This document shows, in pieces, positions 1 to 64,000 of a stretch of 64,000 nucleotides of DNA. The stretch spans positions 1-64,000 of the forward strand of contig JADLHW010000109.1 of NCBI GenBank assembly GCA_020848615.1, written 5' to 3'. The DNA comes from Thermoleophilia bacterium. Its GTDB lineage: Bacteria; Actinomycetota; Thermoleophilia; Miltoncostaeales; Miltoncostaeaceae. The notes under the pieces are model-generated. The model saw only the letters and a list, made by a program, of their open reading frames with translations, was not told the DNA's origin and searched no databases. How positions within the stretch are numbered: position 1 is the stretch's first letter; each line of letters opens with the position of its first letter. The position numbers and the translations under genes were made by a program.

Positions 1-2
1 AG

Positions 3-761
3 GATGACGAGTCCATCGGCGAGGCCATCGCGTTCCACCTCGACCGCGCGGGATTCCGGCCCGCGCTGGCGTCGGACGGGCTGTCGGGCCTCACGGCGCT
101 GCGCCGGGAACCGCCGGACGTGCTGGTGCTGGACCTCATGCTCCCCCACGTCGACGGCTGGCAGGTCATCCGCGAGGTCCGGCGGTGGGCGCCGCGGCTG
201 CATGTGATCGTGGTGACGGCCCGCAGCAACGAGCACGACCGCGTGGAGGTGCTGGCGCTGGGCGCGGACGACGTGCTGAGCAAGCCCTTCTCGATGCGGG
301 AGTTCGTCGCCCGGGTGGGCGCGGCGGTGCGCCGCACGGCCGCCGCGGAGGCCTTCGCGCCACGCGAGCCCGTCCGCGCCGGCGACCTGGCGCTCGACCT
401 GGACCGGCTGGCGGTGTCGATCGCCGGAGTGCCCGTGGACACCACCCCGCTGGAGTTCCGGCTGCTGTGCGTGCTCGCCGAGCACCGGGGCCGGGCGTTG
501 TCACGCGACGTGATCTTCCGGAGGGTGTGGGGCGGGGAGCGGGCCCACGGCGACCGCTCCGTGGACGTCCTGGTGCGCCGCCTGCGCCGCAAGGTCGACG
601 AGACCCCGGGGCGCTTCACCTACGTGCAGACCCAGCACGGCGTGGGCTACCGGCTGGAGGCCACCCCCCGGGCCCTGCCGGGCGCGGGCCCGCGCACGCC
701 GGCGCCGGGGGACGCGGCGCGGATCCTCGCGCGCACCATCCCCCGGCCCGAGCCGGTGTAG
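3..761 (+). CDS. OmpR/PhoB-type response regulator, 5' end cut by window
   Basis: DNA-binding response regulator of a two-component system. The frame is already open at base 3, reading DDES, the acidic pocket at the start of a receiver domain, so only a few residues are missing. The phospho-acceptor aspartate lies in LVLDLMLP (bases 132-134) and the conserved lysine in SKPFS (bases 282-284). A winged-helix effector domain follows from about base 385 and ends in GVGYRLE, typical of the family; the last 30 residues are a Pro/Ala-rich tail. No partner kinase is visible here, so it may lie upstream. Its stop is one base from the stop of the convergent sigma gene. The family is clear; the regulon is unknown. 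Confidence 0.93.
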   Translation, partial: DDESIGEAIAFHLDRAGFRPALASDGLSGLTALRREPPDVLVLDLMLPHVDGWQVIREVRRWAPRLHVIVVTARSNEHDRVEVLALGADDVLSKPFSMREFVARVGAAVRRTAAAEAFAPREPVRAGDLALDLDRLAVSIAGVPVDTTPLEFRLLCVLAEHRGRALSRDVIFRRVWGGERAHGDRSVDVLVRRLRRKVDETPGRFTYVQTQHGVGYRLEATPRALPGAGPRTPAPGDAARILARTIPRPEPV

Positions 762-762
762 G

Positions 763-1836
763 TCAGGCGGACTCGCGGAGGCGCTGGGCCTCCGGGAGGG
801 CCTGCAGCTTGCGCAGCGTGTTGTTCTCGATCTGGCGGATGCGCTCCCGCGTGACCCCGAATGCCCTGCCGACCTCCTCGAGGGTGCGGGGCTGGTCGCC
901 GGTGAGGCCGAACCGGAGCTCGATGACGCGCCGCTCCCGCTCCGGGAGGGCGGCGAGCGCCTTGCGCACGTCCGCGTCGCGGAGGGTGCTGGACGCCTCG
1001 TCGAACGGCGAGCTGGCCGTCTCGTCCTCCACGAAGTCCCCGAGCGACGAGTCGTCCTCCTCGCCCACCGGCCGCTCGAGCGACACCGGCAGCTGCGCGA
1101 GGCGCAGGATGTCCCGGACCTCGTCCACGGCCATGCGCAGCTCCGCGGCGAGCTCCTCCGGCTTGGGCTCCCGGCCCAGGCGCTGGGTCATCTGGCGCTC
1201 CATGTGCACCACGCGGTTGAGCTTCTCGACCATGTGCACGGGGATGCGGATGGTGCGCGCCTTGTCGGCGATGGCGCGGGTGACGGCCTGCCGGATCCAC
1301 CACGTCGCGTACGTGGAGAACTTGTAGCCGCGCCGGTAGTCGAACTTCTCGACGGCGCGGATGAGGCCCAGGCTGCCCTCCTGGATGAGGTCCAGGAACG
1401 ACAGGCCACGGCCCAGGTAGCCCTTGGCGATGCTCACGACCAGGCGGAGGTTCGCCTCGATCATCTGCTGCTTGGCGGTCATGTCGCCGCGCTCGATGCG
1501 CTTGGCGAGCGAGACCTCCTGCTCGGCCGTCAGGAGCGGCACACGGCCGATCTCCCGCAGGTACAGCCGCAGGGAGTCGAGGCTGGGCTCGACCGTCAGG
1601 TCGATGCCGCCGGCGACCTCCGGCTGGTCCTCCTCGGCGTCCAGCACGTCCACGCCGCGCTCGGCGAGGCCCGAGAGGAACTCCTCGAGCTGCTCGCGGG
1701 TGAGCTCGTGATCCTCGAGGGCGCTGACGATCTCCTCGTAGGTGAGGAACCCCTTCTCGCGTCCCTCCTCCACCAAGGCGCGCATGACCGCGGAGAGGTT
1801 GGTCTCACTCGGCCCTGCGTTGGATCGCGTCGCCAT
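763..1836 (-). CDS. rpoD: primary-type RNA polymerase sigma-70 factor
   Basis: Sigma factor of 357 residues that directs RNA polymerase to housekeeping promoters. An N-terminal region 1.1-like segment ([16 protein letters not shown]) is followed by region 1.2/2 ([52 protein letters not shown]), region 3, and an intact region 4.2 helix-turn-helix ([18 protein letters not shown]). The ATG at 1834-1836 is chosen because GGAGGG lies about 7 bases upstream; a longer frame adds 15 residues without a comparable site. The presence of region 1.1 and the canonical region 4.2 favour the principal sigma factor, in contrast to the second sigma gene at 22186-23037. Confidence 0.93.
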
Positions 1837-2024
1837 GGGCAGCCCTCCGTAGCGCTTCAGGGGTGGACGGATGGAGCCCACAGCAGTTTACCGGGTCGCG
1901 GCGCCGGTGGCGCGTGAACGGGCTCACACCGACTCGCGGGCCAGACCGTGCCGCTCGCACTACCGTTACCGCGTCGGCTCCCAGTGGAGCATCGGCACGT
2001 CGTCACCAAACGAAAGGCGCCGGG

Positions 2025-3008
2025 ATGCGCAGCCGTCCCACCCTCCCCGCCGAGGATCTCCAGGAGACCGCCCCGCCCGCGGCCCTCAGCCTCACCGCGG
2101 CGGGCGTCGTGCGGTCCGCGAAGGCCATCCGCATCGGGCACGGCAACGGCGAGCGCCTGTTCCAGGCGGAGATCGCCTGCTCCGCCGACCTCGCTTCCTC
2201 CCGCAAGGGCGTCCACATGTCGCGGTTCGAGGAGGGCATCAACGAGGCCATCGACGATGTGGTGCTGGGGGAGGCCCTGGTCATCGAGGCGCTCGCCGAA
2301 CGCATCGCGATGCGGGTGGTGGAGGCCCAGGGGGCGACCCGCAGCCGCGTCGAGATCCGGGCGAGCTACCCGGTGGTGCGGGTGACGCCCGTGTCGGGGA
2401 TCGAGAGCCAGGAGACGTACGGCCTCATCGGCGCGGCGGCCGCCACCCCGGCCGCCTCCCGCCGCGTGGTGGGGGTCTCCGCACAGGGCATGAACGCCTG
2501 CCCGTGCGCCCAGGGGCTGCTGCGCGCCCAGGCGGAGGCGGCCCTGGGCGGCGACGGCTTCTCCGCGGAGGAGATCGAGCGGATCGTGGGCCTGGTGCCC
2601 ATCGCCACCCACAACCAGCGGGCCCGTGGCACGCTGTACCTCGGCGCGCCGGGCGCGTTCGCGATCGATGCTGACGACCTCATCCGCATCGTGGAGGAGT
2701 CCATGTCCTCCGAGATCTACGAGCTCCTGAAGCGAACGGACGAGCAGTACGTGGTGGACCGCGCCCACCGGCGCCCGCGGTTCGTGGAGGACAGCGTGCG
2801 CGAGATGGTGCGCCTCGCGGTCGCCGCCCACCCGGACCTTCCGGACGACGCCTTCCTGTGGGCCCAGCAGGAGAACTTCGAGACCATCCACACCCACGAC
2901 GTGCACGCGGAGCGCAGCGGCCTGCTGGGGGAGATCCGGGCGGAGCTCGCCGGCGGGAGGCCCGCGGTGCGGCACGTGCGGCTGGAGGAGTGGCTCACCC
3001 CGGCCTGA
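2025..3008 (+). CDS. folE2: GTP cyclohydrolase of the FolE2/MptA family
   Basis: Predicted cytoplasmic type IB GTP cyclohydrolase, which opens GTP to a dihydroneopterin derivative for folate or related pterin synthesis. The 327-residue protein carries the signature GVSAQGMNACPCAQ near residue 160, including the CPC cysteines, and the early IRIGHGNGERLFQAE segment. The cysteine motif and length look closer to the archaeal MptA branch than to short bacterial FolE2; that is a reading by eye. The ATG is preceded by an AAAGG element 8-12 bases upstream. It is divergent from the sigma gene, with a 188-base shared promoter region. No other folate gene is adjacent. Confidence 0.86.
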   Translation: MRSRPTLPAEDLQETAPPAALSLTAAGVVRSAKAIRIGHGNGERLFQAEIACSADLASSRKGVHMSRFEEGINEAIDDVVLGEALVIEALAERIAMRVVEAQGATRSRVEIRASYPVVRVTPVSGIESQETYGLIGAAAATPAASRRVVGVSAQGMNACPCAQGLLRAQAEAALGGDGFSAEEIERIVGLVPIATHNQRARGTLYLGAPGAFAIDADDLIRIVEESMSSEIYELLKRTDEQYVVDRAHRRPRFVEDSVREMVRLAVAAHPDLPDDAFLWAQQENFETIHTHDVHAERSGLLGEIRAELAGGRPAVRHVRLEEWLTPA

Positions 3009-3014
3009 GCCGGG

Positions 3015-3629
3015 TCAGGACTCCGGGGCCGCGTCACCCCCGCGCTTCCGGCCGAGCTCCAGCTTCGGCTCGGCGTGCCGGAACAGGCGGCCCATGTTCG
3101 CGCGGTGGCGGACGATCACGGCGCCCGAGGCCAGCAGGGAGAACACCAGCACGGGCCACGGCTCGCCCAGCAGCAGCGCCCCGACGGGGAAGGCCACGGC
3201 CGCCGCGATGCTCGCGACCGACACGTACCGGGTGGCGGCGACCACCACGAGCCACGTCCCCAGCACGATGAGCGACACCAGCGGCACCAGGCCGATCACC
3301 GCGCCGCCGCCGACGGCGACGCCCTTGCCACCCTTGAACCGCAGCCACACCGGGAAGACGTGCCCCAGGATCGCCGCTCCGCCGGCCACCAGCGGCCACG
3401 GCGAGTCGGTGAGGGCCCGGGCGATGAGGGTGGCCGCCACGCCCTTGCCGATGTCGGCGACCATCACGGCGATGCCGATGCGCCGGCCGAGCGTGCGGAA
3501 CACGTTGGTGGCGCCCACGTTCTTGCTGCCCACCGTGCGGATGTCCACGCCCCTGGCGAGGCCCGCGAGGTACGCGAACGGGATGGATCCCAGCAGGTAG
3601 GCCAGCACCACGGCGACGGCCTGGTTCAC
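3015..3629 (-). CDS. plsY: acyl-phosphate:glycerol-3-phosphate acyltransferase PlsY
   Basis: Integral membrane enzyme of 204 residues transferring acyl groups from acyl phosphate to glycerol-3-phosphate, the first acylation step of phospholipid synthesis. Diagnostic PlsY motifs are GSIPFAYLAG near the N terminus, GSKNVGATNVFRTLG, and FKGGKGVAVGGG in the middle, set among about five to six hydrophobic segments. The start is a GTG whose first bases overlap the pgsA stop in a GTGA arrangement (bases 3626-3629), indicating translational coupling of two lipid genes. The basic C-terminal tail (ELGRKRGG) would face the cytoplasm. It is convergent with folE2, six bases apart. Confidence 0.93.
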   Translation of the reverse strand: MNQAVAVVLAYLLGSIPFAYLAGLARGVDIRTVGSKNVGATNVFRTLGRRIGIAVMVADIGKGVAATLIARALTDSPWPLVAGGAAILGHVFPVWLRFKGGKGVAVGGGAVIGLVPLVSLIVLGTWLVVVAATRYVSVASIAAAVAFPVGALLLGEPWPVLVFSLLASGAVIVRHRANMGRLFRHAEPKLELGRKRGGDAAPES

Positions 3630-4192
3630 GGGTCGCCTCCGACCTCGGTGTCCGGTGACTTGCGGGCGAACAGGCGGCGGTGCGCCATCACGAAGTAGTA
3701 CGCGCCGGACAGGACCGTGAGGACCACCGCGAGGTACATGAGCGGGTCGTTCACCGCCGTCCAGGGGTGCGGGGCGATCGCCGCGACGATCGCGATGTTC
3801 TGGCTGAAGGCCTTCGCCTTGCCGAGGCTGCCGGCCGGGATGATGAGGTCCTCGGTGACGGCCACCAGCCGCAGGCCGGTCACGGCGAACTCCCGCGTGA
3901 TGATGACCATCGTGATCCACGCGGGCACGTCGTCGAGCTGCACGAGGCACAGGAGGGCCCCGCTCACCAGCAGCTTGTCGGCGAGGGGGTCCAGGAACGC
4001 GCCGGCCACGGTCACCTGCCCGCGGGACCGCGCGAGGTAGCCGTCCAGGCTGTCGGTGGCGGCGGCGGCCCCGTACAGGGCGGCGGCCCACCAGCGCGCC
4101 GTCTCGGTGTCCACCAGGACCAGCGCCATGATCGCCGGGATCGTGCTGATCCTGACGGCGGTGACCCAGAGCGCCGCGTTCACGCGGCCCAT
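3626..4192 (-). CDS. pgsA: CDP-diacylglycerol-glycerol-3-phosphate phosphatidyltransferase
   Basis: Membrane CDP-alcohol phosphatidyltransferase making phosphatidylglycerol phosphate from CDP-diacylglycerol and glycerol-3-phosphate. The family signature is complete: DSLDGYLARSRG followed by GAFLDPLADK, supplying the four metal-binding aspartates in the DG-x2-AR-x8-G-x3-D-x3-D pattern at about residues 47-72. Several hydrophobic helices surround it. At 188 residues it has the usual length. It overlaps plsY by four bases and sits first in the two-gene operon. Other CDP-alcohol transferases (for example PIP synthase) share the signature, so the acceptor is inferred from length and the plsY pairing. 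Confidence 0.88.
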   Translation of the reverse strand: MGRVNAALWVTAVRISTIPAIMALVLVDTETARWWAAALYGAAAATDSLDGYLARSRGQVTVAGAFLDPLADKLLVSGALLCLVQLDDVPAWITMVIITREFAVTGLRLVAVTEDLIIPAGSLGKAKAFSQNIAIVAAIAPHPWTAVNDPLMYLAVVLTVLSGAYYFVMAHRRLFARKSPDTEVGGDP

Positions 4193-4238
4193 CTTATGCG
4201 GCCCGGGGGCGTCGCACCTCAGGCGCTAGGCTCACGGC

Positions 4239-4769
4239 GTGAACGAGATCGCGGTGACGGCGGTCGGCGCGGACCGGCCGGGGATCGTGGCGGCCCTCAC
4301 GGAGGCGCTGCTCGGGCTCGGGGGGAACCTGGAGGACTGCCGGGCGGCGCTGCTGCGCGGCTCCTTCGCGGTGGCGCTGTTGGTGACGGTGCCGGACGGC
4401 GTGCCGGCCGAGCGCGTGGACGCCGCGCTGCGCCCCGTGGCGGAGCGTCTGGGCCTGGGGCTGTGGACGGGGCCGGCGTCGCCGCCGGACGACGCGTCGG
4501 CATGGGGCCCGCGGTGCGTGATCAGCGTGTACGGCGTGGACCACCCGGGCATCGTCCACGCGGTCACCGCGGCGCTCGCCCACACCGGCGCGAACATCGT
4601 CGACCTGTCGGCGCGGGCCGCCGGGCGCCCGCCGATCTACGCCCTGGCGATCGAGGTGGACCTGCCGGCCGGGGCGACGCCGGAGGCGATGGCCGCCGCC
4701 CTGCGGCCGGTCGCGGACCGCAACCGGGTGGAGCTGTCGGTCACCCCCGTCGCCGACGAGGTGATGTGA
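4239..4769 (+). CDS. tandem ACT-domain protein, GcvR-like
   Basis: A 176-residue protein of two ACT modules, each opening with the characteristic DRPGIVAALTEALLGLGGN (residues about 12-30) or DHPGIVHAVTAALAHTGAN motif. ACT pairs of this size bind amino acids and act as regulators, as in GcvR of the glycine cleavage system; there is no catalytic domain. It starts with GTG 46 bases after the divergent pgsA start and is followed 13 bases later by the deformylase-HD fusion, so the two may be co-transcribed. The ligand cannot be read from sequence, and a GcvR role is only the nearest family description. Confidence 0.78.
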   Translation: MNEIAVTAVGADRPGIVAALTEALLGLGGNLEDCRAALLRGSFAVALLVTVPDGVPAERVDAALRPVAERLGLGLWTGPASPPDDASAWGPRCVISVYGVDHPGIVHAVTAALAHTGANIVDLSARAAGRPPIYALAIEVDLPAGATPEAMAAALRPVADRNRVELSVTPVADEVM

Positions 4770-4782
4770 GCGGCGCCGGCCG

Positions 4783-5826
4783 GTGATCCGCGAGGTCCTG
4801 GTCTACCCGGACCGGCGGCTCAAGCAGCCGGCCGCGCCCGTCACCACGTTCGGCCCGGCGCTGCGCCGCCTCGCCGAGGACCTGCAGGACACGGCGCGCG
4901 CCTACCCGCGCACCGTCGGGCTGGCCGCCACCCAGATCGGGGCGATGTGGCGGGTGGTGCTCGTCGACTGCACGGACCACCCCAAGGTGCCGGACCCGCT
5001 GGGGCCGCTGGTGCTCGTGAACCCCGTGGTGGTGTCCGCGGAGGGCGCGGAGACCGGCCGGGAGGGCTGCCTGTCGCTGCCGGAGATCACCGCCGACGTC
5101 CGCCGTCCCGTGGCCATCGAGGTGGAGGCCGTGGACCCGGAGGGCGCGCCGCTGCGGTTCACCGCCGAGGGATTCGAGGCGCGGGTGGTGCTGCACGAGA
5201 TCGACCACCTGGACGGTGTGCTGATCCTCGACCGCGTCGCCTCCCTCGCCCGGGACGTGTTCCCCCGGCGGTCCGGGCGCGGCCGCCGCTCCCCCGGCGC
5301 CCTGCTGGTGGAGCGCGCCGCGACCCTGGCCCGCATCGCCCACGCCGGCCAGCGGTACGACGGCGACGATCCGTACACCGCCCACCTGGAGGAGGTGGTC
5401 GCCGCCCTGGGTGAGCACGGGGTGGACGATCCGCAGCTCATCGCCGCCGCGTGGCTCCACGACGTCGTGGAGGACACCCCGGTGGACGTCGAGGCGATCA
5501 CCCAGGAGTTCGGGGAGCGGATCGGGGGGATCGTCTCCGCGCTGACCGTCCCCGACCGGCCGGACCAGGACGCCGCCCGGCGCGACTCCTGGACCCGCAT
5601 CGCCGCGACCCCCGCCGCCGTGGCGGTGAAGCTCGGCGACCGCGTCGCGAACGTCCGTCGCGGCGGCCCGAAGGTCCGGAGGTACGAGGCGCAGCACCCG
5701 ACGTTCCGGGGGATCCTCACCGCTGCCGACGCCGGCGGCCTGGACGCGCAGGTCGCCCGGCTCTGGGCGACGCTGGAGTCCGCCCTGGCGGATGCGGGCG
5801 GGCCGGACCCGACGGCACGGCGGTGA
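4783..5826 (+). CDS. def: peptide deformylase fused to an HD hydrolase domain
   Basis: One 347-residue frame combines two enzymes. Residues 1-160 are peptide deformylase, which removes the formyl group from nascent proteins: motif 1 TVGLAATQ (44-51), motif 2 EGCLS with the metal cysteine C96, and motif 3 HEIDH with H138, E139 and H142. After a basic linker (RRSGRGRRS), residues 175-340 form an HD phosphohydrolase of the RelA/SpoT-MESH1 type: H187, the HD pair H226-D227 in AAWLHDVVEDTP, and a later KLGDRVANVR containing the distal aspartate. No synthetase or TGS domain is present. All visible catalytic residues are kept. The HD substrate, perhaps (p)ppGpp or NADPH as in MESH1 relatives, is inference. 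The GTG start is 13 bases after the ACT gene. Confidence 0.88.
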   Translation: MIREVLVYPDRRLKQPAAPVTTFGPALRRLAEDLQDTARAYPRTVGLAATQIGAMWRVVLVDCTDHPKVPDPLGPLVLVNPVVVSAEGAETGREGCLSLPEITADVRRPVAIEVEAVDPEGAPLRFTAEGFEARVVLHEIDHLDGVLILDRVASLARDVFPRRSGRGRRSPGALLVERAATLARIAHAGQRYDGDDPYTAHLEEVVAALGEHGVDDPQLIAAAWLHDVVEDTPVDVEAITQEFGERIGGIVSALTVPDRPDQDAARRDSWTRIAATPAAVAVKLGDRVANVRRGGPKVRRYEAQHPTFRGILTAADAGGLDAQVARLWATLESALADAGGPDPTARR

Positions 5827-5834
5827 GGTGAGCG

Positions 5835-6479
5835 GTGGGGACGCTGGGAGCCCTTCTGGAGGAGTACACCGGGTTGTTGCGCGCCAGCGGCAGCCCGACG
5901 CTGGACAGGATGCGCCCGGGCCACTCGCCGGAGCATGTGCGGGAACGGCTTCGTGCGGCCGGGGTGCCGCCGGCGGGTGAGCTGGTGGACTGGTTCAGCT
6001 GGTGTGACGGGGAGACCGGCCTGAAGCACCGGGAGTGGGGGGACTTCGAGCTGGCGCCCACATCGCTGGCCCCCGTGTCGCTGGAGGCGTCTCTGGACCG
6101 CCATCGGGTCGAGCAGCGAACCGACGCCGAGTACACGGTCTCGGAGTTCCTTGAGCCGCCGCAAACCGACCCCGACTATTGGTGGCCGCTGTCGTGGGTG
6201 GTGATCGCACGTGTCGAGCACACCCTGTTGGTCGCCGATGCGGCGGCGCCCGACGGTGTCCACTGCGTGGTGCGCAACGTGAGCCTGCTGGATCCGATCC
6301 TGGTGGGGACCTCGATCGAGGCGGTGGTCCGCTACTGGGTGCTGGCGCTTCGTGCGGGGTGTGCCCGGTGGGATCCGGGGCTGGACCGCTGGGTGTCGGA
6401 ACCGTCCGGGTCGCCACGCTGGCCTGCCCCGTTGGAGCCGGGGATCCTCTCCGAGCGGACCGGAACCCCACCCTCCTGA
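5835..6479 (+). CDS. SMI1/KNR4 (SUKH)-like protein
   Basis: A 214-residue acidic soluble protein. The layout LRAAGVPPAGELVDWFSWCDG, a central WWPLSWVVIA block and a late VVRYWVLALRAG segment resemble SUKH/SMI1-KNR4 proteins, known as immunity proteins against polymorphic toxins and as general binding modules. No toxin gene lies next to it: it begins eight bases after the deformylase-HD fusion and is followed by a 331-base stretch without a clear gene. Function is unassigned and the SUKH assignment rests on eye-level similarity only. Confidence 0.6.
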   Translation: MGTLGALLEEYTGLLRASGSPTLDRMRPGHSPEHVRERLRAAGVPPAGELVDWFSWCDGETGLKHREWGDFELAPTSLAPVSLEASLDRHRVEQRTDAEYTVSEFLEPPQTDPDYWWPLSWVVIARVEHTLLVADAAAPDGVHCVVRNVSLLDPILVGTSIEAVVRYWVLALRAGCARWDPGLDRWVSEPSGSPRWPAPLEPGILSERTGTPPS

Positions 6480-6810
6480 GCGCACGTGCCGCCCGGGACT
6501 CCAGACCCGAAGCGGCTCAGACGGGACGGCGGGTCCTTCGCGGCGATGGTCCGGAATCCACGGACGGAGAGCGTCTGCTCGCAGGGCGGAGGGTGTCCAG
6601 GTCGCACGTCCGATACCCCCGCGACATGGGCAGCCCGTCGCCCCTCACGGGCGGGGCCTCGACGCGCAGGTCGCGGTGTTGGACGACGCGGCGGGCCGTC
6701 CTGGCGTGAACGAGCCGGTGCGGCAGGACACCGGCTCCACGGGCGCACCTGTGGCCCACAATGCCTTCCACGGCCCCGACTCAGCATTCCGCTCCTGCCG
6801 GGTCGACGTC
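6480..6810. other. 331-base stretch without a convincing gene
   Basis: Frames on both strands stay open only because of high GC; none shows consistent third-position bias, a ribosome site and a recognisable product. The stretch lies between the SUKH-like gene and the antitoxin-like gene, a setting where decayed accessory genes are common, but I cannot identify a remnant. Confidence 0.5.
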
Positions 6811-7059
6811 ATGATCCGTGGCATGGGCCGGACCCGGATCACGACGGCCGTTGACAGCGACCTGCTCGCCAGGGCACGGCGGGCCCATGGCGGAGTCTCC
6901 GATGCCCGGTTGATCGATGACGCGCTCGCCGCGCTGCTCGCCCGCCGTGGATCCGCGGAGGTCGACGCGGCATACGCGGCCGCATATGCGGCTCATCCGA
7001 TCGACGCGGCCGACGACCGGGGTGACCACGACACGTTCCGCAGGGCCACGGCGACATGA
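6811..7059 (+). CDS. small antitoxin-like protein (VapB type), orphan
   Basis: An 82-residue protein (or 78 from the second ATG at 6823) beginning MGRTRITTAVDSDLLARARR, an N-terminal strand plus helix pattern typical of type II antitoxins of the VapB class that bind DNA through a short N-terminal fold. The C-terminal part is Ala/Asp-rich and could wrap a toxin. Its stop overlaps an ATG in an ATGA arrangement, as usual in toxin-antitoxin pairs, but the frame entered there (7056 onward) closes after 22 codons, so no intact PIN or MazF-like toxin follows. The next gene is on the opposite strand. Either the toxin has been lost or this is a stand-alone regulator. Confidence 0.6.
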   Translation: MIRGMGRTRITTAVDSDLLARARRAHGGVSDARLIDDALAALLARRGSAEVDAAYAAAYAAHPIDAADDRGDHDTFRRATAT

Positions 7060-7085
7060 GCGGGTGTCCGGGACGAGCTCCGCGC

Positions 7086-7982
7086 CTACCGATGACGACG
7101 AGCCGCAGCCGTCCGTGCGGGTGACGCCAGCGCCGACCGCACGTCGTCGGAAAGGCGGACCCGGAGCACCGGCTGGGAGAGACCCTCGCTGTTGATGAGC
7201 GCCGTACGGGCGTCGAGCAGGGTGAGGCCCTCCCCCTGCGGCTGCGGCGGGAGCGGCATTGTGGCCAGCGGCCGGAGCGTGCCGCCACGGACGCGGCCCG
7301 CGAGCCGTGGCAGGACGGCGAGCCCGAAGTAGGTGCGCAGGACCGGGTGGCCGCCCGGTCCCATCACGCCGTCCGTGACGAGGGGAAGCGGGACCGTCGC
7401 GATCCGCACGAGCCGCCCCGACGCCCTGGCGGCGGTCCCGCGCCAGACGGCCGGCGGAACCTGGAAGAGGGCGCCGCCGAGGCCCTTGGTCACCACGAAC
7501 GCCCGCCCGCCGTCGGGGTCGACGAGCAGGGCCTCGGCGTCGACCGGGCCGGTTGGGTACCGGAGGGTCAGCACGCGGGCCGGCCGGACGGTGCCGGTCC
7601 TCGGTGCGGGCTCCGCCACGACGACGATGCGCACCGAGGTCCGCGTCGCGCGGTTGTCGCCGATGTCGCCGATCGCGAGCATCGGCCGGCCGGCGTCCCG
7701 GTAGGAGGCGAGCGCCTCCCAGTCGGTGGCCGGCACCCCCGGTACCCGGACCACTCCCGCGGTCCGGCCGTCGCGGCGGACCGCGAACAGGCGCGCGGGG
7801 TGGCCGGAGTCCTCATGGGTCCACAGGATCCCGGCGGTCCGCAGGCCGGGCGCGAGCCCGGACGCCTCGGTGATCCGCGGGTCCCGGATGACGCGGTCCA
7901 CCACCGCGCCGGCCGGCGGTGCGGCGGCCGCGCTCACGGCGGCCGTCGCCATGAGCGCGAGCAGGGTTGACGCCGCGGGCAT
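7086..7982 (-). CDS. secreted beta-propeller-like protein of unknown function
   Basis: A 298-residue protein with a signal peptide (MPAASTLLALMATAAVSA, Ala-rich, likely cleaved after residue 25). The mature part has short repeated strand-turn motifs: ASGLAPG, WTHEDSG, FAVRRDG, DWEALA, GDIGDN, GEGLTLLD. These resemble extracellular propeller or phytase-like esterase proteins that start with a metal- or substrate-binding ring of Asp/Glu residues. I do not recognise a named family with confidence. It lies 50 bases downstream of the alcohol dehydrogenase on the same strand and may share its transcript, though the cellular locations differ. Confidence 0.68.
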   Translation of the reverse strand: MPAASTLLALMATAAVSAAAAPPAGAVVDRVIRDPRITEASGLAPGLRTAGILWTHEDSGHPARLFAVRRDGRTAGVVRVPGVPATDWEALASYRDAGRPMLAIGDIGDNRATRTSVRIVVVAEPAPRTGTVRPARVLTLRYPTGPVDAEALLVDPDGGRAFVVTKGLGGALFQVPPAVWRGTAARASGRLVRIATVPLPLVTDGVMGPGGHPVLRTYFGLAVLPRLAGRVRGGTLRPLATMPLPPQPQGEGLTLLDARTALINSEGLSQPVLRVRLSDDVRSALASPARTAAARRHR

Positions 7983-8032
7983 CGCCCCATCGTGCCACGC
8001 CGGGCGCGCCGGGCACCTCGGACCGGTGGGGG

Positions 8033-9106
8033 CTACGGGGTGACCGCCACCTTGATCACGCCGTCCTCCTGGTTGGAGAAGAGGTGGTAGGCGTCCTCGA
8101 TGCGGTCGAGGTCGAACCGGTGGGTGATGAGCTGCCCCAGGTTCAGGCGGCCGTTCTTGACCAGGGTCATGAGCGCCCCCAGTCGCTTCTTTCCGCCGGG
8201 GCAGAGGGTGGTGCGGATGTCGATGTCCCCGATGCCGTAGATGAACGGCTCCAGGGGGATCGTGACCTTGTCGCCGTAGACGCCCAGCGAGGAGACCATG
8301 CCGGCGGGCCGGACGGCCTTGAGGCAGTTCTCGAAGGTCTCCTGGATGCCGAGGGCCTCGATGGCGACGTCGGCGCCGCGGCCCTCGGTGAGGGCCTTCA
8401 CCTTCGCGACGGGGTCCTCCTGGGTGTAGTCGATGACCACGTCGGCGCCCATGGTGCGGGCCATCTCGAGGCGCCGTGGGTTCGAGTCGACGGCGATGAC
8501 CAGGCCGGCGCCGCGCAGCCGCGCCCCGGCGGTGGCGCACAGGCCGATGGGGCCCTGCGCGAACACCACCACGGAGTCGCCCAGCTGGACGTCGGCGGTC
8601 TCGACGGCCGCGATGCCGGTGGTGGCGATGTCGGTCACGAACAGGACCTCCTCGTCGGAGAGCCCCACCGGGATCTTCGCGAGGTTCGCCTGCGCGTACG
8701 GCACCCGGAAGTACTCGGCCTGCACCCCGTCGATGGAGTTGCCGAGCCGCCAGCCGCCGATGATGCCCCACTGGTCCTCGTACCCGGCGCACTGGGAGAA
8801 GTCCCCGGCCTGGCAGAAGTAGCAGGCGCCGCACGGGGTGATGGCGCCCACCACCACGCGGTCGCCCACCTCGTAGCCCTGCACCGCCTCGCCCACCTCG
8901 TGGATCACGCCGGCGGGCTCGTGCCCGACCACCCGGCCCGGGGCGACGGGGTACTCGCCGCGCCAGATGTGGGAGTCCGTCCCGCAGATGGTGGTGGTGG
9001 TGACCTTCACGACGGCGTCGGTGGGGCCGCACCGCGGGATGGGGACCTCCTCGATGTGGATGTCCCGGACGTCCTTGAACACCGCCGCGCGCATCGTGTC
9101 GGCCAT
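8033..9106 (-). CDS. zinc-dependent alcohol dehydrogenase (MDR family)
   Basis: A 357-residue medium-chain dehydrogenase oxidising an alcohol (or reducing an aldehyde or ketone) with NAD(P). Catalytic zinc ligands appear as ICGTDSHIW (Cys near residue 41) and GHEPAG (His-Glu near 61). A structural zinc lobe is present as CGACYFCQAGDFSQC, the usual four cysteines. The Rossmann segment contains VVVFAQGPIGLCA followed by AVDSNPRR, an acidic residue at the end of strand two that favours NAD. It resembles clostridial/thermophile secondary alcohol dehydrogenases by eye. The ATG has AAGGGA about 9 bases upstream. The substrate is not predictable from this sequence. Confidence 0.92.
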   Translation of the reverse strand: MADTMRAAVFKDVRDIHIEEVPIPRCGPTDAVVKVTTTTICGTDSHIWRGEYPVAPGRVVGHEPAGVIHEVGEAVQGYEVGDRVVVGAITPCGACYFCQAGDFSQCAGYEDQWGIIGGWRLGNSIDGVQAEYFRVPYAQANLAKIPVGLSDEEVLFVTDIATTGIAAVETADVQLGDSVVVFAQGPIGLCATAGARLRGAGLVIAVDSNPRRLEMARTMGADVVIDYTQEDPVAKVKALTEGRGADVAIEALGIQETFENCLKAVRPAGMVSSLGVYGDKVTIPLEPFIYGIGDIDIRTTLCPGGKKRLGALMTLVKNGRLNLGQLITHRFDLDRIEDAYHLFSNQEDGVIKVAVTP

Positions 9107-9347
9107 GGGGATCCCTTCGGTCGCTGGTCCGCCGCCGCCATCCAACCCCGCGGCCACCGGAGCGGCCAGTCCCCTCCGCACCCCGGGGTGGGGGGACCGG
9201 CGTGGGGGGAACCGCATGGGAAGCGGGGACGGGGAAGCGGTGGGATGCTCATGGTCCCGGGCGGCGCCTCACCCGTTCGGGTGAGGGACGTTGCCCGGGA
9301 GCGGGCGCCGCCCGTAGGGTCGGGTGGCGGGATCACAGAGGGGCGCA

Positions 9348-10547
9348 ATGGCGGGACGGGGACCAGGGGCACCGGCGGCGGACGCCGCCGTGGCCGACAT
9401 CAACCTCCTCCGGCGGGCGGACGCCGCCGGGCAGCGGCTGTTCCGTGAGCTGGTGACCTCGCGCATCGCCTGGGCGACCGTGTCGGAGGTGACGCGCCTC
9501 ACGGCGGTCGACGTCGCCGCGTTCTCCCTGCGCGCCGCCGGGTGCGCGCACCCGCAGCCGTGCACCCTGCTGCACTGCCTGGACCGCCTCGAGATGAAGG
9601 CGGTGCTCGGCAACCGCGGGCCGCGCCTGCCGGGCCTGCGCATCCCGCCGGGCGCCGGCCCCGGCGGCCGGGCGCTGGAGCTGGGCGCGGCGGTCGCCAG
9701 CGAGGACTGCGCGGCGGAGGACCTGCCCGACGCCCTCGCCGAGGTGGTGGTGGAGGAGGAGGGCATCCGGTCGCTCGCGGCGATCCCCGTGGGGTTCGGC
9801 GGCGAGGTGCGCGGGATGCTCCACGTGGGGCTGCGCCACACCGGCGGGTTCCGCCCGGCGACGATGGAGGCCCTGCAGCGCCTGTGCACGTACTCGGGTG
9901 CGGCGCTGGCGGCGGCGGGCGACCGGGGCCGCGTGGAGGAGGTCGCCGCCATGCGGGAGCGCCGCCGCCTGGCGCGCGCCCTGCACGACGAGCTCGGCCA
10001 GCGGCTGTTCGGCATCGGGATGACCGCGAAGCTCGCCCGGGAGAGCGCGTCGTCCGGGCGCCCGGACCTGGTGACCCACCTGCACGGGCTGGAGCGCGAG
10101 ATCGCCGGGGCGGCGACCGCCCTGCGCGCCACGTTGCGCAGCCTCGACACGCCGTCCGCCTCGGCCGGGGCGCTCGCGGTGAAGCTGCGCGAGGACCTCG
10201 CGGCCTTCACGGCGCGCACCGGCCTGCCCGCGCACCTGCTGGTGCTCGGCGAGCCCGACGCCGTGGACGCCGCGCGCGCGGACACGCTCATCCGGGCGGT
10301 GCAGGAGGGGCTGCGCAACGTGGAGCGCCACGCCCAGGCGTCGGAGGTGGTGCTCACCATCGGGTTCCTGCCCGGCGCGCTGGAGGTGGTGCTGCAGGAC
10401 GACGGCGTCGGACCGGCCGCCGCGGCGGACGGGGGATACGGCCTCGCGTCCCTCGACGCGGAGCTGGCGCGCCTGGGCGGGGAGATCGCCCTGGTGCGCG
10501 GCGACGACACGGGGGCGACGCTGAAGGCCCGGGTGCCGCTGCCGTGA
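9348..10547 (+). CDS. GAF-domain sensor histidine kinase (NarL-system type)
   Basis: Cytoplasmic 399-residue kinase with no membrane helices. An N-terminal segment with a cysteine cluster (C66, C72, C77 in GCAHPQPCTLLHC) leads into a GAF-like sensor (about 80-190). A HisKA_3 dimerisation helix follows with the phospho-accepting H213 in ALHDELGQRLFG, then an ATPase with N box EGLRNVERHAQAS, G1 box DDGVGPA and GYGLASL. The ATG follows GAGGGG by five bases. It overlaps the downstream response regulator in a GTGA arrangement, so the two form a cognate pair. The signal is unknown; the cysteines could bind a metal cluster or sense redox state, which is inference. Confidence 0.92.
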   Translation: MAGRGPGAPAADAAVADINLLRRADAAGQRLFRELVTSRIAWATVSEVTRLTAVDVAAFSLRAAGCAHPQPCTLLHCLDRLEMKAVLGNRGPRLPGLRIPPGAGPGGRALELGAAVASEDCAAEDLPDALAEVVVEEEGIRSLAAIPVGFGGEVRGMLHVGLRHTGGFRPATMEALQRLCTYSGAALAAAGDRGRVEEVAAMRERRRLARALHDELGQRLFGIGMTAKLARESASSGRPDLVTHLHGLEREIAGAATALRATLRSLDTPSASAGALAVKLREDLAAFTARTGLPAHLLVLGEPDAVDAARADTLIRAVQEGLRNVERHAQASEVVLTIGFLPGALEVVLQDDGVGPAAAADGGYGLASLDAELARLGGEIALVRGDDTGATLKARVPLP

Positions 10548-11179
10548 CCCGCAACCCGCGCACCGTGGTGGTCGCCGACGACCACCCCATCGTGCTCTCG
10601 GGGATGCGGCTGCTGCTGAGCGGCAGCCGGTTCTTCGAGTTCGCCGGCGAGGCCCGCACCGGCGCGGAGGCGATCCTGCGCTGCGACCAGCTGCGTCCCG
10701 ACGTGCTGCTCCTGGACCTGCGCCTGCCCGACCTGCCCGCGGCCACCATCTGCCAGCGCGTGAAGGAGCGCCAGCCGGACCTGGCGATCGTGATCCTCAC
10801 CGCCCACCCGGAGGAGATGGCGGTGCGCCAGTGCCTGAAGGCCGGGGCGTCGGCGTGCCTGTTCAAGGACACCGGCGAGCAGCAGCTGCTGTCGGCGCTC
10901 ATGCAGGTGGTGCACGGCAGGGCGGTCCTGGACCCGCGCATCGCCGGGGCGATGCTGCCGCGCCGCGCGAACGGCGGCCGCCCGGAGGGCAGCCTCACCG
11001 ATCGTGAGCGTGACGTGCTGATGATGATCGCCCGGGGGCTCACCACCCAGGAGATCGGCGAGCAGCTCGGCCTGTCGCCGAACACCATCAAGAGCCACTC
11101 GCGGGCCCTGTTCACCAAGCTCGGCGCCCACAACCGCGTGCAGGCGCTCGCGGTGGCCCAGGAACGCGGGCTCATCTGA
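10544..11179 (+). CDS. NarL/FixJ-type response regulator
   Basis: A 211-residue partner of the preceding kinase. The receiver domain has the acidic pair in VVVADDHP (residues 11-12), phospho-acceptor D58 in LLLDLRLP, and K108 in LFKDT. A LuxR-type helix-turn-helix occupies about 148-211 (SLTDRERDVLMMIARG, SPNTIKSHSRALFTKLG). The GTG start lies inside the kinase stop, giving coupled translation. Targets are unknown. The gene is convergent with the small Cys/His protein 18 bases downstream. Confidence 0.95.
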   Translation: MTRNPRTVVVADDHPIVLSGMRLLLSGSRFFEFAGEARTGAEAILRCDQLRPDVLLLDLRLPDLPAATICQRVKERQPDLAIVILTAHPEEMAVRQCLKAGASACLFKDTGEQQLLSALMQVVHGRAVLDPRIAGAMLPRRANGGRPEGSLTDRERDVLMMIARGLTTQEIGEQLGLSPNTIKSHSRALFTKLGAHNRVQALAVAQERGLI

Positions 11180-11197
11180 GCTGAGCCCCGGGCCGGG

Positions 11198-11605
11198 CTA
11201 CTTCTTCCTGTAGAAGCCCTCGTCCCCGGAGTTCTTGCGGACGGCGTGCACCGGGTTCCCGGCCGCGTCCCACTGGTAGTAGGAGCATGCCGGGCCCAAG
11301 CCCTTCTCGTACTGCTCGATCTTCGGGTTCCGGCCGATGTCCCGGGCCGCGGCGGCGTGGCGCAGCAGGCTGGGGTCGTCGTTCTCGGGCCACACGATGA
11401 TCAGATGGGCGGCGGTGAGGTGCGTCGCGACGAACTCGCAGCCCGCGGCGGGGCAGGGCCAGGGGTCGGTGCGGACGCAGAACCAGCCGGTGTAGTCCTC
11501 GCCGGAGTCGTCGGTCCAGAGCTCCTCGTCGATGTCGAGGTCGGGCTCGCCGGTGAGCGGCTCACCGATGATCGTGGTGGGTCCCTCGGGCTCCATCGTT
11601 CCCAT
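11198..11605 (-). CDS. small acidic Cys/His-rich protein of unknown function
   Basis: A 135-residue protein that I do not recognise. The first 40 residues are strongly acidic (EPDLDIDEELWTDDSGEDY). A central PCPAAGCEFVATHLTAAH gives a C-x4-C-x5-H-x4-H pattern that could bind zinc, preceded by another Cys (WFCVRTD). The C-terminal half has YYQWDAAGNPVHAV, a pattern seen in actinobacterial hypotheticals. AGGAG lies a few bases before the chosen ATG. It follows moaE by only 19 bases on the same strand, so it may be the last gene of a moaD-moaE transcript. Confidence 0.7.
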   Translation of the reverse strand: MGTMEPEGPTTIIGEPLTGEPDLDIDEELWTDDSGEDYTGWFCVRTDPWPCPAAGCEFVATHLTAAHLIIVWPENDDPSLLRHAAAARDIGRNPKIEQYEKGLGPACSYYQWDAAGNPVHAVRKNSGDEGFYRKK

Positions 11606-11624
11606 CGCGGGCTCCTTTTCCGGG

Positions 11625-12050
11625 TCAGGACACGGGTGCGGAGACGCCGTCCCTCCAGACGGCCGTGCCGTCCGCGTGGACCGTCCGCTTCCAGATCGGC
11701 GCGCGCCGCTTCGCCTCGTCGATGGCCAGCCGGCACGCCGCGAACGCGGCGGGGCGGTGCGCCGCCGCCGCGACGATCGCGATGGACGCCTCACCCACCG
11801 CCACGCGCCCCAGCCGGTGCGAGATGGCGACCCGCGCGCCCAGGGCCTCGGCCTCCGCGGCCACGGCCTCCAGCTCGGCGAGGGCCAGCTCCTCGTACGC
11901 CTCGTACTCCAGCGCCACCACCTCGGTGCGGTCCGCGTCGCGCCGAGTGGTGCCGATGAACACGGCGATACCGCCGTGGTCCGGCCCCGCCGTCGCGGCG
12001 ATGAGCTCGTCCACGCGCAGCGGATCGTGCCTGAGGGACACCAGCGCCAC
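11625..12050 (-). CDS. moaE: molybdopterin synthase catalytic subunit MoaE
   Basis: Large subunit (141 residues) of molybdopterin synthase, which with the MoaD thiocarboxylate inserts two sulfurs into precursor Z in molybdenum cofactor synthesis. Visible motifs are the early GGIAVFIGTTR, LEYEAYEELA, ISHRLGRVAVGE, and the active-site region RRAPIWKRTVHADG, which keeps the conserved lysine and the KxxxW-like context. The GTG start lies just past the moaD stop (three bases between reading frames), implying one transcript with moaD. No other moa or moe gene is present here. Confidence 0.92.
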   Translation of the reverse strand: MALVSLRHDPLRVDELIAATAGPDHGGIAVFIGTTRRDADRTEVVALEYEAYEELALAELEAVAAEAEALGARVAISHRLGRVAVGEASIAIVAAAAHRPAAFAACRLAIDEAKRRAPIWKRTVHADGTAVWRDGVSAPVS

Positions 12051-12052
12051 CG

Positions 12053-12307
12053 CTACCCCCCGGACACCGGCAGGATGAGCGCCACCCGGTCGCCGCCCGA
12101 CATGGGCGTGCCCGGCGCGATCCACCGGTCGTTCAGCGCGTACCGCAGCGCCGTGGGCGGCGCCGTCGACCGGATGGGCTCCGGGAGATGTGCCCACACC
12201 GCGCCCACCGGCGTGGCGGCGGGCACCCGGATCTGCAGCCGGTCGGTCCCCGCCGCCTCCTTCAGGGACGCGAACAGCATCACGGTCACGTCGATGTCGT
12301 CGGGCAT
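12053..12307 (-). CDS. moaD: molybdopterin synthase sulfur carrier subunit MoaD
   Basis: Ubiquitin-fold sulfur carrier of 84 residues. It begins DVTVMLFASLKEAAG, the usual first strand and loop of MoaD/ThiS, and ends exactly in Gly-Gly (LILPVSGG), whose terminal carboxylate is adenylated and thiolated. An upstream in-frame ATG at 12319 would add four residues (MVTG); neither start has a strong ribosome site. The gene is divergent from the first lysyl-oxidase-like gene, with 210 bases between. Confidence 0.92.
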   Translation of the reverse strand: MPDDIDVTVMLFASLKEAAGTDRLQIRVPAATPVGAVWAHLPEPIRSTAPPTALRYALNDRWIAPGTPMSGGDRVALILPVSGG

Positions 12308-12445
12308 CCCGGTGACCATAGCCGCTCGCGGCGCCTCGGGCCGCGCTCCGGGATTCCCCGCACTCCGACGACGGCGCACCACCGATGCCACGGCGCCCTT
12401 AACGAGTCCCTTACCGGGATCGGCTTGGCCACGCCGATCCGACTC

Positions 12446-12478
12446 GCCGAACGTCCAGTCGCGGACTCTCCGTTCGGC
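12446..12478. promoter_or_regulatory. inverted repeat upstream of first lysyl-oxidase-like gene
   Basis: Bases 12446-12453 (gccgaacg) and 12471-12478 (cgttcggc) form a perfect 8-base inverted repeat with a 17-base centre, 40 bases before the ATG. It could be an operator or a leader hairpin in the moaD/lysyl-oxidase divergent region. Confidence 0.35.
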
Positions 12479-12517
12479 CGAGGCGGCATTCCGGGCGCGA
12501 CCCCTAGGTTGACCGGT

Positions 12518-14470
12518 ATGACACGCCGCCGAAAGCTCGTCCTCAGCCTCGTCGCCAGCGCCGCCGCCGCGGCCGTGACGGTCCCCATCATCGCCAGCTC
12601 CGCGCCGGGCGACCCGCCGCGCCTCCCGGACCTGGTGAGCGACGCGCCCACCGGGCCGAGGTTCGACACCTACGACCCGGTGAACGGCGTCGCCCGCCTC
12701 CTGGTCCGGTTCGACGGCTACGTCCACAACGAGGGCGACGGCCCGCTCGACCTGCAGGGCAACCCGCAGCTGCCACTCGGCTCGCAGGGCGGCATGGACC
12801 AGTACCTCTGGAACGGCACCGGGGCGCGCGACAGCGACGCGTTCGGATCGAACGCCGCGTCGTGGACCCGGGTGACCGACCACCCGGTGAACCCGCTGGT
12901 GGTGTTCGACAGCTCCGACACCCACAACCACTGGCATGTCCAGCGGGCGGCCGAGTACTCCATGTGGAACGAGGCGAAGACGGCGATCGTGGCCCCGGCG
13001 AACAAGGTCGGGTTCTGCCAGTACGACAGCGAGCGGGTGAACTTCAGCAAGGGGCCCACGGGCCAGGTGTACGGCGACACCCTCACCGGCGACTTCTGCC
13101 GCCAGGACCAGCCCGGCGCCACGCAGCTGCGCGAGGGCATCAGCGAGGGCTACCGGGACATCTACGACTGGACGCTCGACTACCAGTGGATCGACGTCTC
13201 CAACGTCTCCCCGGGCATCTACCACCTCGCGGGCCGCATGGACCCCGACAACGTGTTCAAGGAGAAGGACGAGACCAACAACGGGTACGCGTTCTCCGCT
13301 CCGGTCACCATCCCCGGGTACCGGGCGGCGGCCGTCACGGCGAGCACCGCGTTCAAGACCCCCGTGCAGGTGACGCTCGCCGCCGACGCGTTCACCACGA
13401 TCTCGGGCTACGGGGTCGCCCTGGGCCCGCGGCGGTACCGCATCGAGTCGCTGCCCGCCGGCGGCATCCTGAAGAACGGGAACACGACGCTCAGCGTGGG
13501 CAGCGCGCTGCCCGCCGGGGTGACCGCGCTGCAGTACATCCCCAACACCAACTTCTCCGGCGTCGACTCGTTCCAGTTCTCGGCGATCGACACCAACAGC
13601 AGCTACCCGACCCAGCCCACCAGGGCGACCGCCTCGGTGACCGTCGGCGGCTCCGGTGCCACGGTCGTGAACCTCTCCGGCGCGCCCGGGCAGATGGTCG
13701 CCGGCACGCAGGTGCAGCTCACCGCCACCTCGTCCACCGGCGGCCCGCTGGTGTGGACCACGACCGGCGGCAGCATCACGGCCGCGGGCGTGCTCACGGC
13801 ACCCGACGCGGTGCCGGCCGGCGGCAGCATCACGGTGCGCGCCACGCTGGCCGACGACCTCGGAGCCTTCAAGGAGGTCGTGATCCCGATCGTGCCGGTG
13901 GGGACCCAAGTCCCGCAGCCGGTCGTCCCGCCGGTGGTCACCACGGCCGCGCTCTCCAAGCCCGGCGTGCTCACCTACCGCCGCAACGTCACGGTCACGG
14001 TCCAGATCAACCGGGGCGGCACGGTCGTCCTGAGCCTCACCCGCGGCGCCACGCGCCTGGACGCCTGCAGCACCAAGGCGCCGGCCGGCCAGACGGTGTC
14101 GTGCAAGTTCCAGCTCGCCAAGGCGTGGGACCCCGGCACGATCCGGGTGAACGCGAAGCTCACCACCGCCGACCGGAAGGTGTTCACCAGCTCCGCGACC
14201 GCCGGGCCCTCCAGCTACCGCAAGCTGGCGGTCCGTCGCAGCGGACGGCGGGTGTCCCTGGTCGTCACCCCGCAGCGCCCCGGATCGGTGAGCGTGATCC
14301 TCATGGCGCGCGGCAGGGTGGTGGGCCGGTGCGCCGGCCGGATCGCCCCGAACGCCTCGTTCACCTGCGCCCGCACCCTCGCCGCGACCGCGACGTCCGC
14401 GAAGGTGAAGGTGTTCGTGTCGTTCCGCGACCGGCAGGGCCGCATCGCGATCCGGGAGCTCGCCAAGTAG
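12518..14470 (+). CDS. secreted lysyl-oxidase-like protein with C-terminal Ig-type modules (copy A)
   Basis: A 650-residue exported protein. After a signal peptide (RRRKLVLSLVASAAAAA, cleavage near 30), residues 35-270 match the lysyl oxidase fold: the copper-binding H136-x-H138-x-H140 in SDTHNHWH, paired cysteines in VGFCQYD and GDFCRQ, and the GYRDIYDWTLDYQWID segment that carries candidate cofactor tyrosines. Lysyl oxidases oxidise lysine side chains to aldehydes and cross-link secreted proteins. A cadherin-like module (about 310-375, NTNFSGVDSFQFSAID) and Ig-like modules follow, ending in a basic Arg/Thr-rich tail with Cys pairs. A close paralogue follows 85 bases later. Activity is inferred from the histidine motif. 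Confidence 0.85.
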   Translation: MTRRRKLVLSLVASAAAAAVTVPIIASSAPGDPPRLPDLVSDAPTGPRFDTYDPVNGVARLLVRFDGYVHNEGDGPLDLQGNPQLPLGSQGGMDQYLWNGTGARDSDAFGSNAASWTRVTDHPVNPLVVFDSSDTHNHWHVQRAAEYSMWNEAKTAIVAPANKVGFCQYDSERVNFSKGPTGQVYGDTLTGDFCRQDQPGATQLREGISEGYRDIYDWTLDYQWIDVSNVSPGIYHLAGRMDPDNVFKEKDETNNGYAFSAPVTIPGYRAAAVTASTAFKTPVQVTLAADAFTTISGYGVALGPRRYRIESLPAGGILKNGNTTLSVGSALPAGVTALQYIPNTNFSGVDSFQFSAIDTNSSYPTQPTRATASVTVGGSGATVVNLSGAPGQMVAGTQVQLTATSSTGGPLVWTTTGGSITAAGVLTAPDAVPAGGSITVRATLADDLGAFKEVVIPIVPVGTQVPQPVVPPVVTTAALSKPGVLTYRRNVTVTVQINRGGTVVLSLTRGATRLDACSTKAPAGQTVSCKFQLAKAWDPGTIRVNAKLTTADRKVFTSSATAGPSSYRKLAVRRSGRRVSLVVTPQRPGSVSVILMARGRVVGRCAGRIAPNASFTCARTLAATATSAKVKVFVSFRDRQGRIAIRELAK

Positions 14471-14555
14471 CTCACACGATCCTCACATGCGGGGCGCGGA
14501 GTACTGGACCAATGGGCGGCGCGCCCCGCCGAAAGCCCCACCTACAGTGACCGGC

Positions 14556-16574
14556 ATGCAGAGACGCCGCCGACTCACACTCTCCCTGGTGGGCGCCGCA
14601 GCAGCGGTCGCCGTCACCGTCCCCCTCATCGCCGTCCAGGCCGGCCCGGGCAACGGTGCCCTGCTGCCGGACCTGGTCGCCGACCCGCCCGACAGCCCCG
14701 AGTTCAACGTCTACTCGGCCGGGTACGACAACTCCGCGCTGTTGCTGCGGTTCAACGGATACGTCCACAACGCCGGCGACGGCCCGCTGGACATCCAGGG
14801 GAACCCGCAGGCCAACGCGCCCGCCGGCACCGCCATCGACCAGTACCTGTCGAAGGTGCCCCCGAACGTCGCGGGTCCCGGCGGCACCACCATCCCCAAC
14901 CCGGCGCGTTCCTCGCTCGCGAGCGGCGCGACCGCCGGGAACTGGCAGCGGGTCACCGACAACAAGGACCCGAAGGTGGTGTTCGACAACTCGGACACCC
15001 ACAACCACTTCCACGTGTTGAAGGCGGCCGAGTACACCCTCTGGAACTCCACGAAGACCGCCCAGGTCGTCGCGGGGTCCAAGGTCGGGTTCTGCATGTA
15101 CGACAGCGAGGGCGACGACACGACGAACGGCCCGGCCGACACGGTGTACTCGGGGACCGTCGTCACCGACTTCTGCGACCAGGGCCAGCCCGGCGCCACG
15201 TTCCTGCGCGAGGGCGTGAGCGAGGGCTACCGCGACATCTACGACTCCTCGCTGGACGCCCAGTGGGTCGACGTGTCCAACGTCTCCCCGGGCGACTACT
15301 ACCTGGCCGCCCGCATGGACCCCGACGGGTACATCAAGGAGAAGGACGAGAACAACGGCTACACGTTCTCGGTCGCTCCCGTGCGCGTGCCCGGGTACCG
15401 GGCCGACGCCGTCACGGCGGCCACCGGCTTCCGCGTCGGGAAGAGCTTCGCCCTCACGAGCACCGCGTTCGCGCCCACCACGCCCATCGGCACCGGCGGG
15501 GCGCCCAGCGGGTACGCGGGCCTCGGCACCGTGCGGTACCGCGTGGAGACGCTCCCCGCGAACGGCACGCTGCGCAACGGCACGGCCGCCGTCACCGCCG
15601 GCACCACGCTGCCGGCCGGCGTGAACCAGCTGAACTACACGCCGGGCAACAACTTCAGCGGCCAGGACGGCTTCGTGTTCTCCGCCGTGAACTACGTGAA
15701 CGGCGCGCCCACCAAGTACCCGGTGCAGCCCGCCAAGGCCACCGCCACCATCAACGTGGGCGGCTCCGGCATCGTCGTGAACGTGTCCGGCATCCCCGGC
15801 CAGATGGTCGTGGGCACGCAGGCCCAGTTCACCGGCTCGGCGAGCAGCGGTGCCATCACGTGGACCGTCGACGGCGTCGCCGGTGGGAACGCCACCGTGG
15901 GCACCGTCACCGCGGGCGGCCTGTACACCGCGCCGGCGAGCGTGCCGGCGGGCGGCAAGGTCACCGTCCAGGCCGTCTCCACCGAGGACGTGGGCACGAA
16001 GTCCGCCCCGGTGACCGTGAACATCGTCGCCAACGGGACCTCCGGTCCCAAGCCCATCATCACGGGCACGGTGAGGAAGCCGGGCGTCCTGGCCGTGGGC
16101 CGCAACGTGACGATCAGCGTGAAGGTGCCGTCCAGCGGCACGATCACCCTGTCGCTGCTGCGGGGCCGCGCCCGGCTGGGCCGCTGCGTCACCAAGGTCA
16201 CGGCGGGCCAGACGGCGACCTGCAAGCTGCGGATGTCGAAGCCGTACGACCCCGGCACCCTGCGGGTCACCTCGGTGTTCAAGAGCCGCGGGAAGACCAC
16301 CCGCGGCAGCGTCTCCGCGGGCGGCAGCAGCTTCAACCGCGTGTCCCTCAGGCGGCGGGGCGGCAGGGTCACCCTGTCGGTGGTCCCCAAGCGGCCCGGC
16401 ATCGTGCGCGTCGCGATCACCCGCCGCGGCCGCGTCGTGGGGCAGTGCACCGGCCGCGTGCTGGCCGGCCGGACCCTCACCTGCAGCCGCTCCGTCGGCC
16501 GCGGCGGGGTGAGCCTGTCGATCAGCCTGAAGGACGAGCAGGGCCGGCTGGTCATCCGGCAGGCGAGCCTCTAG
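14556..16574 (+). CDS. secreted lysyl-oxidase-like protein with C-terminal Ig-type modules (copy B)
   Basis: A 672-residue paralogue of the preceding gene with the same order: signal peptide (LTLSLVGAAAAVAV), lysyl oxidase domain with H149-x-H151-x-H153 in SDTHNHFH, cadherin-like module (NFSGQDGFVFSAVN), Ig-like module (GQMVVGTQAQFTG), and basic C-terminal repeats. It carries an extra insertion at about 98-122 (PPNVAGPGGTTIPNPARSS). Even the start regions match (gaccgg just before both ATGs), so this is a tandem duplication that has diverged. Two copies may act on different substrates or form a heteromer. A hairpin resembling a terminator follows the stop. Confidence 0.85.
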   Translation: MQRRRRLTLSLVGAAAAVAVTVPLIAVQAGPGNGALLPDLVADPPDSPEFNVYSAGYDNSALLLRFNGYVHNAGDGPLDIQGNPQANAPAGTAIDQYLSKVPPNVAGPGGTTIPNPARSSLASGATAGNWQRVTDNKDPKVVFDNSDTHNHFHVLKAAEYTLWNSTKTAQVVAGSKVGFCMYDSEGDDTTNGPADTVYSGTVVTDFCDQGQPGATFLREGVSEGYRDIYDSSLDAQWVDVSNVSPGDYYLAARMDPDGYIKEKDENNGYTFSVAPVRVPGYRADAVTAATGFRVGKSFALTSTAFAPTTPIGTGGAPSGYAGLGTVRYRVETLPANGTLRNGTAAVTAGTTLPAGVNQLNYTPGNNFSGQDGFVFSAVNYVNGAPTKYPVQPAKATATINVGGSGIVVNVSGIPGQMVVGTQAQFTGSASSGAITWTVDGVAGGNATVGTVTAGGLYTAPASVPAGGKVTVQAVSTEDVGTKSAPVTVNIVANGTSGPKPIITGTVRKPGVLAVGRNVTISVKVPSSGTITLSLLRGRARLGRCVTKVTAGQTATCKLRMSKPYDPGTLRVTSVFKSRGKTTRGSVSAGGSSFNRVSLRRRGGRVTLSVVPKRPGIVRVAITRRGRVVGQCTGRVLAGRTLTCSRSVGRGGVSLSISLKDEQGRLVIRQASL

Positions 16575-16584
16575 CACCGTCCCC

Positions 16585-16635
16585 GCGGAGGGCGGCGGCC
16601 GGGGGGAATCCCCGTCGCCGCCGCCCTCCCGCGCG
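16585..16635 (+). terminator. hairpin after lysyl-oxidase-like gene B
   Basis: Bases 16585-16600 (cgcggagggcggcgg...) pair with 16619-16635 in a GC-only stem of about 14 pairs with one bulge, 10 bases after the stop. There is no T-run, so it may act as a transcript end or mRNA stabiliser rather than a classical Rho-independent terminator. Confidence 0.5.
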
Positions 16636-16782
16636 GCAACCGGGGCGTCCGCATCGTCGCCCGGGTGCGAACCGCCGGCACGACGCGACGGGCCCGCTCA
16701 CGATCACGGCCCGGCTGCGGGCCCCCGATGCGAACGCGGGGCGCAGCCGGGCCGTGTGAACCCGGGAAGGACCGCGGGCGGC

Positions 16783-16887
16783 CTAGTGGTCGTCGTGCGG
16801 CTGCTTCATCGCCTTCCACATGACGCCGATCGTCAGCACCGCCAGGGCGATCCACACCGCGTACAGGAAACCGACGCCGATGATCAT
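16783..16887 (-). CDS. 34-residue single-helix membrane peptide
   Basis: A short gene encoding MIIGVGFLYAVWIALAVLTI and then GVMWKAMKQPHDDH: one transmembrane helix filling nearly the whole peptide and a short polar tail. The ATG is supported by GGAGG about 9 bases upstream, unusually strong for a chance frame. Peptides of this kind often serve as small subunits of transporters or cytochrome oxidases, but no partner is adjacent; the divergent neighbour is acyl-CoA carboxylase. The family is not recognised. The remaining intergenic bases on either side (16636-16782 and 16888-17119) show no other gene. Confidence 0.62.
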   Translation of the reverse strand: MIIGVGFLYAVWIALAVLTIGVMWKAMKQPHDDH

Positions 16888-17119
16888 CTCCGAGAGCCTC
16901 CGGGAAGGGGAGCAGACCCACCGAATGTAGGTGCGCGCCCGCGTCCGGCAATCCGTGGGCGCGCTGAACGGGGGATCCGGTGGGACCCGGAGCCCGGGCT
17001 GCGGAGAAACCCCGAGGCCGTCAGTGTTTCGCCCGCTGGACCCCACCCCCCGTCTGGTAGCCTCCGGCCGCGCGCCGGGCGGTCCGGCGGGACCCCCAGA
17101 CGATTCCCGGCGAGGTGGG

Positions 17120-18682
17120 ATGTCGGTCGAGGAGAAGCGCCAGCGGCTCCGCGAGCTGCGCGGCGAGGCGCTGCACGCCGGTACCGAGACGGCCGTCGAA
17201 CGGCAGCACGCACGCGGCAAGCTCACCGCGCGCGAGCGCATCGACCTGCTGCTCGACGAGGGCTCGTTCACCGAGCTCGACATGTTCACCCGGCACCGGG
17301 CACACGGCTTCGGGCTGGAGGAGAACCGGCCCTGGGGCGACGGCGTGGTCACCGGGCACGGCACCGTCGACGGGCGCCGCGTGTTCGTCTTCTCCCAGGA
17401 CTTCACCGTGTTCGGCGGGAGCCTCGGCGAGGTGTTCGCCGAGAAGATCTGCAAGGTCATGGACCTCGCGGTGAAGATGGGCGCCCCGGTCATCGGCATC
17501 AACGACTCGGGCGGCGCCCGCATCCAGGAGGGCGTCGTCTCCCTCGCCGGGTACGCGGACATCTTCTACCGCAACGTCCGGGCCAGCGGCGTCGTGCCGC
17601 AGATCTCCGTGGTCATGGGCCCCTGCGCCGGCGGCGCGGTGTACAGCCCCGCCATCACGGACTTCATCTTCATGGTCCGCGAGACCAGCCACATGTTCAT
17701 CACCGGGCCGGAGGTCATCAAGACCGTCACCGGCGAGGAGGTGAGCATGGAGGAACTCGGGGGCGCGCAGAGCCACGCCACCAGGTCCGGCGTCGCGCAC
17801 TTCGCCGCCGACTCCGAGCAGGACTGCCTGGAGCAGGTGCGGGAGCTGCTGGGCTTCCTCCCGCAGAACAACCTGGAGCTCCCGCCGCACGTCCCCACCG
17901 CGGACCCGCCGGACCGCATGGAGCCGGAGCTCGCGACGATCATCCCCGACCAGCCCACCAAGCCGTACGACGTGAAGCGCGTCATCGAGCTGGTGGTGGA
18001 CGACGCGGACTTCTTCGAGGTCGCGCCGCTCTACGCCGACAACATCGTCGTCGGGTTCGGTCGCCTCAACGGGCACTCCGTCGGGATCGTCGGCAACCAG
18101 CCGCGGGCCCTCGCCGGGGTGCTCGACATCAGCGCGTCCATCAAGGCCGCCCGGTTCATCCGGTTCTGCGACGCCTTCAACGTGCCGATCGTGACCTTCG
18201 TGGACGTCCCCGGGTTCCTGCCCGGCACGTCCCAGGAGTACGGGGGCATCATCCTCCACGGCGCGAAGCTGCTGTACGCCTACGCCGAGGCGACCGTGCC
18301 GAAGCTCACCGTCATCACCCGCAAGGCGTACGGCGGGGCGTACGACGTCATGAGCTCCAAGCACCTGGGCGCGGACTTCAACGCCGCGTGGCCCACCGCG
18401 GAGATCGCGGTGATGGGCCCGGACGGCGCCGTGAACATCGTGTTCAAGAAGGAGCTCGAGGCGGCCGCCGCCGCGGGGAAGGACCCGGCGGAGCGCCGCG
18501 CCGAGCTGGTCGAGGAGTACAAGGACCGCTTCGCGAACCCGTACATCGCGGCGGAGCGCGGCTACGTGGACGACGTCATCGAGCCGGAGGAGACCCGGCC
18601 GTGGCTCATCCGCGCCCTGGAGGCGTCGCTCACCAAGCGGGAGTCCGGGCCGCAGCGCAAGCACGGGAACATCCCGCTGTGA
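17120..18682 (+). CDS. acyl-CoA (propionyl/acetyl-CoA) carboxylase beta subunit
   Basis: Carboxyltransferase of 520 residues that moves CO2 from biotin to an acyl-CoA, making methylmalonyl- or malonyl-CoA. Crotonase-like halves are visible: an N-terminal acyl-CoA site ([32 protein letters not shown]) and a C-terminal biotin site ([36 protein letters not shown]). It ends in GNIPL, the conserved terminus of this family. It opens the three-gene carboxylase operon and overlaps the epsilon subunit by four bases. Length and motifs best fit propionyl-CoA carboxylase, but acetyl-CoA use cannot be excluded. Confidence 0.93.
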
Positions 18683-18882
18683 GCACCGTCGCGGTCGAGG
18701 GCGACGCGCCACCCGAGGTCGTGGCGGCGATCGTCGCGGCCCTGGAGGCCGTCACCCGGCCCGCCGCCGCGGCACCGGCCGGACCCGCCGTGCCGGCGTG
18801 GCGCCGCGCCGGCCTGCTGGAGGGCGTCGCCCGCGGGGCCGCGCCGCCCCGGATGCCCGCCCGGCGCGCGTCAGCGTCGTAG
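18679..18882 (+). CDS. acyl-CoA carboxylase epsilon subunit
   Basis: A 67-residue protein translated from a GTG inside the beta-subunit stop. It has an N-terminal helix ([17 protein letters not shown]), an Ala/Pro linker and a C-terminal [12 protein letters not shown] motif, the layout of the small epsilon subunits that bridge alpha and beta in actinobacterial acyl-CoA carboxylases. Position between the two large subunits strongly supports the call. It ends 27 bases before the alpha subunit. Confidence 0.8.
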
Positions 18883-18909
18883 AGACCACTCGAAGGAGCC
18901 GACGAGCCG

Positions 18910-20688
18910 GTGTTCAGCAAGGTCCTGGTCGCAAACCGCGGTGAGATCGCCATCCGCGTCTTCCGCACCCTCCGGGAGATGGGGATCGCCTCCGTCGCCG
19001 TGTACAGCGAGGCCGACCGCGACGCGCTGTTCGTCGCCCATGCCGACGAGGCGTACCTCATCGGCCCCGGCCCGGCGACCGAGAGCTATCTGAAGGCGGA
19101 CACGGTCATCGAGGTCGCCAGGCGGGCGGGCGCGGAGGCGATCCACCCGGGCTACGGGTTCCTCGCCGAGAACGCCGCGTTCGCCGCGGCGTGCGCGGAG
19201 GCCGGCATCACGTTCATCGGCCCCCCGCCGTCCGCGATCGACGCGATGGGCTCCAAGATCGGTGCCCGGGCGCTCATGAAGGACGCCGGCGTGCCCATCG
19301 TGCCGGGCGTCACCGACCCGGTGCACACCGTGGACGACGCCCGCGGCATCGCCGAGGACATCGGGTACCCCATCGCCGTGAAGGCGGCGGCGGGCGGCGG
19401 CGGCAAGGGCTTCCGGGTGGCGCTGACCCCGGCGGACCTGGAGGACGCCTTCGAGGGGGCCCGGCGCGAGGCCGAGAAGTTCTTCGCCGACACCATCGTG
19501 TACCTCGAGCGGTACCTGCCGGAGCCCCGGCACGTGGAGATCCAGATCCTCGCCGACACCCACGGCGACTGCGTGTGGCTGGGTGAGCGGGACTGCTCGG
19601 TGCAGCGGCGCCACCAGAAGCTGGTGGAGGAGACCCCCAGCCCGGTGGTCTCCGAGGACCTGCGGCGGCGCATGGGTGAGGCGTCGGTGCGGGCCGCGAA
19701 GGCGGTGGGCTACGCGTCCGCGGGCACCCTGGAGTACCTGGTGTCCGGCGAGGAGTTCTTCTTCCTGGAGATGAACACCCGCATCCAGGTGGAGCACACG
19801 GTCACCGAGATGGTGACCGGTATGGACCTCATCCGGGAGATGATCCGCATCGCCGCGGGTGAGCCCCTGGGCATCTCCCAGGACGACGTCCGCCCGCGCG
19901 GCCACGCCTTCGAGTGCCGCATCAACGCCGAGGACGCCGCCAACCGGTTCCTGCCGGCGCCGGCGGAGATCACCGCGTACCGGGAGCCGTCGGGCCCCGG
20001 CGTGCGGGTCGACTCCGGCGTTCGCGCCGGTTCGGTGATCGCCGAGATCTACGACCCCATGGTCGCCAAGCTCATCGTGTGGGACACCGACCGCGAGACC
20101 GCCCGGCGCCGCATGCTGCGGGCCCTGGGCGAGTACGTGGTGGAGGGGCCCGCCACGCTCATCCCGTTCCACCGCTGGCTGCTGGAGCTGCCGGAGTTCA
20201 TCGCCGGCGGCGCCTGCCACGCGGAGGTCGCCAGGCTCGCCGACGCGCCCACCCCCATCCCCGCGGCGGCCTCGCCGGCCACGGCGATCCCGGGCGATCC
20301 CGCGCCGGACGCCGAGCCCCAGGTGGTGCGCACCGTCACCGCGGAGGTCGACGGGAGGCGCTTCGCGGTGCGGCTGTCCATCCCGCAGAGCCACGCCGGC
20401 GGCGGTGCGGGCCCCGCGGTGCCGCAGAAGCGGAAGCGCGACCGGTCCGGCGGCGGCCACCACGGCGGCGCCGCGCCCGAGGCGGTGGTGACCCCCATGC
20501 AGGGCACCGTCCTGCGCGTGCTGGTCGCCGAGGGCCAGGAGGTCGCCCAGGGCACCGTGCTGTGCATCGTGGAGGCCATGAAGATGGAGAACGAGGTGCT
20601 GGCCCACCAGCCCGGCACCGTCCACCAGCTGTCGGTGGCCGAGGGCGACGCCGTGCAGGCGGGCCAGGTCATCGCGATCGTCTCCTAG
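18910..20688 (+). CDS. acyl-CoA carboxylase alpha subunit (biotin carboxylase plus biotin carrier)
   Basis: A 592-residue ATP-dependent biotin carboxylase with its own biotinyl domain. It begins VLVANRGEIAIRVFRTLREM, contains the ATP-grasp loop AAAGGGGKGFR, ERDCSVQRRHQKL, and the active-site FLEMNTRIQVEHTVTE. A linker rich in Pro, Ala, His and Lys (about 460-520) leads to the carrier domain with the biotinylated K558 in EAMKMENEV. Start is GTG, with AAGGAG 12 bases upstream. It supplies carboxybiotin to the beta subunit two genes upstream; together they feed fatty-acid synthesis or propionate use. Confidence 0.95.
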   Translation: MFSKVLVANRGEIAIRVFRTLREMGIASVAVYSEADRDALFVAHADEAYLIGPGPATESYLKADTVIEVARRAGAEAIHPGYGFLAENAAFAAACAEAGITFIGPPPSAIDAMGSKIGARALMKDAGVPIVPGVTDPVHTVDDARGIAEDIGYPIAVKAAAGGGGKGFRVALTPADLEDAFEGARREAEKFFADTIVYLERYLPEPRHVEIQILADTHGDCVWLGERDCSVQRRHQKLVEETPSPVVSEDLRRRMGEASVRAAKAVGYASAGTLEYLVSGEEFFFLEMNTRIQVEHTVTEMVTGMDLIREMIRIAAGEPLGISQDDVRPRGHAFECRINAEDAANRFLPAPAEITAYREPSGPGVRVDSGVRAGSVIAEIYDPMVAKLIVWDTDRETARRRMLRALGEYVVEGPATLIPFHRWLLELPEFIAGGACHAEVARLADAPTPIPAAASPATAIPGDPAPDAEPQVVRTVTAEVDGRRFAVRLSIPQSHAGGGAGPAVPQKRKRDRSGGGHHGGAAPEAVVTPMQGTVLRVLVAEGQEVAQGTVLCIVEAMKMENEVLAHQPGTVHQLSVAEGDAVQAGQVIAIVS

Positions 20689-20718
20689 GGCGCGCCGCTC
20701 CGGCGCCCGCGTGCGGCG

Positions 20719-22122
20719 CTACGGGATGCCGGGGACGAAGACGGTGCCGGTGCTGCGGCGCTCCGCCGTGTTGGCGTTGATGTCGCGCACCACCAGGCGC
20801 CACCGGTAGCGGCCGGGCTGCCAGCCCACGTCACCCGGCACGATCTTGAAGGCGTTGGTCCCGGGCTTGCTGCGCGACCGGATCTCCCGCCGCACCATGT
20901 GCCTCTGGGGTCCGGTGAGCCGCAGGATCACGAAGGTCGTGCCGTGGTCGGTGTCGTCGCACCACGTGACCGACCAGCGCAGCTCGAACAGGTCGGGCCG
21001 CACGGACGCGTCGAGGATGACCGGCCTGTCGGGGTTCCCGTTGTGCTGGCTGGGGCACACGCTGTCGGTGGTGGAGGTCGAGCCACCGTCGTCGCCGTCA
21101 CCGCCGGTCGCGCCGGACGCCCTCGTGCTGCCGTCACCCGTCCCGTTCGCCGCGGTGCCGTCGCCGCCGCCACCGCCGGCGGTGAGGACGAGCACCACGA
21201 TGGCGGCGGCCACGGCGAGCACGCCCAGCACCACCATGCGGGCGGTGGAGTCCGGCTCCTGGGGGCCCAGCGTGCCGAGTGCCTGTTCCTTCTGGTCGGC
21301 GGCCGTGCCCATGAGGTGATCGGTGTCCATGGCCTCCGCGTCGGCGAGGCGGCGCACCCGGTTCTCGGCGGTGGGAGGGATGAACTCCCGCACGAACCGG
21401 GGAGGCGGGACCAGCAGCAGCCCCGACGCGAGGAGCCAGCCGGACCCCGATGGCGGGTGGTCGTCGATCGACCGGATGGCCTCCTCCACCGCGAACCGCT
21501 GGCCGGTGCGCTGCAGCGCCTCGTCGTCGGCGATCGTCTCCCGGGCGTGCACCAGGATCACCAGGGCGGCGAGGGCGATGGCGAGCCCGAGGATCCCCAG
21601 GACCATCCCGCCGACGCTGGGGATGCGCGCGACCAGGGCCACGAACGCGAGCGGGGCGATGATCCACGCGATCGAGTCGATCGCGGCGTACGGCTGTCGC
21701 AGCCGGGACAGCTCCCGCGTGATGACGGCCATCTGCGCTTCGTGGCTCAGGTTCGTGAGGAGCCCCGAGGACACCACCAGCCGGCCCCCGCGGGGCCAAC
21801 CGGTGACCACGGCGACCGGCGCGTCGGTGTCGGACAGCATGATGCGGGGCACCGTGATCCGCTCCCGCACCTGGCACATCTGCCGCACCAGGCGGTACAG
21901 CTCGGGTTCCTCGGTCTCGGGCAGATCCCGGGCACGGGTGAGCCGTGGCGTGGCGAGGTCACGCAGGAGGGGGGCGAGCAGCAGCAGGGCGAGCACGGGG
22001 ATGCCGAGCCACACGGAGCGGGACCATGCGAGGGCGACCACGACGACGGCGGCGAGGGCCGCCAGGCCGGCGCCCGCCAGCAGGCGGGTGTCGGCGGTTC
22101 CGGAGCGAGCGGGGGGAGTCAT
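20719..22122 (-). CDS. membrane protein with degenerate M48/HtpX-type domain
   Basis: A 467-residue protein with two N-terminal membrane helices (about 14-53), then a region laid out like M48 metallopeptidases: PRIMLSDTDAPVAVVTGWPR, LVVSSGLLTNLSHEAQMAVI, and where HExxH should stand, RELSR (136-140). Both zinc histidines are gone, so it cannot be a normal zinc protease. Two further helices (about 155-200), a cytosolic stretch, another helix (about 290-310), a Gly/Ser/Asp linker, and a C-terminal extracellular Ig-like domain with Cys (SVCPSQHNG, VTWCDD) follow. It lies 63 bases downstream of the sigma gene and likely shares its transcript. Role unknown. Confidence 0.72.
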   Translation of the reverse strand: MTPPARSGTADTRLLAGAGLAALAAVVVVALAWSRSVWLGIPVLALLLLAPLLRDLATPRLTRARDLPETEEPELYRLVRQMCQVRERITVPRIMLSDTDAPVAVVTGWPRGGRLVVSSGLLTNLSHEAQMAVITRELSRLRQPYAAIDSIAWIIAPLAFVALVARIPSVGGMVLGILGLAIALAALVILVHARETIADDEALQRTGQRFAVEEAIRSIDDHPPSGSGWLLASGLLLVPPPRFVREFIPPTAENRVRRLADAEAMDTDHLMGTAADQKEQALGTLGPQEPDSTARMVVLGVLAVAAAIVVLVLTAGGGGGDGTAANGTGDGSTRASGATGGDGDDGGSTSTTDSVCPSQHNGNPDRPVILDASVRPDLFELRWSVTWCDDTDHGTTFVILRLTGPQRHMVRREIRSRSKPGTNAFKIVPGDVGWQPGRYRWRLVVRDINANTAERRSTGTVFVPGIP

Positions 22123-22185
22123 CTCCGTCCTCTGTTCGACGGACCGGCGGAAACCCCCTTCCCGGCGGTGGCCGGGGCCATGCGC

Positions 22186-23037
22186 CTATGCGGCCTGCAG
22201 GCCCTCGAGCTCCCGGTCGGACGCGAGCCGCCGCAGCGCGCGGATCTCGGCGCGGCGCACGGCGTCGGGCGACAGGCCCAGGCGGCGGCCCACCTCGGCG
22301 CCGGAGGTGGGCTGGTGGCCGGCGAGGCCGTACCGCATGTGCAGGATGTCCCGCTCGCGCTCGGGCAGGCGCTCCAGCGCCCGTTCGAGGGCCCGGTCAC
22401 GCAGGCCGCTCTGCACGACCTCCAGGGGCCCGGGCTCCGGCTCCTCCGGTTCCAGGAGGTCCCCGAGGGTCCCGTCGCCGTCGTCACCCACGGGGCGGTC
22501 GAGGCTGGTCACCACGCGGGCGCTGGAGCGCACCTGCGCGACCCACTCCGGGGTCATCTCCGCGTGCTCGGCCACCTCGAGGTCCGATGGCGGCCGGCCC
22601 AGGCGGGCCTCCAGCTCCACCTCGGCCTGGGTGACGCGGCGCTCGCGCTCCACGACGTGCACGGGAAGGCGGATCGTGCGGGCCTTGTCGGCCAGCCCGC
22701 GCTGCACCGCCTGCCGGATCCACCACGTCGCGTACGTCGAGAACTTGAGGCCCCGCCGCCAGTCGAACCGCTCGACCGCGCGGATGAGCCCCAGGATGCC
22801 CTCCTGGATGAGGTCCAGGAGGGGCAGTCCCTGCCCCTGGAAACGGCGGGCGATGGACACCACGAGGCGCAGGTTGGCGTTGACCATGCGGTCGCGTGCC
22901 GCCGGGTCGCCCTGCTCGATCCTGCGGGCCAGTGCCACCTCCTCCTCGGCGGTGAGGAGGGGGTAGGAACGGATCTCGCGCAGGAACAGCGTGAGCGCGT
23001 CGTCGGTCTCGGTGCCCCGGTCGATCACATCCAGCAT
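22186..23037 (-). CDS. group 2 sigma-70 factor
   Basis: A 283-residue sigma factor without region 1.1. Regions 1.2-2 are well kept ([54 protein letters not shown]). Region 4.2 differs from the primary factor: GLSPDAVRRAEIRALRRL replaces the usual [11 protein letters not shown] pattern, so contact with the -35 element is probably altered. The ATG is preceded by GGAGGG about 9 bases upstream. The next gene on the strand is the degenerate M48-like membrane protein, which could be a functional partner. Likely role is stress or stationary-phase transcription. Confidence 0.9.
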   Translation of the reverse strand: MLDVIDRGTETDDALTLFLREIRSYPLLTAEEEVALARRIEQGDPAARDRMVNANLRLVVSIARRFQGQGLPLLDLIQEGILGLIRAVERFDWRRGLKFSTYATWWIRQAVQRGLADKARTIRLPVHVVERERRVTQAEVELEARLGRPPSDLEVAEHAEMTPEWVAQVRSSARVVTSLDRPVGDDGDGTLGDLLEPEEPEPGPLEVVQSGLRDRALERALERLPERERDILHMRYGLAGHQPTSGAEVGRRLGLSPDAVRRAEIRALRRLASDRELEGLQAA

Positions 23038-23215
23038 CGCCCAAACCCTCCGTCGCGACGCGCAGCACCGCATCCGGGGTGACCCCGAGGGCCGGTCGGC
23101 AGGTTGACCACAGAGACGCCGCGGTTTTTCAGCTCAGTCCCGACCGTTCATCCGACGCCGCCACGCTGAAGCCGGAAGGGCCGGACATGAGCAGCCCGGC
23201 CCGGCAGGTGAGGCG

Positions 23216-23674
23216 TCAGCCCTTCTCGGCCGCGACGGGGCGCACCAGGTGCACGGCGCACGGTGCGTGGTAGGCCACGTACCCGGCGAACGAGCCCAGC
23301 AGGGCACGGTCGAACAGGCCGCGGTGGGACGCCGCGACGATGAGGTCCGCGTCGTGGTGCCCGGCCCACTCGCACACCGCGATGCCCGGGTGCCCCTCCA
23401 GCAGGGCGGTCTGCACGGCGGCCTCCGACCCGCCCGCGCGCATGGCGGCGCGCACCGACTCGGCCCGCTGGGCGAGCCACGCCTCGGCCTCCGCGTACAC
23501 GGCGCTCATGTCGGGGGCCGGCAGCGCCAGCACCGCCATGGGCGGTGGCACGACGTGCAGCAGGGTGAGCGTGCCCTCGTGGCCGTCGACCAGCCGCGTG
23601 CCCGCGTCGATGACGGCGTCGCTCGCGGAGGATCCCTCGATGCAGCACGCCACGTGCCGGTATCCGGGTCCCAT
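23216..23674 (-). CDS. universal stress protein (UspA family)
   Basis: A 152-residue single-domain Usp protein. It starts HVACCIEGSSASDAVIDAG, has a central variable helix, DADLIVAASHRG, and ends with LLGSFAGYVAYHAPCAVHLV, a nucleotide-binding loop of the G-x9-GS type although the first glycine region is shortened (ASHRG rather than GSRGHGG). ATP binding is therefore uncertain. The ATG follows AAAGGA by six bases. It stands alone between the sigma and sucCD genes. Confidence 0.9.
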   Translation of the reverse strand: MGPGYRHVACCIEGSSASDAVIDAGTRLVDGHEGTLTLLHVVPPPMAVLALPAPDMSAVYAEAEAWLAQRAESVRAAMRAGGSEAAVQTALLEGHPGIAVCEWAGHHDADLIVAASHRGLFDRALLGSFAGYVAYHAPCAVHLVRPVAAEKG

Positions 23675-23823
23675 GGTGACGTCCTTTCCTGGGGGCCGTA
23701 CCCGCAGGTTCCCACCGCGAGGGACGTCACGCATCGGTGCCCGCCCAGTCACCGGGTACGGCATCACACGGACGGGTGCCGGGTGGCCTCCCGCGGGGCG
23801 GCGCCCGCGGGAGGCCGGGGCGA

Positions 23824-24696
23824 CTACTCGGTGAGCGCCTGCTTCACGAGGCCGGCGACCTCGGTGGGGCTCTCGCCCACGCGCACGCCCTTGGCCTCGA
23901 GGGCCTCCTTCTTGGCGGCGGCGGTACCGGACGAGCCGGTGATGATGGCGCCGGCGTGGCCCATCTGCTTGCCGGGCGGGGCCTGGAAGCCCGCGATGTA
24001 GCCCACCACGGGGGTGGACATGTTCGCGGCGATGAACTCCGCGGCCTGCTCCTCCTCCGAGCCGCCGATCTCGCCCACCATCACGATGAGGTCGGTGTCG
24101 GGGTCCGCGTCGAAGCGGCCGAGGATGTCGATGAACGACGAGCCCACGACGGGGTCCCCGCCGATGCCGACGACGGTGCTCTGGCCGATCCCGAGGAGCG
24201 CCAGCTCCTTGGAGATCTGGTACGTGAGCGTGCCGGAGCGGCTCACCAGGCCCACGCGGCCGGGCTGGAACACCTGGGTGGGCATGATGCCGACGGTCGC
24301 GACGCCGGGGCTGATGACACCCGGGCAGTTCGGGCCGATGAGCGTCTTGCCGGTCGACTTCATGTGCGTGTAGACGCGCAGCATGTCGTGGGCCGGGATG
24401 CCCTCGGTGATCGCCACCACGGTCTCGACCGGGCTGGCGAGCGCCTCCAGGATGGCGTCCGCGGCGAACCGCGGCGGCACGAACACCATGGCGGTGTTCG
24501 CCCCGGTGGCCTCCACCGCGTCGTCGACGCTGTTGAACACCGGGATGCCCTCGACGTCCTGGCCGGCCTTGCCGGGCGTGACGCCGGCGACGACCTGCGT
24601 GCCGTAGGCCTTGTTGCGGGTGGCGTGGAACGCACCCTCACGGCCGGTGATGCCCTGGACGACCAGCTTGGTCGTCGCGTCCACGAGGATGCTCAT
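23824..24696 (-). CDS. sucD: succinyl-CoA synthetase alpha subunit
   Basis: A 290-residue subunit of the TCA-cycle enzyme interconverting succinyl-CoA and succinate with ATP or GTP formation. It contains the CoA-binding [12 protein letters not shown] and the phosphohistidine loop [17 protein letters not shown], whose His is phosphorylated during catalysis. It overlaps the sucC stop by four bases (ATGA at 24693-24696), so both subunits are made from one transcript in the order sucC-sucD. Confidence 0.97.
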
Positions 24697-25841
24697 GCCT
24701 GCCCCTTCGCCAGTTCCACAGCCTTCGCCGCCGCGGAGAGCATGGTGCCCTCCACGACCACGTTCGACGGGGCGCGGTCGCGGATGATCGCCCGGCCCTC
24801 GTCCTCGTTGGTGCCGTCGAGCCGCACCACGATGGGCAGGGTCGCCCCGAGCTTCCCGAGGGCGGTCAGCAGGCCCTCGGCGACCTCGTCGCAGCGCGTG
24901 ATGCCGCCGAAGATGTTGATGAGCAGGACCTTGACCTTCTCGTCGGAGAGCAGCACCTCGAGGGCGGTCACGACCTCGTCGGCCTTGGAGCCGCCGCCGG
25001 CGTCCAGGAAGTTCGCGGGCCGGCCGCCCGCGAGGGCGACCACGTCGAGGGTGCTCATCACGAGGCCGGCGCCGTTGCCGAGGATGCCGACGTCGCCGTC
25101 GAGCTTCACGTACGTGACGCCCCGCTCCTTCGCCATCCGCTCCTGCGGGTCGTCCGGGAGGATGTCCCCGACGTCGGCGAGCTCCGGGCGGCGGTACACG
25201 GCGTTGCCGTCGATCGTGACCTTCGCGTCCAGGGCGATGACCCGGCCGTCCTCGGTGAGGACCAGCGGGTTGATCTCCACCAGCATCGCGTCGAGGGACA
25301 CGAACGCGTCGTAGAGGGTGTGGAGCACCGCCATCGTGCCCTTGATGGCCTCCTCGTCGATGCCCGCGTGGTACACGAGCCACCGCGCGTCATGAGCCTG
25401 GAAGCCGATGAGCGGATCGATGTGGCGGCGGACCAGCGCACCGGGCTGGGAGGCGGCGACCTCCTCGATGTCCATGCCGCCGACGGCGGAGAGCATGACG
25501 AGCGGCTTCCGCGCCGCGCGGTCGAACGTGACCGACGCGTAGTACTCCTTCTTGATCGCGGAGGCGGCCTCGATCCAGACGCTCTTGACGATGTGGCCGC
25601 GGATGTCCATCCCCAGGATGGCCGTCGCGTGCTCGAACGCCTCGTCCGGGTTCTCGGCCAGCTTGATGCCGCCGGCCTTGCCCCGGCCGCCGATCTGCAC
25701 CTGCGCCTTCACGACGACCTTGCCGCCGATCGCCGCGGCGGCCTCACGGGCCTGCTCCGGCGTCTCCGCGACCTGGCCCGGCGGGATCTCGATCCCGCGG
25801 CTCGCGAGCAGGCGCTTTCCCTGATACTCAAGTAGGTCCAC
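24693..25841 (-). CDS. sucC: succinyl-CoA synthetase beta subunit
   Basis: A 382-residue ATP-grasp subunit. It begins MDLLEYQGKRLLASRGI, includes VVKAQVQIGGRGKAGG and the C-terminal LLINIFGGITRCDEVA power-helix region. The start codon is GTG at 25841, six bases after AAGGAG; an overlapping ATG is out of frame. A TAGGAT hexamer about 70 bases upstream (25908-25913, minus strand) is a candidate -10 element. It leads the sucCD operon. Confidence 0.97.
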   Translation of the reverse strand: MDLLEYQGKRLLASRGIEIPPGQVAETPEQAREAAAAIGGKVVVKAQVQIGGRGKAGGIKLAENPDEAFEHATAILGMDIRGHIVKSVWIEAASAIKKEYYASVTFDRAARKPLVMLSAVGGMDIEEVAASQPGALVRRHIDPLIGFQAHDARWLVYHAGIDEEAIKGTMAVLHTLYDAFVSLDAMLVEINPLVLTEDGRVIALDAKVTIDGNAVYRRPELADVGDILPDDPQERMAKERGVTYVKLDGDVGILGNGAGLVMSTLDVVALAGGRPANFLDAGGGSKADEVVTALEVLLSDEKVKVLLINIFGGITRCDEVAEGLLTALGKLGATLPIVVRLDGTNEDEGRAIIRDRAPSNVVVEGTMLSAAAKAVELAKGQA

Positions 25842-26023
25842 ATGGCTCCTTGTCGCCGCATGAGGGGGCCTGCTGAGCTGGCTGTGGCGAGCTCGCGGCC
25901 ACCCCGCATCCTATCGGCCGCCCGGGCTCGGCGACGCGGCGGGTTCCACCCGATCGAGAGCGCTGTCCTCGACTTTCGTCGGTTTGCGAGGGGGCCGTCC
26001 ATCACCAGACTCACACGGGGCAC

Positions 26024-26785
26024 ATGTTCATCCGCGCGATCACCCATGACCACGCCTCCGCCGCCGCGGAGGTGGCGGCCACCGGCATGACCGACATCCG
26101 CCGCCGGGCGGGCACGCTGGCGGACGCCTACCGCCGGTGCGGGCCCCTGGGGCTCGCGGTGGCCGTGGCCGGGCACATCCCGAGCCGCGCGCTGCAGGTG
26201 GAGTGGTTCGGGGTGCACCAGGTCACCGCCGCGGCGACGCACGTCGCGGAGCCGTGGCCCGGCGCCCGCGCCGCCGACTACGACGACGCCGACCTGTTGG
26301 CGGGGGTCGGCCATGTGAGCGCCGCCGAGGTCCGCGGCCGCTTCGCCCGGGGCGACGACGTGTTCATCGCGTTCGACGACGCCGGGCTGCCGGTGGCGTA
26401 CATCTGGTACCGGTCGGGATCCTGGCGGGAGGACGACATCGAGTTCCGGCTCGAGCCGGACGAGCGCTGGGGATACGACCTGTACGTGCGTCCCGAGGCG
26501 CGGGGCCTGCGCGTCGCGTCCGGGTTGGTGAGCGTCGCGCTGGTGGGCCTGCACGAACGCGGCGTGCGGCGCGTGGTGTCGGTGATCGACCACCTGAACG
26601 AGGCGTCGCGGCGCAGCGCCTCCCGCTACGGGTCATTCAAGCTCACATCGGTGCTGACCGTCGCCGTCCCATGGGGCGGTCTCATCCGCGAGCGCCCCAT
26701 GGGCGGTCGCGCCAGGTGGAGCTGGTACCGCCGGCCGGCGGGCGTCCGCCGCCGGCCGCTCAACGCCCCGCAGGGGGTCCGGTGA
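26024..26785 (+). CDS. GNAT-type N-acetyltransferase at the head of the polysaccharide island
   Basis: A 253-residue protein whose middle and C-terminal parts follow a GNAT fold: VFIAFDDAGLPVAYIWYR (strands 3-4), then LYVRPEARGLRVASGLVSVAL, where the acetyl-CoA loop is loosely RxxRVAxGL, and NEASRRSASRYGSFK in the last helix. The N-terminal 100 residues are of unknown fold. Its stop overlaps the start of the next gene in a GTGA arrangement, so it is translated together with the CelD-like protein. Acylation of a sugar or peptide in surface glycan synthesis is inferred from the neighbourhood. Confidence 0.72.
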   Translation: MFIRAITHDHASAAAEVAATGMTDIRRRAGTLADAYRRCGPLGLAVAVAGHIPSRALQVEWFGVHQVTAAATHVAEPWPGARAADYDDADLLAGVGHVSAAEVRGRFARGDDVFIAFDDAGLPVAYIWYRSGSWREDDIEFRLEPDERWGYDLYVRPEARGLRVASGLVSVALVGLHERGVRRVVSVIDHLNEASRRSASRYGSFKLTSVLTVAVPWGGLIRERPMGGRARWSWYRRPAGVRRRPLNAPQGVR

Positions 26786-28056
26786 CGGTGACGGTCCACA
26801 CGCCACGGCGTGCGGCCGACGATCCGGTGCCCTCCTCCCGCCTGGTGACGGCCGTCGAGCCCTTCACGGCCGCGCTGGAAGCCGAGTGGGACGCCCTCGC
26901 GCATCGCGTGGACGCCCCGCCGTTCCTGCGGCCCGCGTACGTGCGGGTGCGGCACGCCGCGTTCGAGGAGGGCGCCGGCTTCGCGGTGGTGACCGTGCGG
27001 CGCGACGGGATCCTGCACGGCGCCCTGCCGGTGGCCGACGGAACCGCCGGCTTCGGGCCGCCGTCGAACTACGAGACGCCCCTGGAGGGGATCGTCGCCG
27101 ACGACCCGGCCGCGATGCGCGAGGTGGCGGCCACGCTCATGACCCTGCCGGCGCCGCGCGTGGTCTTCACGTACCTCCGGGCCGGCGGGCCGTCCCGTGC
27201 CGTCATCGACGCGGCGGTGTCGGCGGCCGGGCGGCGGGCCTACAGCCGCACGACCATCCGCGTCCCGGTGGTGGACACCGCCGGCGCGTGGGACGACTAC
27301 TGGGCCTCCCGGTCGCGCAACCTGCGTCACAACGTGGAGCGGTGCGCCCGCCGGGCCCGTGAGGCCGGCGAGCTGGTGTTCGAGGTGCACGACGCGTTCG
27401 AGGACGGCCGCTTGGACGCCCTCCTGCAGGACGGGTTCGCCGTCGAGGCGTCCGGGTGGAAGGGCGCGGAGGGCACGGCGATCCTCGCCGACCCGCGCAC
27501 CCGCACCTACTACACCGAGCTCGCCGCATGGGCCGCCGGCGAGGGATGGCTGCGCCTCGCGTTCGTGCGGCTGGACGGTGTGGCCATCGCCTTCTGCTTC
27601 GGCATCGAGGCCCACGGCGTGCACTACGCCCTGAAGGTGGGCTACGAGGACCGCATGAAGAAGCTGTCACCCGGCATGCTGCTCATGCGCGGGCTCATCC
27701 AGCGGTCGTTCGAGACCGGGCTGCGCAGCTTCGACTTCGCCGGCCACGACGCGGCGTGGAAGTCCGCGTGGGCCACCGGCATCGACGAGTACGAGGGGAC
27801 GCTGGCGTTCGCGCCGAGCGTCGCCGGACGCGCGTCGCACGCGCGGTACCGGTGCCGGCGGTGGGTGGCCGACGGCCCCCTGCGGCCGGCGCTGGAGCGC
27901 GCCGCCGCACGCGTGCGGGGGGGCCGGCGACGCACCGAGGAGCCCCCCGTGAAGGACCCGTCAGCGTCGTCGCCGAAGGCCGCAGGAGCGGCCCTGGCGA
28001 CGGCGACCAGCATCGACGCAGACGCGTCCGTCACGAGGGTAGAGTCCGCCGGATGA
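26782..28056 (+). CDS. CelD/BioF2-like (FemAB-related) acyltransferase
   Basis: A 424-residue protein of the double-GNAT type found in exopolysaccharide loci. The characteristic central part is seen: YWASRSRNLRHNVERCARRA, then GWKGAEGTAI, LRLAFVRLDGVAIAFCFGIE, and YEDRMKKLSPGMLLM leading to FDFAGHDAAWKSAWA. Such proteins transfer acyl or aminoacyl groups to polysaccharide units, though few have been assayed. The GTG start and stop are both coupled to neighbours by four-base overlaps, making a three-gene block with the GNAT and the Wzz-like gene. The last 60 residues are a low-complexity Ala/Ser tail. Confidence 0.82.
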   Translation: MTVTVHTPRRAADDPVPSSRLVTAVEPFTAALEAEWDALAHRVDAPPFLRPAYVRVRHAAFEEGAGFAVVTVRRDGILHGALPVADGTAGFGPPSNYETPLEGIVADDPAAMREVAATLMTLPAPRVVFTYLRAGGPSRAVIDAAVSAAGRRAYSRTTIRVPVVDTAGAWDDYWASRSRNLRHNVERCARRAREAGELVFEVHDAFEDGRLDALLQDGFAVEASGWKGAEGTAILADPRTRTYYTELAAWAAGEGWLRLAFVRLDGVAIAFCFGIEAHGVHYALKVGYEDRMKKLSPGMLLMRGLIQRSFETGLRSFDFAGHDAAWKSAWATGIDEYEGTLAFAPSVAGRASHARYRCRRWVADGPLRPALERAAARVRGGRRRTEEPPVKDPSASSPKAAGAALATATSIDADASVTRVESAG

Positions 28057-30413
28057 GCACCTCCTTCGATTCCATGCAGGCCGCCTCGGGACGCCCGCAG
28101 GCCCGCAGCTGGGTCCGTGAGGCCGAGCACCGCGGCGGCCTCTCCCGCTACGTCCAGGTCACGAAGGACCACTGGCGCCTCATGCTGATCCTCGTCGGGC
28201 TGGTGCTCGGCGCGGCGCTGCTGGCGGTGGCGGTGTCGTCGAAGGAGTACAAGGCCGAGGCCCTCCTGTCGGTGTCGCCCGTGTCGACCGACGATCCCCG
28301 GTTCGAGGGCATCAACGTCATCCGGGTCACCAGCGTCCCGGGCCGTGACGTCGAGACCCTCGCCCGGCTCGTGAAGACCATTCCCGTGGCGCGCGCGGCC
28401 GCGGCCACCGACGGCGTGGGCGGCGATCCCGCCGTCCTCCTGTCCCGCATCACCGTATCCCCGGTCGGCGGTTCGTTCCTGGTGTCGGTCACGGCGTCCG
28501 CGCCCACGGGCGAGGAGGCGGCGGCACTGGCCAACGCCTTCGCGCAGGGCACCATCGCCGTGCGTTCCGCGGCGTTCCGCGAGCAGGTGGAGGGCCGCAT
28601 CGACGCGGTGAACGCCCAGCTCAGCTCATCCGCCCTGGGCGCGGGCACCCGCGAGCAGCTGAACACCCGCCTCGACCAGCTCCAGGCCCTCCGTGCGAGC
28701 GACGACCCGTCGATCCAGCTGGAGACGCTCGCGACGGTGCCCGAGTCGCCGGACGCCCCGCCGCTGCCGCTCATCATCGCCATCGCCCTGGTCGTGGGCG
28801 GCATCGTCGCCTTCGCGGGCGCCGTGGCGGTCGACACCGCCAGCTCCCGGGTGCGCACCGAGGGGCAGCTGTCGGAGCGCTTCAACCTGCCCGTGCTCGC
28901 CCGGGTGCCGAAGCCCGCCGCGGGCCAGGCCGCGCTCGCCGACGCGTACCGCGACCTCGCGCAGTCCATCGCGGTGTCCCGGAGGGACCCCGACCGGCCC
29001 CGCGCCCTGCTGTTCACCTCCGCGGGTGACGACGAGGGCTGCACCACCGCCGCCGTCGAGGCGGCCCGCACCCTGGCCGATGCCGGTCAGCGGGTCCTGC
29101 TGGTGGACGCCGACCTGCGGCAGCCCACGATCGCCCGCGGCTTCAACCTCACCCCGCGATACGGCACCGGCTCGGTGCTGCTGGGCGACATCCCGCTGGA
29201 GCGCGCGGTGCAGGACGTTCCGGGCTTCCGCGGCGCGCTGGGGGTCATCGGCGGCGACGACCCCGACTCGGCGGCCGCCGCCGTGTCCCTGTCGCCCGCG
29301 CAGGTGACGCGCATGGTGAACGCGGCCACCGGACACGCCGACTTCGTGATCTTCGACGGCGCCCCGCTCGGCACCGTCGCCGACGCGGCCCCGGTCGCGA
29401 ACGCCGTGGACGATGTCGTCATCGTCGTCCGCCGCGGCGAGACCGAGCTGTCGCGGCTCAACCGCCTCACCGAGGTGCTGCTGCGCTACGACGTGGCGCC
29501 CAGCGGCCTGTGCCTGGTGGACTGGTCCCAGCACGCGAGCGAACGTGCCGCGGGCGGGTCCCTGCACCGTGGATCCAAGGGCGAGGAGGACCGTCTGCCG
29601 CGGCCGGCGCGCCCGTCCCGCGAGCGCGTCCGCGCCCGTGACGAGGAGCGCCCGCGTCGCCGGGAGCCGGCGGCCGCGGAGGCCGGTGCCGCGCGCCGCG
29701 GCCAGGAGGCCGCCGCCGCGCCGGTGGCCGAGCGCCCCGCGTCGCCGCCCGCCCCGGCCCGCCCCGCGCCGGAGGCCTCCGCCGCGGAGGCCGACCCCTC
29801 GCGGCCGTCCCTGCGCGAGCTGCGTCAGCAGATCGAGGAGGCCCGCGCGGCCGACCAGGCTCGCGAGGAGGCCGCCCAGGTGGTGGCGCCCGCTCCCGTC
29901 GCACCGGCCGTCGCCGAGACCCCGGAGCCGGCCGCGGCCGCGGCCGAGGACGCATCGCAGCGCGTGACGCAGGTCACCGCCCTCCGCGACGCCGTGACCC
30001 GCCCCGAACCGGAGGTCTCGGCGGATGAGCCGGAGCCCGTCGCCGTGGAGGAGTCGGAGCCCGCCGCCGTGGAGGAGCCGGAGCCCGCCGCCGTGGAGGA
30101 GCCGGAGCCCGTCGCCGTGGAGGAGCCGGAGCCCGTCGCGGAGGCCGAAGCCCCCGCCGCCGAACCCGAGCCGGAGGCCGCGCCCGCCGCGGAGCCCGAG
30201 GCGTCGGAGGATCCCGAGGCGACGGACGACGACGCCGGCGACGCGGACGAGGATGACGGGGACGACGCCGACGAGGACGACCCCGGCGCGCAGGACGCGG
30301 CGTCCGGCGCCGCCGGCAACGGGGCCGCCGGCCGCGTGTCCGGCGCCCGGTCCCGCCCGGCCTCCCGCACCGCCCGCAACCCGCGGCGCCGCAAGACGCC
30401 GCCGCGGCGGTAG
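28053..30413 (+). CDS. Wzz/BY-kinase-like protein with altered Walker A and long acidic tail
   Basis: A 786-residue polysaccharide co-polymerase-like protein. Residues 35-260 are a Wzz-type chain-length domain between two membrane helices (43-62, 239-260). Residues 280-480 are a ParA/BY-kinase-like domain: Walker A-like GDDEGCTT (325-332) with Cys330 where the ATP-binding lysine should be, a good Walker A' VLLVDAD (348-354), and Walker B FVIFDGAPL (D435). The last 280 residues are charged low-complexity sequence with an eight-residue EPEPVAVE-type repeat, an Asp/Glu run and a basic end, with no tyrosine cluster. The family normally autophosphorylates C-terminal tyrosines; this protein probably cannot. 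Start overlaps the CelD gene by four bases. Confidence 0.82.
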   Translation: MSTSFDSMQAASGRPQARSWVREAEHRGGLSRYVQVTKDHWRLMLILVGLVLGAALLAVAVSSKEYKAEALLSVSPVSTDDPRFEGINVIRVTSVPGRDVETLARLVKTIPVARAAAATDGVGGDPAVLLSRITVSPVGGSFLVSVTASAPTGEEAAALANAFAQGTIAVRSAAFREQVEGRIDAVNAQLSSSALGAGTREQLNTRLDQLQALRASDDPSIQLETLATVPESPDAPPLPLIIAIALVVGGIVAFAGAVAVDTASSRVRTEGQLSERFNLPVLARVPKPAAGQAALADAYRDLAQSIAVSRRDPDRPRALLFTSAGDDEGCTTAAVEAARTLADAGQRVLLVDADLRQPTIARGFNLTPRYGTGSVLLGDIPLERAVQDVPGFRGALGVIGGDDPDSAAAAVSLSPAQVTRMVNAATGHADFVIFDGAPLGTVADAAPVANAVDDVVIVVRRGETELSRLNRLTEVLLRYDVAPSGLCLVDWSQHASERAAGGSLHRGSKGEEDRLPRPARPSRERVRARDEERPRRREPAAAEAGAARRGQEAAAAPVAERPASPPAPARPAPEASAAEADPSRPSLRELRQQIEEARAADQAREEAAQVVAPAPVAPAVAETPEPAAAAAEDASQRVTQVTALRDAVTRPEPEVSADEPEPVAVEESEPAAVEEPEPAAVEEPEPVAVEEPEPVAEAEAPAAEPEPEAAPAAEPEASEDPEATDDDAGDADEDDGDDADEDDPGAQDAASGAAGNGAAGRVSGARSRPASRTARNPRRRKTPPRR
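30027..30140 (+). repeat. 24-base tandem repeat inside the Wzz-like gene
   Basis: Four full units (30027-30050, 30051-30074, 30075-30098, 30099-30122) and a partial fifth of a gag-c/tcg-gag-cccg... unit encoding an eight-residue acidic Pro-containing repeat. Units differ by one to two bases. Copy number may vary among strains without breaking the frame. Confidence 0.9.
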
Positions 30414-30449
30414 CGGTGGCGCACCCGGCGCACACGAGGGACTGACCCC

Positions 30450-33428
30450 ATGACCGGGGACGGGGGCGCTCCCGTCGCCGTCGCCGACGCGGCGCCCCCC
30501 GCACGGGGCGCCCGCGGCGGCGGCGTCGCCTCCCAGACCGCGCTCATCCTGGGGGCGCGCGTGGTGGGCGCGATCTCCACCGCGGTCATCACGATCGTCC
30601 TCACGCGCCTGCTGGGCGTCGCCGGGTACGGCGACTACGCGCTGGCGCTCACCATCGCGACGATCGCCGGGCTGTTCGCCTCCCTGGGCGTCGACTCGGC
30701 CACCTCCCGGTGGGTCGCGGAGGGCTACAACCGCGGGGAGGCGGTGTGGATCGCCGTGCGCGTGGGCCTGCGGCTGCGTGCGCTGCTGGCGGGGGTCACG
30801 TTCGGCCTTTTGTTCCTGCTCGCCGGTCCCATCGCCCACCTGTTCGGGCACCCCGGCCTGGCGAACGCCGTCCGCGCCGCGACGGTCGCGCTGTGCTTCA
30901 GCGCGGGCTTCTCATGGGTGAGCGGCGTCTTCGAGGGGCTCCGCAGCGGCGTCATGCTCGCGGTGGTCTCGCTGGTGAAGGCCGTCGTGGAGTTCGTGGT
31001 CGTCGTGGGCCTGCTGGTCGCCGGGTTCGGCGCCGTGGGGGCGCTGCTCGGCAACGCCGCGAGCTACGCGGTCGCCGTCGGCGTGGGCATGTACGCGATG
31101 CGATCGCACCTGGTGCGCAGCGAGGCGCCGTCCGCGACGGTGAGCGGCCAGGAGCTCCTGAAGTACGGCATCCACATCTGGCTGGCGGGGGTCGCGTGGC
31201 TCCTGTTCGAGCGCGTCGACCTGGTGCTGCTGGGCGCCTTCCTCGACACCACGGCCGTCGGCCTCTACGACGCCCCATGGCGCATCGCCACCATCCTCGG
31301 ACTGCTGGGCCTGAGCCTCGCCTCCGCGGTGACGCCGCGCCTGGCGTCGCAGGACGCCATGTCCGCCGGGCGGCTGCTCACGAAGGCGCTGCGCGTGGGC
31401 CTCGTGTTCTACATCCTGCTGTCGGTCATCATCGCGGTGGCCGCGCGGGACATCATCGTGCTGCTGCTGGGCGAGGACTACGCGCGCAGCGCGGACGTCC
31501 TCCGGATCCTGCTGCCGTACATCATCCTCATCGGCTTCGCGCCGATCGTGTCCCGGGCCCTCGACTACCTGGGCGGCGCCGCCGTCCGGAAGTGGATCGC
31601 GCTCGCGGCGTTCGTCGTGAACCTGGCGCTCGACCTGGTGCTCATCCCCACGGTCGGGCTGCTGGGCCCGGCGATCGCCACCGGCGTGGCGATCCTCGTG
31701 TTCGTCGCCGGCCACCTCATGCTCGTGGTCCGCCAGGCCCACCTCGACAACCGCCGGTTGCTCGCCACGATCGCGCGGTCGCTGGGCTCGGCCGCGGCGG
31801 GCGGGGCGTTCTACTGGGCCCTCATCGTGCTGGACGTGCCCCCCGTGGTCCGGCTGCTCGCCGGGTTCCCGCTGGCCGTCGGTGTCGCCGTGGTCATGCT
31901 CATCGGGGTCGGGGAGGTGCGCGACGAGTCGGGCATCCCCCCGTCCATCGCCGTGCGGCTGCGCGCCATCGACGATTGGTTCGCCCGCCACCTCGACGGC
32001 ATCACGCCGCGCGACCTGGCGCTGCTGGTGCCCATCCTCGCCGCGGCCCTCGTGATGGGCCTGGCGGTGGGGAGGAACCCGCTCATCGCCGTCGGCGGCC
32101 TGGTGGCGATCGCCGTGGTCACGCTGCTGCTGTCGGACCTCACGATCGGCGTGGTCGCGTTCGTGCTCATCCAGCCGCTGGCGCTGGTGATCCCCGCCGG
32201 GGAGGCCGTGGTCGCCAAGGGCGCCGGGGTGATCCTCATGGTCACGTGGGCCGTGGCGCTGCGGTACCGCAGCTCCCGCGGCAAGTACCTGGGGTTCGTC
32301 GCCAGCAACGCCCCGGTGGTGTTCCTCATCGTGGCGTTCATGGGCTGGCTGGTCGCGTCGCTGCTGTGGTCCATCAACACCGCGGCGTCCATCGACGCGA
32401 TCCAGCGGTACGCCCTGGGATTCGTGCTGCTGGGCATCGTGTTCACCGCGACGTTCGACCGGGGCGCGGCGATCCGGGTGGCGGGGGCCTTCTCGCTCAG
32501 CGGCGGGCTGTCGACGCTCCTCGGGCTGGCGATGAACCGCCGGGGCGACGAGGGCCGCTTCATCGGCACGTTCCTGGACGCGAACGAGTACGCGGCGTTC
32601 TGCGTGCCGTCGCTGCTCATCGCCGTGGCGCTCGCCGCCTCGGCCTCCACGCCGCTGCGGCGCATCGCGTTCCTCAGCACGGCGCTGCTGTGCGGCGCCG
32701 GCATCGTGTTGTCCGGCTCCCGCGGGGGCATCATCGCGATCGGCGCGGCGCTGGCCGTGTGGATCGTGTTCGGCGGCCGGTGGCGCGTGCGGGTGCTGGT
32801 GGCGAGCATCGCCGTGGTGTTCGTGCTGGTGGGCTACATCGAGACGGCCGCGTCACCGGCGCTGCGGACGCGCATCGAGACCGTCTACAAGGGGCAGCAG
32901 TTCGGCACCAGCGCCGGCACGGGGCGCGCCGACATCTGGCAGGTGGGCCTGCGCGTGTATCGCGCCCACCCCGCGGTGGGGACGGGCACCGGCACGTTCA
33001 CGGACGCCACGCCGCGCTACCTCGCGCAGGCGGGCCTGGTGCGGCGCCTCGACTTCTTCACCGAGACGCCGAAGGTCGCGCACAACATGTACCTGCACCT
33101 GCTGGTGGAGGTCGGGATCGTGGGCCTCGCCCTGTTCGGCGGGCTCCTGCTGGCCTGCGTCGCCGCCGCGATACGCGCCGCATGGTTGTTCCGCCGCACC
33201 GGCGACGTGACCATGGAGCTGCTGTCGCGGACCGTGGCGGCCGGCAGCGTGGGCCTCCTGGTGGCCGACTTCTTCATCTCCGCGCAGTACCAGCGGGTGC
33301 TGTGGATCCTCATGGGCATCTGCCTGGCGCTGTACGGCGTCGCCCGCCGTCAGGCGTCGGTGCGCGCCCCGGAGCCCGGTGGGCCCGCCTGGGCTCCCGA
33401 CGCCCGCAGGACCGCGCGCACCCCCTGA
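30450..33428 (+). CDS. fused Wzx-type flippase and O-antigen ligase/polymerase
   Basis: A 992-residue integral membrane protein combining two activities usually coded separately. Residues 25-480 are a polysaccharide flippase of the MATE/Wzx type: LILGARVVGAISTAVITIVL at the start, GYGDYALALTIA, FERVDLVLLGAF, and alternating helices to about residue 475. A short amphipathic linker (AIDDWFARHLDGITPRDL) leads to residues 525-970, a second helix set with the O-antigen ligase/Wzy signature: LSGSRGGIIAIGAALAVWIV, GTGRADIWQVGLRVYRAHPAVGTGTGTF, and AHNMYLHLLVEVGIVGL. It would flip lipid-linked units and polymerise or ligate them. Thirty-six bases separate it from the Wzz-like gene upstream. Confidence 0.87.
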   Translation: MTGDGGAPVAVADAAPPARGARGGGVASQTALILGARVVGAISTAVITIVLTRLLGVAGYGDYALALTIATIAGLFASLGVDSATSRWVAEGYNRGEAVWIAVRVGLRLRALLAGVTFGLLFLLAGPIAHLFGHPGLANAVRAATVALCFSAGFSWVSGVFEGLRSGVMLAVVSLVKAVVEFVVVVGLLVAGFGAVGALLGNAASYAVAVGVGMYAMRSHLVRSEAPSATVSGQELLKYGIHIWLAGVAWLLFERVDLVLLGAFLDTTAVGLYDAPWRIATILGLLGLSLASAVTPRLASQDAMSAGRLLTKALRVGLVFYILLSVIIAVAARDIIVLLLGEDYARSADVLRILLPYIILIGFAPIVSRALDYLGGAAVRKWIALAAFVVNLALDLVLIPTVGLLGPAIATGVAILVFVAGHLMLVVRQAHLDNRRLLATIARSLGSAAAGGAFYWALIVLDVPPVVRLLAGFPLAVGVAVVMLIGVGEVRDESGIPPSIAVRLRAIDDWFARHLDGITPRDLALLVPILAAALVMGLAVGRNPLIAVGGLVAIAVVTLLLSDLTIGVVAFVLIQPLALVIPAGEAVVAKGAGVILMVTWAVALRYRSSRGKYLGFVASNAPVVFLIVAFMGWLVASLLWSINTAASIDAIQRYALGFVLLGIVFTATFDRGAAIRVAGAFSLSGGLSTLLGLAMNRRGDEGRFIGTFLDANEYAAFCVPSLLIAVALAASASTPLRRIAFLSTALLCGAGIVLSGSRGGIIAIGAALAVWIVFGGRWRVRVLVASIAVVFVLVGYIETAASPALRTRIETVYKGQQFGTSAGTGRADIWQVGLRVYRAHPAVGTGTGTFTDATPRYLAQAGLVRRLDFFTETPKVAHNMYLHLLVEVGIVGLALFGGLLLACVAAAIRAAWLFRRTGDVTMELLSRTVAAGSVGLLVADFFISAQYQRVLWILMGICLALYGVARRQASVRAPEPGGPAWAPDARRTARTP

Positions 33429-33635
33429 CGTCTCGGTCGACTCCCCGCGCGGGGGACGGCGTCACCCGTTCGTGGACCGGCGCATGACCGATGGGCCGCA
33501 TTAAGCGGTCCGCCACGGCGTCCGATACATGGGGGGACGAGGGTCGGCGCTGAGAATGCCCCGCCGTCTCCCGGGTGCCCCCGGGACCGGTGCTCCACGA
33601 CGTGACCCTCCAGTGCTTCATGGAGGAAGACCGTC

Positions 33636-35369
33636 ATGGACCGTGCCCGATCCGTCCGCGGCCGGCTGGCCGCCTGGTGCGTCGCGGCCGGGGTGCTCGC
33701 CCCGCTCGTCGCCGTTCCGTCACCGGCCAGCGCCGCCGACTGCACCAGGTACGCGTCCACGTCCGGGAGCGACTCCGCCGCGGGGACCGCGGCCGCGCCG
33801 TTCCGGACCGCGCAGAAGCTGGCCGACAGCCTCACCGCGGGGCAGGTGGGGTGCCTCACCGGCGGCGGCGTGTTCGGCGGGGTCCGGGTGGGCCGCAGCG
33901 GCATCACGCTCACCTCGGCTCCCGGCGGGCCCCGGGCGACCCTGCTGGGCGGCATCTCGGTACCGGACAGCAGCAACGACGTGGTCATCGAGAACCTCAT
34001 CCTCAACGGCCGCACCTCCGGCGCGCGGGTGAGCCCCGACATCGAGGGCGACCGGGTGGTGATCCGCAACAACGAGATCACCAACGACCACACCGCGATC
34101 TGCCTCCACATCGGCTCGAACGCCGGGTTCGGGATGGCCTACGACGTGGTGGTGGAGGGCAACCGCATCCATGACTGCGGGCGCCTGCCGGCCACCGGCT
34201 ACGACCACGGCATCTACGTGAACAACGCCGAGCGGACGCGGATCGTGAACAACGCGATCTACGACAACGCCGACTACGGCATCCACCTCTACCCGGGGGC
34301 GAAGAACAGCCACATCGCCAACAACGTGATCGACGGCAACGGCCGCGGCCTCACATTCTCGGGCGACGCCACGCTGAGCTCGTACGGGAACCTGGTGGAG
34401 GACAACGTCATCAGCAACTCGCTCGTCCGCTCCAACGTCGAGTCCTGGTGGGGCGGCGCGGTGGGCGTGAACAACCGCGCCGACCGCAACTGCCTGTGGA
34501 ACGGCCGGCTCGGGAACGTGGCGGCGCAGGTGGGGTTCACGGCATCCGGGAACCTCGCGACGAACCCGCAGTTCACGGACCGCGCGGCGAAGGACTTCAC
34601 GCTGATGCCCGGGTCGCCGTGCGCCGGGAAGGGCCTGGTGACCTCGGTGACGACGCCGCCCCCGCCGCCGCCGTCCGAGCCGGTCCCGGACCCCGCGCCG
34701 GTTGATCCCGCCCCGGCTCCGGATCCCGTCCCGGACCCCGCTCCAGCCCCGGATCCCGCCCCGGCCCCCGACCCCACGCCGGCGCCGGTCCCCGCGCCCG
34801 CCCCGGACCCGGCACCGGCACCCGCCCCGGTTCCGCCGCCGCCCTCGGAGCCCGTGACGGATCCCGTCCCGGCGCCGCCCGCCGACCCCACCCCCGTGCC
34901 CGCTCCGGCGCCCGACCGCGCACCGGCGGATCCCGCCCCGGTCCCTGACCCCGCGCCGGTTCCGGTTCCGGTTCCGGTGCCGGGGCCGTCCAAGCCGTCC
35001 AAGGGCGGGACCCCGGCGGCCCGCGGCGTGGCCGAGGCACGGCGTGACGCCCTGGCCCTCCTGCGGCGCGCCGGTGCCCTGGAGCGCCGGGTCACCGGCC
35101 GCAACACCGTCTGGATGCCGGGGCTGTTCGCCGACGCGGGCCGGCCCCCGGAGACCCAGCTGCGCGCCGCCCGCTGGATGGCGCTGGAGGCGCAGCGGCA
35201 CCTCAGCCTGGTCGACGACCGGCTCCGCGGCCGGCGCGTGAAGCGCCCGCAGACCGCGCCGCCCCACGGGTTGCTGTTCACCAACGAGGTGCTGTGGAGC
35301 ACGCAACGGCTCCTGGGCGACCAGGAACCCCGCCTGGCGCGGCTCACCCGGCGGGCCGAAAACCGCTGA
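33636..35369 (+). CDS. secreted right-handed beta-helix protein with Pro-rich spacer
   Basis: A 577-residue exported protein. A signal peptide (LAAWCVAAGVLAPLVAVPSP) precedes a beta-helix domain of about 300 residues, recognised by strand-turn repeats: VVIENLILNGRTSG, VVIRNNEITNDHTAICLHIG, VVVEGNRIHDCGRLPATGYD, YDNADYGIHLYPGAKNSHIA. This fold is common in polysaccharide lyases and epimerases. Then about 115 residues of Pro-Ala-Pro-Asp repeats make a wall-spanning spacer, and a helical C-terminal domain (about 460-577) has no recognised family. GGAGG lies seven bases before the ATG. A paralogue sits at 47700-49175. Enzymatic activity is unproved. Confidence 0.8.
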   Translation: MDRARSVRGRLAAWCVAAGVLAPLVAVPSPASAADCTRYASTSGSDSAAGTAAAPFRTAQKLADSLTAGQVGCLTGGGVFGGVRVGRSGITLTSAPGGPRATLLGGISVPDSSNDVVIENLILNGRTSGARVSPDIEGDRVVIRNNEITNDHTAICLHIGSNAGFGMAYDVVVEGNRIHDCGRLPATGYDHGIYVNNAERTRIVNNAIYDNADYGIHLYPGAKNSHIANNVIDGNGRGLTFSGDATLSSYGNLVEDNVISNSLVRSNVESWWGGAVGVNNRADRNCLWNGRLGNVAAQVGFTASGNLATNPQFTDRAAKDFTLMPGSPCAGKGLVTSVTTPPPPPPSEPVPDPAPVDPAPAPDPVPDPAPAPDPAPAPDPTPAPVPAPAPDPAPAPAPVPPPPSEPVTDPVPAPPADPTPVPAPAPDRAPADPAPVPDPAPVPVPVPVPGPSKPSKGGTPAARGVAEARRDALALLRRAGALERRVTGRNTVWMPGLFADAGRPPETQLRAARWMALEAQRHLSLVDDRLRGRRVKRPQTAPPHGLLFTNEVLWSTQRLLGDQEPRLARLTRRAENR

Positions 35370-35411
35370 CCGGCGTCCGGGCCGGGTCGCGCGGCGCCCC
35401 GCCCGGAGGGC

Positions 35412-36677
35412 TCAGCGCGTGCGGCCCGCCCGGGCCGATGCCTCGATGAGGTCGCGCAGCGCGGCGGTGTTGCGCTGCAGGTCGTAGGCGTCCAGCACGC
35501 GCACGCGTCCGGCGGCGGCGAGGCGGGCGGCGCCCTCGGGGTCGTCGTGGATGCGCCGCAGCGCCGCGGCGAGCGCCTGGGAGTCCCGCTCGGGCACCAG
35601 GAACCCGGTGACGCCGTCCTCGACCAGCTCCGGGATGCCCGACAGGGATGAGGCCACCACCGGCACCTCGGTCGCCAAGGCCTCCATGAGCGCGACCGGG
35701 ATGCCCTCCATGTCGCCGTCGTCCGCGGTGACGCTGGGCAGCGCCATCGCGTCGCTGGCCTGCAGGACCTCGCTCACCCGCTCCCGGCTGCAGTGCCCCA
35801 GCAGCTCCACGGAGTCGCCCAGCCCGAGCTCGGCGATGCGCCGCTCGATGGCGGGCCGCATGTCGCCGTCGCCCACCAGCACGCAGCGCACGGGGACACC
35901 GTCCGCGCGGAGCGCGGCGACGGCGTCCAGGAGGTGCAGCTGCCCCTTCTTCTGCCGGAGGCTGGCGATGCACGACACCGTGAACATGTCGTCCGCGGTG
36001 CGAGGGCGGGGGGTGCGCGGCGTGAACGCCGTGAGGTCGACGCCGCAGCGGATCACCGAGGTCTTGTCCGTCGCCCACGAGCCGTACCAGGTGCCGAACA
36101 GGCGGCGGTTGAACTCGGAGATCGTGACGACGAAGCGGGCCTCCCGGAGCTTCTCGTCGAGCATCGAGCGGTCCACGTAGATGTCGTGGGCGTGGGCGGT
36201 GATGCTGTACGGGATGCCGGTGAGGCGGTTCACCGTCCACGCCGCGAGCGCGGGGTGGGTCGCCCAGTGCGCGTGCACGTGCTGGATCCCGGCGGCCTCC
36301 ATCTCCCGCGCGAACCTGGCGCCCAGCGGGATCGCCGCGGCGGCGCGCGTGAGGAACGCGGGTGACCGCACGTTCTCGCGGATCGCCCGGGCCCACGCCC
36401 CCAGGTACGCGCGCGGCCGCCGGCGCAGCCAGTACGCCTGCGCGGCGAGCGTCTCCCGGGACCGCAGGCTCGCGTAGTGCGTGCGCTCCGCGAGGGGCAG
36501 GGCCTCCGGGTGGGGGTTCGCCGCGCCCCTGGGGCGCAGCGGGAAGATCTGGACGTCCACGCCGAGGCGTTGCAGCTCGATGATCTCGAACAGGACGAAG
36601 GTCTCGGTGACCACCGGGAACGCCGACATCGTGTAGGCGATCCGCAGCGGCACGCCGGTTGCGGGGGATTCGGGCAT
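35412..36677 (-). CDS. GT4-family glycosyltransferase
   Basis: A 421-residue GT-B fold glycosyltransferase. The N-terminal acceptor half starts MSAFPVVTETFVLFEIIELQ, the beginning seen in exopolysaccharide GT4 enzymes, and includes HVHAHWATHPALAAW. The donor half has SVIRCGVDLTAFTP, VLVGDGDMRPAIE, and the EX7E motif in MEGIPVALMEAL. It is the last gene of a four-gene minus-strand block. It should add one sugar of the repeat unit in the cytoplasm; donor and acceptor are unknown. Confidence 0.92.
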   Translation of the reverse strand: MPESPATGVPLRIAYTMSAFPVVTETFVLFEIIELQRLGVDVQIFPLRPRGAANPHPEALPLAERTHYASLRSRETLAAQAYWLRRRPRAYLGAWARAIRENVRSPAFLTRAAAAIPLGARFAREMEAAGIQHVHAHWATHPALAAWTVNRLTGIPYSITAHAHDIYVDRSMLDEKLREARFVVTISEFNRRLFGTWYGSWATDKTSVIRCGVDLTAFTPRTPRPRTADDMFTVSCIASLRQKKGQLHLLDAVAALRADGVPVRCVLVGDGDMRPAIERRIAELGLGDSVELLGHCSRERVSEVLQASDAMALPSVTADDGDMEGIPVALMEALATEVPVVASSLSGIPELVEDGVTGFLVPERDSQALAAALRRIHDDPEGAARLAAAGRVRVLDAYDLQRNTAALRDLIEASARAGRTR

Positions 36678-36739
36678 TCCCCGAGACTACCGGCTGCCGG
36701 ATCCCGCGACCCCGGCCGGACGGCCAGTGGCGGGGCGGC

Positions 36740-37522
36740 TCAGCTGCCGGTGAGGAACATCAGCAGCACGACGCCGCTGCCCAGGGCGACGACCCCCGTC
36801 ACGATCTCGGTGCGGCGCCCCGCCATGACCTCGATGACGGCGTCCACCTGCCGCGGCGCGAACTCGGCGACCATCTCGGAGCGCAGCAGCGCCGGGGCGG
36901 CGGCCGCCAGGCCGGCGACGCCCAGGGCGAGGATGCCGACGAGCGCGAGCACGATCGGCACGCCCCCGCCGCCGCCGTCACCGCTCGCGACGGCCTCCGG
37001 GTTCTGCGCGCCCCCGGCGGCGAGGATTGCGGCGTCCTCGCGCCGCTTGCGCGCGATCTCCCGTGCCTGGCGGCGACGGGCCTCGCGGACCGCGGCGGCA
37101 CGTGCCTGCTGCTCGAGCGCGATGAGCCGGGCGTTCGCCGCCCGGGCGAGCCGGTCGCGGCGGTCGCGGTCGCGGGCGATGCGCTCGGCGCGGGCCCGCG
37201 CGGCGGCCTCCCGCTTGCGGCGCGCGATCTCCTCGGGGGTGAGCGTCGGCTGCCGCGGCGTCACCGGCGTGGACGAGGTGGTCGTGGGCGTCACGGGCGT
37301 GACCGGCGTCACGGGCGTGACCGGCGTGACGGGCCGGCTGGGCGTGGTGGGCCGGCTGGGCTTGGTGGGCTTGACGGGCGGCGCGTCCGGCTTGGGGGCC
37401 GGCGGCACGGGGTCGGGCCCTGGCGGCAGGGGCGTCTGACCCGTCGCGGACGCGACGAGGATCAGTCCCGCGATGACCGCGAGCAGGACCGCGAGCCGGG
37501 ATGCCGAAGACCGCACGCTCAT
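36740..37522 (-). CDS. exported/membrane protein with Thr-Pro-Val repeats and coiled coil
   Basis: A 260-residue protein of unknown function. An N-terminal helix (LAVLLAVIAGLILVASA) acts as signal or anchor; a Pro-rich stretch follows with five consecutive VTP units; then about 80 residues of Arg/Ala/Glu-rich helix (IARRKREAAARARAERIARD) predict a long coiled coil. Two C-terminal hydrophobic segments (VPIVLALVGILALGVAGLA and IVTGVVALGSGVVLLMFL) are separated by a short polar loop. It lies between two glycosyltransferases on one strand (13 and 62 bases), suggesting a scaffold for the glycan machinery, which is inference. Confidence 0.72.
   Translation of the reverse strand: MSVRSSASRLAVLLAVIAGLILVASATGQTPLPPGPDPVPPAPKPDAPPVKPTKPSRPTTPSRPVTPVTPVTPVTPVTPTTTSSTPVTPRQPTLTPEEIARRKREAAARARAERIARDRDRRDRLARAANARLIALEQQARAAAVREARRRQAREIARKRREDAAILAAGGAQNPEAVASGDGGGGGVPIVLALVGILALGVAGLAAAAPALLRSEMVAEFAPRQVDAVIEVMAGRRTEIVTGVVALGSGVVLLMFLTGS
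37291..37340 (-). repeat. nine-base tandem repeat coding for VTP units
   Basis: About five units of a nine-base word of the ggcgtgacc/ggcgtcacg type, read on the minus strand as Val-Thr-Pro. It forms the spacer after the membrane anchor of the coiled-coil protein. Confidence 0.8.
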
Positions 37523-37535
37523 CACCCCTCGGAGT

Positions 37536-38702
37536 CTAAACCGGCGGAATCTCCGACGGCACCCAATCGTCCGGGGGGTTTGTCGCCAAGAGCTCCCGGT
37601 ACAGCGCGACCCAGCGGTCCCGCACCCGGTCCAGGGTGTACTCCCGCATCGCCCGGTCCCGCGCGCGGGACGCGAGGTCCGCGCGGCGGGCGGGGTCCTC
37701 AAGCAGCCCGGCGATCGCGGCGCCGAGGGCCGGTGGCGTGCGCGGGGGCACCAGCACCCCGCAACGGTCGCCGTCGAGGATCGCCGGCATGCCGCCCACG
37801 TCGCTCGCGACGATGGCCCGCTCGGCGACCATCGCCTCGATGAGCGCGATGGGACTGCCCTCGGAGTCCGAGGGGAGGACCACCACGTCGAGCGAGCGCA
37901 GCACGTCGGGGACGTCCTCCCGCACCCCGAGGAGGTGGACGCGGTCCCCGATGCCCAGCCGGGCCACGGCCTCCTCGACCTCGCCCCGCAGCGGGCCGTC
38001 GCCGGCGACGACCAGGTGGGCCTCCGGGACGCGTCGAAGCACGTGCGGGAACGACTCCACCAGCACGTCCACGGCCTTCATGGGGCGCAGCATCGCGATG
38101 GCCCCCACCAGGGGCGTCCCGCCCGGGAGGCCCAGTTCCTCGCGCAGGTTCCCCGGCGCGCGGTGCAGCTCGGCCGGGTCGCGCAGCAGGCCGGTGGGGA
38201 TCATGCGGATGCGCTTCCGGGGTACGCGCTCGATGTCGTGCATGCGGCGGGCGTCCTCCGGGGACACCGCCACGAAGGCGGTGGCGGCGCGCCCGATCCA
38301 GAACCCGTCCAGGAGCCTGCGGGCCCGCTGGCCCTCGTAGGTCCAGGAGTGCTCCGTGGCGATCACCACGGGCACCCGGGCGAGCCTGCCGAGCAGCGGT
38401 GCCCACACGTTCGACCCGAACATGTGGGCGTGCAGCACGTCGACGCGTTCGCGCCGCAGGTACCGCACGAGCCGCCACCACTCCCGCGGGGACACCGTGC
38501 GGCGGCGGCCCAGCATGAGCACCCGCACGCCGGTCTCGTGTGCGATGGGCCGGGTGTTGCCGCCGGGGTCGCGGCTCGCGCACACCACCACGTCGTGGCC
38601 GTCGGCGGCGAGTGCCTTCGACAGCCCCACGGTGAACCGCTCGGCGCCACCACCGTGGACCGATTCGATGAGCTGCACGATCCGCAGGGGGCGTCCGGTC
38701 AT
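37536..38702 (-). CDS. GT4-family glycosyltransferase
   Basis: A 388-residue GT-B glycosyltransferase. It opens RIVQLIESVHGGGAERFTVG, the classic glycine-rich acceptor loop of GT4 proteins, includes DVLHAHMFGSN and ATEHSWTYEG, and ends with the donor motifs VVAGDGPLRGEVEE and SDSEGSPIALIEAM, where EX7E coordinates the nucleotide sugar. Its ATG overlaps the stop of the upstream CelD-like gene (ATGA, 38699-38702). It should build the repeat unit of the surface polysaccharide. Confidence 0.93.
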   Translation of the reverse strand: MTGRPLRIVQLIESVHGGGAERFTVGLSKALAADGHDVVVCASRDPGGNTRPIAHETGVRVLMLGRRRTVSPREWWRLVRYLRRERVDVLHAHMFGSNVWAPLLGRLARVPVVIATEHSWTYEGQRARRLLDGFWIGRAATAFVAVSPEDARRMHDIERVPRKRIRMIPTGLLRDPAELHRAPGNLREELGLPGGTPLVGAIAMLRPMKAVDVLVESFPHVLRRVPEAHLVVAGDGPLRGEVEEAVARLGIGDRVHLLGVREDVPDVLRSLDVVVLPSDSEGSPIALIEAMVAERAIVASDVGGMPAILDGDRCGVLVPPRTPPALGAAIAGLLEDPARRADLASRARDRAMREYTLDRVRDRWVALYRELLATNPPDDWVPSEIPPV

Positions 38703-39802
38703 CCTCCGGCCTCCCGGTCCGCGACCCCGGCGCGTCGGTCGCGCAGCCCCTTCGCGGCGCCCACCGCCCGGTGCGCCGCGAGGGCCGCACGGCCCTTCAG
38801 CGACAGCGGGGCGACGGCGCGCACCAGCGGCACGGACCGGGAGATCAGGTCCTTGTACGGGGCGGGCCCCGGGCCGAAGTCCACGACCTCCACGCCCTCC
38901 TGCTCCAGCCGCTCGACCATGTGCAGCATCGAGATCCAGCCGAGGGTCATGAGGTCCTCGCGCGACCGGTCGAACGCGCCGGCGTACGCGACGGCCGATG
39001 CGCCGTCCCCGCGGAACGCGAGGTCCCAGGCCAGCAGCTCGCCGTCGCCGCTGCGGACCTCCACCAGCCGTGCCCTGCCCTCGGCGCCCAGCGCCGGGAT
39101 CGCGGCCTCGGTGAACGCGCGGCGCACCCCCGGGCCGGCGAGCAGGTTCGGTCCCTCGCCGGGGAAGTGACGGGCGTGGAAGTCCAGGAGTCCGCCGATC
39201 CGCGGGCCGATGTCCGCCCACCGGGTGGTCCACTCCAGGTGCATTTCGGTGCCCTGTTCCGCCGCCCGGCGCACCGCCCGGCGTGCCTCCTTGCGGCGCT
39301 TGCGCACGGACCGCGGGGGGTCGGCGATGACCAGGCGCCACGTCTCATGGGGCGTGATCCGGACCCCGGGGATCGCCGCCGTCAGGGTCGCGACGGTGTC
39401 GGGGTCGGCGGGGCAGCCGTCCAGCATCAGGATGTCCCCCGGCTCCTCGGCGATCTGCGCGAGCAGGGCGTGCAGCGCGGCGTGGTCCAGCGCGGGCGGC
39501 GCGATCTGGAACCAGGCGTCCCCCTGACCGAGGTTCCGCACGATGTCCATGCCGCCGCGGCGGGTGCGCTCCAGGGCGGCGGCGGCGACCACGGCGCCGT
39601 CCCGGTCGACGATCACGGCGCGCGGCTCCACCGCTCCCGCGGCCTCCCGCAGCCACACCTCCAGCCATGCGATGCGGCGCAGCGGGTCGGCGGGCGGGCG
39701 GGAGGTCAGGAGGTCGTCCCAGCCCGCCTCGGCGAGGCGGTCGAGGGCGGCGGCGCCGGTGGACCGGACGACCCGCGGGGCGGGGTGTGCTGATGCGGTC
39801 AA
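38699..39802 (-). CDS. CelD/FemAB-like acyltransferase
   Basis: A 367-residue member of the same broad class as 26782-28056 but only distantly similar. Motifs: RIAWLEVWLREAAGAVEPRA, SVRKRRKEARRAVRRAAEQG (the basic helix before the second GNAT half), LLAWDLAFRGDGASAVAY, and FDRSREDLMTLGWISMLHMV leading to VDFGPGPAPYKD. The start appears to be TTG at 39802, with GGGAG about 12 bases upstream; a downstream GTG is possible. First gene of the minus-strand glycan block and divergent from the epimerase gene. Confidence 0.78.
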   Translation of the reverse strand: MTASAHPAPRVVRSTGAAALDRLAEAGWDDLLTSRPPADPLRRIAWLEVWLREAAGAVEPRAVIVDRDGAVVAAAALERTRRGGMDIVRNLGQGDAWFQIAPPALDHAALHALLAQIAEEPGDILMLDGCPADPDTVATLTAAIPGVRITPHETWRLVIADPPRSVRKRRKEARRAVRRAAEQGTEMHLEWTTRWADIGPRIGGLLDFHARHFPGEGPNLLAGPGVRRAFTEAAIPALGAEGRARLVEVRSGDGELLAWDLAFRGDGASAVAYAGAFDRSREDLMTLGWISMLHMVERLEQEGVEVVDFGPGPAPYKDLISRSVPLVRAVAPLSLKGRAALAAHRAVGAAKGLRDRRAGVADREAGG

Positions 39803-39889
39803 ACCTGGGTGCTCCCGTGTCGGGATGACGGTTGGAGAACGGCTTCGCCACGCCGTCCGAGGCGGGTCGGACGGGGCTTCGGGTGTAGC

Positions 39890-39949
39890 ATTCGTCGCGT
39901 GTCCACGACCGTTCCGGGGCCCTGCCCGGCCGGTCTCGCCGCGACGAAT
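39890..39949 (+). promoter_or_regulatory. long leader hairpin before the epimerase gene
   Basis: ATTCGTCGCG at 39890-39899 and CGCGACGAAT at 39940-39949 are perfect 10-base inverted repeats, with a second nested pair GACCG/CGGTC at 39907-39911 and 39931-39935. The structure ends directly before the ribosome site (GGAG, 39950-39953) of the gene at 39958. A TAGCAT at 39886-39891, preceded by TG, is a candidate -10 element. It may be an operator or a leader structure that affects translation. Confidence 0.5.
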
Positions 39950-39957
39950 GGAGCGAC

Positions 39958-40923
39958 GTGAGAAGAGTTCTGGTGACCGGCGCCGCCGGTTATGTCGGTG
40001 GCGCCCTCATCCGGCGCCTCCTGGCGGACCCCGACACCGAGGTGGTGGGCGTCGACCTCTGCGAGATGGATCATGGCGCCGAGGGTGTCCGGGAGATCCT
40101 CGACCACCCGCGGTTCACCTTCGCGCGCGAGGACGTCCGGAACACCGAGGCCCTCGCCAAGCTGCTGCCCGGCACCGACGCCGTGGTGCACCTGGCGGCG
40201 ATCGTCGGTGACCCCGCCGGTCGCCGCGACCCCGACGCGACCCGCGCGATCAACGTCGACGCGAGCCTCGCGCTCATCGACGCGGCCCGCGCCGCCGGCG
40301 CCGGCCACCTGGTGTTCGTCTCCACGTGCAGCAACTACGGCGTGTCCGACACCAGCACCCTGGTCACCGAGGACGGGGAGCTGAACCCCGTCTCCCTGTA
40401 CGCGGAGACCAAGGTCGCCGTCGAGACGAAGCTCATGCAGGAGACCGAGCTGCCGTGGACGGTGTGCCGGTTCGCCACCGTGTACGGCGTCGCCCCGCGC
40501 ATGCGGTTCGACCTCACCGTCAACGAGTTCACGATCGACGCCCTCAACGAGGGCGTGCTGGAGATCTACGGTGAGCAGTTCTGGCGTCCCTACGTCCACG
40601 TGGAGGATGCGGCCCGTGCGGTGGAGCTGGTGCTCGCGACGCCGGAGAAGAGCCGCGGGCGGGTGTTCAACGTCGGCAACTCCGATGAGAACTACACCAA
40701 GCGCATGATGTACGAGCTGCTGAAGGAGCGGCTCCCGGAGCTGCGCGCCGAGTGGGTCAAGATCGACGAGGACCCCCGGTCCTACAAGGTCAGTTTCCAG
40801 CGGATCACGGACGAGCTCGGGTTCCGGACCACCTGGACGGTTCCCACGGGCATGGACCAGATCCTGCAGCACGCCCGGGCCGGGGCCTTCCCCGACCCCA
40901 AGGCCGGGCGCTTCCGCAACTGA
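39958..40923 (+). CDS. NAD-dependent nucleotide-sugar epimerase/dehydratase
   Basis: A 321-residue extended short-chain dehydrogenase. The NAD loop is VTGAAGYVGG (residues 6-15), followed by VVGVDL; the catalytic set is intact, with STCSNYG (Ser/Thr near 122), Y148 and K152 in LYAETK. PYVHVEDAARAVELVL and VFNVGNSDENY are typical C-terminal motifs. GTG start with GGAG five to eight bases before. It should convert a nucleotide sugar for the repeat unit. Contrast with the second epimerase at 52024, which lacks the lysine. Confidence 0.92.
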   Translation: MRRVLVTGAAGYVGGALIRRLLADPDTEVVGVDLCEMDHGAEGVREILDHPRFTFAREDVRNTEALAKLLPGTDAVVHLAAIVGDPAGRRDPDATRAINVDASLALIDAARAAGAGHLVFVSTCSNYGVSDTSTLVTEDGELNPVSLYAETKVAVETKLMQETELPWTVCRFATVYGVAPRMRFDLTVNEFTIDALNEGVLEIYGEQFWRPYVHVEDAARAVELVLATPEKSRGRVFNVGNSDENYTKRMMYELLKERLPELRAEWVKIDEDPRSYKVSFQRITDELGFRTTWTVPTGMDQILQHARAGAFPDPKAGRFRN

Positions 40924-40953
40924 TATTGCGCGTCGGAAGTTCGTTGATCGTGG

Positions 40954-40988
40954 GGTGGTGGGTGGGATGGTGCCTCATGCCCACCACC
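40954..40988 (+). terminator. hairpin after epimerase gene
   Basis: GGTGGTGGG (40954-40962) pairs perfectly with CCCACCACC (40980-40988) across a 17-base loop, 31 bases past the stop. No T-run follows, so the terminator role is tentative. Confidence 0.5.
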
Positions 40989-41197
40989 GTGCGTGTCATC
41001 GGCGATGCGGATGGTGGGTGCTGGAGTCCTGGACGCGGTCCTCGACGGCGCCCCCGCCGCCCCACGCCGGCACGCGTGCCGGTGCGGGACGCGCCATCCG
41101 TCACCCTGCCGCCGTGCGTGCCGGCGGCGGGTGGGGAACCTCACCGTCCGCGCGGCGGGCACTGCCTGCGCGGACGGTTCCGGGCCCGCTGAACACG

Positions 41198-41229
41198 ACG
41201 GCCCGCCCGGGGAAGGATGGGCGGGCCGT
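41198..41229 (-). terminator. hairpin terminator of the phosphoglycosyltransferase gene
   Basis: ACGGCCCGCCC (41198-41208) and GGGCGGGCCGT (41219-41229) form a perfect 11-pair stem with a 10-base loop, 42 bases after the minus-strand stop. Read on the minus strand it is followed by gtcgtgttcag, a weak U-containing tail. Confidence 0.7.
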
Positions 41230-41271
41230 CGAGGTGGTGCGGGCTGCGGCGGCGTTCCCTCGCCGGCCGGG

Positions 41272-42786
41272 TCAGGCGTGGTGCTCGGCACCGCCCGTCG
41301 CCGCCGCCGCCTTCGAGCTGTCCTTGCCCGGACGGAACACGACGTGGCTCGCGAGCTGGCTCAGGTGCAGCTCACCGCCGCGGATCACGGCGATACCGGT
41401 CCACAGCAGGCACTTCATGTCCAGCAGCCAGCTGCGGTGGTCCACGTAGTACTGGTCGATGGCGAGCTTGGTGGGGAGCAGCGTGGACAGGTAGAACGCC
41501 TCGAAGTCGTCGCCCACCAGGTGCTCGAACTCGCTGCGGTACCGGATCTGGCTGAGGCCCGTGATGCCGGGGCGGACGGCCAGCACGCTGCGGTACGCCT
41601 CGTGGTGCGCCCGGACGTAGCGGGCGTCCTCCGGCCGCGGGCCCACCAGGCTCATGTCGCCCTTCATGACGTTCCACAGCTGGGGCAGCTCGTCGAGCTT
41701 GGAGTGCGCGAGGAACCGGCCCATGCGGGTGAACCGGTCGTCGTTGTCCATGGTGAGCGCCGGCCCGGTCGCCCCGTCGTACATCTTCCTGAACTTCAGC
41801 ATCTTGAAGGGCTGCTCGTTCCGCCCGATGCGGTTGGCGCGGTAGAGCACCGGCCCGGGGGAGTCCAGCTTGATCGCCGCGGCGAGCACCGCCCACACCG
41901 GCGCGGTGAGCACCAGCAGGATGGACGAGAGCACGACGTCGGTGATGCGCTGCGCGATCTCCGACCCGCGGCGGCTCGCGTGGCCGCTGGCGACCACCAC
42001 CGGCAGTCCCTCGAGGCGGCGCAGCGACAGGGACCCGTCCAGGCCCTCGAACAGCCGGGACACGACCGCCACCTGCGTGCCGTTGAGCCGGCACTCGCGC
42101 ACGGCCTCCTGCAGCTGGTGGTCCGGGGACCCGAGGAACGAGAACACCACGAGGTCGATCCTGTGGCCCCGCACGACGTCGCCGAGATCGTTGATGTCAC
42201 CGAGTGTCGCGGGGACCGGGCCGCCCTCCACCGTCTCCGAGTGGTGGTCGTCGACGGTGCCGACCACCTCGAAGCGGCGGCCCCGCGGCAGGGAATCGAC
42301 GAGGTGCTCGGCGACGTCACCGGCCCCGACCACCAGGACCCGCACGGGGTGCCCGAACGCCTTCGCCATGATCGCGCCGACGAGCCACGCGGATGCGACG
42401 GACGCCGCGGAGATGAGGAACGCGTCGGCGGCGGTGAGGCCGTCGATGAGGCCCTGCCCGGCGATCGCCAGCACCATCGCGATCGCGAGCACCGCGCCGG
42501 CCGCGTGTCCCACGCGGTGACGCCGCACCAGCACGGGACGTGCCCGCTCGGTCGGCGGAATGCTCCACGAGACCACCGCCGCGCTGAGGATGCCCATGAT
42601 CACGCCGACCCCGAGGGCGGCACGCGTCCCCAGGTCGCTGAGCGCGATCGCGATGTTCGTCGCGACCAGCGTCGCCACGATCACCTCCGCGGAGCGCATG
42701 AATCGCGGTGAACGGCTCCGCCGGACGTCCTCCGCCGGACCTGCGGCGAGTTTGGGTTCCGGGCGGAGTGCGGCATGTGTGGTCAT
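41272..42786 (-). CDS. polyprenyl glycosylphosphotransferase (initiating sugar transferase)
   Basis: A 504-residue membrane enzyme of the WbaP/WcaJ class that puts the first sugar phosphate on undecaprenyl phosphate. About four N-terminal helices are followed by a CoA-binding-like nucleotide fold (VRVLVVGAGDVAEHLVDSL, about 150-260), another helix (ITDVVLSSILLVLTAPVWAV), and the catalytic domain: LYRANRIGRNEQPFKMLKFR, FLAHSKLDELPQLWNVMKGD, and MSLVGPRPE. An upstream ATG would add eight residues; neither has a clear ribosome site. It starts the lipid-linked unit that the flippase fusion would export. Confidence 0.93.
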   Translation of the reverse strand: MTTHAALRPEPKLAAGPAEDVRRSRSPRFMRSAEVIVATLVATNIAIALSDLGTRAALGVGVIMGILSAAVVSWSIPPTERARPVLVRRHRVGHAAGAVLAIAMVLAIAGQGLIDGLTAADAFLISAASVASAWLVGAIMAKAFGHPVRVLVVGAGDVAEHLVDSLPRGRRFEVVGTVDDHHSETVEGGPVPATLGDINDLGDVVRGHRIDLVVFSFLGSPDHQLQEAVRECRLNGTQVAVVSRLFEGLDGSLSLRRLEGLPVVVASGHASRRGSEIAQRITDVVLSSILLVLTAPVWAVLAAAIKLDSPGPVLYRANRIGRNEQPFKMLKFRKMYDGATGPALTMDNDDRFTRMGRFLAHSKLDELPQLWNVMKGDMSLVGPRPEDARYVRAHHEAYRSVLAVRPGITGLSQIRYRSEFEHLVGDDFEAFYLSTLLPTKLAIDQYYVDHRSWLLDMKCLLWTGIAVIRGGELHLSQLASHVVFRPGKDSSKAAAATGGAEHHA

Positions 42787-43306
42787 GGCCGTCACGATAG
42801 GTCTGGGCACTTTCTCGCCGCGCGGGCCGGACGGCTAGGTCTTCCTGACCCTGCGGACGGTTTCGCCAGAGGGTGCTGTGCGTTTAGGATGTTTTGCGTA
42901 TTTTGGCCGGGCGTCCCATCGCCCGGCCGACTCGCGTAACCGCGCCGCATGCGCGCGTTCGGGGCCGTTGTCCCCAGGAGCCACGGCGTACGCCTGCCGG
43001 GAGCCGAGCCCAGGTCGCCGTCCATGGCGACCGGATCCCGACCCTCGCCGTCCACGACGGCTGCCGCGAGCCTGCCGGGGTGAGCGGCGGCGAGGTCGTG
43101 GCGGAGGACCGGCTCACCGCCGATCAGCGCGGAGCGTGGGGACCGGGTCGGATGCATTCGCCGGCGCCCTCTCCCACTCGGAGGACATGGACATCCTCGC
43201 GGACGCCGGATGCGTGGAGGCCGTGCGGCTGAACACCTGAGCGGCCGCGCCCCTGAAGGGCGCGGCCGCATACGGCGCGCTCACGCGCCCCGACCAGGCG
43301 ATGGGG
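42787..43306. other. 520-base region, possible decayed gene
   Basis: Upstream region of the phosphoglycosyltransferase gene, followed by bases with strong G/C third positions but no intact gene. A relatively AT-rich patch (42885-42904) precedes a 9-pair hairpin (42905-42913 with 42920-42928). On the plus strand, a frame around 43010-43135 (GEVVAEDRLTADQR) and another from 43145 to 43240 (SHSEDMDILADAGCVEAVR, then stop) each look coding but are out of register, as after a frameshift. The minus strand shows comparable bias, so the direction is unsure. Confidence 0.35.
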
Positions 43307-44434
43307 TTAGGCGTTCACCATGGCGAACAGCTGGAGCACGCGGTCGACGTCGGCGTCGGCCATCCCGGGGTACAGCGGGAGGGTGACCTCGCGGGAGGCG
43401 TAGTCCTCCGTGACGGGGAGGGGCTCCTGCGGCTGGAACACCTTGAAGCTGTGGACGGGCTGGTAGTGCACCGAGGTCTGGATGCCCGCGTCGGAGGCCG
43501 CGGCGCGGAGCCGGTCCCGCTCCTCGTTGGAGGGGGTGACCAGGGGCATGATGTGGCAGGAGCTCATCTCGTCCTGGCCGGCGGTGAACGGCACGAAGCC
43601 GGCCTCCGGGGTCCGGGCGAGCCCCGCTCGGTACATGCCGACGAGTTCACGGCGGCGGGCGAGCATGCCGGGGAGCTTGCCGAGCTGGACGAGACCGAGG
43701 GCGGCCTCGAGCTCCGACGGGCGGTAGTTGTAGCCGCGTTCGACGACGTCGTAGCCGCTGGCGTGGCCGCGCTCACGGTCCCAGGAGGTGGCGGTCATGC
43801 CGTGGGCGCGCAGGAGGCGCATGCGGCGCACGAGCTCGTCGTCGTCGCTGGTGCACATCCCGCCCTCGCCGGTCACGAGGTTCTTGTTCGAGAAGAACGA
43901 GAAGCACGAGATGTCGCCGAGGGAGCCGGCGGGGCCGTCCTCGGAACGGGCGCCGGGGGAGTGCGCGGCGTCCTCCACCAGGGCGAGGTCGTACCGGGTG
44001 CTGAGCTCCCGCAGGGCCTTCATGTCGGCGACGTAGCCGGCGTAGTGCACCGCGCAGATCGCCTTGGTGCGCGGGCCGATGAGGGCACGCACCGCCGCGG
44101 GGTCCATGAGGGGGACCTCGGGGGACACGATGTCGGCGAACACGGGCGTCGCGCCGGTGTAGGCGACCGCGTTGGCGGTGGCGACGAACGTGAGGGAGGG
44201 GACGATGACCTCGTCGCCCGGACCCAGGTCGAGGGCGGCGAACGCCAGGTGCAGGGCGGCGGTGCAGGACGACGCCATCACGCCGTGCTTCGCGCCGACG
44301 AACCCGGAGAACTCCTGCTCGAACTGCGCGGTGCGCGGGCCCATCGTGAGCCAGCCGGACCGCACGACGTCGGCGACGGCCTGGGCCTCCGCCTCGGTGA
44401 AGGACGGGGCGGACAGGGGCAGCTGCTCGCTCAC
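43307..44434 (-). CDS. DegT/DnrJ/EryC1-family sugar aminotransferase
   Basis: A 375-residue PLP enzyme that aminates a keto-sugar nucleotide. Motifs: GVMASSCTAALHLAFAAL (phosphate loop), VPSLTFVATANAV, LVEDAAHSPG with D155 holding the pyridine nitrogen, and the Schiff-base K184 in FFSNKNLVTGEGG. It also has RGYNYRPSELEAALGLVQL. The GTG start overlaps the stop of the upstream nucleotidyltransferase by four bases, so the pair supplies an activated amino sugar for the glycan. Confidence 0.95.
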   Translation of the reverse strand: MSEQLPLSAPSFTEAEAQAVADVVRSGWLTMGPRTAQFEQEFSGFVGAKHGVMASSCTAALHLAFAALDLGPGDEVIVPSLTFVATANAVAYTGATPVFADIVSPEVPLMDPAAVRALIGPRTKAICAVHYAGYVADMKALRELSTRYDLALVEDAAHSPGARSEDGPAGSLGDISCFSFFSNKNLVTGEGGMCTSDDDELVRRMRLLRAHGMTATSWDRERGHASGYDVVERGYNYRPSELEAALGLVQLGKLPGMLARRRELVGMYRAGLARTPEAGFVPFTAGQDEMSSCHIMPLVTPSNEERDRLRAAASDAGIQTSVHYQPVHSFKVFQPQEPLPVTEDYASREVTLPLYPGMADADVDRVLQLFAMVNA

Positions 44435-45264
44435 GCGCGAACCTCCTCGACCGGAGCGAGGAGTTGCTCCCGGATCTTCTCGAAGTCGTCGATCGCCTGC
44501 TGGTAGTCGGAGTGCCGGCCGATGTCGAGCCAGTACCCGTCGAACGGGTAGCCCGCGACCGGGCGGCCGGCCTCGAGGAGCCGGTTGATGAGCGCCGGGA
44601 TGTCGAGGGGCTCGCCGGGGGTCACGAAGTTCAGGGCCTCGGGCTCGAACACGTACACGCCCATCGAGACGGTGGACTCGATCTCGGGCTTCTCCCGGTA
44701 GCTGGTGATCTCCCGGGCCGCACCGATGTGGTCGCCCAGGTCCAGCACGCCGAACTCGACCTTGATGGGGCGCCGCATGACGGCGATGGTCAGCACGGCG
44801 CCGCTCTCCTCGTGCGCGGCGACCAGGTCGTTGAACCGCAGGGTGGTGAGCAGGTCCCCGTTCATGACGATGAGGCGGCGGGACTTGGTCTCCTGCGGCA
44901 GGAAGGCGAGGGGCCCGACCGTGCCGAGGGGGGTGGTCTCCTGGATGTAGGAGACGTCCATGCCGTACCGGTCGCCGTTCCCGCAGTACGCGCGGATGAG
45001 GTCCGCCATATGGCCGACGGCGAGGGTGATCTCGTTCCAGCCCTGGGCCTGGAGCTGCCGGAGCAGCACGTCCAGGATGGGGCCGTCCCCGAGGGGCATG
45101 AGGGGCTTCGGGAGGACCGAGGTGAAGGGCGCGAGCCGCGTCCCCTTCCCGCCGGCCAGGATCACCGGAGCGGGCCGGCGGTCGTCGCCGTGCGACGTCC
45201 CGTTCGCACGGACGAATCGGCGGGTGGGTGCATCCATGCTCATGTGGTTCTCCTGTTCGGACAT
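44431..45264 (-). CDS. sugar-1-phosphate nucleotidyltransferase
   Basis: A 277-residue NTP-transferase activating a sugar-1-phosphate. It has the pyrophosphorylase signature VILAGGKGTRLAPFTSVLPK (34-53), IVMNGDLLTT with the metal aspartate, and EFGVLDLG. Two starts are plausible: ATG 45264 after GGAGG, and ATG 45243 seven residues later after AGGAG; both have good spacing. The extra N-terminal 33 residues before the fold are polar. It is the first gene of the minus-strand pair with the aminotransferase. The sugar (glucose, mannose or other) cannot be told. Confidence 0.9.
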   Translation of the reverse strand: MSEQENHMSMDAPTRRFVRANGTSHGDDRRPAPVILAGGKGTRLAPFTSVLPKPLMPLGDGPILDVLLRQLQAQGWNEITLAVGHMADLIRAYCGNGDRYGMDVSYIQETTPLGTVGPLAFLPQETKSRRLIVMNGDLLTTLRFNDLVAAHEESGAVLTIAVMRRPIKVEFGVLDLGDHIGAAREITSYREKPEIESTVSMGVYVFEPEALNFVTPGEPLDIPALINRLLEAGRPVAGYPFDGYWLDIGRHSDYQQAIDDFEKIREQLLAPVEEVRA

Positions 45265-45477
45265 CGCGTCCTCCAGATCTGTGCGCGTCCGGGCGGGGGG
45301 CCCGGCAGGGGGGTAGCCGGCCCGGTGACCGGCGGCCATGGGGAGGTTCGCACGGTGGTCCGGGGCCCCGGAACGGGCCAGGTGGATAGTCCGATTGCTA
45401 TGCGTTCGTCGGGGTGCCGTCATGCGAACATTCCCCTCGTTGCCGCAAGTTTCAGCGCGGAGAGGAGAGGATTCGCG

Positions 45478-46560
45478 ATGAGCTTTGAAAGAGAACCCAA
45501 GGTGAGGGCGGGACAGATGGCGCGCCGGTTGACGGTGACCGGGCTGGCGTTCAGCGCCGGGCCGAGGATGGGGGATGTGCTGTGGGGGCGCGACCGCCTC
45601 ACCACCCTCGTGTACCACCGCATCGGCGATCCGGACGAGGCGGGCCAGGACTTCGACCCGGGCGTGTTCAGCGCGACCCCCGAGATGTTCGAGCGGCAGA
45701 TGCGCTGGATGGCCGCCAACCACGACGTCATCGGCCTGGGCGACCTCGTCGCGCACGTCCGCGACGGTGCCCGCCTGCCGGACCGCCCGGCCCTCATCAC
45801 GTTCGACGACGGGTACCGTGACAACCATGAGCTGGCCTTCCCGGTCCTCCGCGACCTGAACCTGCCCGCGGTGGTCTTCCTGGCCACCGGGGCGATCGGC
45901 ACGGACCGGGTGATGTGGTGGGACGAGGTCTGGTACCTGCTGGTCCACACCGAGCGCACCGGCGCCGAGCTGCCGCTGGTGGGGCCCCGGTCCCTGCACG
46001 ACCTCGCCGCCAGGCGCGTCGCCCAGCGCGACCTGCTCGCGGCCTTCAAGGCGGTGCCCGATGATGCGCGCGTGGCGGCCATGGCGGACCTGCGGGTCGT
46101 GCTGGACGTCACCGCGCCGCGGCTCGGCCGCCCCCTGTTCATGGACTGGGACGCGGTGTCCGAGCTGGTGGCGCACGGCGTGGACTGCGAGCCGCACACC
46201 GTGGACCACCCCATCCTCATCCGGGTGGACGGCGACCGCGCCCGCCGGGAGATCGCCGAGTCCGCCGAGACGGTGGCGAGCCGCACGGGCCGCATGCCCA
46301 CCGCGTTCGCCTACCCGAACGGGGACTACTCGCACGACACGATGGCCGCCCTGCGGGAGTCGGGTATCCACCTGGCCTTCACGATGGAGCTCGGTCCCAC
46401 CCGCGCGCGGGACGTGCGCAGCGCCCCCCTCGAGATCCCGCGGGTGCCGGTGGACGCAACCGACTCCTGGGAGATGTTCCGCCTGAAGGCGTCGGGTGTG
46501 TGCTCCCGGCTCCTCGGTGCAGCGGGCCGGCGTCCCCCCACGCGGCTGGCGGCCGTGTGA
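45478..46560 (+). CDS. polysaccharide deacetylase (NodB family)
   Basis: A 360-residue carbohydrate esterase 4 protein that removes N- or O-acetyl groups from glycans. The NodB core is visible: VYHRIGDPD, ALITFDDGYRDNHELAFPVL with D110-D111, and CEPHTVDHPIL, giving the H-x3-H metal pair. RMPTAFAYPNGDYSHDT is the usual motif 4. No signal peptide is evident, so it may act on cytoplasmic-side or lipid-linked glycan. AGGAG lies about 12 bases before the ATG. Its stop overlaps the start of the PAP2 gene. The divergent 213-base region upstream contains no gene. Confidence 0.9.
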   Translation: MSFEREPKVRAGQMARRLTVTGLAFSAGPRMGDVLWGRDRLTTLVYHRIGDPDEAGQDFDPGVFSATPEMFERQMRWMAANHDVIGLGDLVAHVRDGARLPDRPALITFDDGYRDNHELAFPVLRDLNLPAVVFLATGAIGTDRVMWWDEVWYLLVHTERTGAELPLVGPRSLHDLAARRVAQRDLLAAFKAVPDDARVAAMADLRVVLDVTAPRLGRPLFMDWDAVSELVAHGVDCEPHTVDHPILIRVDGDRARREIAESAETVASRTGRMPTAFAYPNGDYSHDTMAALRESGIHLAFTMELGPTRARDVRSAPLEIPRVPVDATDSWEMFRLKASGVCSRLLGAAGRRPPTRLAAV

Positions 46561-47522
46561 CGGGTGACGCCCCGCCGGTGACCGCGGGACCCGTGCCGGC
46601 GCGGCCGGCCGAGGACCCCGCGACCGCCGGCCGGGCCGCGTGGCGTCCGGGGCTCCTGTGGATCGCGGTGGCCTGCCTCGCCGGCGCCGCGGTGCTGTAC
46701 GTCCTCGCCCTCGGGGTGGGGGCCGCCCAGCGCATGGACGAGGACCTGCGGTACCCGCAGATCGTGGGGGACTGGCGCCTGCGGGACGACGCATCCGACA
46801 CGTTCGCCCGCGTCGCCGCCACGGGGTTCGCGGCGTGGGGCGTCCTGGTGGCGGCCATCGCACTCGCCGTGGGGCGCGGGCGCCGCTTGGTGCCGGTGCT
46901 CGGGGCGTTCGTCCTGGCCGCCGCCGGCGCGTGGCTCGCGTCCGAGGTGCTGGGCCGGCTGGACCCCCTGGGCGGGGAGGCCCTGCGGTACACCATCGAG
47001 GGCGACGGCACGCGCCTGGCCGCGCCCGGCGGGTTCCCCAGCGGGCACGCGGCCGTGACCACCGGGCTCGCCGTGGCGACGGTGCTCGCCCTGCCCCCGC
47101 GGTTGCGGCCCGCCGGCGTGGCGGTGGTCGTGCCGGTCACCGCCGCGGTGTGCACGGGGATCATGGCCCTGGGCTGGCACTACCCCAGCGACATCCTCGC
47201 CGGGATCCTGCTGGGCATCGCCGCCGGCGCCGCGGTCGCGGCGTCCCCGCTGTGGCCGGCCGAGCCCTCGCCCGGACGGCGGGGGATCCTGCACGCCGTG
47301 GTGGGGGCGGACGTCGCGCTGACGCTGTCGGCGGCCGCCGGGGCGTGGGGCATCGCCGCGCTTCCGGACGAGTCCGCCGGTGCCTTCGCGGACGCCCATC
47401 CGCGCTTCATCGCCTTCTGCGTGATCGTGCCCGTGGTCGCCGCCGCGGGCCTTTCCGCGGTGGTGCTTGCGCTCCGCCCCGGGACCGCTGGCGAGGGGCG
47501 GAAGAGGACCGTCCGGGTTTGA
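46557..47522 (+). CDS. PAP2-superfamily membrane phosphatase
   Basis: A 321-residue protein with about seven hydrophobic segments. The acid phosphatase motifs 2 and 3 are present: PSGHAAVTTG (161-170) and GWHYPSDILAG with H208 and D212; the first motif (K-x6-RP) is not clear. It should dephosphorylate a lipid phosphate, for example undecaprenyl diphosphate released after polymerisation, recycling the carrier. The GTG start lies inside the deacetylase stop, so translation is coupled. C-terminal helices after residue 240 are not part of the core. Confidence 0.87.
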   Translation: MTGDAPPVTAGPVPARPAEDPATAGRAAWRPGLLWIAVACLAGAAVLYVLALGVGAAQRMDEDLRYPQIVGDWRLRDDASDTFARVAATGFAAWGVLVAAIALAVGRGRRLVPVLGAFVLAAAGAWLASEVLGRLDPLGGEALRYTIEGDGTRLAAPGGFPSGHAAVTTGLAVATVLALPPRLRPAGVAVVVPVTAAVCTGIMALGWHYPSDILAGILLGIAAGAAVAASPLWPAEPSPGRRGILHAVVGADVALTLSAAAGAWGIAALPDESAGAFADAHPRFIAFCVIVPVVAAAGLSAVVLALRPGTAGEGRKRTVRV

Positions 47523-47699
47523 CCCCCGGCGCACCGATCGGATAGCAATGCACCCGCACTCGCCCGGCATGTCCGGGTGGCGCGTCCCGGCCGTCGCCTC
47601 CAGGCCTTGACGCGAAGCGCGCGCGGATGGCGCCCCGCAGGGAGCCGCCGTCGCGTGCGCACCGCCCGGGGTGCTCCATGCCCTTCGAAAGGACGCCGC

Positions 47700-49175
47700 A
47701 TGCCCGTTTGGGCCCCGACGCAGTTCCCGAAGCATCGTGCCCTGCTGCTCTCCGCCGGCCTCGCCGGGGTGATGGCCGTGATCGCCGTCCCCGGTGTCGC
47801 CCAGCAATACGGGGGCTCCACCACGACGACGACGACCACCACGGCGCCGTCGAGCTCATCGGACCTGCCGGCGCCCGTGGCCCCCGTGGCCTTCTCGTGC
47901 GACAAGTTCGCGGCCCCCGGCGGCGGCGACGGCGCGGCCGGCACCGCGGCCAGCCCCTACAGGACGGCCCAGAAGCTGCAGGACTCGCTGAAGCCCGGGC
48001 AGGTGGGCTGCCTCAAGCCCGGCGCCGTGTTCCAGGAGCGGCTGCGGGCGAACGTGAGCGGCCGGCCCGGCAACCCGATCACCCTCACCAGCGGTCCCGG
48101 ATCGGGGCGGGCGACGCTCCTCGGGGAGCTGTACGTGCCGGACGGGGCGTCCGACATCGTGTACGCGAACCTCAAGATCAACGGCCGCACGTCGTTCCGC
48201 GTGAACCCCAGCGTCAACGGCGACCGGATCACGTTCTCGAACAACGACATCACCGACGAGCACCACGGGATCTGCTTCCACATCGGCAAGCCCGGTGAGG
48301 GCGTCGCCGAGAACATCACGATCGACGGCAACCGCATCCACGACTGCGGCCGGCTGCCGTCCACCGGCTTCGACCACGGCGTCTACCTCAACACGACCCG
48401 TGGCGTGCGCATCACCAACAACTACATCTACGACAACGCCGACTACGGCGTCCACCTCTACCCGAACGCCCAGGGCAGCTACATCGCCAACAACGTGATC
48501 GACGGCAACGGGCGCGGGCTCACGTTCTCGGGGGAGGGCGGCACGGCCTCCAGCAACAACGTGGTCGTGAACAACATCATCAGCAACTCGAAGGACACGG
48601 CGAACATCGAGTCCTACTGGGGCGGGTCGGTGGGCACCGGGAACCGCGCCGAGGGCAACTGCCTGTGGAACGGCGCGAAGGGCAACATCGGCCAGCAGCG
48701 CGGCTTCACCCTGTCGAACAACAAGGTGGCGAACCCGGACTTCGTGAACCGGGCGGCGAAGAACTTCGCGCTGAGCGCCGGCAGCCCGTGCGCCGGCAAG
48801 GGCCCCGGCAACCCGCTGCCGGCGTCCGACCCCTCCTCCTCGCCGGGCGGGTCCTCCGGCGCCGGCGCCGCCCCCGGCGGGGGTTCGTCGGTGTCGTCCC
48901 CGCGGGCCCGCGCGGCGCGCCTGAAGCTCGGCACGTCGTGGATCGCCGCCGGCCGCCTGCGCGTGTCCGCGACGTCGAAGGTTGCGGGGCGTGTCACGAT
49001 GCAGGCCCGCATCGGCAAGCGCGTCATCGGCCGCTGCTCCAGGCGGGTCCTGGCGAACCGCACCGCGCGCTGCACGTTCCGCGCCCGGCTGCGGGTGACG
49101 GTGATCGTCACGCTCCGGCCGAAGAACACCCGGCTCGGGGTCTCCAGGAAGACGGTCACCCGCAACCCCAAGTAG
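47700..49175 (+). CDS. secreted right-handed beta-helix protein with basic C-terminal module
   Basis: A 491-residue paralogue of 33636-35369. After a signal peptide (RALLLSAGLAGVMAVIAVPG) and an eight-threonine run comes a beta-helix domain almost collinear with the other copy: ITFSNNDITDEHHGICFHIG, ITIDGNRIHDCGRLPSTGFD, YDNADYGVHLYPNAQGSYIA, VIDGNGRGLTFSG. Here the Pro-Asp spacer is replaced by a short Ser/Gly linker and a basic Ig-like end (ARAARLKLGTSWIAAGRLRV) similar to the lysyl-oxidase tails. AAAGGA precedes the ATG. The GT2 gene starts four bases after its stop. Role in glycan cleavage, epimerisation or binding is inferred. Confidence 0.82.
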   Translation: MPVWAPTQFPKHRALLLSAGLAGVMAVIAVPGVAQQYGGSTTTTTTTTAPSSSSDLPAPVAPVAFSCDKFAAPGGGDGAAGTAASPYRTAQKLQDSLKPGQVGCLKPGAVFQERLRANVSGRPGNPITLTSGPGSGRATLLGELYVPDGASDIVYANLKINGRTSFRVNPSVNGDRITFSNNDITDEHHGICFHIGKPGEGVAENITIDGNRIHDCGRLPSTGFDHGVYLNTTRGVRITNNYIYDNADYGVHLYPNAQGSYIANNVIDGNGRGLTFSGEGGTASSNNVVVNNIISNSKDTANIESYWGGSVGTGNRAEGNCLWNGAKGNIGQQRGFTLSNNKVANPDFVNRAAKNFALSAGSPCAGKGPGNPLPASDPSSSPGGSSGAGAAPGGGSSVSSPRARAARLKLGTSWIAAGRLRVSATSKVAGRVTMQARIGKRVIGRCSRRVLANRTARCTFRARLRVTVIVTLRPKNTRLGVSRKTVTRNPK

Positions 49176-49179
49176 GCAC

Positions 49180-50190
49180 ATGACACCCACGGGTCAGGCA
49201 CCGCTCGTCACGGTCATCATGCCCATCCGCAACGAGGAGTCGTTCATCGAGCGCTCCCTCGGGGCGGTCCTGGCCCAGAACTACCCGGGGCACCGCATGC
49301 AGGTCCTCGTCGCGGACGGCATGTCCGACGACCGCACCCGGGAGATCGTGGCGCGCCTCGCGGCCGGGTACCCCGACACCGAGGTCGAGGTGGTCGACAA
49401 CCCGGGGCGCATCGTGCCGACGGGGTTCAACGCCGCGTTGGACCACGCGAAGGGCGACGTGGTGGTGCGCGTGGACGGCCACACGATCATCGAGCCGGAC
49501 TACGTCACGGAGTGCGTGGCGGCCCTCACGGAGACCGGCGCCGACAACGTGGGCGGCCGGATGGACGCCGTGGCGGACGCCCCCATGGGGCAGGCCATCG
49601 CCCTGGCCACCTCCTCGCCGTTCGGGGTGGGGAACTCAGCGTTCCACTACGCCTCGGGCCAGCGGTGGGTCGACTCGGTGTACATGGGGGCGTGGCCCCG
49701 CGAGGTCTTCGACCGCGTCGGGCGGTTCGACCCGGAGATGGTCCGGAACCAGGACGACGAGTTCAACTACCGGCTGGGCGCCAGCGGGGGGCGCATCCTG
49801 CTCACCGACCGCATCCGGTCCCGGTACTACAACCGGCCGTCCCTGAAGAAGCTGTTCAGCCAGTACCGGCAGTACGGGTACTGGAAGGTGCGGGTGCTGC
49901 AGAAGCACCCGGGCCAGATGAGCGCCCGCCAGTTCGCCCCGCCGGCGCTGGTGGCGGCGCTGGCCGGCGGCGCGGTGCTCGCGCCGTTCATCCGCCCGGT
50001 GCGCGTCCTGTGGGCCGGGGTCGTGGTGCTGTACGCGGGGGCCAACCTCGCGGCGTCGGTGATCGTGGCCCGGAAGCACGGGACGAAGCACCTGTCGCGC
50101 CTGCCCGTGGTGTTCGGGGCGCTGCACATCGGCTACGGCGCGGGGTTCCTCGCCGGGCTGGTGCGGTTCCGGACCCGCTGGCGGGGGTGA
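49180..50190 (+). CDS. GT2-family glycosyltransferase, ExoA-like
   Basis: A 336-residue processive-type or single-step glycosyltransferase. The GT-A nucleotide fold is visible: VTVIMPIRNEESFIERSLGA, LVADGMSDDRTREIV, VVVRVDGHTIIEPDYV (the D-x-H in place of DXD, as in ExoA proteins), and FDPEMVRNQDDEFNYRLGAS. Two to three C-terminal hydrophobic segments (about 250-290 and 310-325) anchor it in the membrane. It is four bases downstream of the beta-helix gene. Confidence 0.92.
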   Translation: MTPTGQAPLVTVIMPIRNEESFIERSLGAVLAQNYPGHRMQVLVADGMSDDRTREIVARLAAGYPDTEVEVVDNPGRIVPTGFNAALDHAKGDVVVRVDGHTIIEPDYVTECVAALTETGADNVGGRMDAVADAPMGQAIALATSSPFGVGNSAFHYASGQRWVDSVYMGAWPREVFDRVGRFDPEMVRNQDDEFNYRLGASGGRILLTDRIRSRYYNRPSLKKLFSQYRQYGYWKVRVLQKHPGQMSARQFAPPALVAALAGGAVLAPFIRPVRVLWAGVVVLYAGANLAASVIVARKHGTKHLSRLPVVFGALHIGYGAGFLAGLVRFRTRWRG

Positions 50191-50201
50191 CCCGCGCCCC
50201 G

Positions 50202-50251
50202 CGGACGGGGTGCGCGGCTACGAAAGTCGAGGGGTGAAACCCCCCGTCCGA
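50202..50251 (+). other. intergenic hairpin with recurring TGAAACCCCCCG motif (copy 1)
   Basis: CGGACGGGG (50202-50210) pairs perfectly with CCCCGTCCG (50242-50250), and the right arm overlaps the motif TGAAACCCCCCGTCCGA (50235-50251). Similar arrangements recur at 53061-53097 and 53901-53946. It sits between the GT2 and the P-domain gene and could be a terminator or a shared leader element. Confidence 0.45.
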
Positions 50252-50328
50252 CCCTGACGTCCCACCCTCCCCGGGCGGGAACATCGTCGTGGTCGAACAC
50301 ACCCCTCATGACGAACGGAGTTCCGACA

Positions 50329-51825
50329 ATGACGGTTCGAGACCACCTGGGACGGAGCCTGGCCGTCGGCGCTGGTGCGCTGGCGGTGCTCGGTGTCGCA
50401 GCCCTGACGATGACCGAGCGGGCCTTGCCCGTCGCCCCCGACGCCACTGCCGGGACGAGCGGCGTCACCACGAGTTTCACGAGCGGCGCGGTGAACAAGG
50501 CCCTCGGCCCGCTCGCGACCGCGCCCGCCGCGGAGTCAACGATCACGGTCCCCGAGTCCGCACAGGCGTACCTGCGCGACGTGGACGTCCGCACGTTCAT
50601 CACGCACAGCGCGTCCGGTGACCTGGAGGTCGAGCTCACCTCCCCGGCCCGCGCGGGCCAGGCGGCGCGCACCGTCCGCTTCATCACCGGTCCCAGCGGC
50701 ATCGCCGGCACCAACGATGTGTTCAACGGCACGCTGTGGGACGACTCCGCCGCCAGCCTGGTGACGGACCTCACCGGCGGCGCCCTGGGTGAGAACGCCC
50801 CGCAGGCGACGCTGGTGCCCGAGGGCGCGCTGGGCGCGTTCGTGGGCATCGACCCGCGCGGTGTCTGGAAGCTCAGGGTCGCCGACAAGGCCGACGACGG
50901 TCTGCCAACGGACCCGCCGTCGACCCCGGACGGCGGCACGCTGGCGAGCTGGAGCCTCGAGCTGTCCACCCAGTCGGCCGCGCCGGCGCTGGACCCGGCC
51001 ATCGAGCCCGCGTCCACCGGCCCCGCCATCCCGATCCAGGACGCCGCCGCGGGCGACGTCCCGGGTGCGCCGGCCACCTCGACGATCACCGTGAACGGCC
51101 AGAAGAACTACCTGGCCGACGTCGACGTGACCCCGAACATCTCGCACACCGGCCCTGGCGACCTCACCATCACCGTGTCGCACGCCGGCAAGACGGCCGT
51201 GCTCGCCACGGGCGTGAACGGCGGCACGCCGTTCTACACGAACAAGACGTTCAACGACAACGGCGCCACGCTCATCCGGGAGGCCAACGACGCCACGACC
51301 TCGGTGATCCCCGAGGGCGCGCTGTCGGTCTTCCGCGGCACCGACCCGAACGGCACCTGGACCATCTCGGTCACCGACAGGGCGAACCTCGACACCGGCA
51401 CCCTCAACGGCTGGAAGCTGAAGATCCAGTCCGCGCAGGGCGGCGGCACGACCACCACGACGCCGCCCACCACGACCGGCGGTGGCACCACGACGGGCGG
51501 CGGCACGCTTCCGCCCCCGCCCGTGGTGAAGGTCGTCTCGGTCAAGAAGTTCCTGGTCGGCGTGAACCGGCGCACCCGGGCACTCACGCTCAACCTGGGC
51601 CTGGCCAACGGCTCCGGCAAGGTCGCCTACACCGCGACGATCACCGCGAAGTCCGGCCGCAAGACCATCAGGAAGATCGTGCGCGGCTCCCGCACCGCCG
51701 GCACCGCCACGGTCGTCAAGCGGGTCATCCTGCCGAGGGCGTTCAGCGGCAAGCGGGTCACGGTCCGCATGGTGGTGAAGAACAACACCACCACGATCAT
51801 CCGCACCAAGACGGTGAAGTTCTAA
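50329..51825 (+). CDS. exported protein with two P-domain (proprotein convertase) modules
   Basis: A 498-residue protein with a signal or anchor helix (LAVGAGALAVLGVAALTM), two P-domain-like jelly rolls, a Thr/Gly linker and a basic C-terminal module. First P-domain about 70-225 (DVDVRTFITHSASGDLEVEL, GVWKLRVADKADD, GTLASWSLEL), second about 245-380 (DVDVTPNISHTGPGDLTITV, GTWTISVTDRANLDTGTLNG). P-domains usually accompany secreted proteases, but no protease domain is present here. GGAG about 10 bases upstream supports this ATG over one seven codons earlier. Possibly a surface binding protein for the glycan layer. Confidence 0.85.
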   Translation: MTVRDHLGRSLAVGAGALAVLGVAALTMTERALPVAPDATAGTSGVTTSFTSGAVNKALGPLATAPAAESTITVPESAQAYLRDVDVRTFITHSASGDLEVELTSPARAGQAARTVRFITGPSGIAGTNDVFNGTLWDDSAASLVTDLTGGALGENAPQATLVPEGALGAFVGIDPRGVWKLRVADKADDGLPTDPPSTPDGGTLASWSLELSTQSAAPALDPAIEPASTGPAIPIQDAAAGDVPGAPATSTITVNGQKNYLADVDVTPNISHTGPGDLTITVSHAGKTAVLATGVNGGTPFYTNKTFNDNGATLIREANDATTSVIPEGALSVFRGTDPNGTWTISVTDRANLDTGTLNGWKLKIQSAQGGGTTTTTPPTTTGGGTTTGGGTLPPPPVVKVVSVKKFLVGVNRRTRALTLNLGLANGSGKVAYTATITAKSGRKTIRKIVRGSRTAGTATVVKRVILPRAFSGKRVTVRMVVKNNTTTIIRTKTVKF

Positions 51826-51840
51826 GGCGGTACCCGCGAC

Positions 51841-51864
51841 GGCGGGGGGCTCCGGCCCCCCGCC
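51841..51864 (+). terminator. hairpin after P-domain gene
   Basis: GGCGGGGGGC (51841-51850) pairs perfectly with GCCCCCCGCC (51855-51864) around a TCCG tetraloop, 15 bases after the stop. Ten GC-rich pairs; no T-run follows. Confidence 0.6.
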
Positions 51865-52023
51865 CCGCACCTCCCCTCCCGGCTGGGACCCCGACTCGAC
51901 GATCGGGTGTCGTCCCCCGGAGGGTCCCTTGATTGGATCGCGTCCGGGATGGACCGCGACGGCGGGGGAGAGCATGGGACACGTGATCCTGGGCGGGCAC
52001 CGCGATACGCGGAGGAACCGCTG

Positions 52024-52986
52024 ATGCGGGTGGTGGTGACGGGAGCGGCCGGGTTCCTCGGCTCGCACCTCACCGACCACCTCCTGGCGCTCGGCCACGC
52101 GGTGGTGGGCATCGACGCGTTCACGCCGGGCACGCCGCGACCGCAGCGGCAGGCGAACCTCGCGCGGGCGCTCCGGCACCCGTCCTTCACCATGCTGGAG
52201 GCGGACCTCTGCGACGCGGACCTGGGCGCCGCGGTGTCCGGTGCCGACGCCATCGCCCACATGGCGGGCGAGGCCGGCGTGCGCGGCAGCTGGGGCGACC
52301 GGTTCGCGGTGTACGCGATGAACAACCTCCTCGCGACCCAGCGGGTGCTCGAGGCGGCGGTCTCCGCCGGGGTGCGGCGCGTCGCCTACGCATCGTCGTC
52401 CGCCGTGTACGGGGTCACCGCCAACGGCCCGTGCGGCGAGGACACCGCGCCCCGCCCGGTGTCGCCGTACGGCGTGAGCATGCTGGCGGGGGAGGGCCTC
52501 CTGGACGCCTACGCCCAGCACGGGCTGTCGACCGCCGCCATCCGGTACTCCTGCGTGTACGGGCCGCGGCAGCGCCCCGGGATGGCGGCGGAGCGGTTCA
52601 TCACCTCGGCGCTCACCGGCGAGCGCGTGCCGCTGTACGGCTCCGACGGACGCTCCCGCGACCTCGTCTACGTGGACGACGCGGTGCGGGCGACGGCGGC
52701 GATCCTGCTGCGCGGCCCCGACGGCCCCGTGAACGTGGGATCGGGTGAGAGCTTCACCCTCGGCGAGATCCTGGAGGCGGTGACCGCCGCCGTGGGCGCC
52801 GCGCCGGCCGTGGACCGGCGCCCGGCCCTGGCCGGGGAACCCCCGCGGGAACGTCTCGCGACCGAGCGCATGCGCGCCATCGCGCGCTTCGCGCCGGCGA
52901 CGGACCTGGCCGCCGGCATCGCCGCGCAGGTCGCCTTCGTGCGCGGCGAGGAGTTCGCGGAGCTGCCGGCGGGGAACGCCGCATAG
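52024..52986 (+). CDS. NAD-dependent epimerase/dehydratase-like protein lacking the catalytic lysine
   Basis: A 320-residue extended short-chain dehydrogenase-like protein. The NAD-binding loop VTGAAGFLGSHL (5-16), VVGIDAF, ASSSAVYG and RDLVYVDDAVRA are all well conserved. The active-site YxxxK reads Y149-G-V-S-M153 in SPYGVSMLAGE, so the lysine is methionine. Everything else suggests a folded, NAD-binding protein of the UDP-glucuronate/glucose 4-epimerase kind. It may be inactive, regulatory, or use another base. GGAGG lies eight bases before the ATG. Confidence 0.85.
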   Translation: MRVVVTGAAGFLGSHLTDHLLALGHAVVGIDAFTPGTPRPQRQANLARALRHPSFTMLEADLCDADLGAAVSGADAIAHMAGEAGVRGSWGDRFAVYAMNNLLATQRVLEAAVSAGVRRVAYASSSAVYGVTANGPCGEDTAPRPVSPYGVSMLAGEGLLDAYAQHGLSTAAIRYSCVYGPRQRPGMAAERFITSALTGERVPLYGSDGRSRDLVYVDDAVRATAAILLRGPDGPVNVGSGESFTLGEILEAVTAAVGAAPAVDRRPALAGEPPRERLATERMRAIARFAPATDLAAGIAAQVAFVRGEEFAELPAGNAA

Positions 52987-53060
52987 CCGCGGCGGCCGGG
53001 CCGCAGCCCCAATCCGGCCAACAGAACCAATACATTTGAAACACCATTTCGAACCGGCAA

Positions 53061-53097
53061 ACGGGCGGTTTTCGGCGGTCTGAACCCCCCCGCGACT
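53061..53097 (+). other. intergenic hairpin with recurring TGAACCCCCCCG motif (copy 2)
   Basis: ACGGGCGGTT (53061-53070) pairs with AACCCCCCCG (53083-53092), with a C-C mismatch and a bulge. The right arm belongs to the motif found also at 50235 and 53930. A TTGACT at 53097-53102 may be a -35 element for the L,D-transpeptidase gene. Confidence 0.4.
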
Positions 53098-53123
53098 TGA
53101 CTGTCACTTAACCGTGTAGTCCA

Positions 53124-53897
53124 ATGCCGCCCGTGCCCCTGAGCCGACCGACATTCGTCGGGATGGCTGTCCTCGTCGCCGGGCTCTCGGCGACGGGTAC
53201 CGCTGTCCCCGCGACCCAGAGCGCACCTCCCGCGGCCGAGGCGGTCGCACCCGAGGCCGGGGTCACCACCCCGCAGGTCTCCTGGGTCGCCCGCGTCCTG
53301 CTTCCCTCCGCCGGGCGCTCCGCGCCGAACGCGCGAGCCCGCGCGGTGGGCCGCGTCATGCACTACACGGCGTACTCGCGCCGGCCGAACGACCTCATGG
53401 TCACGGGGACGTTCACCGAGCCCGACGGCCGCCGCTGGGTGCGCGTGCAGCTGCCCAAGCGGCCCAACGGCGCCACCGCGTGGCTGCCGGAGTCGGCGGT
53501 GCAGCTGCGGGCGCTCACCACGCGCATCCGCGTGCGCCTGCGGTCCCGTACCGTCGAGGTCGTCCGGAACGGCAGCGTCGTGTCGCGGTTCCGCGCGGCG
53601 GTCGGCACCGGCGGGACGCCCACCCCGGTCGGCACCTTCGCCGTGCAGGACCCGGTGCACTCCAGCCCCAGCCAGCGTTCCTACCTGGGGCCGTACATCA
53701 TCACCCTCACCGCGTTCTCCCCGGTGCTCCGCACCTTCATGGGCGGGCCCGGCCTCATCGCCATCCACGGCACCAGCTCCCCGCAGCTGCTGGGCCAGGC
53801 GGTGAGCCACGGCTGCATCCGCGTCTCCAACGACTCGGTCAGCAAGCTCTGGTCGGTGGTGCAGCCCGGCATGCAGGTGGAGATCACCAAAACCTGA
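53124..53897 (+). CDS. secreted L,D-transpeptidase (YkuD family)
   Basis: A 257-residue exported enzyme that makes 3-3 cross-links in peptidoglycan or attaches proteins to it. An N-terminal hydrophobic segment (FVGMAVLVAGLSATGTAV) is followed by an SH3-like region and the YkuD catalytic domain: IRVRLRSRTVEVVRNG, GTGGTPTPVGTFAV, IAIHGTSSP with H215, and SHGCIRVSN with the nucleophile C231. All catalytic residues are present. A clear ribosome site before the ATG is not seen; an in-frame ATG 39 bases later is possible. Confidence 0.93.
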   Translation: MPPVPLSRPTFVGMAVLVAGLSATGTAVPATQSAPPAAEAVAPEAGVTTPQVSWVARVLLPSAGRSAPNARARAVGRVMHYTAYSRRPNDLMVTGTFTEPDGRRWVRVQLPKRPNGATAWLPESAVQLRALTTRIRVRLRSRTVEVVRNGSVVSRFRAAVGTGGTPTPVGTFAVQDPVHSSPSQRSYLGPYIITLTAFSPVLRTFMGGPGLIAIHGTSSPQLLGQAVSHGCIRVSNDSVSKLWSVVQPGMQVEITKT

Positions 53898-53900
53898 TGT

Positions 53901-53946
53901 AACGGGCGGTGCAGCTTGCCGTCTCGGCTTGAAACCCCCCGTTCGA
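53901..53946 (+). other. intergenic hairpin with recurring TGAAACCCCCCG motif (copy 3)
   Basis: AACGGGCGGT (53901-53910) pairs with ACCCCCCGTT (53934-53943) with one C-C mismatch at the same place as in copy 2; TGAAACCCCCCGTTCGA spans 53930-53946. An inner GCCG/CGGC hairpin fills the loop. It lies directly between the L,D-transpeptidase stop and the following exported protein. Confidence 0.45.
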
Positions 53947-53962
53947 TCAGGCAGGCGCGCAC

Positions 53963-56023
53963 GTGAGCGGCGGTAGCATCGGTCGCATCGCGATGTCGTG
54001 TTCCCACCGTCGTCGCCGCACGGCCCTGTGCGGCGTTCTGGCGCTGTCCGCCCTCATGTCGGCGGCCGGTTCGGCGTTCGCTGCCCCGTCGCCGCCCACG
54101 TTTTCGTTCAGTCCGTCACCGAACGGCGCGGGGTGGACCACCTCGCCGGTCACCGTCACCGTGAGCTGCGGTGCCGGGGCCGTCGCCGATCCCGCCGCGC
54201 TGGGGCCGTTCGGCGCCGCGACGGGGTTCGTGGCGGGTTGCGTCGACCCGGTCACCCTCGAGCGCACCGACGGCGCGGGCACCTCCCCGAACGTCGACAC
54301 CGCCGACCCCACGGTGCAGGCGGCGCTCTCACCGGGGGCGCCCGACGGCGCCAACGGCTGGTACCGGAGCTCGCCCCTGGTGTCGTACGTGTGCGCGGAC
54401 GGCCAGTCCGGGGTCGCCGGGTGCCCGCGGCAGGAGCGCCTGCCCGACGGGGCCGGCCCCTGGGTGCGCACCGCGACCGATGTCGCCGGCCGCTCCGGCG
54501 CCGTCGCGGTGGCCGCCAGGGTCGACACCGTGGCCCCGCCGGCACCCGCCGTGTCGGTGCCCGCCAACGGCGCGTCGTACGAGATCGGCGTGCCCCGCAA
54601 CGCGGAGTTCTCCTGCGGCCCGGACGGGACCTCGGGTGTCGCGCAGTGCTCCGGCAGCTACGCCGGCGGCGCCGGCGTGGGCCCCGGGGGACGCCTGGAC
54701 ACCGGCGAGCCGGGCAACGCGGGCACCCTCGGGCCGCGCACCCTCACGCTGTTCAGCGTGGACGGGGCGGGGCACCGCGCAGAGCGCACCGTGTCCTACA
54801 CCGTGGTCGACACCACCAAGCCCACGGCCCCGGTGCTCGCGAACCCGGCGCCCGACGCGGTGACGAGCCAGCGCAGCCCGTCGTTCACCTGGGGGGCGGC
54901 GCAGGACTCCGGCGCGGGGATGAAGGAGTACCGCATCAACATCGGCGGCAAGACGTACGCGCTGCCGGCGTCCGCGTCGATGCAGCCGGGCTTCGTGATC
55001 CCCGACGTCCTCGCCGACGGCACGTACGAGTGGCAGGTGTTCGCGGTCGACCAGGCCGGCAACGCGACGGCGTCGCCCAAGCGGCGGTTCAGGGTGGACC
55101 CGAACGCCGTGGCGCCGCCGGTGATCACCCAGGGCCCGCAGGGCGGGGCCGCGACCGCGAACCGCACCCCCACGTTCGCGTTCTCCGGGCTGGCCGGCGC
55201 GACGTTCCGCTGGCAGACGCTCGATGCGAACGACGCCTCGGTACCCGGCGGTTCGGGTTCGGGCGGCTCGCCGGTGACCCTCCCGGCGCTCGCGGACGGC
55301 ACCTACTCGTTCGCCCTCACGCAGGTGAACGCCCTGGGGCTGCCGAGCGAACCGGCCGTCGCGCTGTTCCGGGTGGATACGGTGCCGCCGCCGGCGCCGC
55401 GCGTGACGGCCGCGCCGACGGTCACCGGAGACACCCAGCCGTCGTTCGCGTGGGCGGCCGGCGAGCAGGGCGGCACGTTCGCCTGGGAGGTGCTGAACCC
55501 CGCCGGTTCACGTGTGCAGGGGCCGGCGACGACACCCGACACCTCCGTGCGCCTGCCCTCGCCGCTGGGCGGCGGGGCGTACCAGTTCCGCGTGCGCCAG
55601 ACCGACGGCGCCGGCAACGCGGGCCCGTGGAGCGACGCCGTGGCGTTCACCATCGTGGGGCCGCCCGCGGGAGGCGGGAGCGTCGGCATCGGCGGCCGGG
55701 GCCTCGCCCTCCCGGCGACGAAGAACGCCAAGCGCATGTTCCCGAAGGCCGGGGCGAAGCTCCTGGCGGCGAAGGTCACGCTGCGGTGGAAGGCCACGCG
55801 GGGCGCGAAGCTCTACAACGTCCAGGTCTTCCGGCTGAAGGGCACCAAGTACGTGAAGGTGCTGTCGGCGTTCCCCCGGGCCCCGCGGTACAAGGTCCCG
55901 AAGGCGAAGCTCAAGGCCGGCCAGCGGTACGCCTGGCGGGTGTGGCCGTTCATGGGCCGCGCCAAGGCGTACGCGAAGAAGCCGTTCGGCGTGAGCTGGT
56001 TCGACACCCGTCGCGCCCGCTGA
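53963..56023 (+). CDS. large exported protein of Ig/FN3-like modules (copy A)
   Basis: A 686-residue surface protein. A signal peptide (TALCGVLALSALMSAAGSAF) is followed by cysteine-containing Ig-like modules (CGAGAVADP, YVCADGQSG, FSCGPDGTSG) and FN3/big-like modules with the recurrent NPAPDAVTSQRSPSFTWGAA and DGTYEWQVFAVDQAGN patterns. The last 110 residues (NAKRMFPKAGAKLLAAKVTL ... PFGVSWFD) are a basic FN3-like module nearly shared with the next gene. An ATG 30 bases downstream of the chosen GTG is an alternative start. Role probably adhesive or structural; no enzyme motif was seen. Confidence 0.8.
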   Translation: MSGGSIGRIAMSCSHRRRRTALCGVLALSALMSAAGSAFAAPSPPTFSFSPSPNGAGWTTSPVTVTVSCGAGAVADPAALGPFGAATGFVAGCVDPVTLERTDGAGTSPNVDTADPTVQAALSPGAPDGANGWYRSSPLVSYVCADGQSGVAGCPRQERLPDGAGPWVRTATDVAGRSGAVAVAARVDTVAPPAPAVSVPANGASYEIGVPRNAEFSCGPDGTSGVAQCSGSYAGGAGVGPGGRLDTGEPGNAGTLGPRTLTLFSVDGAGHRAERTVSYTVVDTTKPTAPVLANPAPDAVTSQRSPSFTWGAAQDSGAGMKEYRINIGGKTYALPASASMQPGFVIPDVLADGTYEWQVFAVDQAGNATASPKRRFRVDPNAVAPPVITQGPQGGAATANRTPTFAFSGLAGATFRWQTLDANDASVPGGSGSGGSPVTLPALADGTYSFALTQVNALGLPSEPAVALFRVDTVPPPAPRVTAAPTVTGDTQPSFAWAAGEQGGTFAWEVLNPAGSRVQGPATTPDTSVRLPSPLGGGAYQFRVRQTDGAGNAGPWSDAVAFTIVGPPAGGGSVGIGGRGLALPATKNAKRMFPKAGAKLLAAKVTLRWKATRGAKLYNVQVFRLKGTKYVKVLSAFPRAPRYKVPKAKLKAGQRYAWRVWPFMGRAKAYAKKPFGVSWFDTRRAR

Positions 56024-56114
56024 TTCCGCCACTCGGCGGACTCCCCCAAGGTCCAGCAGGCAACTCCCCTCGCGGGTCGGGCGTCGGGAGGCTTCGGCGA
56101 TTTAGATTCACGCC

Positions 56115-58022
56115 GTGATCAAGCCACGCCGTTCCCGAAACCGCGCGATCATCGCCGCCACCGCCGCAGGGGCACTGCTCATCGGTGGCGCGGTCGTCGC
56201 CCTTGCCGCTCCCAGCGCCCCCACCCTGACGGGTGGTCCAGGCGTCGCGTCCGCGAGCCAGTACACCAACAACCCGGCTCCCGCGTTCACCTGGACGGGA
56301 GGCGCGGGCGGCCTCGACACCTTCGCCTGGGCTGTGGACGGCCAGCCGGCGCTCCCGGCTGCCGCGGGCACCACGGTGACCATTCCGGCGCAGGCCGATG
56401 GCGAGCACGTCTTCCGGGTGGCCGAGGCCGGTGATGTCGCCGTCGACCCCCCCGAGGATCCGCTCTCGCCGGCGGCATCGGCGACCTTCTTCGTCGACAC
56501 GCATGCGCCGACGTTCTCCCGGTCGCCGCTGACGCCCTCGGCGGCCTGGATCACGGGCAATGTGACCATCACGTACACGTGCACCGACAACTCGGGTGGG
56601 TCCGGGATCCTGCCGGGCAGCTGCCCGGCCTCGCCGGGACTCCTCGACACACCGGCCGAGGACGGCGTCTACACCCTGGCGACGGGGAACGGCGTGCAGG
56701 ACAGGGCGCTCAACCCCGCCGCCCCCATCGCCGCCGGAACGCTCAAGCGGGACTCGACCGATCCGGCGAAGCCCGCCCTCACGGGGCCGCTGCTGATCAC
56801 GAACGTCCTGAACCCGACGCTCTCGTGGACCCGTGTCGAAGACGTGACCCCGTCCGGCGTGAACCAGGTCTCCGAGATGAAGGAGTACGTCCTGACGGTC
56901 CGTCAGGGCCAGAGCGGAGGATCGGTCGTGCCGGGCTACCCCGTCACCGTCGGTCAGCCGGTCTCGGGGGCGGAGGTCAGCCAGGCCACCGTCGGGAACC
57001 TCACGAACGGGACCACCTACAACTGGACCGTGCAAGCCGTCGACAACGCCGGCAACACGAACACGTCTGCCATGGGCGTCTTCAAGGTCGACACCACGGC
57101 GCCCGACAACCCGGTCTTCTCGTCCGGGCCCACCAACGGGGCGGCGACCAACGACAGCACGCCGAGCTTCACCTTCTCCGGCGTGGACGGCGCGACGTTC
57201 ACCTGGGAGACCCGGAACAGCCTCGACGAGCTGATCACCGGCGCCGGCTTCTCCGGCACCGGGGCGCAGACCACCGTGACGCTGCCGACCCTCGCGGACG
57301 GCAACTACAGCTTCAAGGTCAAGCAGACGGCCCCGAACGCCAAGTCCAGCGGCTTCGCGACGGCCCTGTTCACCGTGGACACCACCGCGCCCGCGGCGCC
57401 GAACATCACCTCCAGCCCCGGGACCACCACCAACGCGCAGCCCTCGTTCGGCTGGAACGCGGCCGAGCAGGACGGCACGTTCGTCTGGGAGGTCACGGGT
57501 GTCGGCGGCGTGCGCGTCCAGGGCCCCGGTGAGACCTCGACGGCGGCGGTGAGCCTGCCGGTGTCGCTCAACGCGGGCAACTACGCGTTCCGGGTGCGCC
57601 AGCGCGACCGCGCGGGCAACCTCAGCGACTGGAGCGCGGGCGAGCCGTTCACGATCGTCAACCCCACCGACGCGGGGAACCCCCCGACGGGCGGTGGCGG
57701 GACCACCTCCGGCTTCCGGCCCAGCACCCGCAACGCGAAGGCCCTGCTGCCGAAGGTGGGCACCAAGATCAAGCCCGCCGCGGCGACGCTGAAGTGGAAG
57801 CGGACGAGGGGCGCGACGCTCTACAACCTGCAGATCTTCCGCATCGACGGCACCACCTACCGGAAGGTGCACTCCGCCTTCCCGCGGGGCCTGAAGTACC
57901 GGGTGCCGAAGAAGATCCTGAAGCCCGGCCGCCGGTACGTGTGGCGCGTGTGGCCGTACCTCGGCAAGAAGAAGAAGTACACGCCGGCGCCGTTCGGGAT
58001 CAGCTGGTTCGACGCGAAGTAG
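56115..58022 (+). CDS. large exported protein of Ig/FN3-like modules (copy B)
   Basis: A 635-residue paralogue of the preceding gene with a signal helix (AIIAATAAGALLIGGAVVAL), no repeated cysteine modules except one pair (YTCTDNSG, LPGSCPAS), FN3-like repeats (DGNYSFKVKQTAPNAKSS, NAGNYAFRVRQRDRAGN) and the same basic C-terminal module (NAKALLPKVGTKIKPAAATL ... APFGISWFD). The tandem arrangement with copy A indicates duplication. Its GTG has no obvious ribosome site. Followed by a terminator-like hairpin. Confidence 0.8.
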   Translation: MIKPRRSRNRAIIAATAAGALLIGGAVVALAAPSAPTLTGGPGVASASQYTNNPAPAFTWTGGAGGLDTFAWAVDGQPALPAAAGTTVTIPAQADGEHVFRVAEAGDVAVDPPEDPLSPAASATFFVDTHAPTFSRSPLTPSAAWITGNVTITYTCTDNSGGSGILPGSCPASPGLLDTPAEDGVYTLATGNGVQDRALNPAAPIAAGTLKRDSTDPAKPALTGPLLITNVLNPTLSWTRVEDVTPSGVNQVSEMKEYVLTVRQGQSGGSVVPGYPVTVGQPVSGAEVSQATVGNLTNGTTYNWTVQAVDNAGNTNTSAMGVFKVDTTAPDNPVFSSGPTNGAATNDSTPSFTFSGVDGATFTWETRNSLDELITGAGFSGTGAQTTVTLPTLADGNYSFKVKQTAPNAKSSGFATALFTVDTTAPAAPNITSSPGTTTNAQPSFGWNAAEQDGTFVWEVTGVGGVRVQGPGETSTAAVSLPVSLNAGNYAFRVRQRDRAGNLSDWSAGEPFTIVNPTDAGNPPTGGGGTTSGFRPSTRNAKALLPKVGTKIKPAAATLKWKRTRGATLYNLQIFRIDGTTYRKVHSAFPRGLKYRVPKKILKPGRRYVWRVWPYLGKKKKYTPAPFGISWFDAK

Positions 58023-58032
58023 TGCGGGTTCG

Positions 58033-58069
58033 GCGGCCCGTTCCCCGCGCCGCGCGGGGAGGGGGCCGC
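58033..58069 (+). terminator. nested hairpin after exported protein copy B
   Basis: GCGGCCC (58033-58039) pairs with GGGCCGC (58063-58069), enclosing CCCCGCG (58043-58049) with CGCGGGG (58053-58059). The stem starts 10 bases after the stop and ends 14 bases before the next start. Confidence 0.55.
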
Positions 58070-58083
58070 TAGACTCCCGCCCC

Positions 58084-59172
58084 GTGTCCAACGCCATCTC
58101 ATTCGCCCGTGGGGCCCCGGCCCCCGAGGCGCTCTCAGCCGACCTGATCGCCACCTGCACCGCCGACGCCCTCCGGGCGGACGGCACGCGGGTGCTCTCC
58201 TACGGAACCGGGAACGGGTACCCCCCGTTGCGCGAGGTGCTTGCCGCCGAGCACGGCGTGGGTGCCGATCAGGTCTTCGTCACCAACGGTTCCCTGCAGG
58301 GCTTCGTGTTCATGCTCGAGACCCTGCTCACCCCCGGCGACCTGGTCGCCGTGGAGGCGCCCACGTACGACCGGGCGCTGCTGCAGCTCAGGCTGCACGG
58401 CATGGAGGTCCTCCCCATCCCCGTCCAGGCGGACGGCATGGACGTGGACGCCCTCGCGGCCCACTGCGCCGCCGGCAGGGTGCCGAAGCTGCTGTACACG
58501 ATCACGAACTTCCAGAACCCGTCCGGCGCGACGCTGTCGGCCGGCAAGCGCGCCGCCCTGCTCGCGCTCGTCGAGCGGTACGGGTTCGGGGTCCTGGAGG
58601 ACGACCCGTACGGGAAGCTCCGGTTCGAGGGCGACGCGCTGCCCGGCGTGTTCGCGCAGGACCAGAGCGGGAAGGTGATGTTCACCTCATCGTTCTCCAA
58701 GACCGTCGCCCCCGGCCTGCGGGTGGGCTACATCGTCGCGCCGAAGGACGCGGCGGCGAAGCTCACGGCGGCGGCGTCCCGCACGTACATCTCCCCGTCG
58801 CTCCTCGCGGAGGGCGCCATCCACCAGCTCATCATCGGCGGCCACCTGCCCGGCAACATCGCGAAGGTCACGGCGCTCATGAAGGAACGCTGCGACGCGA
58901 TGACCGCCGGCCTCGTGCACATGCCGCAGGGCACGAGCTGCACCCCGCCGCTCGGCGGGTTCTTCATGTGGATGGAGCTGCCCGAGGGCATGTCCGCCGA
59001 CGCGCTGTTCCAGCCGGCGGTGGACGCGGGCATCACGTACGTGAAGGGCAGCGACTGCTTCCTGGAGGGCGGCGAGCGCACCCTCCGGCTCGCGTACAGC
59101 GGCGTGTCCCCGGCGGAGATCGCGGAGGGCATGGAGCGGCTCGGCGCGGTCTTCGCGGCCGCGAAGCGGTAG
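58084..59172 (+). CDS. class I/II PLP-dependent aminotransferase (MocR/LysN-like)
   Basis: A 362-residue fold-type I aminotransferase. Motifs: YGTGNGYPPLREVLA, VFVTNGSLQGF, TITNFQNPSGATLS with the Asn that contacts PLP, EDDPYGKLRFEG, and the Schiff-base K206 in TSSFSKTVAPGLRVGY; R near 345 (RTLRLAYSG) binds the substrate carboxylate. It is most like 2-aminoadipate/aromatic aminotransferases of the LysN group by eye. The substrate is uncertain. The LapA-like gene starts six bases after its stop. Confidence 0.92.
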   Translation: MSNAISFARGAPAPEALSADLIATCTADALRADGTRVLSYGTGNGYPPLREVLAAEHGVGADQVFVTNGSLQGFVFMLETLLTPGDLVAVEAPTYDRALLQLRLHGMEVLPIPVQADGMDVDALAAHCAAGRVPKLLYTITNFQNPSGATLSAGKRAALLALVERYGFGVLEDDPYGKLRFEGDALPGVFAQDQSGKVMFTSSFSKTVAPGLRVGYIVAPKDAAAKLTAAASRTYISPSLLAEGAIHQLIIGGHLPGNIAKVTALMKERCDAMTAGLVHMPQGTSCTPPLGGFFMWMELPEGMSADALFQPAVDAGITYVKGSDCFLEGGERTLRLAYSGVSPAEIAEGMERLGAVFAAAKR

Positions 59173-59178
59173 ACCGGC

Positions 59179-59475
59179 GTGACGGGCGGGCCTCCGGGGG
59201 GCGGGACCTCCCCGCAGGGGGGCCCGCCCCAGCGCCCGCGCATCGACGAGGGGGACGCCCGGCGCCTGGGCATCATCGGCGCGATCGTCCTCGGCATCGC
59301 CCTGCTGCTGATCTTCATCGTGGAGAACAGCCGCGAGGTGAAGGTGTCGTTCGTGTTCTTCGAGGCCCGGATGTCGCTCATCTGGGTCATCGTGCTGTCC
59401 GCGGTGACGGGCTGGGTGGTGGGGTTCCTCCTCGCCCGCCTCATCAAGCGGCGGTTCCTCAGCCGCCCGGACTGA
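59179..59475 (+). CDS. LapA-domain small membrane protein
   Basis: A 98-residue protein with a Pro/Gly-rich N terminus and two membrane helices (LGIIGAIVLGIALLLIFIVE and WVIVLSAVTGWVVGFLLARL) joined by NSREVKVSFVFFEA. This is the layout of LapA-type (DUF1049) proteins. In proteobacteria LapA works in lipopolysaccharide assembly; in Gram-positive lineages its role is unknown. It overlaps the 3' end of the convergent MOSC gene by 17 bases. Confidence 0.85.
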   Translation: MTGGPPGGGTSPQGGPPQRPRIDEGDARRLGIIGAIVLGIALLLIFIVENSREVKVSFVFFEARMSLIWVIVLSAVTGWVVGFLLARLIKRRFLSRPD

Positions 59476-60115
59476 CCTCCGCCAGGCGCTTCCCGAGCCA
59501 CGTGCGCCAGCCGGGCTGCAGGAGGTCGCCGGGGGCGAGGGCGGCGCGGAACTCCTCGGCGGTGCCGCCGTCGCGGTGCAGCCGGCCCAGGAACGCCATG
59601 GTCACGTCGTACGTGCCGCGGCCCGCGCGTGTCATCGCGTCGCCGGCCGCGACGGGGCCCGTCTCCAGCACCCGCACGTAGAACCCCAGGCGCCCGGCCT
59701 CCGCGAACCGCGGGACGAACCGCTTGTCGCCCATGCGGATGCCGAGCTTGAAGCACGGCGTGCGGGGGATCGTGGCCTCCACCAGCACCGGCCCGATGCG
59801 GAACCGGTCGCCCACCCGCACCTCGGCGTCCGGGAACCCGGTGATCGTGAGGTTCTCCCCGAACGTCGCCGGCGGCAGCTCGCGGCCGAGCTCCGCCGCC
59901 CACCACGCGTAGTCGTCGGCGCTGTACAGGTACGCCGCCATGAACGGTCCCCCGTGCACCGACCGGTCCGCCTGCCCGTCGCCGTCCAGCCCCTCGGGCC
60001 CCAGCATGACGGGCCCGTCGACCGGAGCCTTGAAGATCCCCGTCATCACGGCCGACCCCGCGTGCGGCACCTCGCGGGGCATGCCCGTGTTCACCGACAC
60101 CACGCGCTCCGACAC
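59459..60115 (-). CDS. MOSC-domain protein, YiiM-like
   Basis: A 218-residue MOSC protein. It begins VVSVNTGMPREV, has VHGGPFMAAYLYSADDYAWW, GENLTITGFPDAEVRVGDRF, and PRTPCFKLGIRMGDK with the conserved cysteine thought to carry sulfur in a molybdenum-cofactor-dependent reaction. YiiM detoxifies N-hydroxylated bases. moaD and moaE are present in this window but distant. GTG start six bases after GGGGAGG; an ATG nine codons earlier is weaker. Confidence 0.9.
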   Translation of the reverse strand: MSERVVSVNTGMPREVPHAGSAVMTGIFKAPVDGPVMLGPEGLDGDGQADRSVHGGPFMAAYLYSADDYAWWAAELGRELPPATFGENLTITGFPDAEVRVGDRFRIGPVLVEATIPRTPCFKLGIRMGDKRFVPRFAEAGRLGFYVRVLETGPVAAGDAMTRAGRGTYDVTMAFLGRLHRDGGTAEEFRAALAPGDLLQPGWRTWLGKRLAEVSPGG

Positions 60116-60154
60116 CGGACCTCCCCTCGCCGACCGCGTCATGCTGCCACGAGG

Positions 60155-61039
60155 ATGACCACGGAGGACCGCATCACCCCCGCGGGGCCGTACAGCCTCG
60201 CCCGTTCGGCGGCGACGGGCGGCTGCCCCACCCGCCGCCTCGCACGCGGGGCGCTCGTGCTGGCGCTGGATGCGGACGGCGGACCGGCCATCGCCGCCGT
60301 CTCCCAGGCCGCGGACGGTGCGCTCCTGGTGCGCCTCGACGGCCCCGACCCGGCGTCCGCCATGGACCTGCTGCGCCGCTGCCTCGCGGTGGACGTCGAC
60401 CCCACGCCGTTCTACGAGATGGTCCGCGACGACCCGGTCCTGGGCCCCGGCACCCGCCGGCTGCGCGGCATGCGGCCCCTCCCGCTCATGTCCGCCGCCC
60501 ACGCGCTGCTGCGCGGCGTGGCCGGCCAGCTCGTGCGGCAGTCCGACGCCCGCCGCATCGAGTTCGCCGCGGTGCGGGCCGTCGGCCGAGCTCACGGCGG
60601 CCTGCACCTGCCGCTGCGCACCGGGGAGCTGCGCCGGGTGACGGTGCCGATGCTGCAGTCCGCCGGGATGGCGCGGCGGCGGGCCGAGGCGCTGGTGCGC
60701 GCCGTGCGGGCCACCGTACCCGACGGCCTCGCCGCGCTGCCCACCGGCGCGGTCGTCGCCCGGCTGTGCGCGCAGCCCGGCATCGGGCCGTGGACCGCCG
60801 GGGTGGTGTGCACCCTCGGGCTCGGCCGGCTGGACCACGGCGTCGTGGGGGACCTCGGCCTGGTGCGGCACATGTCGCACGCCGAGGGGCGCCTGGTCGA
60901 GGCCGATGAGACGGCGGCCCTCCTGGACCGGTACGCCCCGTTCCAGGCGCTCGCCGCGATGTACCTCATCGCCGGGAGCCCCGCGGCGCGCATCCATGCG
61001 CCCCCGGCCGAGGTCGCGCGCGCGGCGCGGCGCGCATAG
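60155..61039 (+). CDS. AlkA-like DNA glycosylase (HhH-GPD)
   Basis: A 294-residue base-excision repair protein. The N-terminal part is a barrel-like AlkA segment; MSAAHALLRGVAGQLVRQSD matches the HhH-GPD helix that opens the active site; LCAQPGIGPWTAGVVCTLGL is the helix-hairpin-helix, and the following GVVGDLGLVRHM holds the catalytic aspartate, as in DNA-3-methyladenine glycosylase II. It removes alkylated bases. It is divergent from the MOSC gene, with 39 bases between starts. A weak GAGG precedes the ATG. Confidence 0.87.
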   Translation: MTTEDRITPAGPYSLARSAATGGCPTRRLARGALVLALDADGGPAIAAVSQAADGALLVRLDGPDPASAMDLLRRCLAVDVDPTPFYEMVRDDPVLGPGTRRLRGMRPLPLMSAAHALLRGVAGQLVRQSDARRIEFAAVRAVGRAHGGLHLPLRTGELRRVTVPMLQSAGMARRRAEALVRAVRATVPDGLAALPTGAVVARLCAQPGIGPWTAGVVCTLGLGRLDHGVVGDLGLVRHMSHAEGRLVEADETAALLDRYAPFQALAAMYLIAGSPAARIHAPPAEVARAARRA

Positions 61040-61048
61040 GCTCCCCCC

Positions 61049-62782
61049 ATGGCACGACGCCCCATCCGGCGGAAGCGAGGAGGGTGGCCGCGGCGCCCGG
61101 AGCCTCCGGACCCGCTCACCGAGACCCGCGCCCTCATCGCCTCGGGGCGGCCCATGGGGCTCATCGCATACGTGAGCTCGCTCATCGCGGCCCTCGACCC
61201 GCGGGACGCCGACCCCTTCGCGCGTGACGCACCGCGGGACGGTCCGACGCTCACCGACCTCGCCCGCGCCTTCGCCGCCGCCGACGCTCCGGAGAGCACC
61301 GCGCTGCTCACGCTGATCGCCGCGATGTGCGGTGACGCCGATCCGGCCGGGGAGATCCGGGACGAGCTCGGCCGCCGCGGCCACCGGCTGCCGGACTGGC
61401 TCGCCGGGCTCCACGCGACCGAGGTGGAGGGCACGCTGGTGACCGCGCACGCCCTGGGCGACGGGGAGCACGTGATGGCGGGCGTCCGCCTGCCCGGTGG
61501 TCACGGCCTCACGGCACTGGTCTTCGTGGATCACAACATGGGCGGGGTGGCCCGCGACGGGTTCGTGCTGGAGGGTGGCCTGCGGGAGACCGCGGAGACG
61601 GTCACGGCGGTCTCCGACCAGGACACCGCCACCCGGCCCCTCGAGCCGGCGGAGGCCCGGGCCCGGATGGAGGAGGCCATCGCCGCGGGCGCCATCACCC
61701 TCCCGCGGTTCACCTCTGACACGTGGCCCGCGGCCAGGCCGGCGGTCGAGTGGATCTGCCGGATGCTGCCCGAGGGCGGAACCGGCTACGTCCGGCCGGA
61801 GTGGACCGAGCGTGAGCTTGAGGCACTGACCCAGCGGTTCCTGCGGTCCCCGAACGGCCGCGGCGTGGACACGCCCGACGGACGCGACCTGCTGCGTTCG
61901 ATCCTGTGGTTCGGCACCGACTACGGCCCGGGCGACCCGCTGCGGTGGAGCCCGTCGTCGGTGGAGATCCTCATGCTGGACTGGCTCCCGCGGAAGATCA
62001 TCGCCGAGGCGGGGTTCCTGTCCCTCGCCCCGGAGGTGATCGCCGCCTTCGCCCGGTTCTGCCACGAGGAACGTGGCGTCCCCGCGCACCTCACCGCGGA
62101 CACGCTCGCGATGGTCGGCGAGCTCACGCCCGAGTACCTGGACATCGTCGCGTCGCCGCGGTTGCAGGGTCCCATGGCGATCCTGGGCGCGATGGGCGCC
62201 ATCGCGCCGGACGATCCCCGCCACGTGACGGGCGGCGACGACGAGTGGGACTTCGACGCGATCCTGCGCGGCGGGTTGCGTGACGCCGTCGGTGATGCGG
62301 CGGCGCTCCGGGCCCTCCGCACCGATCCGCTTCCCGACGAGCCGTTCCGCTGGGATGGCGTCCCCCACGACATCCGGGGCGCCGTGGAGGAGGTGCTGAC
62401 CCTGACCGACGGGTGCTGCGACGCGCTCCTCGACGCCGAGTGCCGCACCGCCGCCCGCAGGTACCTGGCCGCCGTCGCACGCGACGACCCGAACGTGTTC
62501 CGCCGCCGGGCGCGCGCGGAGACCGCCGCCGCCGCGGTGGTCTGGATCATCGGCATGGCGAACCACGTCGTCGGGCGGCGGGGCGGCATCACCGCGACGG
62601 CGATCGCCCGGCATCTCGGGCTCACGGCCATGCCCACCCAGCGCGCCACGACGCTCCTCGAGGCGACCGGGACGCGGCACCGGGCGGGCGAGGACGTCCA
62701 TCTGGGATCGCCGGAGTACCTCACCTCGCACCGGCGCGCCGAGATCATCGCGATGCGGAACCTGCTGGACGAGGACGACTAG
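61049..62782 (+). CDS. conserved protein of unknown function
   Basis: A 577-residue soluble protein that I do not recognise with certainty. It begins with a basic stretch (RRPIRRKRGGWPRRPEPP), continues through helical domains with SVEILMLDWLPRKIIAEAGF and FARFCHEERGVPAHLT, and ends with RGGITATAIARHLGL, which looks like a helix-turn-helix. Actinobacterial proteins of similar architecture carry uncharacterised C-terminal domains. It starts 9 bases after alkA-like gene and its TAG shares the CTAG at 62779-62782 with the stop of the convergent GNAT gene. Confidence 0.75.
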   Translation: MARRPIRRKRGGWPRRPEPPDPLTETRALIASGRPMGLIAYVSSLIAALDPRDADPFARDAPRDGPTLTDLARAFAAADAPESTALLTLIAAMCGDADPAGEIRDELGRRGHRLPDWLAGLHATEVEGTLVTAHALGDGEHVMAGVRLPGGHGLTALVFVDHNMGGVARDGFVLEGGLRETAETVTAVSDQDTATRPLEPAEARARMEEAIAAGAITLPRFTSDTWPAARPAVEWICRMLPEGGTGYVRPEWTERELEALTQRFLRSPNGRGVDTPDGRDLLRSILWFGTDYGPGDPLRWSPSSVEILMLDWLPRKIIAEAGFLSLAPEVIAAFARFCHEERGVPAHLTADTLAMVGELTPEYLDIVASPRLQGPMAILGAMGAIAPDDPRHVTGGDDEWDFDAILRGGLRDAVGDAAALRALRTDPLPDEPFRWDGVPHDIRGAVEEVLTLTDGCCDALLDAECRTAARRYLAAVARDDPNVFRRRARAETAAAAVVWIIGMANHVVGRRGGITATAIARHLGLTAMPTQRATTLLEATGTRHRAGEDVHLGSPEYLTSHRRAEIIAMRNLLDEDD

Positions 62783-63303
62783 AGGTCGCGCCGGTACCGC
62801 ACCTGCGGGGCCTCGAGGGCGTCCATCGCCTGGTCGGCGCCGTCCGGCGTCCATCCGGCCCGCGCGTAGAACCGCCTGGCACGGGCGTTGCCGCGGAACA
62901 CCCACAGCACCGCCGCCGCGTGACCGTCCCCGCGCATCAGCCCGACGGCCTCCGCCAGGAGTGCCCGGCCCACGCCCGTGCCGATGCGCCGGGGCGCGGC
63001 GTACAACGCGTAGAGCTCGCCGGTCGCGTCCGTCGGATGGCCGTCCTGGGGTCGCACCGGCCCGGTGCACGCGAAGCCGCACACCTCGCCGTCCCGCACG
63101 GCCACCAGGTCGCGACCCCCCGGGATGACGCGGCCGCCGGCCACGAGCTCCACCCAGCGGGCGGTGCGCTCGGTGAGGTCCATGGTGTCCAGCATGCGCC
63201 GCGGCACCAGGCCGCGGTACGCGAACCGCCAGCCGTCGATCTGCACGCGCGCGATGCCCGCGGCGTCCGCCGCCGTGGCCGCCCGGACGACGAGGCCGCT
63301 CAC
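62779..63303 (-). CDS. GNAT-family N-acetyltransferase (second of tandem pair)
   Basis: A 174-residue GNAT protein. Motifs: RAATAADAAGIARVQIDGWR (helix 1), LVAVRDGEVCGFACTG (strands 2-4), ELYALYAAPRRIGTGVGRAL with the acetyl-CoA pyrophosphate loop R-x2-G-x-G, and WVFRGNARARRFYARAGWTP at the end. GTG start overlaps the stop of the upstream paralogue. The acceptor (amino acid, antibiotic or peptide) is unknown. Confidence 0.92.
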   Translation of the reverse strand: MSGLVVRAATAADAAGIARVQIDGWRFAYRGLVPRRMLDTMDLTERTARWVELVAGGRVIPGGRDLVAVRDGEVCGFACTGPVRPQDGHPTDATGELYALYAAPRRIGTGVGRALLAEAVGLMRGDGHAAAVLWVFRGNARARRFYARAGWTPDGADQAMDALEAPQVRYRRDL

Positions 63304-63836
63304 AGGCCCCTGGCGTACCGGACGGCCGGCACCGGCAGGCGCTCGGACTCCTGCTCCCGCAGGCCGCCGTCGGTGACCCACCCCATGCGCTCGTAGAACC
63401 GCCGCGCCCGTTCGTTGCCGCGCAGCACCCACAGCAGGGCGTCCGCATGTCCGGCGTCGCGCAGGCCCGTGACGGATGCGTCCATGAGGGCGCGCCCCAC
63501 CCCGCGACCCCACGCCGACGGCTGCGCATACAGGGCGTACAGCTCGCCGCCGGCGCTGGGCGGCGGCCACAGGTCCGCCCGCGATGGCCCGTGGCACGCG
63601 AACCCCGCGATCTCCCCGTCCACCAGGGCCACGAGGTTCGTGGACCCGGGGTACGCGGCGTCCCCGGACAGGATGGGCCGCCACTGCACCGTGCGGACCC
63701 CCACCGTGGTCGACGCCTGCACGGCGCGCGGCACGAGGCCCCGGTACGCCACCGCCCACGACGCGACGTGCACGCGGGCGATGGCCGCCGCGTCCGCGAC
63801 GGTCGCCTCGCGGATCACCGGCGGCGGGAACGACAT
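63300..63836 (-). CDS. GNAT-family N-acetyltransferase (first of tandem pair)
   Basis: A 178-residue paralogue of the following gene: REATVADAAAIARVHVASWA, LVALVDGEIAGFACHG, ELYALYAQPSAWGRGVGRAL with R-G-x-G-x-G/A loop, and WVLRGNERARRFYERMGWV. The two genes overlap by four bases (GTGA) and have kept the same residues at almost all core positions, so they arose by duplication. It is divergent from the thioesterase gene at the window edge. Confidence 0.92.
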   Translation of the reverse strand: MSFPPPVIREATVADAAAIARVHVASWAVAYRGLVPRAVQASTTVGVRTVQWRPILSGDAAYPGSTNLVALVDGEIAGFACHGPSRADLWPPPSAGGELYALYAQPSAWGRGVGRALMDASVTGLRDAGHADALLWVLRGNERARRFYERMGWVTDGGLREQESERLPVPAVRYARGL

Positions 63837-63888
63837 CACACGTACGCTACCCCGCAGCAGCCACCGGCCACCCCAGGAGGGACCCCGC

Positions 63889-64000
63889 ATGCGGGCGAGC
63901 ATCCTGCAGTCCGTCTTCCCCCAGGACACCAACTCCCTGGGCACCCTGTTCGCCGGCACCCTGGTGGGGTGGATGGACAAGGCCGCGGCCTACGCCGCGA
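63889..64000 (+). CDS. acyl-CoA thioesterase (hotdog fold), 3' end beyond window
   Basis: A partial gene of 37 codons running off the window. It reads SVFPQDTNSLGTLFAGTLVG then WMDKAAAYAA, the conserved first strand and hotdog helix of YciA/acyl-CoA thioester hydrolases, including the catalytic Asp/Asn context (DTNSLGTLFAG). AGGAGG lies seven to eight bases before the ATG. The enzyme would release free acids from acyl-CoA. Confidence 0.85.
   Translation, partial: MRASILQSVFPQDTNSLGTLFAGTLVGWMDKAAAYAA

Follow-up and report, generated by a model that had tools for sequence, protein, structure and literature searches.

MESH1-type enzymes, structural relatives of the hydrolase considered here, have several possible substrates, namely (p)ppGpp, (p)ppApp or NADPH (PMC9765508). 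MESH1 has also been reported as a CoA 3'-phosphatase (PMC13221220). Small alarmone hydrolases (SAHs) encoded by phages are on record as well, with functions presented as hypotheses (PMC12846349). A survey of the RSH enzymes distinguishes seven SAH groups and uses neither the word 'deformylase' nor the word 'phage' (PMC3153485). Text searches of the open-licence literature returned nothing on a peptide deformylase (PDF) fused to an HD hydrolase. Such a gene is present in the window, the 64,000-nucleotide stretch of contig JADLHW010000109.1 analysed here, which comes from a Thermoleophilia bacterium of the family Miltoncostaeaceae (G000). We found the same architecture in three further genomes, one of the same genus (G001) and two of one other genus in the same family (G004 and G015).

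The fusion gene (4783..5826, forward strand) starts with GTG, ends at the stop codon 5824-5826 and encodes 347 amino acids in a frame with no internal stops. The Pfam scan recognizes two domains: Pep_deformylase covers residues 2-156 (E 4.6e-43; 146.9 bits, cut-off 22.8), and HD_4 spans residues 179-291 (E 9.4e-13; 48.6 bits, cut-off 27.2). On the same strand, the protein divides into a deformylase-paralogue domain (residues 1-158, 4783..5256), a junction with linker (residues 159-172, 5257..5298) and a MESH1/SAH-like HD hydrolase domain (residues 173-347, 5299..5823). The two halves have similar GC3 values (PDF 0.98, HD 0.96), which is expected for a single coding frame. A two-ACT-domain protein of 176 amino acids is encoded directly upstream (4239..4769, forward strand), and 13 bases (4770-4782) separate its stop from the start of the fusion. 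A sequence-only reading of this DNA had described both enzyme cores in one unbroken 347-residue frame behind an ACT pair, and its coordinates, its 13-base gap and its positions for the deformylase residues C96 and H138-E139-x2-H142 and for H226-D227 of the HD half are correct. The fusion of two enzymes that it proposed is genuine, with both apparently intact as judged by their residues, while one histidine of the HD half had been misassigned, as discussed below.

The deformylase half retains most of what defines the family. Its three motifs lie, on the forward strand, at 4912..4935 (motif I, T44-V-G-L-A-A-T-Q51), 5062..5076 (motif II, E94-G-C96-L-S98) and 5194..5208 (motif III, H138-E139-I-D-H142). 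It passes the NCBIfam peptide-deformylase cut-offs of NF001159 (129.5, cut-off 125) and TIGR00079 (112.2, cut-off 103.95), and its best sequence match in the PDB is 3qu1, 'Peptide deformylase 2' (E 3.7e-30). A predicted full-length model built from deformylase rows only is good over residues 1-160 (pLDDT 91-99 per ten-residue block) and poor over the HD half. Residues G46, Q51, E94, G95, C96, H138, E139 and H142 are invariant in 33 PDF rows, and the metal ligands C96, H138 and H142, the catalytic E139 and Q51 are kept at all 80 deformylase loci compared. Motif I departs from its consensus, G-x-G-x-A-A-x-Q, at the first G, which is replaced by T44, and the remainder is kept. In the family's paralogues, the first residue of the printed motifs is T wherever the pattern matched. 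The window's genome encodes a second deformylase (G000:C3:11411) with the canonical motif GVGLAAPQ, and by sequence the deformylase half of the fusion is a paralogue and not the housekeeping copy. Given that the half is a paralogue, that a canonical copy is present and that motif I departs at one position, deformylation of nascent proteins by the fusion is not assured.

The upstream gene extends this picture beyond the family. Pfam matches its product in two stretches each with ACT_6 (E 4.6e-22) and ACT (E 9.4e-10); formyltetrahydrofolate deformylase is among its weak hits. It falls below the NCBIfam cut-offs of PRK00194 (59.4 against 74 bits, E 3.3e-16) and PRK11589 (45.4 against 267), and the term GcvR-like, as we apply it here, denotes an apparent resemblance only; an ACT relative encoded next to a different ACT-linked paralogue (L187) scores above the PRK00194 cut-off, with 103.4. 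Among the 30 loci of relatives (L085-L114, window included), a two-ACT gene adjoins the deformylase paralogue in 28, the match at L112 being partial, and at the two loci that lack it (L113 and L114) the deformylase clusters, in the tree, with the canonical copy. The divergent neighbour on the other side, a pgsA-like CDP-alcohol phosphatidyltransferase gene (3626..4192, reverse strand; Pfam CDP-OH_P_transf, E 1.8e-37), adjoins the ACT-deformylase pair in many relatives too and anchors the synteny. The 80 deformylase loci from genome_contigs include at least 27 with an upstream ACT gene, a lower bound given that some loci have little upstream DNA. The titles of the ACT-linked loci name Gammaproteobacteria, Omnitrophota, Nitrospinota, Deltaproteobacteria, Sericytochromatia, Elusimicrobium, Actinomycetota and Mariprofundus, among others. 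In 20 of these 27 copies the first Gly of motif I is replaced by A, C or S (it is G in the other 7), whereas it is present in all 53 deformylases without an ACT match; the count of 20 takes in related sequences and reflects one or a few events rather than 20 independent ones. In E. coli deformylase this Gly borders the substrate groove, so a changed substrate is possible for the ACT-linked paralogues. Text searches of open-licence literature returned no description of the ACT-deformylase pair, and this two-gene unit of a two-ACT protein and a deformylase paralogue with altered motif I, present across several phyla, is a wider lead.

The joint lies just beyond the usual C-terminus of the paralogue. 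Unfused paralogues of the family end at 'DVFPRRR' or a similar sequence followed by a stop, and in the fusions this point is followed by a linker of about a dozen residues and then by the position that matches the start of free HD proteins. The junction is common to the window, G001, G004 and G015, and the linker is unbroken in all four. The gene thus reads as an end-to-end fusion of two complete proteins. Eight bases past the fusion stop begins a frame for 214 amino acids (5835-6479, forward strand), which has no Pfam or NCBIfam match and no tblastn match around the fusion in G001, G004 or G015.

The catalytic residues of the HD half were compared across 59 rows made up of the HD half and viral relatives. 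H201 (5383..5385), a predicted metal ligand, H226, D227, E230 and D231 of the HD and ED motifs (H226-D227-V-V-E230-D231, 5458..5475), K283, and D286 and N290, the last metal ligand and a conserved Asn (5638..5652; all on the forward strand), are invariant in these rows. All of them are also kept in the four fusions, except for N290, which is replaced in G004. H187, which the sequence-only reading had listed among the HD residues, is nearly invariant (at least 90% of the 59 rows). The predicted metal ligand is instead H201, located in 'PYTAH': it aligns with the histidine of 'PYITH' in Rel, which is a metal ligand in the Rel and MESH1 structures. The best PDB sequence matches of the HD half are Rel (5xnx, E 6e-16) and MESH1 (3nr1, 1.6e-7). 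Its AlphaFold model has a pLDDT of 93.6 and, in the Foldseek and VIA-align comparisons, superimposes on human MESH1 (5vxa; Z 19.8, rmsd 2.4, 163 residues) and on the SAH of P. aeruginosa (6yvc; Z 19.8, rmsd 2.2, 162 residues). Most other SAHs reach Z 17.9-19.7. SpoT and Rel follow from about 16.5, level with the SAH entries 7smg (16.2, 135 residues) and 7p1y (16.1), and other HD proteins score 12.6 and below. Viral structures in BFVD also match the model, some of them annotated as HD or (p)ppGpp hydrolases.

No synthetase domain (RelA_SpoT) was found in the fusion chain by the Pfam scan. Each fused genome has one PF04607 alarmone synthetase domain, inside the long Rel, and no small alarmone synthetase, and none of the four encodes another small HD_4 protein; the fusion is thus an orphan SAH. 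For another orphan SAH, XccSAH, cleavage of (pp)pGpp, pppApp and NADPH is described in PMC9765508. Of the family's 33 unfused genomes, 25 encode a further small HD_4 protein, against 0 of the 4 fused ones. The idea that the fusion substitutes for a free SAH is weak, given that the four fused genomes are related and that 8 unfused genomes also lack a small HD_4 protein.

We built an HD profile (A2) from the four fusion HD halves and two genes of a further relative, G025. In 299 genomes of the class, it gave 225-279 bits on its own six members and at most 102 on everything else, Rel included, and in 396 genomes of the phylum, only the fusions drawn in that sample reached at least 200 bits. Relatives in viral contigs were numerous in the profile scan (425 stretches), the best sharing 42% identity with the greater part of the HD half; a viral scan with the HD half alone, without the profile, found no relative, and a scan of genome_contigs with the whole protein returned deformylases only. 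The HD half is 38.8% identical to a Nodularia phage protein; a homologue from Nodularia phage is neighboured by genes for thymidylate synthase, dUTPase and methyltransferases. A plasmid of Miltoncostaea oceani (NZ_CP064357.1) carries an HD gene (181531-182004) that matches 90% of the HD half at 40.9% identity. Near this gene, the 815-kb plasmid also has genes annotated as RNA ligase, CHAP domain and tail fiber domain (175540-188061), and it may contain phage-derived DNA. The phage family phrog_990 matches the HD half (E 2e-32). This match was set aside as proof of a phage origin, given that a chromosomal SAH from Miltoncostaeaceae matches the same profile at 2.3e-29.

In a quick tree of 110 rows, the four fusions form one clade (support 99) inside a group of 34 rows (99) with 28 viral sequences and 2 plasmid genes of M. 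oceani. A careful tree of 51 HD rows again unites them (100/99) and nests them in a 25-row clade (99/96) that also contains 3 plasmid rows and 18 viral ones, of which 17 come from IMG/VR and one from a Nodularia phage. Rel is separated as a clade of its own, the small hydrolases encoded on the family's chromosomes fall elsewhere, and both trees speak against the idea that the HD half derives from the genome's own Rel or from these hydrolases. Phages or plasmids are the best reading of its source that this biased sample allows, in which the viral contigs were collected by means of a profile built from the same HD domains, the bacteria outside Actinomycetota comprised 8 genomes and a plasmid collection, and bacterial kin in other phyla are undersampled. 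The HD trees, together with the Rel rows of the quick tree, where G000 groups with G004 and G015, point to a single origin of the fusion. The deformylase tree gives monophyly of the fused halves a support of 38.

Among 61 genomes (own, genus, family and class), the full-length relatives of the fusion are those of G001 (81% identity), G004 (61%) and G015 (61%). The fusion occurs in 4 of 399 genomes of the class and in 3 of 396 genomes of the phylum, the latter being the same lineages with G001 not drawn. An 80% coverage of the query was reached by none of 255 matching phage records and none of 886 plasmid records. No deformylase was found at 80 viral HD loci, nor did any of the 80 genome_contigs loci with a deformylase show the HD domain. 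In 200 genomes sampled from the phylum to which a Thioalkalivibrio-titled genome belongs, a search at E 1e-60 that included no positive control yielded none. The fusion is therefore rare, confined in our samples to two genera, and inherited. Comparing G000 with G001, the dN/dS (Nei-Gojobori) is about 0.28 for the HD half and 0.17 for the PDF half; the pair G004 and G015 gives 0.33 and 0.39, respectively. Between genera it is 0.49-0.64 for the HD half and 0.33-0.48 for the PDF half, but G or C occupies 95-98% of third positions, which distorts dS. Selection thus constrains the HD half.

Two other loci in the window encode large proteins, recorded here as observations. The frame 30450-33428 (forward strand, 992 amino acids) combines an N-terminal Polysacc_synt domain (E 1.2e-24) with a C-terminal Wzy_C domain (E 3.7e-22) and looks like a flippase-ligase fusion. 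Two adjacent large proteins (12188-14470 and 14487-16574, forward strand) each carry a lysyl-oxidase-type domain (E 8.8e-11 and 5.4e-14), which is unexpected for a bacterium.

We propose, at an even balance of belief and doubt, that the gene encodes a bifunctional enzyme in which a 3'-(pyro)phosphohydrolase is tethered to the deformylase paralogue. In the ancestor of the two genera of Miltoncostaeaceae, an entire MESH1-like hydrolase gene, whose type is sampled today chiefly from phages and plasmids, would have been joined through a linker to the end of the paralogue. The HD half would act as a metal-dependent 3'-(pyro)phosphohydrolase on (p)ppGpp, (p)ppApp or a related 3'-phosphorylated nucleotide; both halves are probably co-expressed with the ACT protein, which perhaps regulates them. 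The basis consists of the fusion itself, its inheritance, the intact catalytic residues, the folds, the ancestry and the gene order, and from these we infer activity in both halves, their substrates, control by the ACT protein and any link to translation. Domain fusions often point to functional partners, and if both halves are active, the protein would physically tie deformylation, or whatever the ACT-linked paralogue does, to the turnover of alarmone-type nucleotides. Against the bifunctional reading stand the absence of the first motif I Gly from the paralogue and the retention of a canonical deformylase by the genome, the replacement of N290 in G004, the higher dN/dS of the HD half between genera (on a dS biased by the G/C third positions) and the occurrence in only four genomes of two genera, which leaves room for a neutral joining. 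The altered motif also suits a somewhat different arrangement, which we consider on the unlikely side, in which the hydrolase works and the paralogue acts on another N-formyl compound, such as a formylated amino acid or a small peptide, so that the protein would belong to amino-acid or one-carbon metabolism and not to translation. The loss of the Gly in ACT-linked copies alone, with the ligands intact, the canonical deformylase elsewhere in the genome and a GcvR-like partner with weak matches to formyltetrahydrofolate deformylase are all consistent with it, although the half still passes both peptide-deformylase cut-offs and the kinship of the sequences reduces the weight of the 20 replacements. 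That the halves share no function at all, a mobile hydrolase gene having landed behind the paralogue and the stop having been lost, is improbable in our view: the join of the paralogue's natural C-terminus to the hydrolase's natural start and the mere four carriers are what such an accident would leave, but two genera have kept the fused state at 61% identity, the HD half is under constraint and the linker is unbroken in every case.

More specific scenarios are harder to sustain. The HD half could serve as a guard of translation or in immunity, clearing the toxic (p)ppApp or pyrophosphorylated tRNA that invading toxins or phage systems produce, with the deformylase placing it near the ribosome. 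We regard this idea as very doubtful. Phage and plasmid genes are its closest relatives in the sample, SAHs can neutralize the products of toxic alarmone synthetases (PMC11782079 and PMC12226406) and the phage-encoded SAHs mentioned above have hypothesized roles (PMC12846349); Rel, however, is the only synthetase in the genome, and PADLOC matched 0 families with the whole protein and with the HD half. A related conjecture, to which we give little credence, is an ACT-deformylase-alarmone hydrolase module whose deformylase part keeps the 3'-pyrophosphohydrolase near the ribosome for local clearance of alarmones or pyrophosphorylated tRNA under ACT control; if true, it would couple N-terminal processing directly to stress-nucleotide turnover by means of a phage-type hydrolase. 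All four genes have a GTG at most a few codons away from where the HD domain begins, and an internal start near residue 176 could in principle yield a separate HD protein, yet valine is mostly encoded by GTG in that stretch, so the codon is expected there, and the full frame is open; we regard two products as highly improbable. A sequencing frame error, which the sequence-only reading had named as one way its fusion might fail, has a negligible chance: the source genome is in 183 contigs, but the same fusion in three further genomes, across two genera, leads us to reject an assembly or frame error, and an HD gene follows the deformylase in none of the 26 other loci (L089-L114).

The fusion combines two known families in a new way. 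Like peptide deformylases (PF01327), it has the fold, the three motifs and the residues Q51, C96, H138, E139 and H142, and it differs from them in having T in place of motif I's first Gly, an ACT gene as partner and a hydrolase at the C-terminus. With the small alarmone hydrolases and MESH1 (5vxa, 3nr1, 6yvc and 7qod), the HD half shares the whole fold (Z 18-20 over 162-165 residues), the metal ligands and the ED motif, whereas it sits behind a deformylase and in a branch rich in phage and plasmid sequences. The HD half of the long Rel/SpoT proteins has the same catalytic residues, and Rel 5xnx is the best PDB match by sequence, but the fusion chain lacks the synthetase, TGS and ACT domains and falls in a clade separate from the genome's Rel. 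The similarity to phrog_990, annotated 'metal-dependent phosphohydrolase', and to the Nodularia phage proteins is limited to the HD domain, as the phage proteins have no deformylase, and the M. oceani HD gene is, in contrast to the fusion, stand-alone, 157 amino acids long in its product and plasmid-borne. Compared with these systems, the fusion offers a case of a phage- or plasmid-type hydrolase, as the trees suggest it to be, fixed within a conserved host gene pair.

Follow-up and report, generated by a model that had tools for sequence, protein, structure and literature searches.

Flippases, which move sugar units across the membrane, and the enzymes that join those units into chains are normally two separate membrane proteins. 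The 64,000-nucleotide stretch of Thermoleophilia DNA analysed here (hereafter, the window) contains a long reading frame that was described in an initial annotation as a single protein performing both steps, which raises the questions of whether the fusion is real, what the second half does, and what is gained by joining the two. The reading that we favour with good confidence is that the frame encodes a bifunctional flippase-polymerase of a Wzx/Wzy-type exopolysaccharide pathway and that it originated in a single event, when a wzx gene and its cognate wzy neighbour fused within one family of the class.

One reading frame with two membrane domains

Translation of the window yields 992 codons at 30450-33428 (+) with no internal stop, and full-length, stop-free fused frames were found in four other genomes, namely G001 (79% identity), G025 (63%), G012 (59%; a single-contig genome), and G015 (49%). 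Its stop-free state in these genomes indicates that the long frame is more than a chance open frame in high-GC DNA. Pfam placed Polysacc_synt (PF01943) at residues 30-299 (E 1.2e-24), Polysacc_synt_3 (PF13440) at residues 50-347 (E 2.3e-20), and, on the same polypeptide, Wzy_C (PF04932) at residues 745-896 (E 3.7e-22). The fusion of a Wzx flippase with a Wzy/ligase-type half is thereby confirmed, as the initial annotation had claimed, and the two motifs that it quoted are present, SGSRGG at residues 755-760 and AHNMYLHLLVEVGIVG from residue 877.

AlphaFold2 (AF2) models were built half by half because the Wzx sequences were misplaced when the fused proteins were aligned jointly with the separate wzx and wzy genes; the models thus describe each half and not their relative arrangement within the whole chain. 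The flippase half was modelled with a mean pLDDT of 90.7, and its top Foldseek matches were MurJ (E 8.2e-10) and WzxE (E 8.6e-10); mapping of the modelled helices on the sequence gave 14 membrane helices, with the N- and C-termini inside. The model of the polymerase half (mean pLDDT 89.8) has WaaL 7tpg as its closest PDB fold (Foldseek, E 7.4e-10), with approximately 14 membrane helices that start inside. Pfam, AF2, and Foldseek therefore agree with the description of both halves as complete, the first a 14-helix MOP-type flippase and the second of the Wzy_C/WaaL fold. The linker between them is placed in the cytoplasm because the flippase half ends inside and the polymerase half starts inside, and the amphipathic character ascribed to it is matched by a predicted helix with a hydrophobic moment of 0.39 (Table 1). 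A sequence search of the PDB returned no meaningful match, no place in the plasmid records matched at least 80% of the protein, and no natural Wzx-Wzy fusion was found in the open literature searched.

Table 1 Coordinates of the fused gene, its parts, and neighbouring features in the window
Feature	Coordinates	Strand	Basis or remark
Fused wzx-wzy gene, 992 aa	30450..33428	+	Frame intact in four other genomes
Flippase half, MOP-type Wzx, residues 1-486, ~14 membrane helices, both ends cytoplasmic	30450..31907	+	Pfam, AF2, Foldseek
Cytoplasmic linker, residues 487-519 (~33), short amphipathic helix 498-515	31908..32006	+	AF2 helix, topology, moment
Polymerase half, Wzy_C/WaaL fold, residues 520-972, ~14 membrane helices, large extracytoplasmic loop 800-882	32007..33365	+	Pfam, AF2, Foldseek
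R758 codon, probable counterpart of WaaL R215	32721..32723	+	Invariant 43/43; motif and spacing
R826 codon, probable counterpart of WaaL R288	32925..32927	+	Invariant 43/43; motif and spacing
H878 codon, probable counterpart of WaaL H338	33081..33083	+	Invariant 43/43; motif and spacing
FemAB-like acetyltransferase (Acetyltransf_6)	26782..28056	+	Syntenic in G001, G025, G012
Wzz/PCP-2a-type co-polymerase, degenerate tyrosine-kinase domain	28053..30413	+	Directly upstream of fused gene, 36 bp gap
Degenerate Walker A (SAGDDEGCTT) of co-polymerase	29019..29048	+	
Family 4 glycosyltransferase	35412..36677	-	
Family 4 glycosyltransferase	37536..38690	-	
NAD-dependent sugar epimerase	39958..40923	+	
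Bac_transf phosphoglycosyl transferase, initiates repeat units	41272..42810	-	
Family 2 glycosyltransferase of cluster	49180..50190	+	

Cluster context and the upstream co-polymerase

The fused gene lies in an exopolysaccharide cluster with a phosphoglycosyl transferase, glycosyltransferases, and a PCP, and the neighbourhood also holds epimerases, a DegT aminotransferase, a nucleotidyl transferase, and FemAB-like acetyltransferases. Given the Bac_transf gene, the family 2 and family 4 glycosyltransferases, and the sugar-modifying genes that surround the fused gene, the locus is read as a repeat-unit polysaccharide cluster. Adjoining the fused gene is a right-handed beta-helix protein (33636-35369, +) that looks secreted and is Pro-rich in its C-terminal part; homologues of it recur in many clusters of the class. 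A proprotein convertase P-domain protein (50308-51825, +) is conserved in G025, G012, and G015, where it again lies close to the fused gene. The window's genome has five Wzy_C and four Polysacc_synt matches besides the fused gene, so the fusion is not the sole set, and other partners are conceivable for either half. A second, unfused flippase lies near a Wzy_C protein on G000:C35 (about 13392-14693, +, and 21164-21583, -), a contig that also bears an LCP gene.

Co-polymerase homologues are situated directly upstream of the fused gene in all four of the other fused genomes. The co-polymerase has a weak AAA_31 match and lacks both features of an active BY-kinase, the Walker A lysine and the tyrosine-rich tail: in all five fused genomes the lysine is lost (EGCT, ESRT, or ENRT in place of EGKT), and the last 60 residues contain 0-1 Tyr. 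EGK or DGK is retained in almost all of the unfused co-polymerase homologues examined; one EGR form (L014/L093) and one frame with an unalignable motif (L118) depart from this. Since the kinase loss and the fusion coincide on one branch, they constitute one co-occurrence and not a statistical association. Pseudokinases are known from PCP-2 proteins, either as partners or as domains (PMC12004946). In the genus of the window's genome, the co-polymerase additionally has a long C-terminal Pro/Glu-rich repeat tail, EPEPVAVEEPEP... (about 29550-30413, +, and L067 in G001), which the shorter homologues of G025, G012, and G015 lack.

Proposed coupling of flipping and polymerisation

We propose that the N-terminal 14-helix MOP flippase would translocate undecaprenyl-linked (Und-PP-linked) repeat units, that the C-terminal Wzy_C half (GT-C/WaaL fold) would polymerise them on the outer face, and that the adjacent PCP-2 co-polymerase would set chain length. 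The short cytoplasmic linker would keep flippase and polymerase close together at a fixed 1:1 ratio, such that a freshly flipped unit would emerge beside its polymerase. Physical proximity of the two is certain if the chain stays intact, and a direct hand-over of lipid-linked units from Wzx to Wzy is plausible.

The linker bears on how far this coupling might go. Within the genus, dN/dS is approximately 0.28 in each half and approximately 0.15 in the linker (dN 0.05, dS 0.34), the latter value resting on a small count of 4 non-synonymous versus 8 synonymous changes; this pattern indicates equal purifying selection on both halves and codon-level constraint on the linker within the genus. Between genera, the linker has a dN of approximately 0.6 and indels in multiples of three only, its sequence diverging freely with the frame and approximate length kept, which makes it less likely that the linker itself has a specific part in channelling. 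Such poor conservation, despite the kept frame and length, would suit a passive tether, in which both halves are active and the fusion fixes stoichiometry and co-insertion only, and the fact that close relatives manage with separate genes points the same way. However, those relatives could already co-express the two genes, which they retain within a single cluster, and the fusion has been maintained in proteins that have diverged to as little as 49% identity. We regard a tether that hands over no substrate as a credible possibility that is nonetheless the less probable one; it overlaps with our preferred reading of a bifunctional flippase-polymerase, from which it differs on hand-over only.

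A further-reaching proposal is that, in this family, flippase and polymerase form an obligate coupled machine with direct unit passage from Wzx to Wzy, and that covalent coupling made the ancestral tyrosine-kinase control of the co-polymerase dispensable, so that its kinase decayed. We hold this to be rather doubtful; if true, the Wzx/Wzy pathway would here exist in a form that is organised covalently and does without the kinase. Under the bifunctional reading, the loss of the co-polymerase kinase motif beside the fusion raises the testable idea that kinase control of chain length is linked to physical coupling, and the fused protein, as a single chain, would allow the structure and kinetics of coupled flipping and polymerisation to be studied on one construct. 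Mutant complementation led others to propose a Wzx-Wzy-Wzz super-complex (Marolda 2006 and Saldias 2008, as quoted in PMC10030265), and a natural covalent fusion is independent evidence, of the Rosetta-stone type, for flippase and polymerase acting next to each other.

Polymerase or ligase

Topology derived from the modelled helices predicts that R758, R826, and H878 lie on the outer face, and none of the three varies among 43 homologues; they are probably the counterparts of R215, R288, and H338 of Escherichia coli WaaL, which are reported to be important for function (PMC3643930). The initial annotation had named this half an O-antigen ligase/polymerase, and of this label the ligase-type fold stands and the term ligase gives way to that of a repeat-unit polymerase. 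No match to LpxC was found in the window's genome (a 96% complete draft in which the controls behaved), which makes lipid A a very unlikely target of ligation; with the exopolysaccharide cluster and the PCP-2a-type neighbour also considered, the second half is best read as Wzy. It is thus most likely a polymerase that joins repeat units, and we infer polymerase rather than ligase chemistry on these grounds.

That the C-terminal half might instead be a ligase or oligosaccharyltransferase acting on peptidoglycan, protein, or lipid draws on the fact that the Wzy_C domain and WaaL fold are common to ligases, PglL, and some Wzy proteins, and on the best sub-threshold NCBIfam match, a putative O-glycosylation ligase (64.9 bits against a cut-off of 188). 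We nevertheless consider it unlikely: besides the missing LpxC, PglL_A and PglL_B domains were not among the Pfam matches of the fused protein at E<=0.001 beside Wzy_C, the three LCP proteins in the window's genome could attach the polymer to the wall, the gene directly follows a PCP-2 co-polymerase homologue, a position typical of Wzy, and the analysed neighbourhood of the cluster contains no further recognisable wzy-like gene.

Integrity of the chain

An ATG near codon 522-526 in four of the five fused genes would be compatible with a separate Wzy also being made from an internal start; alternatively, a single chain could be made and then cut. Both seem highly improbable to us, since the window gene is without that ATG, no internal start codon common to all five fused genes was found, inspection revealed no recognisable ribosome-binding site before any such ATG, and the linker is constrained at the codon level within the genus. 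The draft state of the window's genome (183 contigs) might invite the suspicion that an assembly or sequencing artefact removed a stop between the halves, and this reading, whose probability we put at next to nil, is refuted by the same fusion in four other assemblies, one a single contig. The fusion accordingly outlasts both objections named in the initial annotation, a sequencing error and separate genes in all relatives, as four relatives carry the full-length frame intact.

Distribution and origin of the fusion

Two overlapping samples, 399 genomes from the class and 396 from the phylum, yielded the fusion in five genomes only; as both lie within one phylum, unrelated Wzx-Wzy fusions could be missed. 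The five belong to a family that we take to be Miltoncostaeaceae (Thermoleophilia), other genomes of which are mostly without the fused protein and without a close co-polymerase homologue. The remaining matches in both samples cover one half and are separate genes, usually located in the same type of cluster with Wzz-kinase and glycosyltransferase homologues.

The fused Wzx halves form one clade in the tree (100/100), as do the fused Wzy halves (100/100). The separate Wzx nearest to the fused clade is that of G053, with weak support (82/52), and the nearest separate Wzy proteins are those of G014, from the same family, and G053, in a set of seven at 99/99. That each half forms one clade nearest to separate genes fits a single fusion of a cognate pair. 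In G053, wzx comes after the co-polymerase gene, in the same way as the fused gene, and in G014 wzy stands alone after a PHP-like gene (identified by inspection). From these trees and gene orders, the simplest account would be a single fusion in an ancestral Wzz-Wzx-Wzy arrangement.

Several further candidates were rejected. Wzy-containing frames of 890-1082 aa in family f7 have N-terminal parts without a Pfam match, a Wzx-profile hit, or hydrophobic segments, and these parts are probably open high-GC frame; the other long Wzy frames of the phylum sample gave no Wzx-profile match. A weak full-length tblastn match in G071 (41-969, one stop) corresponded to separate Wzx-like frames only. In G675, which belongs to another family of the phylum, the arrangement differs: wzy and wzx are unfused, neighbouring, overlapping frames, in the order wzy-wzx (L141, 2339-6138, -).

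Comparison with known systems

The fused protein resembles the Wzx/PST-type flippases of the MOP superfamily, for which WzxE and MurJ provide structures, in its fold, its approximately 14 helices, and its Polysacc_synt domain, and differs from them in bearing a polymerase at its C-terminus; to our knowledge, the known members are all stand-alone proteins. With Wzy polymerases and WaaL ligases that have a Wzy_C domain, it shares the 7tpg fold, the catalytic Arg/Arg/His set, and the HN-x9-Gxx-G motif, whereas its N-terminus is joined to a flippase and, in contrast to WaaL, the acceptor is probably another repeat unit and not lipid A. The upstream gene, like Wzc-like PCP-2a co-polymerases with a BY-kinase or pseudokinase, combines a membrane part and a kinase-like domain in one chain, but has lost the Walker A lysine and the tyrosine-rich tail, as in reported pseudokinase variants (PMC12004946). 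Also close to the fused locus are the separate wzx and wzy of other Thermoleophilia (for example G053, G227, and G354), which are homologous to its halves and lie in the same type of cluster with a Wzz-kinase and glycosyltransferases, but which are two genes, often on opposite strands, accompanied by a co-polymerase whose Walker A is intact.
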